A stretch of DNA of 32,965 nucleotides from the NCBI GenBank assembly GCA_002255565.1, contig NCBE01000002.1, positions 1 through 32,965 on the forward strand. The letters run 5' to 3'. The translations under genes and the position numbers were made by a program. This document shows positions 1 to 32,965 of the stretch, piece by piece. Under the pieces are notes generated by a model that was not told the DNA's origin, did no database searches, and saw only the letters and a program-made list of their open reading frames with translations. Position 1 is the stretch's first letter. Each line of letters opens with the position of its first letter. Origin of the DNA: Actinobacteria bacterium 21-73-9 (lineage in GTDB: Bacteria > Actinomycetota > Acidimicrobiia > Acidimicrobiales > RAAP-2).

Positions 1-807
1 GAGACGGCCCTGGCGCTCCGCATGATCCCGACGGATATCCCGACGTTCGAGCAGCTCGGCCTGCCGTGGGCGGCCGGCTGGGTCGCCGAGCAGCCCCGCG
101 GCTTCGTCCTCGTCACCGGTCCCACGGGCTCGGGCAAGTCGACCACCCTCGCCGCCATCGTGAACAGAATCAACGAGAACCGGGCATGCCACATCCTCAC
201 GATCGAGGACCCTGTGGAGTACGTGCATCACCACAAGCAGGCCGCGGTGAGTCAGCGTGAGATCGGACTCGATAGTCCGTCCTTCGACCGAGCCCTCCGC
301 TCGGCTCTCCGAGAGGACCCCGACGTTCTGTTGATCGGTGAGATGCGCGATATCGAGTCGATCCAGATCGCCCTTACGATGGCCGAAACGGGCCACCTGG
401 TCTTCGCCACCCTCCACACCAACGACGCGCCGCAGGCGATCGACCGCATCATCGACGTCTTCCCCGCGTGGCGCCAGGAGCAGACCCGCGTCCAGCTCGC
501 AGCGTCGCTCACCGCCGTCATCGCCCAACGGCTCGTCCCGACGACGAGCGGCGGGATGGTCGCGACCTTCGAGGTGTTGGTCGCCACCCACGCCGTTCGT
601 AACCTCATCCGTGAGGGACGAAGCAACCAACTCCAAAACATCATGTTCACGAACTCCTCCGAGGGCATGCAGTTGCTCGAGACCGACCTCGCCCGTCTCG
701 TGCACGAGGGCACCGTCTCCTATGAGGACGCCCTCGCCACGACGGCTCGGCCCAAGGAGTTCACCCGCACGCTCGAGCAACTGGGGAGAGCTCCGGCGCG
801 GGTATAA
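1..807 (+). CDS. pilT: Type IV pilus retraction ATPase PilT (5' end outside window)
   Basis: Hexameric cytoplasmic ATPase that powers pilus retraction in twitching motility. The reading frame is open to the first base, and the codons before the first ATG (ending ALR) match the PilT stretch that leads into the IPTFEQLGLP segment, so the gene begins upstream of the window. Visible motifs: Walker A GPTGSGKST (partial residues 40-48), the Asp box around LTIEDPVEY, Walker B DVLLIGEMRD, and the His box ATLHTNDAPQAIDRIID. The C-terminal part (GMQLLETDL, then an L-x-x-G-x-(V/I)-S-x-E-D-A pattern) is the usual PilT tail. The GEMRD form of Walker B favours PilT over the PilB assembly ATPase. A DUF429 gene follows 9 nt downstream, and pilD lies on the opposite strand nearby. 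Confidence 0.95.
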   Translation, partial: ETALALRMIPTDIPTFEQLGLPWAAGWVAEQPRGFVLVTGPTGSGKSTTLAAIVNRINENRACHILTIEDPVEYVHHHKQAAVSQREIGLDSPSFDRALRSALREDPDVLLIGEMRDIESIQIALTMAETGHLVFATLHTNDAPQAIDRIIDVFPAWRQEQTRVQLAASLTAVIAQRLVPTTSGGMVATFEVLVATHAVRNLIREGRSNQLQNIMFTNSSEGMQLLETDLARLVHEGTVSYEDALATTARPKEFTRTLEQLGRAPARV

Positions 808-816
808 AGGTTCACG

Positions 817-1530
817 ATGCCTATCCAGCGCGGACCCACGCTGCCCTATCACGTCGTCGCCGCGGTGACCCCGTGTCCCCCGGGGTGGCTCGTCCAGGCC
901 GCGAAGGTCCAGGGCGCCACCTTCGCCCCCGAGCGCCCGCGCGTCTACGCGAACTACCTCGAGATCCTCGACGAGCGACCGGCCTACGAGATGATCCTCC
1001 TCAACGCCCCGGTGGGCTACCGGGACCTGCCGGGCGACCCGCCGCGCCTGTGCGACGCCGAGGCCCGGCGGCTCCTCGGGGCGCGCGGCGCGACGATCCA
1101 CAACGCGCCGACGCGCGCCGTCCTCGACGGGACGATGACCTGGCAGGAGGGCGGCCTCGACGCCGTCACGGCGACGCTGCTCCCCCGCTACCGCCAGGTG
1201 GCCCAGGAGATGTCGCCGTTCCGCCAGCGCGTCGTCTACGAGGGGAACCCCGAGCTGAGCTTCTACCAGCTCAACCGCGACACCTCGATGCGACGCTCCA
1301 AGCGCCTCGCCGAGGGGCGCGACGAGCGCGTGGAGGTCCTTGACGCCCACATCCCGGGTGGAATCGGCAACGCCCTCGACAACCCGCCCGAGGGCGTCGC
1401 CCTGCGCCACCAGCTCGACGCCTTCGCCCTCTTGTGGACCGCCCGCCGGGTGTGGGGCCACGGGGCCCGGCGAATCCCCCGTGAGCCCGAGTGGGACTCC
1501 GAAGGACTGCGCATGGAGTTCGTCTTCTAG
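817..1530 (+). CDS. DUF429 family protein (predicted RNase H-like nuclease)
   Basis: A 237-residue protein that fits DUF429, a family predicted to have an RNase H-like fold; its biological role is not established. Matching blocks in order: an N-terminal CPPGWLVQA strand, the NAPVGYRDLP segment where family members have an acidic or polar residue before P-x-G, the RLCDAEARRLLG-x-RG helix, YEGNPELSFYQLN, then SKRLAEGRDERVEVL, and a C-terminal DAFALLWTARRVWG helix. The start ATG follows AAAGG by 6 nt and lies 9 nt after the pilT stop, so the two are probably cotranscribed. Its TAG stop shares the bases CTAG with the stop of the facing membrane-protein gene. The first catalytic position reads LLNAPVG, where many members have an Asp, so activity is uncertain. 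Confidence 0.85.
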   Translation: MPIQRGPTLPYHVVAAVTPCPPGWLVQAAKVQGATFAPERPRVYANYLEILDERPAYEMILLNAPVGYRDLPGDPPRLCDAEARRLLGARGATIHNAPTRAVLDGTMTWQEGGLDAVTATLLPRYRQVAQEMSPFRQRVVYEGNPELSFYQLNRDTSMRRSKRLAEGRDERVEVLDAHIPGGIGNALDNPPEGVALRHQLDAFALLWTARRVWGHGARRIPREPEWDSEGLRMEFVF

Positions 1531-3068
1531 ACGGCGACGAGCTCCTCCACGGGAGCCTCCTCGGACGCCGCCCAGCGCAGGCGCCGAGCGAGAATCGCCA
1601 CCAGGTACCCGACGAGCACGATCTGCCAGGCCCACTCCGGGAAACTCCAGTAGGGGTTGTAGCGACCAAAGAGGTGGGTCTGACCCGCGAGTGTCACGAG
1701 GGCGAGCCAGAGAACGAGCGTCGGTGAGAATCGACGGCGGACGGCGTCGTAGAGGAGCGTCAGGACGCCGAGGCCGAGCACGACGATCGGCAGGTCGTAG
1801 TAGAGGGAGAGACCGTACGTCGTCAGGTTCGAGATGAGGGCGATGTGCTCGGGGTTCATCCCCACGACGAAGAGGCCCGCGAAGGCGAGGACGTCGCGGC
1901 CGACCTGGCCCCGCAGTACCTCACCGAGCAGGAGCCCGACGGCGCACGCCATGAAGTAGTAGCCGAAGAGGTTCACCTCGAAGACGAGACGACATGAGAG
2001 CGCCGCGGTGACGGCCGCAACGATGAGGTAGGGGCGTAACGGTCTTGCGGTCGTCGTGCGACCGACGAGCCACGCGACGAGCGCCGCGGCGACGATGGGA
2101 GTGATCCGAGCCAGGAGAAAGTCGGGGATCCCCGTGAGGCCGAGCGAGAAGACCACCGTGCCGCCGTGGGCTGCGATGTCCGACCCGACCCGGCTCGACC
2201 CGAGCAGCACGGTCTTCACCGCACGAAACCCGCTCACCGCGACGAAGGGCCCGTCCACCACGAGGACCGCGGCGGCGACGCCGGCGAGGAGACGCACGAC
2301 CCGCGCCCGACCCACGAGGACGAGGAGCGCCACTACCGCGAGCACGGCGAACTGCTGAGCGGTGAGGGCGAGCCCGAACCAGACGCCCGCGGCCAGTGTG
2401 CGGTCTCGAACGGTGGCGCCGAGTCCGAAGAGCACCAGTCCCATCGCGAGGAGGTCCTGAGGGTGGAAGTAGTAGGTGATGCACATGACGATCGGTGGCG
2501 CCACCGCGAGCAGGAACCCGGTCGCCACTTCCCAGCCGGTCCCTCGGCGAGACGTGCCGCGCACGAGGTAGGTCGCGCCCGCCAGAACGACCACCCAGGT
2601 GAGATACCCCAGACGCACCGTGGGGAGGATCGCGCCCGACACCGAGGACCAGCGGAAGGCGAGGGTGAAGCCGTGTACGCAGTCCGGTCCGAGCGCGTGG
2701 CCCGATGGGAAGGGGACCGTGTGACCGATGCGCAGCACGGCCGCAACCACCCCGGCGAGGATCGGGTAGAGGGGTGCCGCGAGCGCGAAGGGGTCGGCCA
2801 GTCCGAGGGGAAGATGCGGGGCGACCACGGGGTAGACGCACCCGAGGTGGCCGTGGGCGATCGCCCACGTGCCGTAGACCACCTCGGAGGAGTCGCCCTC
2901 GGTCGGCCCGCCGAGTCCGGTCGCGACGAGCAAGAAGAGGACCGTCGAGCCGATCCAACCCATGACGAGCGCGAAGGGCCGGACCGGACGATCGAGGCGA
3001 GCGACCACGCGCCGGGCCAGCACGGCACGCGTCTCCGCGAGGCGCCCGAGCAGACTGAGTGCGCTCAT
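1527..3068 (-). CDS. Multi-pass membrane protein, GT-C-type glycosyltransferase-like
   Basis: A 513-residue integral membrane protein with about a dozen hydrophobic segments and a basic C-terminal tail. The first predicted extracytoplasmic loop carries an acidic EGDS motif followed by VVYGTWAIAHGHL, the arrangement seen in GT-C enzymes that use polyprenyl-phosphate sugars, where an Asp after the first helix is catalytic. The assignment is by architecture only; the donor and acceptor are unknown. The start chosen is the ATG that overlaps the upstream pilD stop as ATGA, which gives translational coupling. The open frame runs on through pilD and beyond, but that extension is Arg/Pro-rich out-of-frame sequence of pilD. 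The gene is the last of a three-gene leftward operon and shares a CTAG stop overlap with the DUF429 gene. Confidence 0.8.
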   Translation of the reverse strand: MSALSLLGRLAETRAVLARRVVARLDRPVRPFALVMGWIGSTVLFLLVATGLGGPTEGDSSEVVYGTWAIAHGHLGCVYPVVAPHLPLGLADPFALAAPLYPILAGVVAAVLRIGHTVPFPSGHALGPDCVHGFTLAFRWSSVSGAILPTVRLGYLTWVVVLAGATYLVRGTSRRGTGWEVATGFLLAVAPPIVMCITYYFHPQDLLAMGLVLFGLGATVRDRTLAAGVWFGLALTAQQFAVLAVVALLVLVGRARVVRLLAGVAAAVLVVDGPFVAVSGFRAVKTVLLGSSRVGSDIAAHGGTVVFSLGLTGIPDFLLARITPIVAAALVAWLVGRTTTARPLRPYLIVAAVTAALSCRLVFEVNLFGYYFMACAVGLLLGEVLRGQVGRDVLAFAGLFVVGMNPEHIALISNLTTYGLSLYYDLPIVVLGLGVLTLLYDAVRRRFSPTLVLWLALVTLAGQTHLFGRYNPYWSFPEWAWQIVLVGYLVAILARRLRWAASEEAPVEELVAV

Positions 3069-3841
3069 CGGATGCCCGACATCCACGACACGGCCACGGG
3101 ACCCGCGAGGAGAGTGCCCACCGCCCCCACGGCGAGGAAGACGCCGTAGGGGATGGGCTGGCGCCGGCTCATCCGTCCGGTGGCGATGAGCGCGACGCCC
3201 ACCACGAGACCGACGACGTTGGCCGCGAAGAAGCCGACGACCGCGTAGCGCCAGCCGAACCAGCCGAGGATTGCCCCGAGGAGGGGGGAGAGCCGTACGT
3301 CCCCGAAGCCCAGGGCTCGGGGCGCCGCGAGGTTGATGAGGAAAAACAAGATGAACCACGCCCCCGCGCACGCGGCCGCCGTCCCCAGGCGACCCCAGGC
3401 CCGATCGACGAGGGCGGCCTCGATGAGGAGGAGTGTGGCGAGGGCGAGGCCCGGGTAGAGGACGCGCTTGGGCAAGATGAGCTTCTCGAGGTCGATCGCG
3501 GCGAGCGCGACGAGCGTCGCCACGGCCGCGAGGACCGCCGGCAGGACTGCGGACTCGCCCAGGCGGGCCGCGATCCCGGCGAAGAGCAACCCCGTCAGCG
3601 CCTCGACGAGGACGTAGCGCGGCGAGATCGCCGCCCCACACGTCCGGCAGCGCCCTCGCAGGAAGACCCACGAGAGGACCGGGACGTTGTCGCGCGCCGC
3701 GATCGGCGTGCCGCACGAGGGGCAGTGCGAGCCGGGACGCACGACGGACTCTCCGCGGGGAACTCGGTAGATGACGACGTTGAGGAACGAACCGACAACG
3801 AGGCCCAGCACCCCACAGCCGACGATGAGAGCCCCGAGCAC
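3065..3841 (-). CDS. pilD: Prepilin peptidase / N-methyltransferase PilD (family A24)
   Basis: Bifunctional inner-membrane enzyme that cleaves the leader of type IV prepilins and methylates the new N-terminus. It has 258 residues. The N-terminal methylase-type domain shows GSFLNVVIYRVPRGES and the four zinc-ligand cysteines CPSCG (C40, C43) and CRTCG (C65, C68). The aspartyl protease pair is present: D117 in AIDLEKLILP and D181 in the GFGDVRL motif (GxGD class). About seven hydrophobic segments fit the family. The start is GTG, directly after the upstream stop, with a strong GGGGAGG site inside the end of the preceding gene. Its presence between two GT-C-like genes is unusual; the matching pilT is about 2.3 kb away on the other strand. 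Confidence 0.95.
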   Translation of the reverse strand: MLGALIVGCGVLGLVVGSFLNVVIYRVPRGESVVRPGSHCPSCGTPIAARDNVPVLSWVFLRGRCRTCGAAISPRYVLVEALTGLLFAGIAARLGESAVLPAVLAAVATLVALAAIDLEKLILPKRVLYPGLALATLLLIEAALVDRAWGRLGTAAACAGAWFILFFLINLAAPRALGFGDVRLSPLLGAILGWFGWRYAVVGFFAANVVGLVVGVALIATGRMSRRQPIPYGVFLAVGAVGTLLAGPVAVSWMSGIR

Positions 3842-5431
3842 TCAGCCTCCCCTGGCGCTGATGTGCTTGAAGACGAAGACGAACTGCTTGTTCGCCACCA
3901 GCCGGTAGTGCGCGTCGAACCAGTGGGTGAGACGTCCGTCCCACGGGATGTCCGCAGGCTTCAGGCGGGTGAAGACGGCGTACTGCGCCCGCTCGAAGTA
4001 GCCGAGCCACTCACGGCTGAACGATCGCGGGGGCGCCACGAGCTGGTAGCCGTTGCCCATCCACTCCCCGTACACGTCGACCACCGGGGGACACGCCGGG
4101 TCCGAGCTGATGAGTCGGTTCGCGTACACCCCGAAGGCGACCTGGTTGTAGACCACGCACGCCCCCGGAGGCACGGCCCGCGTGACGAGTCCCATCCAGC
4201 GTCCGTAGTACCCGTAGGTGTAGGCGTAGGCCGAGTAGAAGCTCGTGGTGTAGAGAACCATCGCCCCCGACGCGAGCACGAGGCTCGCCACCCAGGCACC
4301 GACGACGAGGCGGCGCGTCCCCTTGCCTACGCGCGGTGGGGCGACCCGCTCTCGGAGCCGGGCGCCGATCCGCCACAGCGCGACCACGGCCAGGGCAATC
4401 AGGAACGGCTGGGCGTAGTAGGCGTAGTAGCTGTAGGTCTCGGGGCTCGAAAGCAGCATCACGACCACCGCGACGGCACCGAACAGGATGAGGGCGTCGG
4501 CGTCGGACACACTCCTCCAATGGCGATAGGCCAGCACGACCAGGGCGGCGAGCACCGTGAAGGCGACGAGCGTGACCCCGGTGCTCGGCGCCACGAGGGT
4601 GTCGACGTAGCCCGTCAGGGCCCTCAGCCGCCAAAGGAGCGAGCCGCTGTCGGCGGCGTTGGCCTTGCGGCCCAGCTGCTCGACGAAGACCTCGGCGACG
4701 AAGCTGCGGGGGGCCGCGAGGAGGAACGGGGCCACCCCGGCGAGGAACGTCGCCCCGGCCGACGCGACGAGCGCCACGACGCGCCCCCGGGCCCGCCAGG
4801 CGACGAGAGCGACGATGGCGACGAAGGGGAAGAACGCCCACAGCTTGACGAGACCGGCCACCCCGAGCGCCACGCCGGCGAGGATCGCCCCGCGGCGCGA
4901 GAGCGCCGCGGCCGGCCCGCGCCCGACGACCACGAGGGCCGCGAGAAGGACGAAGCCGAGCGAGAACGGGTCGAGCTTGATCGCCGAGCTCACGAGGAAG
5001 GCGACCGGGCTCACCGCGACCCCGACGCCGGTGACGACCATCGCCGTGCGGCCGTGGCGGCGCACCAGGGCCGCCGTCATCACGCAGTTCGCGGCCGTGA
5101 CGACCGAGGCGAGGGCTCGGCCCACCGTCAGGCCGTCGTGGGTGCCGATGAGCCGGCTCACGAGGGCGACCGGCGCCAACAGGTACAACAGGCCCGGCGG
5201 CTGGACGAAGGTGAAGTCCCGGTAGGGCACGACCCCCGACACCAGGTGGACGGCCGCCGCGAGGTAGACGCCCGAGTCGTAGAAGGAGAGCTGCTCGGGC
5301 ACCGAGAGCTGCCAGAGGTAGGTCCCGAGCGCCAGCAGCCCGATCCCGAGCAGGATCAGTGACTCGTCCGAGGGCCGCCGAGCGGTCTTTGCCGACGTCG
5401 GCGCCTCGGGGTCAGCGGCCAGGACCGTCAC
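3842..5431 (-). CDS. GT-C-type membrane glycosyltransferase (GT39/87-like)
   Basis: A 529-residue polytopic membrane protein. The N-terminal cytoplasmic tail (about residues 1-25) is followed by a first helix and then FYDSGVYLAAAVHLVSG with the candidate catalytic D52, VPYRDF, and QPPGLLYLLAPV. This D-S/x-x-Y-x-x-A plus Q/H-PPG pattern is typical of GT-C mannosyl- or arabinosyltransferase-like proteins that take lipid-linked sugars on the outer face of the membrane. A soluble C-terminal domain of about 110 residues follows the last helix (from VPPGACVVYNQV onward). The GTG start is the first plausible one, with only a weak purine-rich stretch before it. It is the first gene of the leftward operon with pilD and a second GT-C-like gene. 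Substrate unknown; pilin or S-layer glycosylation is a possibility from context only. Confidence 0.85.
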   Translation of the reverse strand: MTVLAADPEAPTSAKTARRPSDESLILLGIGLLALGTYLWQLSVPEQLSFYDSGVYLAAAVHLVSGVVPYRDFTFVQPPGLLYLLAPVALVSRLIGTHDGLTVGRALASVVTAANCVMTAALVRRHGRTAMVVTGVGVAVSPVAFLVSSAIKLDPFSLGFVLLAALVVVGRGPAAALSRRGAILAGVALGVAGLVKLWAFFPFVAIVALVAWRARGRVVALVASAGATFLAGVAPFLLAAPRSFVAEVFVEQLGRKANAADSGSLLWRLRALTGYVDTLVAPSTGVTLVAFTVLAALVVLAYRHWRSVSDADALILFGAVAVVVMLLSSPETYSYYAYYAQPFLIALAVVALWRIGARLRERVAPPRVGKGTRRLVVGAWVASLVLASGAMVLYTTSFYSAYAYTYGYYGRWMGLVTRAVPPGACVVYNQVAFGVYANRLISSDPACPPVVDVYGEWMGNGYQLVAPPRSFSREWLGYFERAQYAVFTRLKPADIPWDGRLTHWFDAHYRLVANKQFVFVFKHISARGG

Positions 5432-5532
5432 CCCCTAAGTCTGGCAGTCGCACCACTCGCAATCGCGCCTCGCCCCTCGCGATCGCCAGGTTTCGGAGAC
5501 TGATTAGTCCCACCCGGTGGGGGCACGTTTCG

Positions 5533-5592
5533 TACAATGGCCCCGTGCGCACCCCATGCCGGACCGGCCGTGTGAGCGAGGGGCGGCCGTGA
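5533..5592 (+). promoter_or_regulatory. -10 element and 15-codon leaderless uORF before response regulator
   Basis: TACAAT is followed after exactly 6 nt by GTG at 5545, where transcription would be expected to begin. From that GTG runs a 15-codon frame (VRTPCRTGRVSEGRP) whose TGA stop at 5590-5592 overlaps the regulator's GTG start as GTGA. A Shine-Dalgarno-like GAGGGG (5578-5583) for the regulator lies inside the uORF. No convincing -35 is visible. The promoter reading is inferred from sequence only. Confidence 0.45.
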
Positions 5593-6290
5593 CCTCGGTC
5601 CTCGTCATCGACGACGACCCCGAGATCACCAAGCTGCTCGAGACGCACCTCGCCGGCGAGGGCTACCAGGTGTCGGTCGCCCACGACGGGGTCCGCGCCC
5701 TCCAGCTGGCCTCGGCCGATGAGCCCGACCTCGTCATCCTCGACGTCGTGCTCGGCGAGGAGGACGGGCGCGAGCTGCTCGGCGAGATCCGGCTCCTCTC
5801 CGACGTCCCGGTGATCTTCCTCACCGGCCGCGGCCTCGAGACCGAGCGGATCGCCGGTCTCAAGCTGGGGGCCGACGACTACGTCGTCAAGCCCTTCAGC
5901 CTCGGTGAGGTGTCCGCGCGGATCGAGTCGGTCCTGCGCCGGGCCGGGGTCGCGGCGAACCACCACCGCATCGAGGCGCCCACCGTCTCCTTCGGGGACC
6001 TCCAGATCAACGAGAACACCCACGAGGTCCGCCTCAACGGTCGCCTCATCGAGCTGACCTCGCGCGAGTTCGCCCTCCTCGCCTTCATGGCCAAATCGCC
6101 CCGACAGGTGTTCTCTCGACCCCAGCTCCTCGAGCACGTGTGGGCCTCCTCGCCGGAGTGGCAGAACGAGGCCACCGTGACCGAGCACGTGCGCCGGCTG
6201 CGCCTCAAGCTCGAGGCCGACCCCGAGAAGCCCACCTGGATCACCACCGTGCGCGGCGTGGGCTACCGCTTCGAGCCCCCGACCCGCTAG
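5589..6290 (+). CDS. OmpR/PhoB-family response regulator
   Basis: A 233-residue two-component transcription factor. The receiver domain (about 1-115) has the acidic pocket IDDD, the phospho-acceptor D52 in LVILDVV, the Thr of FLTG and K101 in VVKPFS. The winged-helix DNA-binding domain (about 135-230) has the family block LTSREFALLAFMA, QVFSRPQLLEHVW, VTEHVRRLRLKLE and the terminal ITTVRGVGYRFEP. The GTG start is preferred over an upstream ATG at 5517 because it lies just before VLVIDDD, has GAGGGG 5 nt upstream, and lies downstream of the predicted promoter. No kinase is cotranscribed, but the gene converges on a hybrid histidine kinase with a shared CTAG stop overlap, so that kinase is a candidate partner (inference). 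Confidence 0.92.
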   Translation: MTSVLVIDDDPEITKLLETHLAGEGYQVSVAHDGVRALQLASADEPDLVILDVVLGEEDGRELLGEIRLLSDVPVIFLTGRGLETERIAGLKLGADDYVVKPFSLGEVSARIESVLRRAGVAANHHRIEAPTVSFGDLQINENTHEVRLNGRLIELTSREFALLAFMAKSPRQVFSRPQLLEHVWASSPEWQNEATVTEHVRRLRLKLEADPEKPTWITTVRGVGYRFEPPTR

Positions 6291-8764
6291 TCCCGCCGGG
6301 CCAGCAGGTCCTGGACCCCGTCGATGAGGGCGCTCGGGCGGAAGGGCTTCGCGAGGAACATCGAGGTCCCCGCGGCGAGCCCCTCGAGCACCGACGGGTC
6401 GGCCGTGCCCGAGGTGAGCAGCACCAGCAGGCCCGGCCGGCTCCCCTGGAGCTCGGTCGCGAGCTCTGGACCCGAGAGGCCGCCCAGCACGACGTCGCTC
6501 ACGAGCAGGTCGATCGGACCCTCGTAGCGCTCGGCGAGGGACCGGGCCTCCTCGCCCGAGGTGCCCTCGAGGACCTGATAGCCGTTGCGGCTGAGCACCT
6601 GGACCATGAGACGGCGCAGGGCGTCGTCGTCCTCGGCGACGAGGATGGTCGCGAACCCCCGCGTCCGCCGCGGCGCGGCGCTGGCCAGCTCGATGACGAC
6701 CGCCTCGCGGGTCGCCGGGAAGAGCACCTCGAAGGTCGTGCCCACGGCGAGCGTGCTGCGCACCGAGATCGCCCCGCCGCTCGCCTCGGCCAGCCGACGG
6801 GCCGACGCCAGTCCCAGCCCCGTCCCCTGGAGCGGTCCCTTGGTCGTGAAGAACGTGTCAAAGCATCGGGCCATCGTCTCTTCGTCCATCCCTATCCCGG
6901 TGTCGGAGACCGACACCCGCACGAAACGGCCGGGCTCCACCCCGAGGGCGCCGGCCGCCGCCCCCGCCACCTCGACGCCGTCGACGGTGATGACCAGGCG
7001 GCCACCGTCGGGCATGGCGTCGCGCGCGTTGATCGCGAGGTTGAGGATCATCTGCTCGAACTGGGCCGTGTCGACCCGGATGGCGCCGGCCCCGTCGTCC
7101 ACCCGCAGCTCGACCTCGACGTCGACCCCGACCAACCGCTCGAGGACCTCGGCGTTGGCGCGCACGACGTCGCCCGGTGCCAGCACCACCGGATCGAGCG
7201 CCGGCGCCCGGCCGATGCTCTGGAGCTGGGCGGTGAGCCGCGAGGCCCGCGAGGCCGTCGACTGGATGTCGCGCACCATCTCGACGAGGCGCGCCTCGTC
7301 GATCTCGCGCATCAAGATCTCGGCGTAGCCCGTGATGAGGGTGATGAGGTTGTTGAAGTCGTGGGCCACGGTGCTCGCGACCCGGCCGCGCAGCTCCATC
7401 TGCTGGGCGTGGGCGACCTCGGCCTTCAGCTGCCGGTGGTCGGTGACGTCGTCGATGAGGACCATGAGCGTGGGGTCGGGCTCGTCGGGCAGCTCCACCC
7501 GAGCGGCCGCCGTCGTGAGGTCGCGGGCCCGTCCGCGCACCTCAACGTCCACCAGGTCGCGCACGGCCGGCCCACTGCGCTCGCCCACCTCGCGGGCGAG
7601 CTCGCCGAGGGCGGCCGCCAGCGCCCGGGGGACCGTGGGCGGCGTCCCGGTCCCCGGGGGCGGCCAGGCGAAGATCCGCTCCGCGGCCCGGTTCCACCAC
7701 CGCGGGGTCCCGTCGGCCGACGCCTCGACGATGCCCACGGGGGCCGTCTCCACGAGCGCGCGCAGCCGGGCCTCACTGCGCTCGATCCCTCGGGCGAGGG
7801 CGCGCGAGCCGAGCGCGGTCGCCGCGGCCTGGGCGAGCAAGGTGGCGATCTCGAGGTCCTCCGAAGAGAGCGCGCGCCCCTCGCGACGCACCGCGAGGAC
7901 CCCGTAGCGCGCGGCGTCACGCTCGGCGACCGGCACGATGAGCCAGTCGCCCACCCGGCGCGCCTCGTCGGAGCCATCCCGGGGCGCCGCCACGTCGTCG
8001 CGTCGGCCGAGGGTCGCGCGGGCCTCGCCTCGCGCGCTCCAGGCGGCGAGCCCCGACGACAACTCCAGCGTGGCGAGGTCGGCGTCGAAGACCCGCCGCG
8101 CGCTCTGGACGACGGTGGTGGCGACCTCGACCTCGTCGCGCGCGCCCGACACCGACACCGTGGCCGCGAACACCTGGTGGAGCTGGCGGGCCATCCGCTG
8201 GGTCGCGCGAAGGGCCGCACGGCTCTCGTCTTGGAGGAGGCGGCGCTCGACCATGGCCCCCAGTCCCCAGGCGGCCTCCTCGGCCGCGACGAGGTCGGCC
8301 CGGTCGTAGGGGTCGCGCTCGGGCGCCAGGACAAAGCTGACGGCACCGTAGGCACGGTCCTTCACCCGCAGCCCCACCACCACCGCGCGCACCGCGTCGC
8401 CCTCGGGCGACCAGGTCTCGGTCGTCCCGCTGACGATGACGCGGTCGACGACGCCGGCGAGGCCCGGCACCGCCTTCTCGAGTGCCACGGCCACGTCCCC
8501 GTCGCCGCCCGCGCCGACCAGGCGCGATCGGATCGTCGCCCCCGACTCGTCCACGAGGTCGACGGCGACCCAGTCCGCGAAGCCCTCGCTCGCGATCTCC
8601 ACGAAGGCGTCGAGCAGGGCCGCCTCGTCGCTGCGCGGGGAGGGTGCGCCGTGGCGCTGGGTGCGACGCAGCTCGACGTAGCGCCGACGCAGGTCACCCG
8701 CGCGGTCTCGGGGGACCTCGTCGACCTTCGAGCCGGCGGTCGTCGGGGCGCGCCGGGCCATCAT
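6287..8764 (-). CDS. Hybrid histidine kinase (GAF-GAF-PAS-HisKA-HATPase-REC)
   Basis: An 825-residue protein with no obvious membrane segment, so probably a cytoplasmic sensor. In order: two GAF-like regions (about 40-170 and 185-320), a PAS domain starting near LRALVETAPVGIVEA (about 325-440), a dimerisation/phospho-acceptor helix with VAHDFNNLI (His near 467), an ATPase domain with N-box NLAINARDAMPDGG, G1 DTGIGMDEE and G2 GTGLGLASARRL, and a C-terminal receiver domain (from about 703) with AEDDD, acceptor Asp in VSDVVLGG, and LAKPF. The HDFNN form is typical of kinases with C-terminal receivers. The ATG overlaps the upstream EAL gene stop as TGATG; a second in-frame ATG follows at once (8761). 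Signal unknown. Confidence 0.92.
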   Translation of the reverse strand: MMARRAPTTAGSKVDEVPRDRAGDLRRRYVELRRTQRHGAPSPRSDEAALLDAFVEIASEGFADWVAVDLVDESGATIRSRLVGAGGDGDVAVALEKAVPGLAGVVDRVIVSGTTETWSPEGDAVRAVVVGLRVKDRAYGAVSFVLAPERDPYDRADLVAAEEAAWGLGAMVERRLLQDESRAALRATQRMARQLHQVFAATVSVSGARDEVEVATTVVQSARRVFDADLATLELSSGLAAWSARGEARATLGRRDDVAAPRDGSDEARRVGDWLIVPVAERDAARYGVLAVRREGRALSSEDLEIATLLAQAAATALGSRALARGIERSEARLRALVETAPVGIVEASADGTPRWWNRAAERIFAWPPPGTGTPPTVPRALAAALGELAREVGERSGPAVRDLVDVEVRGRARDLTTAAARVELPDEPDPTLMVLIDDVTDHRQLKAEVAHAQQMELRGRVASTVAHDFNNLITLITGYAEILMREIDEARLVEMVRDIQSTASRASRLTAQLQSIGRAPALDPVVLAPGDVVRANAEVLERLVGVDVEVELRVDDGAGAIRVDTAQFEQMILNLAINARDAMPDGGRLVITVDGVEVAGAAAGALGVEPGRFVRVSVSDTGIGMDEETMARCFDTFFTTKGPLQGTGLGLASARRLAEASGGAISVRSTLAVGTTFEVLFPATREAVVIELASAAPRRTRGFATILVAEDDDALRRLMVQVLSRNGYQVLEGTSGEEARSLAERYEGPIDLLVSDVVLGGLSGPELATELQGSRPGLLVLLTSGTADPSVLEGLAAGTSMFLAKPFRPSALIDGVQDLLARRD

Positions 8765-9561
8765 CAGAGGGGCTTGCCCGAGAAGATGGAGAAGTCCTCG
8801 AGGTAACGGTCGATCTCGTCCGCCTCGTAGGGCTGGGAGAGGCCGAAGCCCTGGCCCGAGGCGATCTGCTCGCGCGCGAACCGCTCGCGCTGGCTGGCGT
8901 CCTCGATCCCGGCGGCGATCACCTGGATGCCGAGGGTCTCGGCCCGACGCGCGAGTGCGGTCACGGCGTCGGCGTCGGCGTCGCCGCGTCCGGCGACGAA
9001 GGACCGGTCGATCTTGACCACGTCGACGCCGACCCCGGAGAGGTACGCGAGCTCGTCCCCGCCGGGCACGAAGTCGTCGACCGCGCGGTGCACCCCCATC
9101 GCCGCGAGCGCGCTCAGCCGCTCGGCCGCGCCCGGGTCGGAGTGCAGGGTGGCGCGCGACACCTCGAGCACCAGCAGGCCCGGGTCGAAGCGGCTCTCGT
9201 CGAGAGCGAAGCGCACGTCCTCGACGAGGTCGGACTCGGCCCACTGACGGGCCGAGACGTTGACCGAAACCCGGAAGCGATAGCCCGCGTCGTGCCAGAT
9301 GGCTCCCTGGTCACAGGCGGTCTCGAGCGTCCAGCGCCCGACCGGGCCGACCAGGTCGCTCGACTCGAGGGTCCCGATGAAGGCGTCCGGCCCGAGCAGG
9401 CCGAGCCGGGGGTGGCGCCAACGAATCAGGGCCTCCACGCCGACGAAAGCGCTGGTGCGCAGGTCGAAGATGGGCTGGTAGACGAGGAGCAGCTGGCCCG
9501 ACGCGAACGCGTCGCGCAGCACCCCCACCTCGAAGGGGCGAGCGTCGCTGTCAGACGGCAC
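8764..9561 (-). CDS. EAL-domain protein, probably catalytically inactive
   Basis: A 265-residue stand-alone EAL domain of the c-di-GMP phosphodiesterase fold. Retained: E43-A-L, N101 in VNVSARQ, E133, D162-D163 and K183 in VVKIDRSF. Changed: the DDFG-T-G loop reads DDFVPGG, the second acidic residue of the usual EITE motif is Arg (R136), and the usual AEGVE motif reads AAGIE, so the first Glu is Ala217. That Glu is needed for catalysis in characterised EAL enzymes, so this protein is more likely a c-di-GMP sensor or a protein-interaction module (inference). The GTG start is chosen because it is preceded by a near-perfect GAGGAGGG at 4 nt; an upstream ATG (9645) would add a non-conserved 28-residue extension. 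It is cotranscribed with the downstream hybrid kinase. Confidence 0.88.
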   Translation of the reverse strand: MPSDSDARPFEVGVLRDAFASGQLLLVYQPIFDLRTSAFVGVEALIRWRHPRLGLLGPDAFIGTLESSDLVGPVGRWTLETACDQGAIWHDAGYRFRVSVNVSARQWAESDLVEDVRFALDESRFDPGLLVLEVSRATLHSDPGAAERLSALAAMGVHRAVDDFVPGGDELAYLSGVGVDVVKIDRSFVAGRGDADADAVTALARRAETLGIQVIAAGIEDASQRERFAREQIASGQGFGLSQPYEADEIDRYLEDFSIFSGKPL

Positions 9562-9682
9562 GGGACCCTCCTCTCCCCAACGGATGCCCGATAACGCAGG
9601 CGACGCTACCAGTCGATACCCAACGGGGGCCCACCCACGGCACACGAGACGAGCGGCCCACGGGCCCGACGGGGTCCGATGT

Positions 9683-9733
9683 TAGGGTCCTCGCGTGAAC
9701 CGGTCCGCGCGCTCGTCGGGGAGTGTCCGATGA
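9683..9733 (+). promoter_or_regulatory. -10 element and 12-codon leaderless uORF before galE
   Basis: TAGGGT is followed after exactly 6 nt by GTG at 9695. The frame from this GTG (VNRSARSSGSVR) ends with TGA at 9731-9733, which overlaps the galE start as ATGA. A GGGGAG site (9718-9723) for galE lies within the uORF. The design matches that at 5533-5592. Inferred from sequence; no -35 is evident. Confidence 0.42.
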
Positions 9734-10686
9734 GGGTCCTGGTCACCGGGGCGGCCGGGTTCATCGGCTCGACGACGGCCGAGGTCCTGCTCGATGAGGG
9801 CCACGAGGTGGTCGCCCTCGACGACCTCTCGACGGGGCACCGCGAGAACGTGCCCGTGCGGGCGCGCTTCGTCGAGGGGCGCTGTGGCGACGCTCCCCTC
9901 GTCGCCTCGCTCGGGGCATTCGACGCGTGCCTGCACTTCGCGGGGCGCATCGAGCCCGCGATCTCGATGGCCACGCCCGAGCTCTTCTTCGACGTGAACG
10001 TGGCCCAGAGCCTCGCCCTGGTCCGCACCCTCGTCGAGGCGGGCTGTCCCAAGCTCGTCTTCTCCTCCTCGGCTGCCGTCTACGGGACCCAGGACGCCAT
10101 GCCGATCACCGAGGACCGCCCGATCCACCCCGAGAGCCCCTACGGCGAGTCCAAGGCCCAGGTCGAGACCGCCCTGCGCTGGCTGGTCGCACGCGGACGC
10201 CTCCGGGCGGCCAGTCTGCGCTACTTCAACGCCGCCGGCGCGAGCCCGGCCCACCCCGAGCGCCACGACCCCGAAATCCACCTGATCCCCCTGGCCCTCG
10301 ACGCGGCGGCGGGGGTCCGCGACGGCCTCGACCTCTACGGTGAGGACTACCCGACCCGCGACGGCACCTGCGTGCGCGACTACGTCCACGTCCTCGACCT
10401 CGCCCGGGCCCACGTGCGCGCGATCGACGCCCTCGACGAGCACCCCGAGGTCGTGGTCAACCTCGGCACCGGGGTCGGGCACACCAACCGCGAGGTCCTC
10501 GAGGCGGTGCGCCGGGTGACCGGCGTCGACTTCGCGGTCCGAGCGGCCCCGCGCCGACCGGGCGACCCCGCCGAGGCCGTGGCCTCGAACGCCCGGGCCC
10601 GAGAGATCCTGGGCTGGACCATCGCCCACACCTCGCTCGAGGGGATCGTGGCCGACGCCTGGGCCGCCCGCGGGGACGCCCACTGA
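9730..10686 (+). CDS. galE: UDP-glucose 4-epimerase-like NAD-dependent epimerase
   Basis: A 318-residue short-chain dehydrogenase-type sugar epimerase that would interconvert UDP-glucose and UDP-galactose (or a close pair), supplying precursors for the polysaccharide genes downstream. It shows the N-terminal Rossmann motif TGAAGFIG, the DDLSTGHREN segment typical of GalE, FSSSAAVYG with the catalytic Ser region, the Tyr-x3-Lys pair Y138/K142, LRYFNAAGA, and RDYVHVLDLARAH. These are GalE hallmarks rather than those of dTDP-glucose dehydratase. The ATG is preferred because it opens the Rossmann strand and has GGGGAG 6 nt upstream; an upstream ATG at 9679 would lie before the predicted promoter. 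No other galactose-catabolism gene is nearby, which favours a role in polysaccharide synthesis. Confidence 0.9.
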   Translation: MRVLVTGAAGFIGSTTAEVLLDEGHEVVALDDLSTGHRENVPVRARFVEGRCGDAPLVASLGAFDACLHFAGRIEPAISMATPELFFDVNVAQSLALVRTLVEAGCPKLVFSSSAAVYGTQDAMPITEDRPIHPESPYGESKAQVETALRWLVARGRLRAASLRYFNAAGASPAHPERHDPEIHLIPLALDAAAGVRDGLDLYGEDYPTRDGTCVRDYVHVLDLARAHVRAIDALDEHPEVVVNLGTGVGHTNREVLEAVRRVTGVDFAVRAAPRRPGDPAEAVASNARAREILGWTIAHTSLEGIVADAWAARGDAH

Positions 10687-10764
10687 GCCCAGCGCCACGT
10701 CGCCGGCAACGTTGTTCGAGAGTTGTTTTCTCTAAACCCCTGGTCGGAGCGTGGAGCCACTGAG

Positions 10765-10792
10765 TTGACCGTGCGTTGGGGATGGGTAGGCG
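10765..10792 (+). promoter_or_regulatory. Candidate sigma70-type promoter for first GH16 gene
   Basis: TTGACC (10765-10770) is separated by 16 nt from TAGGCG (10787-10792), about 24 nt before the GTG start. The -35 is good and the -10 weak. The preceding stretch 10711-10740 is unusually AT-rich for this window. Confidence 0.35.
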
Positions 10793-10816
10793 GGGTCGTT
10801 ATCTGCGTCCTGAAGC

Positions 10817-12067
10817 GTGGAATCCATGGCACAGGGCATGTTCACACGACTCAACCGCTTCCTCACCCGGCGGACCGACCACCCGATCCCCAAGATCGCG
10901 ACGCTGATCGCAACGTCCGCGTTGCTCGTCGTCATGATCAACCTCGACGCGGCCGCGACCCCCGCGACCCGCCTCGCCGCCGGGGTCCGCACGGGCACCT
11001 TCACGAGCATCCAGCCCGGGGGCCCGTTCGCCGCGTTCGGGCCCTACCACCACAACCGGGGCGCGGCCGCCACCACCACGACGGGCGTCACGGCTCCCGG
11101 CGGGGTCGCGGTGGTGACCCCGATCGCGTCTCCCACGCTCGCCGGCCCGACCTCAGCGGCCCCCTCCGGCGGTGCTCCGGCCCCGTCCAACAACGCGCCG
11201 GCCCCGACGACCACCACAACGGGGGGCACGTCCGGCGAGGCCTCGGGCTCGAACCCCCCCACCACGACCACGTCCGCCCCAGCGACCACGACCACGACGG
11301 CGGCGCCCCCGACCACGACCACGACGTCCGCCCCGGCGGCCCCGTCGACGCCGTACCCGATCGGGACCCTCGACGCGAGCGCCCCCTCGGGCTACGCCCC
11401 TCCGGCGGCCAACGCGATGGCCGGCTACACCCAGTCCTACGTGACCGACTTCAACGGGTCGTCCCTGCCGAGCGGCTGGTACACCTACAGCGGCCAGCCC
11501 GGGGGCGACCCCGGCTCGCAGTGGGCGAACTCGCACGTGAGCGTCTCGGGCGGCCTGCTCACCCTCAACGCCTTCCAGGACCCCGCCTACGGCGGTGAGT
11601 GGGTCACGGGCGGCCTCTGCCAGTGCGACGTCGCGCGGACCTACGGCGCCTACTTCGTGCGCTCGCGGGTCACCGGCGCCGGCCCCACCCAGGTCGAGTT
11701 GCTCTGGCCGGCCAACAACACCTGGCCGCCGGAGATCGACTTCAGCGAGACGAGCGGCGGGACCGGCGGGTCGACCGCGAGCGACATCTGGGCGGCGTCG
11801 GGCTCGAGTCGCAGTCAGGTGCAGTCGCACGTCTCGATCGACATGACCGCGTGGCACACCTGGGGCGTGATCTGGACCCCGACGACGATCACCTACACCG
11901 TGGACGGTCGCGTCTGGGGCCAGGTGGCCAACTCCGGTTCGATCCCGTCGATCCCGATGACCCTCGACATCCAGCAGCAGACCTGGTGCAGCTCGGGCTA
12001 CGCCTGTCCGTCGGCGCCCCAGTCGATGCAGGTCGACTGGGTGGCCGAGTACGCCCCGGGCGCCTGA
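10817..12067 (+). CDS. Secreted/anchored GH16 glycoside hydrolase with Thr-rich stalk (paralogue 1)
   Basis: A 416-residue extracytoplasmic enzyme of the GH16 clan, which cleaves or transfers beta-1,3/1,4 glucans or galactans. It has a short basic N-terminus, a hydrophobic signal or anchor (about 26-47), and a stalk rich in Thr, Ala and Pro (about 80-175) with several TTTTT runs, a likely O-glycosylation site. A motif PYPIG...PSGYAPP follows, then the catalytic domain. The catalytic ExDxxE motif is intact (E306, D308, E311 in EIDFSE), followed by WHTWGVIW and the YTVDGRVW strand. Cys pairs in GGLCQC and WCSSGYAC probably form disulfides. The start could also be ATG at 10826; ribosome-binding signals are weak for both. 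Three further paralogues lie within 12 kb. Confidence 0.9.
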   Translation: MESMAQGMFTRLNRFLTRRTDHPIPKIATLIATSALLVVMINLDAAATPATRLAAGVRTGTFTSIQPGGPFAAFGPYHHNRGAAATTTTGVTAPGGVAVVTPIASPTLAGPTSAAPSGGAPAPSNNAPAPTTTTTGGTSGEASGSNPPTTTTSAPATTTTTAAPPTTTTTSAPAAPSTPYPIGTLDASAPSGYAPPAANAMAGYTQSYVTDFNGSSLPSGWYTYSGQPGGDPGSQWANSHVSVSGGLLTLNAFQDPAYGGEWVTGGLCQCDVARTYGAYFVRSRVTGAGPTQVELLWPANNTWPPEIDFSETSGGTGGSTASDIWAASGSSRSQVQSHVSIDMTAWHTWGVIWTPTTITYTVDGRVWGQVANSGSIPSIPMTLDIQQQTWCSSGYACPSAPQSMQVDWVAEYAPGA

Positions 12068-12139
12068 CAACCGGTCCGCACCCCAACGAGCGAACCGTCG
12101 AGCGAGGAGAGCGATGTCAGCGACGCCACCGTGCGACGA

Positions 12140-12157
12140 CCCGCGCCGCGGCGCGGG
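12140..12157 (+). terminator. Perfect GC palindrome after GH16 gene
   Basis: CCCGCGCCGCGGCGCGGG is an 18-nt perfect palindrome, 73 nt after the GH16 stop. It could fold as a hairpin and end transcription, but there is no T-run after it and GC-rich DNA makes such palindromes common. Confidence 0.3.
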
Positions 12158-12228
12158 CCACGGCGGGCGGCGCGTTCGTCACCGCCGAATTACGTCGATG
12201 TCATCTCAGAGAAGGGACCTTGGCGCGG

Positions 12229-12256
12229 TTGACAGTGGCCGAGGCCTCTGTAAGTG
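12229..12256 (+). promoter_or_regulatory. Consensus -35 promoter before structured leader and glycosyltransferase
   Basis: A perfect TTGACA (12229-12234), then 16 nt, then TAAGTG (12251-12256). Transcription would begin near 12262, giving an untranslated leader of about 110 nt before the glycosyltransferase. This is the best -35 element I see in the window. Confidence 0.55.
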
Positions 12257-12261
12257 TTGTG

Positions 12262-12371
12262 GCCGCAAGGGCCAGCAAGGGGCGGTATAGGTGCACGGCG
12301 TCAACCCCGCGTCCTTGTCAGGACGCACCTGGCCTGATCAGGAACGCAAGCTAACGGCGGAGGACGTGACC
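12262..12371 (+). promoter_or_regulatory. Structured 5' leader, possible riboswitch or cis-regulatory RNA
   Basis: Between the predicted transcription start and the GTG of the glycosyltransferase, complementary segments nest neatly. A closing stem is GGCCAG (12270-12275) with CTGGCC (12329-12334). Inside are GGGG (12279-12282) with CCCC (12305-12308) and the hairpin GCGTCCT/AGGACGC (12309-12315 and 12320-12326, loop TGTC). After the closing stem comes the palindrome CCTGATCAGG (12333-12342), then GCAAGCTAAC and the ribosome-binding site GGAGGA (12359-12364). I do not recognise a known riboswitch consensus. The frame is open through part of the leader from a GTG at 12291, but the start inferred from the Shine-Dalgarno site is downstream. 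The rest of the 304-nt gap (12068-12228) holds only the palindrome at 12140. Confidence 0.4.
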
Positions 12372-13052
12372 GTGTCGGTCGTCATACCGACGCTCAACGA
12401 GGCCGGGAACCTGCCCTACGTGCTCAACACCATCCCCTCGTGGGTGGACGAGGTGATCCTCGTCGACGGACGCTCGAGCGACGACTCCGAGCGCATCGCC
12501 AAGACCCTGTGGCCCGACGTGCGCGTCGTCCACGAGACCCGCCGGGGCAAGGGCGCCGCCCTGCGCGCCGGGCTCACCGCGGCCAAGGGCGACCTCCTCG
12601 TCGCCATCGACGCCGACGGCTCGATGGACGGCGCCATGATCCCCCGCTTCCGCGACGCGCTGCTCGAGGGCGCCGACTACGTCAAGGGCAGCCGCTTCGC
12701 CGACGGCGCCGGATCGGCCGACATCACCCCGCTACGGCGTTTCGGCGACGCGGGCATCTGCTTCTTGATCAGGGTCCTCTTCGGGGCCCGCTACACCGAC
12801 GCCACCTACGGCTTCTTCGCGGTGCGCGCCGACCGCCTGGCGTGGCTCAACATCGACTCCGACGGCTTCGAGGTGGAGACCCTGATCGGGATCCGCGCCC
12901 GCCGGGGCCGGCTGCGCATCGCCGAGGTCGCCTGCTACGAGACCCACCGGATCCACGGCACGAGCCGCCTGCACGCGCTGCGTGACGGCCTGCGCATCTT
13001 CCGGACCATCGTGCGCGAGCGGCTCCGTCCCTATCGGATAGCCGATGCCTGA
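12372..13052 (+). CDS. Family 2 glycosyltransferase (polyprenyl-phosphate sugar synthase-like)
   Basis: A 226-residue GT-A fold enzyme that resembles dolichyl/polyprenyl-phosphate mannosyl- or glucosyltransferases. It starts directly at SVVIPTLNEAGNL. VILVDGRSSDDSE, RGKGAALRAGL, the DxD-type metal motif in AIDADGSMD, VKGSRF and a C-terminal DGFEVETLIGIRA follow. There is no C-terminal membrane domain, so it should act on the cytoplasmic face; lipid-linked sugar made here could feed the GT-C-like enzymes elsewhere in the window (inference). The GTG chosen has GGAGG 8 nt upstream; in-frame GTGs at 12366 and 12291 are alternatives. It overlaps the next gene by 8 nt, so the two are coupled. A consensus promoter and structured leader precede it. 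Confidence 0.88.
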   Translation: MSVVIPTLNEAGNLPYVLNTIPSWVDEVILVDGRSSDDSERIAKTLWPDVRVVHETRRGKGAALRAGLTAAKGDLLVAIDADGSMDGAMIPRFRDALLEGADYVKGSRFADGAGSADITPLRRFGDAGICFLIRVLFGARYTDATYGFFAVRADRLAWLNIDSDGFEVETLIGIRARRGRLRIAEVACYETHRIHGTSRLHALRDGLRIFRTIVRERLRPYRIADA

Positions 13053-14169
13053 GTCCTCCCTCGCCGGGACCGACCGGTTCCACGTGGTCGTCGCCGGTCC
13101 GGGGCTCGCCCTCACGATTCCCGGGGTCATCGTGACCGAGCTGGTGCGCGCGCTGTCGCGCCGGGCCATGGTGACCCGCATCGAGGTCGACCTCTCGGAG
13201 CAGGAGCTCACGGGCCTGCACCGTGCCCCGTCGCTCGCCTCGGTCCAGCGTGACGGCAGCCAGGACAACGTGGTGACCCTGCGCGCGCCGATCCGGTCCA
13301 AGGACCGGGCCCGGACCCTGCGCGAGTGGGTGGACGAGTCGGCCGACCTCCTCGTCGTCTACGTCTGGCCGGGCCTCGACAACGTCTGGATGGCCGACCT
13401 CCTCGAGATCGGCCGGGCCCGTGGGGTGCCCACCGTGGTCCTCTGCGCCAGCCTGCCCGGCGTGCGTGCGGCCGACCTCGCCGCCTTGTGCTCCCTCGCC
13501 CACGGCGCCGACCAGGTGTTCGTCGGTCGGGCCGAGGACGCCCGCACCCTCCGCTCTTTCCTGGGGGCCCGAGGACCGCGGGTCGGGGTCCACCGGGCCC
13601 TCGCCCTCACGGGACGCGGCGGCGACGACGACAACGGCGCGATCACCGCCTTCTTGCCCCGGGACAACGTGGCGGCGCTGGCGACGGTCCTGACGGCCTT
13701 CGACGCCGTGCCCGACGAGTGGATCGACGACTACCGACTCCGCGTCGTGATGCGCCACCGCGGCCGCGAGGTCGAGGACCTGGTCGGCTCCAGCCATCAC
13801 GCCGACCAGGTGGAGCTGATCGATGGGGAGATGACCTCGTCCGACCTCGAGGAGGTCGTGGGCTCGTCGGCCGCCGCCGGCATCGCGGACCCCACGGACG
13901 CCTCGCGCGCCCTGGACGCCGCGATGGACCGGGGCGTCGCCACGGTGGCCATGGTCTCGACCAAGACCCTCGCGCTGCGTCGGGGCTACGCCGGGGGGCT
14001 GGTCGCCAACCTCACCCGGCCGGCGTCGGTCCACGTGGCCTTCAACCACGCCCTGCGCCTGTCCTCGCTGCGCTTCCCGAGCTCCGACGACTGGGACGCC
14101 CTCGCGGGGCGGCTGGTGCGCCACGCCACGGTGGCCGTGGCCCCCGTCGCCTCCTACGCCCCCCGCTGA
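13045..14169 (+). CDS. Unrecognised protein, possibly GT-B-like glycosyltransferase relative
   Basis: A 374-residue soluble protein; I do not recognise its family with confidence. The N-terminal half begins with a Rossmann-like strand and loop (FHVVVAGPGLALTIPG) and a helix VTELVRALSRR, followed by a region with VVYVWPGLDN and TVVLCASLPGVR; the second half contains TAFLPRDNVAALATVLTAF and alternating strand/helix segments. This layout is reminiscent of GT-B glycosyltransferases, but no nucleotide-sugar motif is visible. The ATG lies inside the end of the preceding glycosyltransferase gene (8-nt overlap), which ties its function to sugar transfer. Codon use is like its neighbours. A strong hairpin follows 10 nt after the stop. 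It could be a partner or regulator of the preceding enzyme. Confidence 0.75.
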   Translation: MPESSLAGTDRFHVVVAGPGLALTIPGVIVTELVRALSRRAMVTRIEVDLSEQELTGLHRAPSLASVQRDGSQDNVVTLRAPIRSKDRARTLREWVDESADLLVVYVWPGLDNVWMADLLEIGRARGVPTVVLCASLPGVRAADLAALCSLAHGADQVFVGRAEDARTLRSFLGARGPRVGVHRALALTGRGGDDDNGAITAFLPRDNVAALATVLTAFDAVPDEWIDDYRLRVVMRHRGREVEDLVGSSHHADQVELIDGEMTSSDLEEVVGSSAAAGIADPTDASRALDAAMDRGVATVAMVSTKTLALRRGYAGGLVANLTRPASVHVAFNHALRLSSLRFPSSDDWDALAGRLVRHATVAVAPVASYAPR

Positions 14170-14178
14170 CCGGTTGGC

Positions 14179-14202
14179 GCCACCCCCTCGGGCGGGGGTG
14201 GC
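14179..14202 (+). terminator. Strong hairpin after the 13045 gene
   Basis: GCCACCCCC (14179-14187) pairs perfectly with GGGGGTGGC (14194-14202), a 9-bp stem with a 6-nt loop, 10 nt after the stop. There is no T-run; TAAAAT follows at once. It may be a terminator of the U-less type or shape the following promoter. Confidence 0.5.
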
Positions 14203-14204
14203 CG

Positions 14205-14210
14205 TAAAAT
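14205..14210 (+). promoter_or_regulatory. -10-like element TAAAAT upstream of membrane operon
   Basis: TAAAAT is a good -10 match in otherwise GC-rich DNA, about 75 nt before the ATG of the next gene. The -35 region is occupied by the 9-bp hairpin, so recognition would rely on the -10 or on an activator. Confidence 0.4.
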
Positions 14211-14285
14211 GATGGTCCGTGCGGCCCTGGGTCGCAACCGACCGGAGGCGCGACACCCGGGCGCCCCCCGACCCCTCCGAGGACG

Positions 14286-15176
14286 ATGACGAGCCCTGAC
14301 GACGAGCCGGTGACGCCCCCGGTCACCCTGTCCGAGGAGCTGGACCAGGTCGCCCAGAGCCGTTCGGGGGAGGCCTTCGTCTACGAGGCCCTGGCCCGGC
14401 TGGCCCTGCGCCACCAGTTGAGCGACGCGGTGGTCGTCCTGCCCGAGGTGGACGGGGGGCCGGCCCGGGTGCTGCGGCTCGACCGGCGCCCCCTCGCCCC
14501 CTCGATGCTCCACCGTCTCGCCTCGCACCCCGGCCTGCACTGCGACCCGCCGCGGATCCCGCGGGAGGAGCGCCGCCTCGTCCTGGAGCGCTGCCGCGCC
14601 GCCCTCGCCCCCGAGCCCCCCTCGGCGCCCGCGCCCGAGCCCGTGGCCCCGCTCCCCCCGGCAGGGCCCCCCGTCGGCCCCGCGCTGGGGGTCCGCGCAC
14701 CCGGCACGGTCGAGCTCGAGGTGGAGGCCGCGCCGCCCGGCGGGCCCTCGGCGACGCCGACGACGTTTCGTGCGCTGGTGCGCGGGCCCTTGGGGGCGAG
14801 GCGGCGGCGCGCCCCGGGCCCGCTGCCGGGCGACGACGTCCGGCTTCGAGTGTCGGTTGGCCTCGTCGCGGTCTCGCTCGCGATCGTCGCCCTCGGGCTG
14901 GCCCAGGTCCACGGACCCGTGCGCTTCGTGGTCGGCCTCGTCTTCGGTCTCCTCGGGCCGGGCTGGGCGGTCGTGGGTTGGATGCGCCTGGCCCAGCCCG
15001 CCCTCGAGCTCGGGATGACCCTCGCCGCGAGCCTCACCATCCTCATGCTCTCGGCGCAGGTCCTCATCACCGTCCACCTCTGGCACCTGATGGGCTTCGG
15101 CGAGGTCCTCGGCCTGGTCTGCGCCGTCTCGCTCACCCTCCAGGCGCGTCAGCACCGACGTCGGGGGGTTCGGTGA
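14286..15176 (+). CDS. Membrane protein with N-terminal soluble region (DUF1616-like C-terminus)
   Basis: A 296-residue protein of unknown function. Residues 1-115 look soluble and mixed helix/strand; 115-165 is a Pro/Ala-rich linker; from about 185 there are four hydrophobic segments ending in a basic tail. The segment GLVFGLLGPGWAVVGWMRLAQPALELGMTLAASL resembles, by pattern only, the LFxPGYAL...SLGLSL region of DUF1616-type membrane proteins that occur in exopolysaccharide clusters. The ATG has GAGGA 4 nt upstream. The stop overlaps the next gene's GTG by 4 nt (GTGA), and that gene in turn overlaps the large membrane protein, so the three form a tightly coupled operon. Confidence 0.75.
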   Translation: MTSPDDEPVTPPVTLSEELDQVAQSRSGEAFVYEALARLALRHQLSDAVVVLPEVDGGPARVLRLDRRPLAPSMLHRLASHPGLHCDPPRIPREERRLVLERCRAALAPEPPSAPAPEPVAPLPPAGPPVGPALGVRAPGTVELEVEAAPPGGPSATPTTFRALVRGPLGARRRRAPGPLPGDDVRLRVSVGLVAVSLAIVALGLAQVHGPVRFVVGLVFGLLGPGWAVVGWMRLAQPALELGMTLAASLTILMLSAQVLITVHLWHLMGFGEVLGLVCAVSLTLQARQHRRRGVR

Positions 15177-15394
15177 CCTCGGTCGTGATCGTCGCCGACG
15201 CCGCGTCGGCCAGCGCACCGGTCGTCTTCGTGCTGCTCGTGGCCATCGTCATCTTGCTCGTGGTGCGCGCCACGAGCGGCATCTGGAACGTGCCCCTCTC
15301 GCGCGTGGTGTGGCGCTTCCTCGACGTGTCGGTCATCGTCTCGGTCGTGCTCTACGCGGTCGTCGTCTACGCCCGGTTCAAGATCATCGGATGA
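15173..15394 (+). CDS. Small two-helix membrane protein
   Basis: A 73-residue protein with two hydrophobic segments (about residues 15-32 and 50-67) separated by an IWNVPLSRVVWRF loop with basic and aromatic residues. No family is recognised. It starts with GTG overlapping the preceding stop (GTGA) and ends in an ATGA overlap with the following large membrane protein. This double coupling, with normal codon use, argues that it is a real gene. It may be an accessory subunit of the neighbouring membrane proteins (inference). Confidence 0.7.
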   Translation: MTSVVIVADAASASAPVVFVLLVAIVILLVVRATSGIWNVPLSRVVWRFLDVSVIVSVVLYAVVVYARFKIIG

Positions 15395-17301
15395 GCGCCA
15401 CCCTCGCCCCGCCGCGGACGACCGCGTGGCTCGACGCGCGTCGCACCCTGAGCCGGGCGGCCGCGGGGCCGCTGACCCTCTGGCTCGGTGGTCTCGGCCT
15501 CGCCCTATGGATCTACGCCGTCGCCACCTCGGACTACGGCGCGATGAACGGCTACGGCCTGATCTCGGTGCTCGGGTGGACGTACTTCGCGGGGCTGCTG
15601 ATCAGCGTCGTGGGCTTCGCCGTCGAGCTCGGTCAGCCCACGCTGCGCACCGCGCGACTCGTCGGATTCATGGTGCTGTTGGCGATCTTCCTCTACGGCA
15701 CCGCGTCGGCGGTGGAGCCGACCGCCGTCTTGACCGACTCGTGGATCCACGTCGGCTTCATCAAGTACATCCTCGTCCACGGCCAGCCCCTGAACGGCTA
15801 CGACGCGCGCTTCTCGTGGCCCGGGGCCTTCTCCCTCGGGGCGACGCTCTCGGCCTTCGTCGGCCTGCACTCGGCCATCGCCTTCACCCACTGGTTCCCC
15901 CTGGCGATCGAGCTGTCCTATCTCCCGCCGCTGCTGGTCATCGCCCGCTACAGCGGGGTGGGGCCCCGCGCGGGCTGGCTCGGCATCGCCCTCTACTACT
16001 CCACCAACTGGATCCTCCAGGACTACTTCTCGCCCCAGGCGCTCAACTACCTCTTCTACCTGGTCTCCATCGCCGCGGTCCTCTACCTCTGGCGCCCGAG
16101 GCCCCTCGAGGTCACACCCCACGACCCCGGGTCGTGGCGCGAGCGGCTGACCTTCAGCCGCCCCCTCCTTCGCCTGGGGCGGGTGCTCGGCCACGACGCC
16201 GAACCCGTCCGGTCCCCCGCGGTGACGGCCGGTCTGCTGGGCGTGCTCGCGCTGGTCTTCCTCGCGAGCTCGATGAGCCACCAGCTCACGCCCTACGCCC
16301 TGGCCCTGGCCCTCCCGGCCCTCCTCCTCGCGCGTCGGCTGGGCCGTCCGGAGGTGTGGATCCTGCTCGTGGTGCTCGCCATCGGCTGGCTGAGCCTCGG
16401 GGCCAGCAACTTCTGGGTCGGCCACCTCGGGGTGATCTTCGGCTCGATCGGACAGCTCGGCTCGAAGCTGAGCAGCAACGTGACGAGCCGGGTCACCGGG
16501 ACGGTGACCCACCTCATCGTCGTCAAGTCTCGGATCGGCCTCACGGCGGCCATCTACCTCCTGGCCGCCGTCGGCGTGGTGCGCCGACGGGCCGACTCGC
16601 GCGCCCTCGAGGCGCTGGCGGCAGCCCCCCTGCTGCTCATGGCGGCGCAGAACTACGGGGGCGAGGGCCTCATGCGGGTCGTCTTGTACGGGCTGCCCTT
16701 CGTGGGCATGCTCGCGGCCTCAGCCATCCTGCCCAGTCGAGAGGGCCAGCTCTCGAGCCCGCTCGCGCTCCTGCGGCCGCCGTCGTCCTGGGCGATCACG
16801 GGTCACCTCGACCGGGCGATCGCCAGCCGGACCTGGACGGCGACCCGCCACGCGCTCGAGCGATCCTCTCGCGTCCTCGTCGCCGTCGTGCTGGCGGCGT
16901 GCGCGCTGATCACGACGATGGTGCGCGGCGGCAACGACGCCTACGAGTCCTTCACCCCCGACGAGGTCGCCGCGGTCAACTACATCTACAACCACATCCG
17001 CCCGGGACAGGTGATCGGCCTGGCCAACTACTTCATGCCCCTGGGACAGCGCGACGTCGGGACCGTCAACGAGTACATCGCCGGCTCGGCCACGTCGGCC
17101 ACACCGCTCAACGCCATCGTGCGCAGACTCGTGCACAGCAAGTCGACGTTCATCCTGCTCGGTCGCTCCGAGTCGAACTTCGGCGTCGAGGTGCTCAACT
17201 ACCCGCACGACTGGATGGCGGTGGTGCGTAGCGACCTCGTCGCCCGCGGCTACGTCATCGTCCACTCCTGGCCGACCGCGTCGGTTCTGAGGAGGGCCTA
17301 G
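15391..17301 (+). CDS. Large polytopic membrane protein, GT-C or polymerase-like
   Basis: A 636-residue integral membrane protein with about 12 hydrophobic segments and a soluble C-terminal tail of roughly 110 residues after the last helix. An early extracytoplasmic loop carries TDSWIHVGFIKYILVHG followed by GYDARFSWPGAFSL; the Asp near the start of such a loop and the following aromatic/Gly-rich stretch resemble GT-C transferases. An O-antigen-polymerase-like role is an alternative. ATG is chosen because it overlaps the small upstream membrane gene as ATGA. Its TAG stop shares CTAG with the facing GH16 gene, so no terminator separates them. Lipid-linked substrates are likely but not provable from sequence. 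Confidence 0.8.
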   Translation: MSATLAPPRTTAWLDARRTLSRAAAGPLTLWLGGLGLALWIYAVATSDYGAMNGYGLISVLGWTYFAGLLISVVGFAVELGQPTLRTARLVGFMVLLAIFLYGTASAVEPTAVLTDSWIHVGFIKYILVHGQPLNGYDARFSWPGAFSLGATLSAFVGLHSAIAFTHWFPLAIELSYLPPLLVIARYSGVGPRAGWLGIALYYSTNWILQDYFSPQALNYLFYLVSIAAVLYLWRPRPLEVTPHDPGSWRERLTFSRPLLRLGRVLGHDAEPVRSPAVTAGLLGVLALVFLASSMSHQLTPYALALALPALLLARRLGRPEVWILLVVLAIGWLSLGASNFWVGHLGVIFGSIGQLGSKLSSNVTSRVTGTVTHLIVVKSRIGLTAAIYLLAAVGVVRRRADSRALEALAAAPLLLMAAQNYGGEGLMRVVLYGLPFVGMLAASAILPSREGQLSSPLALLRPPSSWAITGHLDRAIASRTWTATRHALERSSRVLVAVVLAACALITTMVRGGNDAYESFTPDEVAAVNYIYNHIRPGQVIGLANYFMPLGQRDVGTVNEYIAGSATSATPLNAIVRRLVHSKSTFILLGRSESNFGVEVLNYPHDWMAVVRSDLVARGYVIVHSWPTASVLRRA

Positions 17302-18188
17302 TGGGCCGGCGCGTACTCCGCGACCCAGGCCACGTCCATCGAGACCGGGTGCGTCGGGCACTGGCGGTGCAGCGCGCAGAGCGTGCGCTGCTCGAAGTCG
17401 AGGGTCATGGGGACGTGCGCCACCTCCTCGGGCGAGGCGATCGTGCCCCACACCTGGCCGTCGACGGTGTAGATGATCTCGCTCTTGGTCCAGATCACGC
17501 CCCAGGTGTGCCACTTGGTCATGTTCACCGTGACGAAGCGCTGCTCGATCTGGTTGATCGGGCCCCAGTGGACCGTCGAGGAAGTGGCCGAGACGCGTCC
17601 GCCCGTCTCGTTGAAGTCGATCTCGGGCGGCCACTGGTTGTTCGCCGGCCAGAGCAGTTCGACCTCGTTGGGGCCCGACCCGGACACCCGGCTGCGCACG
17701 AAGTAGGCGCCGTAGGTCATGGGCCGCCCGCACTGGCAGAGGCCCCCCGTCACCCACGCATTCTTGAAGGCCGGGTCCTTGAAAGTCCGCAGCTCGAGTG
17801 TGCCGTCGTGGACCGTCACGTGGCGCGCACCGAAGTGCCCCCCGGGCGAGCCGGCCTGGGGGCCGGTGAAGAGGTACCAGCCCGAGGGCAGGGACGTCCC
17901 GGAGAACGTCGTAACGTACACCTGACGGAAGTGGGCGAGCGCCTTCGGTCCGGGTGGCGCGACGCCCGACACCGCGTGGGCGTCACGCACGCCGACCGGG
18001 TAGGGAGTGGGCCCGTGCGGGTGGATCGAAAAGACACTGGTCCGATGGGTGTAGGCGTAGGCGAAGACGACCACCGAGGCCATCACGGTCACCACGATGA
18101 ACGTGGTCACGGTCGCCACCACGACACTCGAGAGACGCGAGCGCGCGTGACCGGTGTCCGTCGAGGTCACCTCCGGAACACCCGACAT
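17298..18188 (-). CDS. Membrane-anchored GH16 glycoside hydrolase (paralogue 2)
   Basis: A 296-residue type II anchored enzyme: cytoplasmic tail of about 20 residues, a hydrophobic segment (about 21-45), then a short spacer into the family signature PYPVG...VSGVAPP (62-79). The catalytic motif is intact: E189, D191, E194 in EIDFNE, followed by WHTWGVIW and YTVDGQVW. Cysteines sit in GGLCQC and LCALHRQC near the C-terminus. The last feature groups it with paralogue 4 rather than with 1 and 3. It is the only GH16 gene here on the minus strand. The ATG lies 8 nt after a TAGAAT box, suggesting a leaderless or nearly leaderless mRNA. Confidence 0.92.
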   Translation of the reverse strand: MSGVPEVTSTDTGHARSRLSSVVVATVTTFIVVTVMASVVVFAYAYTHRTSVFSIHPHGPTPYPVGVRDAHAVSGVAPPGPKALAHFRQVYVTTFSGTSLPSGWYLFTGPQAGSPGGHFGARHVTVHDGTLELRTFKDPAFKNAWVTGGLCQCGRPMTYGAYFVRSRVSGSGPNEVELLWPANNQWPPEIDFNETGGRVSATSSTVHWGPINQIEQRFVTVNMTKWHTWGVIWTKSEIIYTVDGQVWGTIASPEEVAHVPMTLDFEQRTLCALHRQCPTHPVSMDVAWVAEYAPAH

Positions 18189-18202
18189 ACCTGGGCATTC
18201 TA
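18189..18202 (-). promoter_or_regulatory. -10 TAGAAT before GH16 paralogue 2
   Basis: On the minus strand TAGAAT (18202-18197) is followed by 8 nt and the ATG. Transcription would start at or next to the start codon. The divergent glycosyltransferase begins 69 nt away. Confidence 0.45.
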
Positions 18203-18256
18203 CCGAGGGGGGGCCGGGACGGTCCCGGGCCGTCCCCGGGCGAGGAGGGGTGCGCG

Positions 18257-19198
18257 ATGAGCCGTCCGAGCGACGCCGCGGCGGCCCCCGCGCTCAGCGT
18301 GAGCGTGATCGTCTGCGCGTACACCCTGGAGCGCTGGGCGCTGCTGTGCGACGCGATCCGCTCGGTCGGAGCCCAGACGCACCAACCCGTCGAGCTCTTC
18401 CTCAGCGTCGACCACAATCGTGAGCTCTTCGAGCGGGCCACCCGCGAGGTCCCGGCGCTGCTCGCCGACCGCGCCGTGGCGGTGCGGGTGATCGAGAACC
18501 GCTTCGACTCACGCCTCGGGGGGGCCCGCACGAGCGCCGCCGAGCTGGCCACCGGTGACGTGCTGGCCTTCCTCGACGACGACGCCGCCGCCGCACCCGA
18601 CTGGCTCGAGCGGCTCGTCGCCGACTACGCCGACCCGCGCGCCGTCGCGGTCGGGGGGGCGCCGCGGCCCCGCTTCGAGTCGCCCCGTCCGCGATGGATC
18701 CCCCTCGAGTGCGACTGGGTCTTCGGCTGCGCCTACCGGGGGCTGCCCGAGACGAAGGGGCCGGTCGAGCACCTCATCGGCGCCAACATGTCGATCCGCC
18801 GGGCGGCGCTGCTCTCGTGGGGCGGCTTCCACTCGGACAACCATGACGACATGGACCTGAGCCACCGCACGGCCCACGCCTTCGGCGCGGACGCCGTCGT
18901 CTTCGACCCCGGGGCCGTCGTCGCCCACTTCGTCCCGGCGTCCCGGCTCACCTGGGACTACTTCTGGCGACGGTGCTTCTTCGTCAACCGGGGCAAGGTC
19001 GCCGCCTTCCGCGGCCTCGGCGAGGCGTCCAACCTGCGCGCCGAACTCCGCTTCGGACTGCGCTCGCTGGCCCGCGGCCTCGTCTTCGAGGGGCGGGCCC
19101 TCGCCGGGGGTGACCTCTACGCACCGGTGCGCTACGGCGTGCTCGTCGCGGCCCTCGCCCTCGGGGCGGCGGGCAACCTCGCGGGCCGTCTGCGGTGA
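18257..19198 (+). CDS. Family 2 glycosyltransferase
   Basis: A 313-residue GT-A enzyme for polysaccharide assembly at the cytoplasmic face of the membrane. VSVIVCAYTLERW opens the nucleotide-binding fold. GGARTSAAELATGDVLAFLDDDA contains the DDD metal-binding triad, followed by WLERLVADYADP, the acceptor-site block GANMSIRR and the catalytic-base region HDDMDLSHRT. A hydrophobic C-terminal stretch (VRYGVLVAALALGAAGNLAG) may associate with the membrane. GGAGGGG lies 6 nt before the ATG. A 7-bp hairpin GGGACGG/CCGTCCC (18216-18236) lies between the divergent gene and this ribosome site. First gene of a coupled series: the stop overlaps the GMC-type oxidoreductase start by 4 nt. Confidence 0.9.
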   Translation: MSRPSDAAAAPALSVSVIVCAYTLERWALLCDAIRSVGAQTHQPVELFLSVDHNRELFERATREVPALLADRAVAVRVIENRFDSRLGGARTSAAELATGDVLAFLDDDAAAAPDWLERLVADYADPRAVAVGGAPRPRFESPRPRWIPLECDWVFGCAYRGLPETKGPVEHLIGANMSIRRAALLSWGGFHSDNHDDMDLSHRTAHAFGADAVVFDPGAVVAHFVPASRLTWDYFWRRCFFVNRGKVAAFRGLGEASNLRAELRFGLRSLARGLVFEGRALAGGDLYAPVRYGVLVAALALGAAGNLAGRLR

Positions 19199-20784
19199 GA
19201 CGGATGGACGTCGTCATCGTCGGGGCCGGACCGGCCGCGGCCGGAGCCGCCCTCGCGCTCGTCGAGCGCGGTGACGTGAGAGTGAGGATCCTCGACGTCG
19301 GCGGGCGACTCGAACCCGAGCTCGACGCGGCGCGCCACCACCTCGCGTCCTCGCCCCCCTCGGGCTGGGACCCCCGCGAACGGGCGCGGGTCGCCGTGGT
19401 CGCCGAGCCCCGTCACGACCATCGCCTGCCCGAGAAGCGCACGTTCGGCTCGGACTTCCCGTTCCGCGACTTCGGACAGCGCGAGGGGCTCGCCGACGAC
19501 GCCCACGTCGTCTCGGGCGCCCTCGGGGGGTTCTCCAACACCTGGGGCGCCCAGACGATGGCGTACTCCGCGGCCAGCTTCGAGGACTGGCCGGTGACCC
19601 GCGACGAGCTCGAACCCCACTACCGGGCGGTGCTGGCGGCCATCCCCTACGCCGGCGAGGTCGACGACCTCTCCGAGTACTTCCCCCTCTTCGGCGAGGC
19701 CGATCCCCTGCCCCCGCTCGCGGGCAACGCCCGGCGCATCCTCGAGCGCTACGAGCGCCACCGGCTCGCGGTGCGCCGCGCCGGCGTCCTGGTGGGTCGG
19801 GCCCGGCTCGCGATGCGCGCGCCGGCGTGCGTGTCGTGCGGACTGTGCATGACGGGCTGCCCGTACGGCCTGGTCTACTCGGCCGCCCAGACCATCGAGG
19901 CGCTCGCGAGCGCGGGACGCGTCGAGTACCGCGGGGGCGTCCTCGCCCTCGAGGTGGGCGAGGACGACGGTCGCCCCCACGTCGTGGTCCGCCCGCGCGA
20001 GGGCGGACCGCGCGAGGTCCTCGAGGCCGACGCGGTCCTCCTAGCCACCGGCGCCATCGCCACGACCCGCCTGGTCGCCGGCTCGCTCGGCCAGTGGGGA
20101 CGGCCCGTCCCGATGGTCGAGTCGGCCCAGTTCGTGGTGCCCCTCGCGTCGGCGAGGGCCACCCACCTCGCCCGCGAGGAGGGTTCTTTCACCCTCAACC
20201 AGTTCAACCTGCTCCTGCCCTTCGACGAGGCCGGGCACGACCTCGTCCAGATCCACGGCTACCCCTACAGCCGCGCCATGGACTCGGCCCTGCCCGGGCC
20301 GCTGCGCCGGGGGGCGCTCGCCCCCCTCGGCGAGGCGCTCTTGCGCCGGGTGACGGTGGGTCTGGGCTATCTCCCCTCCTGGTGGTCGCCGGGCTTCGAG
20401 GTCACCGTCACGCCGGGGGCGTCCGGGGACGGGCTCGCCCGGGTTCGCATCTCGCCCACCCCGGGACGCGACGACGTGGCCCGCCGACGCCTGCGCGAGG
20501 TCGCCGGGCGCCTCGCGCGCGCCGGACGTCACCTCGGCGTCTGGCCGGTCGTCCCGATGATGGCGTTGTCGCCCGCGACCACGAGCTACCACTTCGGGGG
20601 CAGCTTCGCCCACCGTGACGACCCTCGGCCCGGGCTCGACAGCGACGTCCTGGGTCGCGTGGCCCCGTGGCGCCACGTCCACCTGGTCGACGCCTCCGTC
20701 TTCCCCACGGTCTCGGCGACGACCTTCACCCTCACCATCATGGCCAACGCCCACCGCATCGCGAGCGCCCTGGAGGCGCGATGA
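19195..20784 (+). CDS. GMC-type FAD oxidoreductase with ferredoxin-like Cys motif
   Basis: A 529-residue flavoprotein of the GMC (glucose-methanol-choline) class. The N-terminal VIVGAGPAAAGAALAL binds FAD; the middle contains GALGGFSNTWGAQ, a typical GMC active-site approach loop; and the C-terminal HLVDASVFPTVSATTFTLTIMANAHRIA is the GMC_oxred_C signature. Between them is CVSCGLCMTGCPYG with C212, C215, C218 and C222 spaced CX2CX2CX3CP, exactly as in 4Fe-4S ferredoxins. Some long-chain alcohol oxidase-like GMC proteins have a related Cys segment, so cluster binding is possible but unproven. The GTG start overlaps the preceding stop (GTGA); ATG at 19204 is an alternative. It sits with sugar genes and may oxidise a sugar or lipid alcohol (inference). 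Confidence 0.88.
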   Translation: MRRMDVVIVGAGPAAAGAALALVERGDVRVRILDVGGRLEPELDAARHHLASSPPSGWDPRERARVAVVAEPRHDHRLPEKRTFGSDFPFRDFGQREGLADDAHVVSGALGGFSNTWGAQTMAYSAASFEDWPVTRDELEPHYRAVLAAIPYAGEVDDLSEYFPLFGEADPLPPLAGNARRILERYERHRLAVRRAGVLVGRARLAMRAPACVSCGLCMTGCPYGLVYSAAQTIEALASAGRVEYRGGVLALEVGEDDGRPHVVVRPREGGPREVLEADAVLLATGAIATTRLVAGSLGQWGRPVPMVESAQFVVPLASARATHLAREEGSFTLNQFNLLLPFDEAGHDLVQIHGYPYSRAMDSALPGPLRRGALAPLGEALLRRVTVGLGYLPSWWSPGFEVTVTPGASGDGLARVRISPTPGRDDVARRRLREVAGRLARAGRHLGVWPVVPMMALSPATTSYHFGGSFAHRDDPRPGLDSDVLGRVAPWRHVHLVDASVFPTVSATTFTLTIMANAHRIASALEAR

Positions 20785-21638
20785 CCCGCGTCGCGGTGAC
20801 CGGCGCCGGCGGCTTCCTCGGGGGCGCCCTCGCCTCGCGGCTGCGCGCCGAGGGCGACGACGTGGTCGAGCTGCGCCGCGACGGGGCGGAGCCCTTCGAC
20901 CTCGCGGGGCCGCACCGCCCGGGACGCCTGAGCGGGGTCGACGTGCTCGTGCACGCGGCGTGGGACCTGCGCACCACGGACCCGGTCGCGGCCTGGCGCG
21001 TCAACGTCGAGGGGTCGCGCGCGCTGCTGGAGGCGGCTCGTTCCGACGGGGTCGGGCGCGTCGTGTTCGTCTCGTCGATGTCGGCGTACTTCGGCACCCG
21101 ACAGGCGTACGGACTCACCAAGCTCGCCGTCGAGCGCACGGTGCTCGAGGCCGGCGGCGTCGTCGCCCGGCCCGGGCTCGTCTACGGCGCCGGGGCCGGG
21201 GGGATGATGGGGACGCTCCGACGCCTGTCGCGCCTGCCGGTCATCCCCTCCTTCCCCCGCGCCTCCCAGTTCACCGCCCACGTCACCGACGTCCTCGAAG
21301 GGCTCGTCGCCCTCGTGCGCGCGCCCGAGGCGACCGGCGCCGTGGTCGGCCTCGCCCATCCCGTCGCGGTCCCCTTCGACCTCGTGATGTCGGTGCTCGC
21401 GCGCGAGGCGGGCCGGAGCCGACTCGTGCGGGTGCGCGTGCCGTGGCCCGTGCTGCTCGGCGTGCTGCGCGCGGGCGCGGGCCTCGGCCTGCCCCTGCCG
21501 GTTCGGCCCGACTCGCTCCTGGGGCTGGTGCGCCCGGCGCCGTCGGTGCCCGGGACAGACCTGGTCGGGGCCCTCGGAGTCACTTTCAGGCCGTTCCCAG
21601 ACGGACTGGCGCAGGCGCCGACGATACTGGGTCCATGA
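20781..21638 (+). CDS. NAD-dependent epimerase/dehydratase family protein
   Basis: A 285-residue extended short-chain dehydrogenase. It opens with VAVTGAGGFLGGALASRL (nucleotide-binding Gly motif), continues with DVLVHAAW, VFVSSMSAYFG, and a Tyr-x3-Lys pair in AYGLTKLAVE, then RPGLVYG. It is shorter and less canonical than GalE, so the substrate (nucleotide sugar or another sugar derivative) cannot be named. The ATG overlaps the preceding oxidoreductase stop as ATGA, with GGAGG 5 nt upstream; its own stop overlaps the start of GH16 paralogue 3 as ATGA. It probably works in the same pathway as the oxidoreductase. Confidence 0.87.
   Translation: MTRVAVTGAGGFLGGALASRLRAEGDDVVELRRDGAEPFDLAGPHRPGRLSGVDVLVHAAWDLRTTDPVAAWRVNVEGSRALLEAARSDGVGRVVFVSSMSAYFGTRQAYGLTKLAVERTVLEAGGVVARPGLVYGAGAGGMMGTLRRLSRLPVIPSFPRASQFTAHVTDVLEGLVALVRAPEATGAVVGLAHPVAVPFDLVMSVLAREAGRSRLVRVRVPWPVLLGVLRAGAGLGLPLPVRPDSLLGLVRPAPSVPGTDLVGALGVTFRPFPDGLAQAPTILGP
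21623..21634 (+). promoter_or_regulatory. Internal -10 for leaderless GH16 paralogue 3
   Basis: GATACT (21623-21628) lies inside the end of the epimerase gene, followed after exactly 6 nt by the ATG of the GH16 gene. The mRNA would begin at the start codon. No Shine-Dalgarno site is visible, which fits leaderless translation or coupling to the epimerase. Confidence 0.45.
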
Positions 21639-22783
21639 CCCGTCGTCCCACGCGACTGGCCGGCCTGGCGCTGGTCGTCGCGATCTCGATGGGCGGCGCC
21701 TCCTTCGCAGGGGCCACGACGCACCGCCCCCATCCCCCGTCCCACCTGCCCGGGTCGGCCGCCTCGGCGACCTTCCCGACGGGCCTGCCCGACGCGAACG
21801 AGCCGTCCGGGGTCGCGCCGCCGAGCTCCACGGCGCTGCCCGGCTTCGTCGAGCGCTACGTCACCGACTTCACCGGCTCGTCGCTGCCCGCGGGCTGGAG
21901 CGTCTTCTCGGGCGCCGCGTCGGGCGATCCCGGCTCCCAGTGGGCGGCGAGCCACGTCAGCGTGAGCGGGGGCCTTCTCTCGCTCAACGCGTGGCGCGAT
22001 CCGGGCTACGGGGGCCAGTGGGTCACCGGAGGGCTGTGCCAGTGCGACGCGACGACCACCTACGGCGCCTACTTCGTGCGCTCGCGCGAGACCGGTCCCG
22101 GGCCGACCGTCGTGGAGCTGCTCTGGCCCGTGACGGGCTGGCCCCCCGAGATCGACTTCAACGAGACCGACGGGCACACCACCTTCAGCTTCGCCACCCT
22201 TCACTGGGGCGTCGCCAACCACCAGGTCCAGGTGCGCACGTCGGTCGACCTCACCCAGTGGCACACCTGGGGCGTCGTCTGGACGCCCACCACCGTCGTC
22301 TACACCATCGACGGGCGGGTCTGGGGGGTCGTGAACGCGCCGAGCGAGGTCCCCCACGTCCCGATGTCCCTCCACCTCCAGCAGCAGACCTGGTGCTCGC
22401 AGGGCTACGCCTGCCCCACCAGCGACCAGTCGACCCAGGTGGACTGGGTCGCGTCGTACGCGATGAGCCCGAACTCGACCAGCCTGGCCCCCTTCGTCTC
22501 GGGACGGGTCGCCCTGAGCGCCGCCCAGAAGGCGTCGGTCGCCAGCGAGGCCCTGGCGATCGCCACCCAGGGCGACGAGCTCGTCTCGGTGGTGGGCCAC
22601 CCCACCAGCCCCGGTGGCGTCGCGCTGGCCGGGCGGCGCGCGAGCGCCGTGCGCTCCTACCTGCTCGAGCGCCTGGCCCGGCTCCACGATCGCCAGGTGA
22701 TCGTGGCGGCCGTCACCGGGTCCGTCGTGACCTCCCGCAGCCGCCTCGCGGGGACGGCCTCGGTCTCGATCGACGTGGCCTAG
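21635..22783 (+). CDS. Secreted GH16 glycoside hydrolase with C-terminal OmpA-like domain (paralogue 3)
   Basis: A 382-residue exported enzyme. Residues 1-28 form a signal peptide (basic start, hydrophobic core, AGA-type cleavage region). The family signature FPTG...PSGVAPP (47-63) precedes the catalytic domain with E172, D174 and E177 in EIDFNE, and QWHTWGVVW. Cys pairs lie in GGLCQC and WCSQGYAC, as in paralogue 1. After about residue 285 comes a domain absent from the other three: an amphipathic helix, then LVSVVGHPTSPGG, then LAGRRASAVRSYLLERL. This resembles the OmpA/MotB peptidoglycan-binding fold (GHTD...G...LSxxRAxAVxxYL), although the usual Asp is missing. It may anchor the enzyme to the wall. 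Translationally overlaps the epimerase. Confidence 0.9.
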   Translation: MTRRPTRLAGLALVVAISMGGASFAGATTHRPHPPSHLPGSAASATFPTGLPDANEPSGVAPPSSTALPGFVERYVTDFTGSSLPAGWSVFSGAASGDPGSQWAASHVSVSGGLLSLNAWRDPGYGGQWVTGGLCQCDATTTYGAYFVRSRETGPGPTVVELLWPVTGWPPEIDFNETDGHTTFSFATLHWGVANHQVQVRTSVDLTQWHTWGVVWTPTTVVYTIDGRVWGVVNAPSEVPHVPMSLHLQQQTWCSQGYACPTSDQSTQVDWVASYAMSPNSTSLAPFVSGRVALSAAQKASVASEALAIATQGDELVSVVGHPTSPGGVALAGRRASAVRSYLLERLARLHDRQVIVAAVTGSVVTSRSRLAGTASVSIDVA

Positions 22784-22793
22784 GTCCACCCCG

Positions 22794-22818
22794 GCCCGCG
22801 CCCCGGGTCGGCGCGGGC
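22794..22818 (+). terminator. Perfect hairpin between GH16 paralogues 3 and 4
   Basis: GCCCGCGCC (22794-22802) pairs with GGCGCGGGC (22810-22818): 9 bp, 7-nt loop, 10 nt after the stop codon. No T-run follows. Placement and geometry match the hairpin at 14179-14202. Confidence 0.5.
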
Positions 22819-22826
22819 GAGGCCGG

Positions 22827-22838
22827 TAGGGTCGGGGG
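22827..22838 (+). promoter_or_regulatory. -10 TAGGGT for leaderless GH16 paralogue 4
   Basis: TAGGGT (22827-22832) is followed by exactly 6 nt and ATG. The same hexamer and spacing precede the uORF of galE at 9683. Confidence 0.45.
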
Positions 22839-23678
22839 ATGCTCTCAACGAGTGCGCTCGTCTGGGGCGCCCGCTGGGTCCGGCGCGCCGCGCTCGGCGT
22901 CGCGGCCGTCATCGTCCTGGCCTCGGTCGCCCCACTCGGACGCGGCCCGGTGCGCCTGGTCAACGTGAACGGCCACTACCCCGTCGGCGTGCCCAACTCG
23001 GCCGAGCCCTCGGGCGAGGCCCCGCCGGGGCGCACCGCGCTGGTGGGCTATCGGCTGTCGTACGTCACCGACTTCGGGGGCACGAAGCTCCCGCGGAACT
23101 GGTACCTCTTCACGGGGATCCCCGGCGGCGACCCCGGGGGCCGATTCCTGGCCTCGCACACCGTGGTGACCGACGGGATGCTCGAGCTGCTCGCCACCGA
23201 GAACCCGTCGAACCACCTGCACTGGTTCACCGGTGGTGTGTGTCAGTGCGGGGTGGCCCACGTCTACGGCGCCTACTTCGTGCGCTCGCGACTCAGCGGA
23301 CCCGGGCCCAACGTCGCCGAACTGCTCTGGCCGGCGAGCAACCACTGGCCACCCGAGATCGACTTCAACGAGACGGGCGGGTCGGACGTGTGGACCTCCA
23401 CGTCGCTGCACTACGGCGCGAACAACAAGATCGTGCGCAGCGGCGTGCACATCGACATGACCAAGTGGCACACGTGGGGCGTGATCTGGTCGCCCACGAG
23501 TGTCGTGTACACGGTCGACGGACGCGTGTGGGGGCGCTTCTCCCAGCGCGCCCACGTCCCGCGCGTCCCGATGACCCTCGACTTCGAGCAGCGGACCCTC
23601 TGCCCGCTCCACCGCCAGTGCCCGACGGCTCCCCAGCAGCTCTACGTCGACTGGGTCGCCGAGTACGTCCGCGCCTGA
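22839..23678 (+). CDS. Secreted/anchored GH16 glycoside hydrolase (paralogue 4)
   Basis: A 279-residue enzyme with a basic N-terminus and one hydrophobic segment (about 17-33) acting as signal or anchor. The signature YPVG...PSGEAPP (47-63) leads into the GH16 domain with E173, D175 and E178 in EIDFNE, then KWHTWGVIW and YTVDGRVW. Cysteines occur in GGVCQC and LCPLHRQC; with FEQRTLC this makes it the close partner of paralogue 2. The protein ends right after the DWVAEY strand, so it has no extra domain. It appears to have its own leaderless promoter and is followed by a gene-poor region. Substrate likely the locus polysaccharide (inference). Confidence 0.92.
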   Translation: MLSTSALVWGARWVRRAALGVAAVIVLASVAPLGRGPVRLVNVNGHYPVGVPNSAEPSGEAPPGRTALVGYRLSYVTDFGGTKLPRNWYLFTGIPGGDPGGRFLASHTVVTDGMLELLATENPSNHLHWFTGGVCQCGVAHVYGAYFVRSRLSGPGPNVAELLWPASNHWPPEIDFNETGGSDVWTSTSLHYGANNKIVRSGVHIDMTKWHTWGVIWSPTSVVYTVDGRVWGRFSQRAHVPRVPMTLDFEQRTLCPLHRQCPTAPQQLYVDWVAEYVRA

Positions 23679-24115
23679 GGCGCACCGTCACAACACCGGC
23701 CCAACTCCACTCAATATCCCTCCCAACCAGGGAGAAAAGGGGATTCCGGGTGAGACACTGGATGACCCTTCGAGTTCCTCGAAGTGGCCTCAGTCTCAGC
23801 TGAGGTGGTCCGTTCCTACATGCCCTTGCGGGACGGACCACGCCCTGAGGCGCGTCCGCGTCGAGCGGCTCACGTCGCCCCCGTGCGCGGGCGTCAGGTC
23901 GCGACGGCGCCGCGACACCCCCGAGGCGTGAGGGTGGCCGATCTCCCCGTCGGCACGGCGAGCCCCCGCCCCGTGGGTCACCGGGTCACGTTCACGACGC
24001 GATGCATGAAAGCGTCGTCATCGAGTCTCGTGAGACCCGAGGGCCGTGCGTCCTCTCTAGGGTTGAGCTCAGGGCGTCGTGGGCCGAGAGACGCGAGCAC
24101 CTCGCCCCGCGCTAA
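23679..24115 (+). other. Gene-poor stretch without a supported gene
   Basis: No frame here looks protein-like: the open frames are Arg/Pro/Ser-rich and lack family motifs or good ribosome sites. The first 130 nt are clearly less GC-rich than the surroundings. A weak stem CTCCC/GGGAG (23720-23734) and two adjacent hairpins (23768-23805) are the only visible structures. The region leads into a decayed gene, so it may be remnant or insertion-scarred DNA. Confidence 0.6.
23768..23805. repeat. Two adjacent short inverted repeats
   Basis: CTTCGAG-TTC-CTCGAAG (7-bp stem, 3-nt loop) is followed 3 nt later by CCTCAG-TCTCAG-CTGAGG (6-bp stem). They lie 90 nt after the last GH16 gene. They may form a tandem-hairpin terminator or an operator; no T-run follows. 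Confidence 0.45.
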
Positions 24116-24642
24116 CCCACCCTCGCTCTCGCCCTCGCCCTCGCCGCGCGCCGCGCCTTCGAGAGACGCGTCGTGCCGGGCCGGCGCGACCTGAACGACG
24201 TCCTCGCCACGACCGGTCTCGCGGGGCGGCACTGGATGGGAGGCGGGACGCTCCTGGGGTGGGCCCGTGAAGGTCGTCTCCTGCGCCACGACCGCGACGC
24301 CGACGTCGGAATCACGGCCGCGCTTCTACCGGTTCCGTCGCGAGGGCCCGTGCCACGAGTTCGATGTCTTTGAGCCGACCGGGGACGATACCGACCTGCT
24401 AGGTGTTCGACTGGCCTCCCGACAGCCTCGTGGAGGTCGAGCTGCGAGTCCCCAGCCAGCCGCTCGTCGACTTCTCCCTCCTCGGACGAACCGGGCGACG
24501 CCACGACGACGTCGACCTCGGGCTCACCCGGATCTACGGCGACGGGCGCACCCCGCAGCGGCGGTGGAACGACCTCGAGGACGACCTCTCGATCGTGGAG
24601 CGCCGACCCTGGCGCGACCCCGACCCGACCTGGGAGATCTAG
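24116..24642 (+). pseudogene. Decayed LicD/fukutin-like phosphotransferase gene
   Basis: Pieces of one protein lie in three successive frames. Frame one (24116 to about 24320) reads GRHWMGGGTLLGWAREGRLLRHDRDADVGI, matching in two parts the LicD/fukutin core GTLLG-x-R-(E/K)-G and H-D-x-D-x-D. Frame two (about 24320-24390) gives FYRFRREGPCHEFDVFEP. Frame three (24403-24642) gives FDWPPDSLVEVELRVP and a tail RIYGDGRTPQRRWND, like the YG-x-x-W-x-TP-x-x-x-W end of the family. A TAG at 24400 and a TAA at 24113 interrupt it, and the N-terminus is missing. Intact relatives transfer phosphocholine or modify surface glycans, which suits the locus. A CTCGCC-type repeat (24122-24146) may mark slippage. 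24643-24920 shows no gene. Confidence 0.65.
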
Positions 24643-24920
24643 CGTCCGATCCGATCTCGGGCACCGCCGCGACGAGCCGCCGCCTCGGTCCTCCGCGTCG
24701 TGGCGTGCCGGGGTGGCCCCGTGGCGGGATCGACGACGCCCCCACCAGGGACGACAGCGACCCACGCGGCGAGGAGCGGTGCGCCCCGCCCGTGACGCGC
24801 TCGCGGCCGCGGAGCCGCGAACCGCGGTGACGACGTGAGAGAATGACTTTTTTCCGAGCCGCTCGCCACCCGCTCCCCGTCCCGCGGCGCCGCGAACCAG
24901 GCCCAACGACGAGGACGAGC

Positions 24921-27116
24921 GTGGACGACAAAGAGAGCCCGGGTCGGCGCGAGGAGGAGCCGCGCGGCGCGTACCGGCTGTCCGACCCCGTGGTCGCGGA
25001 GCGATTCATGGCCCTCGAGGCGCTGGGCCACAACTCCTCGGACGTGATCGTCGTGTTGAACCACGGGGGCTTCGTCGTCTACGGGAACCCCGTCGCCCAG
25101 CAGTTCTTCGAGCTGAGCGCCGAGGAGGGCGTGGGGACCGACGCCCTCGGGCTGATCCACCCCGACGACCACGATCGAGTCCTCCAGGGCTTCGTCGGTC
25201 TCATGGAGCGTCCCGGCGGCTCGATCCGCGAGAGCCTGCGCGTCGTGACGCCCTCGGGCCTCGAGAAGGAACTCGAGCTCGTCGCCACGAACTCCTTCGA
25301 CAACCCGGCCATCGGCGGGGTCCTCGTCAACGGCCAGGACGTCACCCAGCGCAACCGCGACCAGGCCGAACTCGTCTCGCTCGCCGAGCGGTTCCGCGTC
25401 GCCTTCGCCGAGAACATGGCGCCGATGACCTTCACCGACCTCGAGGACCGGATCATCGACGTGAACGACGCCATGTGCGAGATGGTCGGTTACGCGCGCG
25501 AAGAGCTCGTCGGGCGCGACTCGACGACGTTCACCTACGTCGAGGACGTCGGCATCACCGAGGAGAGCCACCGCCGCGCGCTCGCCGGCACCGCACCCCA
25601 GACCCGCTACGTGAAGCGCTACCGGCGCAAGGACGGCCGGGTCATCACCGTCGAGGTCTCGCGCGCGACCGCCGTCGGTCCCGACGGGGCTCCCCAGTAC
25701 TTCGTCTTCTCCGAGCGCGACATCACCGAGGAGCGCAAGATGACCGCGGAGCTCTCCAAGCGAGCGCTCCACGACCCGCTCACCGGCCTCGCGAACCGTT
25801 CGCTCTTCGAGGACCGGCTCGACCAGGCCCACGCGCGCGCACGCCGCCACGGCGGGTTCGGCGCCGTTCTGCTCATCGACCTCGACGACTTCAAGGGCGT
25901 CAACGACACGTACGGGCACGTCATCGGAGACGAGCTGCTCGCGGCCATCGCCGATCGCCTCCGGCGCGTGGCCCGATCGACCGACACGCTCTGTCGCTTC
26001 GGTGGCGACGAGTTCCTCGTGCTCGTGGAGGAGATCGCCAGCGCCGACCAGGCTCGCGTCATCGCCGAGCGAGTCCTCGAGGAGATGGTGGCGCCGTTCA
26101 GCCTTCGCGGCACGACGTTCGTCCAGCGCGCCAGCATCGGCGTCGCGATCTTCGATCCCTCCGCCGAGGACGTCTCCACCCTCGTCCAGAGCGCCGACAT
26201 CGCCCTCTACGAGGCCAAGCGCCAGGGCCGAGGGCGCGCCGTGGTCTTCACGCCGTCGATGCACCAAGAGGCGGTGAGCCGCTTCACCCTCGCCCAGGAC
26301 CTCAGCCTCGCCGTCGAGCGCGGCGAGATGTCCATGGCGTTCCAGCCGATCATCGACCTCGCCAACGGCGAAGTCGTCGGCTACGAGTCCCTGATGCGCT
26401 GGCACCACCCCGAGCGCGGCGCCGTCCCCCCCGACGTCTTCATCCCGCTCGCCGAGCAGTCGAACCTCATCTACGACCTCGGGGCGTTCGCGCTGCGCGC
26501 CGCGGCCGAGGGGATGACGCGGCTGCCGCGCACCGACGGCTACCCGCCGTACGTGACGGTGAACCTCTCGGCCCGTCAGTTCCACGACCGCAACCTCCCC
26601 CAGCTCGTCGCCGGCGCGCTGCGCCACCACGACGTGGCCCCCCATCGCCTGCTCCTCGAGATCACCGAGAGCGTGGCCCTCGAGGACATCACCGAGTCCC
26701 TCGCGATCATCGAGGAGCTGACGAACCTCGGGGTCGGCATCGCCCTCGACGACTTCGGCACCGGGTTCTCCTCGCTCTCGTACCTCGTGCAGCTGCGCCC
26801 GAGGGCCATCAAGATCGACCAGTCCTTCGTCCGTCCGGCCGCCCCGAGCCCCCAGAGCGACGCCATCCTCGAACTGATCCTCCTGCTCGGTCGCAAGCTC
26901 GGCGTGATGATGATCGCCGAGGGGATCGAGACCCCGGCGCAGTACAACCGGCTCCGCGGGGTGAACTGCCGCTACGGCCAAGGCTTCCTCTGGTCGCCGG
27001 CGGTCCGACTCGACGAGGTGGAGGACCTGATCGCGAGGCTCGGCGAGAGCCCGCCGATCGACCACAGCCGCCGGCGCCGGGGCCGGATGAGCGAGCGTCA
27101 CGTCGTCGACGAATAG
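24921..27116 (+). CDS. PAS-PAS-GGDEF-EAL c-di-GMP turnover protein
   Basis: A 731-residue cytoplasmic protein with domains for making and degrading c-di-GMP. Two PAS domains (about 30-145 and 150-270, the second ending in FSERDITEERK) are followed by a diguanylate cyclase domain with intact GGDEF (361-365) and an inhibitory RxxD site (RSTD, 352-355). The EAL domain reads ESL (489-491) but keeps VNLSARQ, LEITES, DDFGTGFSSLSYL, IKIDQSF, AEGIET and the GQGF segment, so phosphodiesterase activity is likely. GTG is chosen with GAGGA 6 nt upstream; the ATG at 24843 would add 26 residues of Arg/Pro-rich sequence with atypical codons. Unlike the small EAL protein at 8764-9561, all key residues except the Ala of EAL are present. 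Confidence 0.92.
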   Translation: MDDKESPGRREEEPRGAYRLSDPVVAERFMALEALGHNSSDVIVVLNHGGFVVYGNPVAQQFFELSAEEGVGTDALGLIHPDDHDRVLQGFVGLMERPGGSIRESLRVVTPSGLEKELELVATNSFDNPAIGGVLVNGQDVTQRNRDQAELVSLAERFRVAFAENMAPMTFTDLEDRIIDVNDAMCEMVGYAREELVGRDSTTFTYVEDVGITEESHRRALAGTAPQTRYVKRYRRKDGRVITVEVSRATAVGPDGAPQYFVFSERDITEERKMTAELSKRALHDPLTGLANRSLFEDRLDQAHARARRHGGFGAVLLIDLDDFKGVNDTYGHVIGDELLAAIADRLRRVARSTDTLCRFGGDEFLVLVEEIASADQARVIAERVLEEMVAPFSLRGTTFVQRASIGVAIFDPSAEDVSTLVQSADIALYEAKRQGRGRAVVFTPSMHQEAVSRFTLAQDLSLAVERGEMSMAFQPIIDLANGEVVGYESLMRWHHPERGAVPPDVFIPLAEQSNLIYDLGAFALRAAAEGMTRLPRTDGYPPYVTVNLSARQFHDRNLPQLVAGALRHHDVAPHRLLLEITESVALEDITESLAIIEELTNLGVGIALDDFGTGFSSLSYLVQLRPRAIKIDQSFVRPAAPSPQSDAILELILLLGRKLGVMMIAEGIETPAQYNRLRGVNCRYGQGFLWSPAVRLDEVEDLIARLGESPPIDHSRRRRGRMSERHVVDE

Positions 27117-27185
27117 GGACCTTCGCGCCTAGTCGCGCCCCCGAGAGTCCCCTAAGACGTGAGTGGGGAGAGAGACGAGGACGGA

Positions 27186-27482
27186 ATGCACCGCAACGAG
27201 ACGTTCGATCACGGCCACGGCCCCGTGGCGCTGGGTCGGCGCTGCGCGATGGTCGGCGCACGAATCGCGCCCCTGCTGGGGATGATGGCCCTCGCGACCG
27301 CCGTCGCGCGCGTCGCGTCTCGGGCCGAAGCGCACGCCCACCGGCACTGCTGCGGCCACGACCACGACGAGTGGGATGACCGCTACGGCGAGAGGGCGGA
27401 GCAGTCGCGCCGCGGCCGCGGCGAGGACGGTCGTCGGTTCCGCACAGGTGAGTGCGAAAGGTGTGGGCACCACCGGCGCTAG
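27186..27482 (+). CDS. Small His/Cys-rich membrane protein, unknown
   Basis: A 98-residue protein with one hydrophobic segment (about 26-45, APLLGMMALATAVARVA), then HAHRHCCGHDHDEW and a charged tail ending in CERCGHH. The clustered His and Cys residues could bind a metal such as zinc, copper or nickel. I do not recognise a family. ATG has GAGG 5 nt upstream; a GTG at 27159 would extend it by nine residues. It converges on the SGNH hydrolase gene with a 25-nt gap. The opposite strand is also open, so the call rests on the ribosome site and on the non-random composition. Confidence 0.5.
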   Translation: MHRNETFDHGHGPVALGRRCAMVGARIAPLLGMMALATAVARVASRAEAHAHRHCCGHDHDEWDDRYGERAEQSRRGRGEDGRRFRTGECERCGHHRR

Positions 27483-27507
27483 GACTGAGTGCCCTCCGGG
27501 AGCGTGA

Positions 27508-28431
27508 CTACCAGCGTGCGGGCAGCACGTCCGCGATGGCTTGGGCGATGAGCGAGTAGCCGGCGTCGTTGGGGTGGTCGTCGGGCCCGAACGGCGCCTT
27601 GTAGCAGAACCACGTGTAGGCGCAGGCCGCGGCCACGTTCTCGGGGATGACCCCCACGTTGTCCATGGGCACTCGGGTCGTGACGTCAGTCTGGAAGAGC
27701 GCGGGCACGTTCGCCACGGCCACGCCCTCGGACTGATAGGCGTGGGCCATGACGGCGTTCAACCGGTCCATCGACTCCAGGGTGTAGGTCGCGGCCGCCG
27801 GGCCGCGGGCGCCGTCGAGGAAGTAGCCGAGGTACGGGTCGTTGTAGAGCAGGCCCACGAAGCGGACGTTCGGCCCGGCCGCGGACTTGAGGTCCTTCAC
27901 GATGACCGGGAGGTCCGCCGCGACGCGGGCGAGGGCGGCGGCGACGCACGTGGAGCTCGCGGGGAGGTGATTGAGGCACACGCGAAGGTCGTTGAAGCCC
28001 AGGTCGATCGTCACCAGGCCCGTCTGGCCCTTGTCCGCCTGGAGGATCTGCTCGGCGCGGCGCAGCTGGGTCATCGGCAGTTGGTAGCAGTGGTCGGCGG
28101 TGGTCGTCGAGAGCATGGACTCGACCGTCTCGCCGGGGCACCCGATCTGGTCGAGCGTGAGGGTGACCCCGCGCAGCGCCTCGCGGAAGACGAGGTCGTT
28201 CGCGTACCCGGTGTTGGTTCGCGCGCCGTTGTGATGGGAGACCCCCGTCGGCTGGAAGCCGAGCGAGGCCGAGGCCCCCACGTCGAGGTAGAAGGCCGAC
28301 ATCGAGGCGGGCGTCGAGGTGGTCGTCGTCGAGGTGGTCGTCGTCGAGTCGGCGCCCGAGGTCTGGCGCCCGGCCAGATACACCCCGACGAGAACCACCA
28401 GGGCCACGACGACGCGCACGACGTACTTCAC
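27508..28431 (-). CDS. Secreted SGNH/GDSL-type hydrolase
   Basis: A 307-residue exported esterase or acetylhydrolase. It has a hydrophobic N-terminal anchor (about 4-20), a Thr-rich stalk (STTTTSTTTT, about 29-42), then the SGNH domain: block I with the nucleophile S54 in the G-x-S-x3-G arrangement of VGASASLG, block III GFND (145-148) with the oxyanion Asn, and block V with H286 in DDHPNDAGY. Several cysteines suggest disulfides and an extracytoplasmic place. It could remove acyl groups from the matrix polysaccharide or act on lipids; neither can be shown here. The start is GTG with GGAGGAG 5 nt upstream; the open frame extends further but the extension is Arg/Pro-rich. Confidence 0.88.
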   Translation of the reverse strand: MKYVVRVVVALVVLVGVYLAGRQTSGADSTTTTSTTTTSTPASMSAFYLDVGASASLGFQPTGVSHHNGARTNTGYANDLVFREALRGVTLTLDQIGCPGETVESMLSTTTADHCYQLPMTQLRRAEQILQADKGQTGLVTIDLGFNDLRVCLNHLPASSTCVAAALARVAADLPVIVKDLKSAAGPNVRFVGLLYNDPYLGYFLDGARGPAAATYTLESMDRLNAVMAHAYQSEGVAVANVPALFQTDVTTRVPMDNVGVIPENVAAACAYTWFCYKAPFGPDDHPNDAGYSLIAQAIADVLPARW

Positions 28432-28464
28432 GACTCTCCTCCGTTGGGGGTGATGACACCCCGG

Positions 28465-28498
28465 GCGGGCGCGACGCCCGCGGGACTCATCCATTCTA
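28465..28498 (-). promoter_or_regulatory. -10 TAGAAT and leader hairpin for SGNH hydrolase
   Basis: TAGAAT on the minus strand (28498-28493) would start an mRNA near 28486, about 55 nt before the GTG. The leader contains a perfect 7-bp hairpin GCGGGCG/CGCCCGC (28465-28481, 3-nt loop). The same TAGAAT box precedes GH16 paralogue 2. Confidence 0.45.
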
Positions 28499-28646
28499 GG
28501 GGGCTCCCTGGTCGCGGCGGTGGCCATGGTCCGCACCCGCTCCCGGTGCGCGGGGACCGCGCCTCGGGAGTGGCGAGAAGGTGACCCGCGTGGCTTGCGT
28601 GGAGTGCCCGGCTGTCTTAGTACTTGGTGAGAACAGAAAGGAGGCC

Positions 28647-28973
28647 ATGCCACCCTTCATCCGCGTCGGCCCGGGCCCCCGGGGCTACGTCGTGCGTCTC
28701 GCTCCGGGTTCCTTCATGGGTCACCCCTTGATCGGCGGGCTCGTCACCCTCCTCGTCGTCGGCCTGCTCCTCGCCCTCGCCGTCGCCGCCGTCGCGGTCT
28801 TGGTGCGTGGGGGCGGCCTGAACGCCGCGGGCCACTCGTCGCCCCCGAACCGGGGCGCCGGAGCGAGCGCCAACGACGAGGCCCTGCGGATCCTCAGCCA
28901 GCGCTTCGCGCGAGGCGAGATCGACGCGGGCGAGTACGTCGAGCGCCGCGACCTGCTCAAGCAGTCCGCGTAA
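28647..28973 (+). CDS. Small membrane protein with C-terminal SHOCT domain
   Basis: A 108-residue protein: a short N-terminal region, one transmembrane helix (about 28-54), a Gly/Ser/Pro linker, and a SHOCT motif (about 77-105: LRILSQRFARGEIDAGEYVERRDLL). SHOCT is a short helical module found at protein termini that is thought to mediate oligomerisation. An excellent AAAGGAGG lies 4 nt before the ATG. It is divergent from the SGNH hydrolase gene, with a 215-nt gap that must hold both promoters. A small ORF follows 20 nt downstream. Function unknown. Confidence 0.85.
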   Translation: MPPFIRVGPGPRGYVVRLAPGSFMGHPLIGGLVTLLVVGLLLALAVAAVAVLVRGGGLNAAGHSSPPNRGAGASANDEALRILSQRFARGEIDAGEYVERRDLLKQSA

Positions 28974-28993
28974 GCCCGTCGTGAGGGGGTCCG

Positions 28994-29203
28994 GTGGCGA
29001 GCGAGCGCTGCCCGGACGCCCACGTCGCCACGGACGTCGCCGAGGTGCGCGACGGCCAGAGGCTCTCCCCGGTCCAGCTCGTGCGCGGGCGAGAGCCGGC
29101 CGACCACCCGCTCGCGGGTGCCGACGGCCGTCACCGGATCCGCGCCCGCCACGGGATCGGCGAGGACCCGCCCATCCCGTGTCGCCTCGTCGACCCGCCC
29201 TAG
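28994..29203 (+). CDS. Small ParB/sulfiredoxin-like domain protein (tentative)
   Basis: A 69-residue frame. Its second half, HPLAGADGRHRIRARHGIG followed by IPCRLVD, resembles the ParB-N/sulfiredoxin-like fold, whose hallmark is DG-x-HR-x2-A-x4-G followed by (I/V)P-(A/C)-x-(V/I). The region before it (DGQRLSPVQLVRG) fits the preceding strand and helix. GTG has GAGGGGG 4 nt upstream, and third codon positions are almost all G or C as in real genes here. It is much shorter than chromosome-partition ParB and lacks a helix-turn-helix, so it may be a stand-alone nuclease-like or nucleotide-binding domain, or a remnant. It lies 20 nt after the SHOCT gene and may be cotranscribed. Confidence 0.5.
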   Translation: MASERCPDAHVATDVAEVRDGQRLSPVQLVRGREPADHPLAGADGRHRIRARHGIGEDPPIPCRLVDPP

Positions 29204-29227
29204 ACCCGCCATCATCAGGACGGTTCT

Positions 29228-29233
29228 TATACT
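29228..29233 (+). promoter_or_regulatory. -10 TATACT before CX5C-repeat protein
   Basis: TATACT within TTCTTATACTGAG is a near-consensus -10 in an AT-rich patch, 46 nt before the ATG. No clear -35 at 16-18 nt. The leader contains the GGAAAGGG ribosome site. Confidence 0.5.
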
Positions 29234-29279
29234 GAGTCCTCGAGCCGGGCCGTCGCCGGGCTCGGAGCGGAAAGGGCCG

Positions 29280-30716
29280 ATGAGAACGCTGCGCCGAGCC
29301 TCGGGCCTGCTGGCGGCGCTGGTGGTGATCGCGCCCCTCGCGAGCGCCGCGAGCGCCGCGCCGGCGCGCGTCAGCGCCCACCGGGCCGCCCTGCCCGCGG
29401 GGGGCACCGGGATCGCGAGCGGCCTGCTCACCACGCTCGCCTGTCCCGCGCCGGGCGTCTGCGAGGCCGCCGGCTCCTACACCGGGGCCGGGCGGGCCGT
29501 CTACGGCGTCGTGCTCAACGAGCGCGGCGGCCGCTGGGTCGCGCCGAGCGTCTTGCGGGCCCCGGTCGACGCGAGCGCCAACCCCGGCACGACGGTGGCC
29601 TCGCTCGCCTGCGCCGCGCCGGGACGCTGCGTCGTGGGCGGCTCGTACACCGACGCCGCGGGCGACGTCCAGGCCTTCGTCGCGAACCAGTCGGGGGACG
29701 CCTGGCCCCGCGCGCTGGCGATCGGGCTGCCGACGAACGCGCTCGGGCCCGGACAGGTCGCCGCCGTGCGCTCGGTGGCCTGTGGGGCGCCGGGCTCGTG
29801 CGTGGCCGTGGGCACCTACCTCGACGACTCGCGGATCCCGCGCACGCGAGCCTTCGTCGCCCTCGCGTCCGGGGGTCGGTGGTCTCCGGCCCAGGAGGTG
29901 ACCCTGCCCACGCCGTCCAACCTCGACCCCTTCGCGGGTCTCAGCCAGGCGGCCTGCGCGTCGGCGACCCACTGCGTCGCGGTGGGCTCCTACATCGACG
30001 CGAACGACGTGACCCAGGGCCTCGCCGTCTCGATCGACGCAGGGACGCCCACCTCCAGCGTGGTCGCGCCCCCCGCCAACGCCAGCACCTTCGCCGGGAC
30101 GACGCTCGCCGAGGTGGCCTGTGCGACGGGCGGTGCGTGCACCGCGGTGGGCACCTACATCGACCGCACCGGCGCCGTCGTTCCCCTCGTCGACTCCTCC
30201 TCGTCGCCGGTCTGGCCCCAGGCCGCCGCCCTCGCCCTGCCCGCGGGGGCCCGCCGCGACCCCAAGGTCCTGCTCTACGGCTACCAGGGGATCAGCTGCT
30301 CGGGTCCGGGCACGTGCGCGACCGGGGGGCAGTACGTGGCCGCGAACGGCCTCTACCAGGGCTTCCTCGCCACCGAGTCCAACGGGACCTGGCACCGGGC
30401 GACCCGGATGCCCACGCCGGCCGGGTCGAGTTCGGGCGGGCCCAACGGGGGCGTCGTCGCGGTGGCCTGCCCGGCGGCCGGGGCCTGTCGGGCCGGCGGG
30501 GCCTACCTCGACCGCGCCGGCCACTACCAGGCCCTCGTCCTCACCCTCGCCGGCGGCGTCTGGCGCGGCTCGACGGTGGCCCTGCCCGACCGCGCGGCGA
30601 CGGTCGGGGTCGACGGGGGCCTCTACGCGATCGCCTGCCCCGGCACCGGGGCCTGCGTCGGGGTGGGCAGCTACCAGCGCGGCGCCTCCTACCAGGGCTT
30701 CACGCTCGGCGCGTAG
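29280..30716 (+). CDS. Secreted protein with eight CX5C repeats, propeller-like
   Basis: A 478-residue exported protein. A signal peptide (about 1-27, ending ASAAPA) is followed by eight units of about 50-60 residues, each with A/S-C-x5-C-x3-G-x-Y: CPAPGVC, CAAPGRC, CGAPGSC, CASATHC, CATGGAC, CSGPGTC, CPAAGAC, CPGTGAC. Each is followed by a strand that often reads (S/T)YxDxxG and then a Trp- or Phe-bearing strand. Regular blades with a Cys pair suggest a disulfide-stabilised beta-propeller or stacked-strand fold outside the cell. No catalytic motif is visible; a binding or adhesion role is a guess. GGAAAGGG precedes the ATG by 4 nt. Confidence 0.85.
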   Translation: MRTLRRASGLLAALVVIAPLASAASAAPARVSAHRAALPAGGTGIASGLLTTLACPAPGVCEAAGSYTGAGRAVYGVVLNERGGRWVAPSVLRAPVDASANPGTTVASLACAAPGRCVVGGSYTDAAGDVQAFVANQSGDAWPRALAIGLPTNALGPGQVAAVRSVACGAPGSCVAVGTYLDDSRIPRTRAFVALASGGRWSPAQEVTLPTPSNLDPFAGLSQAACASATHCVAVGSYIDANDVTQGLAVSIDAGTPTSSVVAPPANASTFAGTTLAEVACATGGACTAVGTYIDRTGAVVPLVDSSSSPVWPQAAALALPAGARRDPKVLLYGYQGISCSGPGTCATGGQYVAANGLYQGFLATESNGTWHRATRMPTPAGSSSGGPNGGVVAVACPAAGACRAGGAYLDRAGHYQALVLTLAGGVWRGSTVALPDRAATVGVDGGLYAIACPGTGACVGVGSYQRGASYQGFTLGA

Positions 30717-30787
30717 TCCCGGCCACAGTTCATCTCTCTTCCACCTCGGGGTCCCTCCCGCTTCACCGGCGCGTAACCCGCGCTCCG

Positions 30788-30884
30788 TACCGTGACCCTC
30801 GTGGCACGGCATCGATCCCCGCGTCCCCCGGTCGTGGTCGACCGTGCCGCACCCCGCCCCCCCGCGTCGCGACGGCCCCGATGA
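30788..30884 (+). promoter_or_regulatory. -10 element and 27-codon leaderless uORF before second response regulator
   Basis: TACCGT (30788-30793) is followed after 7 nt by GTG at 30801. The frame from it is open for 27 codons (Arg/Pro-rich) and ends with TGA at 30882-30884, which overlaps the regulator's ATG as ATGA. No Shine-Dalgarno site precedes that ATG, so translation of the regulator may depend on ribosomes finishing the uORF. Inferred from sequence. Confidence 0.42.
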
Positions 30885-31576
30885 GCGTCGAGGCGCGCGT
30901 GCGCCCGGTGATCCTCGTCGTGGAGGACGAGGAGAGCTACCGCGACGCCCTCGACATCGGACTCGGCGTCGAGGGGTTCGTCGTCGTGGGCGCGCGCACG
31001 ATCGCCGAGGCCCGTCAGCAGCTCGCCGTGCGCAAGCCCGACCTCGTGCTCCTCGACGTGATGCTGCCCGACGGGTCGGGCCTGGACTTCTGCCGCGAGC
31101 TCTACGACACCACCCGGCTGCCGGTCGTGATGGTGACGGCCCGCTCGAGTGAGGTCGACGTCGTCGTGGGCCTCGAGATCGGGGCGGCCGACTACGTCAC
31201 CAAGCCGTTCCGGCTGCGCGAGCTCGTCGCGCGCATCCGCGCGGTCCTGCGCCGGCCGGTCACCGAGGACGACCACGAGGTCATCGCCTTCGGGGACCTG
31301 CGCATCGACCTCGCCCGGCGCACCGTCGCGCGCCGCGGGACCGAGGTCGACCTCTCGCGCAAGGAGTTCGACCTCCTGGCGCTGCTCGCCTCGCGCCTGG
31401 GCCAGGTGGTCACCCGCGAGGCGTGCCTCGACGCCTTGTGGTGGGGGCTCGACCTCGCCGACACCCGCACGCTGGACACCCACGTGAAGCGGCTGCGCCA
31501 GAAGGTCGAGGACGACCCGGCCCACCCCCGCCACCTCATAACCGTGCGCGGCGTCGGGTTCCGGCTCGACCCGTAG
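30881..31576 (+). CDS. OmpR/PhoB-family response regulator
   Basis: A 231-residue two-component transcription factor. The receiver domain has EDE at the acidic pocket, phospho-acceptor D59 in LVLLDVMLP, the Thr of MVTAR and K108 in VTKPFR. The winged-helix domain (about 130-230) shows LSRKEFDLLALLA, QVVTREACLDALWW, DTHVKRLRQKVE and the closing ITVRGVGFRLDP. No histidine kinase gene is next to it, so its partner lies elsewhere. The ATG lacks a ribosome site and overlaps the end of a short uORF. Its stop codon TAG is part of the TAGGCT box that seems to drive the following peroxiredoxin gene, so the two are adjacent but may be separately transcribed. Confidence 0.92.
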   Translation: MSVEARVRPVILVVEDEESYRDALDIGLGVEGFVVVGARTIAEARQQLAVRKPDLVLLDVMLPDGSGLDFCRELYDTTRLPVVMVTARSSEVDVVVGLEIGAADYVTKPFRLRELVARIRAVLRRPVTEDDHEVIAFGDLRIDLARRTVARRGTEVDLSRKEFDLLALLASRLGQVVTREACLDALWWGLDLADTRTLDTHVKRLRQKVEDDPAHPRHLITVRGVGFRLDP

Positions 31577-31585
31577 GCTCGCGTC
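31574..31585 (+). promoter_or_regulatory. -10 TAGGCT for leaderless peroxiredoxin gene
   Basis: TAGGCT (31574-31579) contains the regulator's stop codon and is followed by exactly 6 nt and the GTG start of the peroxiredoxin. No Shine-Dalgarno site is present, as expected for a leaderless mRNA. Confidence 0.45.
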
Positions 31586-32041
31586 GTGCGCGTCGACGAC
31601 CCGGCCCCGGACTTCTCCCTCGTCGACCAGGACGGCCAGGCGCGGACCCTCGGGGACCTGCTGGCGGCCGGTCCCGTCGTCCTCTTCTTCTACCCGGCGG
31701 CCCTCAGCCCGGGCTGCACCCGCGAGTCGTGCCACTTCCGCGACCTGGCGAGCGAGTTCGCCGCCCTCGGGGCGCAGGTCGTGGGGATCTCCATGGACGA
31801 GGTGGACAAGCAGGGCGACTTCGCCCGACGCCACCACCTGGGCTACCCCCTCTTGAGCGACCCCGACGGGCGCGTCGCCGAGCTCTACGGCGTCAAGCGC
31901 TCGCTCGGGTTCCTCCGGGTCAAGCGCACGACCTTCGTCGTCGCCCCCGACCGACGGATCCTCGCCGTCGTGGCGAGCGAGGTCTCGATGAACGCCCACG
32001 CGGACCGCGCCCTCGAGGCGCTGCGCCAGCGCGCCGCCTGA
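31586..32041 (+). CDS. bcp: Thiol peroxidase, PrxQ/BCP-type peroxiredoxin
   Basis: A 151-residue cytoplasmic peroxiredoxin that reduces hydrogen peroxide and organic hydroperoxides using thioredoxin-like donors. The family pattern is clear: APDFSLVDQDG, VVLFFYPAALSPGCTRESC with peroxidatic C44 and resolving C49 (CX4C spacing as in atypical 2-Cys PrxQ), FRD, VVGISMD, FARRHHLGYPLLSDPDG, and a late RTTFVVAPD strand. The usual basic/acidic residues before PGCT (often KD) are replaced by AALS, a small deviation. The GTG start lies directly at the expected mRNA 5' end. The TGA stop abuts the facing E2 gene's stop with no gap (TGATCA). Confidence 0.93.
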   Translation: MRVDDPAPDFSLVDQDGQARTLGDLLAAGPVVLFFYPAALSPGCTRESCHFRDLASEFAALGAQVVGISMDEVDKQGDFARRHHLGYPLLSDPDGRVAELYGVKRSLGFLRVKRTTFVVAPDRRILAVVASEVSMNAHADRALEALRQRAA

Positions 32042-32965
32042 TCAGCCGGCGATGAGCCGGGCCGCGGGGTCCTCGAGGTAGTCGGCGATGTGGCGCAGCA
32101 CGCGGCTCGCGAGCGCGCCGTCGACCTGTCGGTGGTCGAAGGACATCGCGAGCTCGGTGACCTGACGGACCACGACCTCGCCGTCGACGACCCACGGCGC
32201 GGGCGCCACCCGGCCGACCGCGACGATCGCCCCCGTGCCCGGGGGCAGGATCGGCACCGCGGCGTCCACGTTGAACGGGCCGACGTTGGTGATGGTGATC
32301 GTGGTGCCCAGCATGTCGTTGGGCGCGGTCGTCCCGGCCCGGGCGGTGTCGACGAGGGCGTTGAGCGCCCGGGCCACGCCGACGAGGTCGAGCCGGTCGG
32401 CACCCTTCACGTTGGGCACGATCAGGCCCCGTGGGGTGTCGGCCGCGATGCCGAGGTTCACGACGCGGCGCACCACGACCTCGCCCTTCTCGGCGTCGAA
32501 GCTGGAGTTGACGCCGGGGAAGTGTCGGGCCGCGTCGCACACGGCCATCGCCACGATCGCCAGCGGCGAGAGGCGCACTCCCGCGAACGCCGGGCGCTCC
32601 TTGAGCGCGGCCAGCAGCTCCATCGTGCGCGTCGCGTCGAGGCGCACCCAGACGGCCGCGTGCGGGGCGCTGAAGGCGCTCTGGGTCATCGCCTCGGCCA
32701 TCGAGCGCAACACCCCGCGCACGGGGATCCGCTCCACCTCGGGCCCGCTCGACCACGGGGCGAGGTCGTGGCCGACGAAGCGGGTCGTCGTCGTGGGACC
32801 CGTCACCGGCGGCCGCGACGGCGCGGCGGCCGGGGCGGACCCGAGCAGGGCCTCGACGTCCGCGCGGGTGATCAGGCCGTCGCGACCGGTGCCGCGCACC
32901 GTGGCGAGGTCGATCCCGTGCTGCTTGGCGTAGAGGCGCACCGGCGGCGTCGAGCGCGGGGCGAG
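32042..32965 (-). CDS. 2-oxoacid dehydrogenase E2 acyltransferase (N-terminus outside window)
   Basis: C-terminal 307 residues of a dihydrolipoamide acyltransferase, the core of pyruvate- or branched-chain-type dehydrogenase complexes. The frame is open to the window edge, and the residues there begin the peripheral-subunit-binding domain (TPPVRLYAKQHGIDLATV, then GTGRDGLITRADVEALL); the lipoyl domain must lie beyond. A Pro/Thr linker leads to the catalytic domain: RGVLRSMAEAMTQSAF, VNLGIAADTPRGLIVPNVK, TITNVGPFNVDAAVPIL, and the active-site SFDHRQVDG with the catalytic His. Which oxoacid is used cannot be told. The gene is convergent with the peroxiredoxin gene with zero spacing. Confidence 0.93.
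   Translation of the reverse strand, partial: LAPRSTPPVRLYAKQHGIDLATVRGTGRDGLITRADVEALLGSAPAAAPSRPPVTGPTTTTRFVGHDLAPWSSGPEVERIPVRGVLRSMAEAMTQSAFSAPHAAVWVRLDATRTMELLAALKERPAFAGVRLSPLAIVAMAVCDAARHFPGVNSSFDAEKGEVVVRRVVNLGIAADTPRGLIVPNVKGADRLDLVGVARALNALVDTARAGTTAPNDMLGTTITITNVGPFNVDAAVPILPPGTGAIVAVGRVAPAPWVVDGEVVVRQVTELAMSFDHRQVDGALASRVLRHIADYLEDPAARLIAG

Follow-up and report, generated by a model that had tools for sequence, protein, structure and literature searches.

Four diverged GH16 paralogues, predicted to be tethered in different ways, in a glycan-building locus of an Acidimicrobiales bacterium

The GH16 family is already known, as are single glycanases encoded within exopolysaccharide loci. 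A GH16 protein, PrmQ, belongs to the promonan exopolysaccharide cluster of Sphingomonas, and deletion of prmQ leads to rugose colonies and a changed texture (PMC11340318). In Sinorhizobium, the succinoglycan glycanases ExoK and ExsH are, as far as the accounts available to us go, endo-glycanases that cut the producer's own exopolysaccharide, and among GH16s of solved structure the laminarinases ZgLamC (4crq), P. furiosus LamA (2vy0) and R. marinus 3iln are known as glucan-degrading enzymes. The reason for several glycanases in one exopolysaccharide locus is not understood so far. The multiplicity of the GH16 genes described here and their stable orthologous types are unusual.

We analysed a stretch of DNA of 32,965 nucleotides (hereafter the window), which is an entire contig of an Acidimicrobiales MAG (1.95 Mb in 194 contigs, 87.9% complete, 2.5% contamination). 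Its named relatives are Acidimicrobiaceae or Acidimicrobiales MAGs, many of them with palsa, bog or fen in the record title. A genome-wide search gave four GH16 matches, all inside the window:

10817..12067, plus strand: GH16_1, hydrophobic N-terminal segment, 134-residue Ser/Thr/Pro/Ala/Gly-rich linker (82% STPAG), GH16 domain
11354..11404, plus strand: YPIGTLDASAPSGYAPP motif of GH16_1
17298..18188, minus strand: GH16_2, transmembrane anchor and GH16 domain (Pfam; AlphaFold2 pLDDT 90.4, helix 18-47)
17952..18002, minus strand: YPVGVRDAHAVSGVAPP motif of GH16_2
21635..22783, plus strand: GH16_3, GH16 domain between a signal segment and an OmpA-like domain at the C-terminus
21773..21823, plus strand: FPTGLPDANEPSGVAPP motif of GH16_3
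22469..22780, plus strand: decayed OmpA-like C-terminal domain of GH16_3 (PF00691 match at 22493-22708, below cut-off)
22839..23678, plus strand: GH16_4, N-terminal anchor or signal, then GH16 domain (Pfam)
22977..23027, plus strand: YPVGVPNSAEPSGEAPP motif of GH16_4

An earlier note on this DNA had placed four GH16 genes at these positions and described their motifs, and the open reading frames, the Pfam scores and a direct reading of the motifs bear it out. The proteins score 34 to 47 bits against Pfam GH16, each above the gathering score of 22 bits, and since their catalytic parts are 48 to 64% identical pairwise (E 1e-87 or better), the similarity is not due to chance. All four carry an N-terminal hydrophobic segment and YGAYFVRSR; their N-terminal motifs read YPIG..SGYAPP, YPVG..SGVAPP, FPTG..SGVAPP and YPVG..SGEAPP, and GGLCQC in GH16_1 to GH16_3 is GGVCQC in GH16_4. 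The catalytic motif, EIDFSE in GH16_1 and EIDFNE in the other three, is intact as claimed, E189, D191 and E194 being kept in 111 of 111 rows from the genus.

Like PrmQ, the four proteins are GH16s, predicted to be exported, inside an exopolysaccharide locus with GT2 glycosyltransferases, and their expected substrate is what their own locus makes. Unlike the window, the promonan cluster has one GH16 instead of four, is of the Wzy type and lies in a Gram-negative, and an OmpA-type tail is not reported in the accessible text (PMC11340318). The expected cutting of the producer's own polymer likewise recalls ExoK and ExsH, and in NCBIfam GH16_1 matches ExoK best (37 bits), but the four proteins score 22 to 37 bits against the ExoK equivalog NF052392, far under its cut-off of 350 bits, and they belong to another phylum and, judging from the accounts of succinoglycan available to us, to another locus. 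With the laminarinases 4crq, 2vy0 and 3iln they would share the GH16 jelly roll, predicted from models for GH16_2 and GH16_3 and by homology only for GH16_1 and GH16_4. The folds that match best belong to laminarinases and related GH16s (207-219 residues at 2.0-2.4 A, VIA-align Z about 25), at an identity of 17 to 22% to the solved structures, a fold match that assigns no substrate. A profile search of the PDB gave only the beta-glycosidase 6t2r (4.9e-6) and laminarinase 3iln (8.4e-4), and a search of viral contigs found no relative.

The signature had been thought private to the four copies, a claim that did not survive a wider search, since it recurs in about 110 GH16 homologues of the same genus. 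These distinct members were gathered from congeneric genomes and 74 named loci; in a profile search the family is present in 36 of 99 congeneric genomes, with 1 to 7 matches each (counts blurred by sequence gaps in the MAGs), and among 61 genomes from the species of the window and from related ones, 21 are carriers. Five loci from MAGs titled Acidobacteria (G2_25, REEB88; L101, L130, L134, L140, L144) have GH16 sequences matching those of G034 and G010, which belong to the same Acidimicrobiales genus, and these titles look wrong. Among the genus rows of our 120-row alignment, S74 is found in 110 of 110, P79 in 101, G149 in 111 of 111, and GGxCQC with both cysteines in 105 of 110. When 397 genomes sampled from the order and 396 from the phylum were searched, matches above 140 bits beyond the genus were limited to two families, f16 and f99 (two genomes each), all other non-genus matches falling below 90 bits. 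GH16s from these two further families of the phylum also have a shortened PSGxAxP or (P)SGxA(M/L/I)P, and because most f16 and f99 proteins retain (P)SGxA(M/L/I)P, SGxAPP is, by this comparison, the version of an older feature that this genus has. CQC is found in none of these proteins and is on the same grounds a genus trait, and a cysteine aligned with the second one of the C-terminal loop is present in 7 of the 9. Some of these outgroup GH16s (L149, L150, L170) begin with repeats of the GYWLVASDGGIFxFGDAxFxGS type, followed by a Pro/Thr-rich linker.

In the AlphaFold2 model of GH16_2, residues 61-90 are mostly coil, in blocks with a mean pLDDT of 95-98, and the first long strand starts at 87, while structural alignments to solved GH16s, about 200-229 residues long with Z about 22-25, have their first residue somewhere from 48 to 89. 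Since this confident coil runs into the first strand and the alignments start where they do, the SGxAPP stretch looks in the model like a rigid coil that caps the catalytic domain at its N-terminal end, with no separate module. As for the cysteines, both of CQC are kept in 105 rows of the genus alignment and both are lost in 5, with no mixed rows, whereas none of 110 rows lacks the C-terminal pair. Because the former are lost or kept jointly while the latter are invariant, there are probably two separate pairs, C151-C153 and C271-C277, which we predict to be disulfides.

The four copies are, by the sequence comparisons, ancient paralogues that fall into four orthogroups common to other species. 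In a tree with outgroups, many forks of which are weakly supported, all 111 rows from the genus group together in a single clade (support 100); GH16_1 lies in an 18-row clade (83), GH16_3 in a 9-row clade (97), and GH16_2 and GH16_4 in different subclades of one 58-row clade (97). The nearest sequence to each window copy is its orthologue from another species, at 87 to 97% identity against 48 to 64% among the four copies. Together with the conserved gene order, this argues that the copies are not recent local duplicates, and the tree, the identities and the synteny rule out a recent tandem duplication. The earlier note was thus right about four diverged paralogues of one GH16 clade in a glycan-building locus, as identities, tree and neighbours all indicate, whereas no recent local duplication was found. 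A recent duplication drifting to redundancy, with no division of labour, would agree with the adjacency of GH16_3 and GH16_4 and with a split GH16 containing a stop in a relative (G028:C23), but it conflicts with the orthologue identities and the conserved order and with purifying selection on all four copies; largely refuted by tree and synteny, it is extremely improbable. Indeed, dN/dS values of 0.11 to 0.28 for orthologue pairs of all four copies show that each is kept under purifying selection. The split copy (G028:C23:6859-7735) is interrupted by a TAG stop and a break and is probably a pseudogene, and in another genome, G001 (L033 1083-1922), the GH16_4 orthologue lies between a response regulator and a sensor kinase gene, not beside GH16_3.

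The C-terminal cysteine motifs, CSSGYAC and CSQGYAC versus CALHRQC and CPLHRQC, had been read as dividing the copies into two pairs. The split itself is real, and GH16_2 and GH16_4 do share the 58-row clade, of which Q or E before the second cysteine is typical. In contrast, GH16_1 and GH16_3 are not sisters in the free tree, although an AU test does not reject their sisterhood (p 0.74). Alanine before the second cysteine, present in 49 of the 53 other genus rows, looks ancestral in the alignment, and the QQTWC...AC common to GH16_1 and GH16_3 is probably ancestral too.

The genes among which the GH16s are interleaved are the following:

9679..10686, plus strand: GalE-type UDP-glucose 4-epimerase (TIGR01179, 327 bits, above cut-off), conserved upstream neighbour of GH16_1
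12291..13052, plus strand: GT2a, an AglJ or polyprenyl-phosphate sugar transferase-like GT2, after GH16_1 in most species
13045..14169, plus strand: 374-aa protein with no Pfam match, conserved in the locus
14286..15176, plus strand: 296-aa protein with four TM-like windows, conserved in the locus
15173..15394, plus strand: small hydrophobic protein, also in at least G031
15391..17301, plus strand: Mem15391, an integral membrane protein of 636 aa that may be a GT-C glycosyltransferase or polymerase
18257..19198, plus strand: GT2b glycosyltransferase (profile matches)
19195..20784, plus strand: GMC-like flavoprotein oxidoreductase (weak Pfam match, below cut-off, and NCBIfam matches)
20781..21638, plus strand: NAD-dependent epimerase/dehydratase (SDR; PF01370, 60 bits)

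GalE, the two GT2s and the second epimerase were confirmed, and the flavoprotein, whose GMC assignment is weak, is 32% identical to a GMC oxidoreductase homologue on an Azospirillum plasmid. By tblastn, the order GalE, GH16_1, GT2a, 374-aa protein, 296-aa protein, Mem15391, GH16_2, GT2b, GMC-like protein, epimerase, GH16_3, GH16_4 is conserved: the set is complete in the near relatives G032 and G820, with the four GH16s arranged as in the window, and more distant species keep only blocks, most often GalE-GH16-GT2a-374aa. Furthermore, Mem15391 is found in 26 of the 99 congeneric genomes, all 26 GH16-positive, and in none of the 63 GH16-free ones (Fisher p 5e-16, a significance inflated by the relatedness that the test ignores); the genomes lacking it include G361, 96% complete in three contigs. 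Ten GH16-positive genomes have no Mem15391, most of them with one or two GH16 matches and some fragmented or incomplete. GT2a gives strong matches in 29 genomes, 28 of them GH16-positive. In f16, another family of the same order, two GH16 genes lie less than 5 kb from a Mem15391-like gene, with GT2a-like and GT2b-like genes near, and since these GH16s also lie near such genes, the link between GH16 and the polymer locus probably predates the genus, unless the locus has passed from one family to another.

Based on this setting, together with the predicted fold, the intact catalytic residues, the purifying selection and the precedent of PrmQ, we think it fairly probable that the four proteins are a conserved set of tethered, endo-acting GH16s that process the surface polysaccharide of their own locus. 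An alternative is that they are catabolic and digest environmental beta-glucans or other polysaccharides. The nearest folds, laminarinases, and the peat-type origin of the relatives (palsa, bog and fen titles) would suit such a role, but the GH16 genes are embedded among, and co-occur with, glycosyltransferase and sugar epimerase genes, their products appear to be tethered to membrane or wall, and no sugar uptake genes were recognised among the window neighbours examined, so that we hold catabolism to be quite improbable. As to how the polymer would be made, a search of the genome, which is 88% complete, gave no PF02397 initiating sugar transferase, against 9 of 14 control genomes that have one, and this argues that the pathway is not the standard one with that initiation type. 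A polyprenyl-phosphate-sugar pathway with GT-C-type membrane transferases (a GT87-like protein at 3842-5431 and perhaps Mem15391) is plausible from the gene content. The GMC-like flavoprotein and the SDR epimerase (19195-21638) occur in the same arrangement in glycan loci on Azospirillum and Rhizobium plasmids, and the pair possibly carries out a two-step, oxidise-then-reduce sugar epimerisation.

In the processing scheme that we favour, the locus holding the four paralogues would make the surface polysaccharide, and we infer that the GH16 products are exported and held at the cell surface. GH16_2 and GH16_4 would be tethered by short membrane anchors and GH16_1 by its hydrophobic segment and long, flexible Ser/Thr/Pro linker, and GH16_3, which begins with a signal-like segment, by an OmpA-like tail of the wall-binding type that is decayed in this species. 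The retaining machinery, E189-x-D191-x-x-E194 in GH16_2 numbering, would then act in endo fashion on the locus polymer, with the tethered enzymes trimming or rearranging its chains outside the membrane.

The tail of GH16_3, of the peptidoglycan-binding type and intact in relatives, had been overlooked in the earlier note. It scores 22.1 bits (E 2.7e-4) against PF00691, below the cut-off of 27.2 bits, which the tails of five genus relatives pass (E 3.3e-13 to 1e-7), and a profile-profile comparison with the OmpA-bearing genus relatives (hhalign) gives a probability of 98% and E 3e-14. The model of the tail has the order beta-alpha-beta-alpha-beta (E281-288, H296-312, E316-322, H326-349, E356-361); the tail is assigned from its sequence profiles and its predicted secondary structure, the fold-search lists all concerning the GH16 domain. 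The relatives' tails match the OmpA-like peptidoglycan-binding domains of PA0833-PD (6jfw) and Rv0899 (2kgw/2lbt) in the PDB, with E 6e-19 and 1e-15. Unlike those domains, the tail is here fused to GH16, and the window copy, under the Pfam cut-off, lacks the GxxD aspartate. Such an aspartate binds diaminopimelate together with an arginine, which GH16_3 retains. Because the score is weak and the aspartate is gone, wall binding by GH16_3 itself appears doubtful. The GH16-OmpA architecture was not found in the literature searched, a limited search that is no proof of absence; the fusion may be a route by which an actinobacterial polysaccharide is processed or fixed at the cell wall.

The active sites differ as well. 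In GH16_1, a conserved histidine on the strand after the catalytic one is replaced by isoleucine, and there is a 3-residue insertion. Of the 111 genus rows, 98 have the histidine and 12 have isoleucine; the 12 are GH16_1, others from its clade and some of the OmpA-tailed rows. Viborg et al. describe a histidine on the strand adjoining ExDxxE in several GH16 subfamilies (PMC6827312), and by its position ours would be their His-161. The replacement is, on the alignment, the best lead for a functional difference between the copies. It also bears on another reading, raised in the earlier note beside the cutting of different linkages of one polymer, in which the four proteins are transglycosylases that cut and re-join chains to build or cross-link the matrix or attach the polymer to the wall and do not depolymerise it. 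GH16 holds both hydrolases and transglycosidases (PMC6827312), the relatives of GH16_3 have a wall-binding-type tail, and the isoleucine in some members of the GH16_1 subclade and of the OmpA-tailed clade to which GH16_3 belongs, like the insertion in GH16_1, changes the active-site surround; the sequence features at hand do not separate transglycosylases from hydrolases, and we regard this reading as unlikely. A spatial assembly line, in which near-membrane (GH16_2, GH16_4), long-linker (GH16_1) and wall-bound (GH16_3) enzymes that differ around the active site would cleave and re-join a single polymer at one envelope depth after another and anchor it to the wall, is more speculative and somewhat less likely.

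In this genus of mostly 1-3 Mb genomes, a single genome has up to seven GH16 matches and often four, and they fall into stable orthologous types whose main differences are the tethering and a few active-site positions. Since each version would be held at the cell surface differently, the four types suggest a division of labour as the cell trims or rebuilds its own coat, and they offer a natural series in which to ask whether changes in tethering and active site divide the work on one polymer.

Further genes surround the locus. Those for a response regulator, a hybrid sensor kinase, an EAL protein and a PAS-GGDEF-EAL protein (5517-9645 and 24843-27116) flank it and are partly syntenic in relatives; such EAL, PAS-GGDEF-EAL and two-component neighbours suggest control of the locus by c-di-GMP. 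PilT-like ATPase and prepilin peptidase-like genes (22-807 and 3065-3841) adjoin it, both syntenic in G820 and the peptidase also in G032. Finally, a GDSL-like hydrolase with an N-terminal hydrophobic stretch (27508-28653), a candidate polymer deacylase, is encoded near the locus and is also present in G032 and G001.
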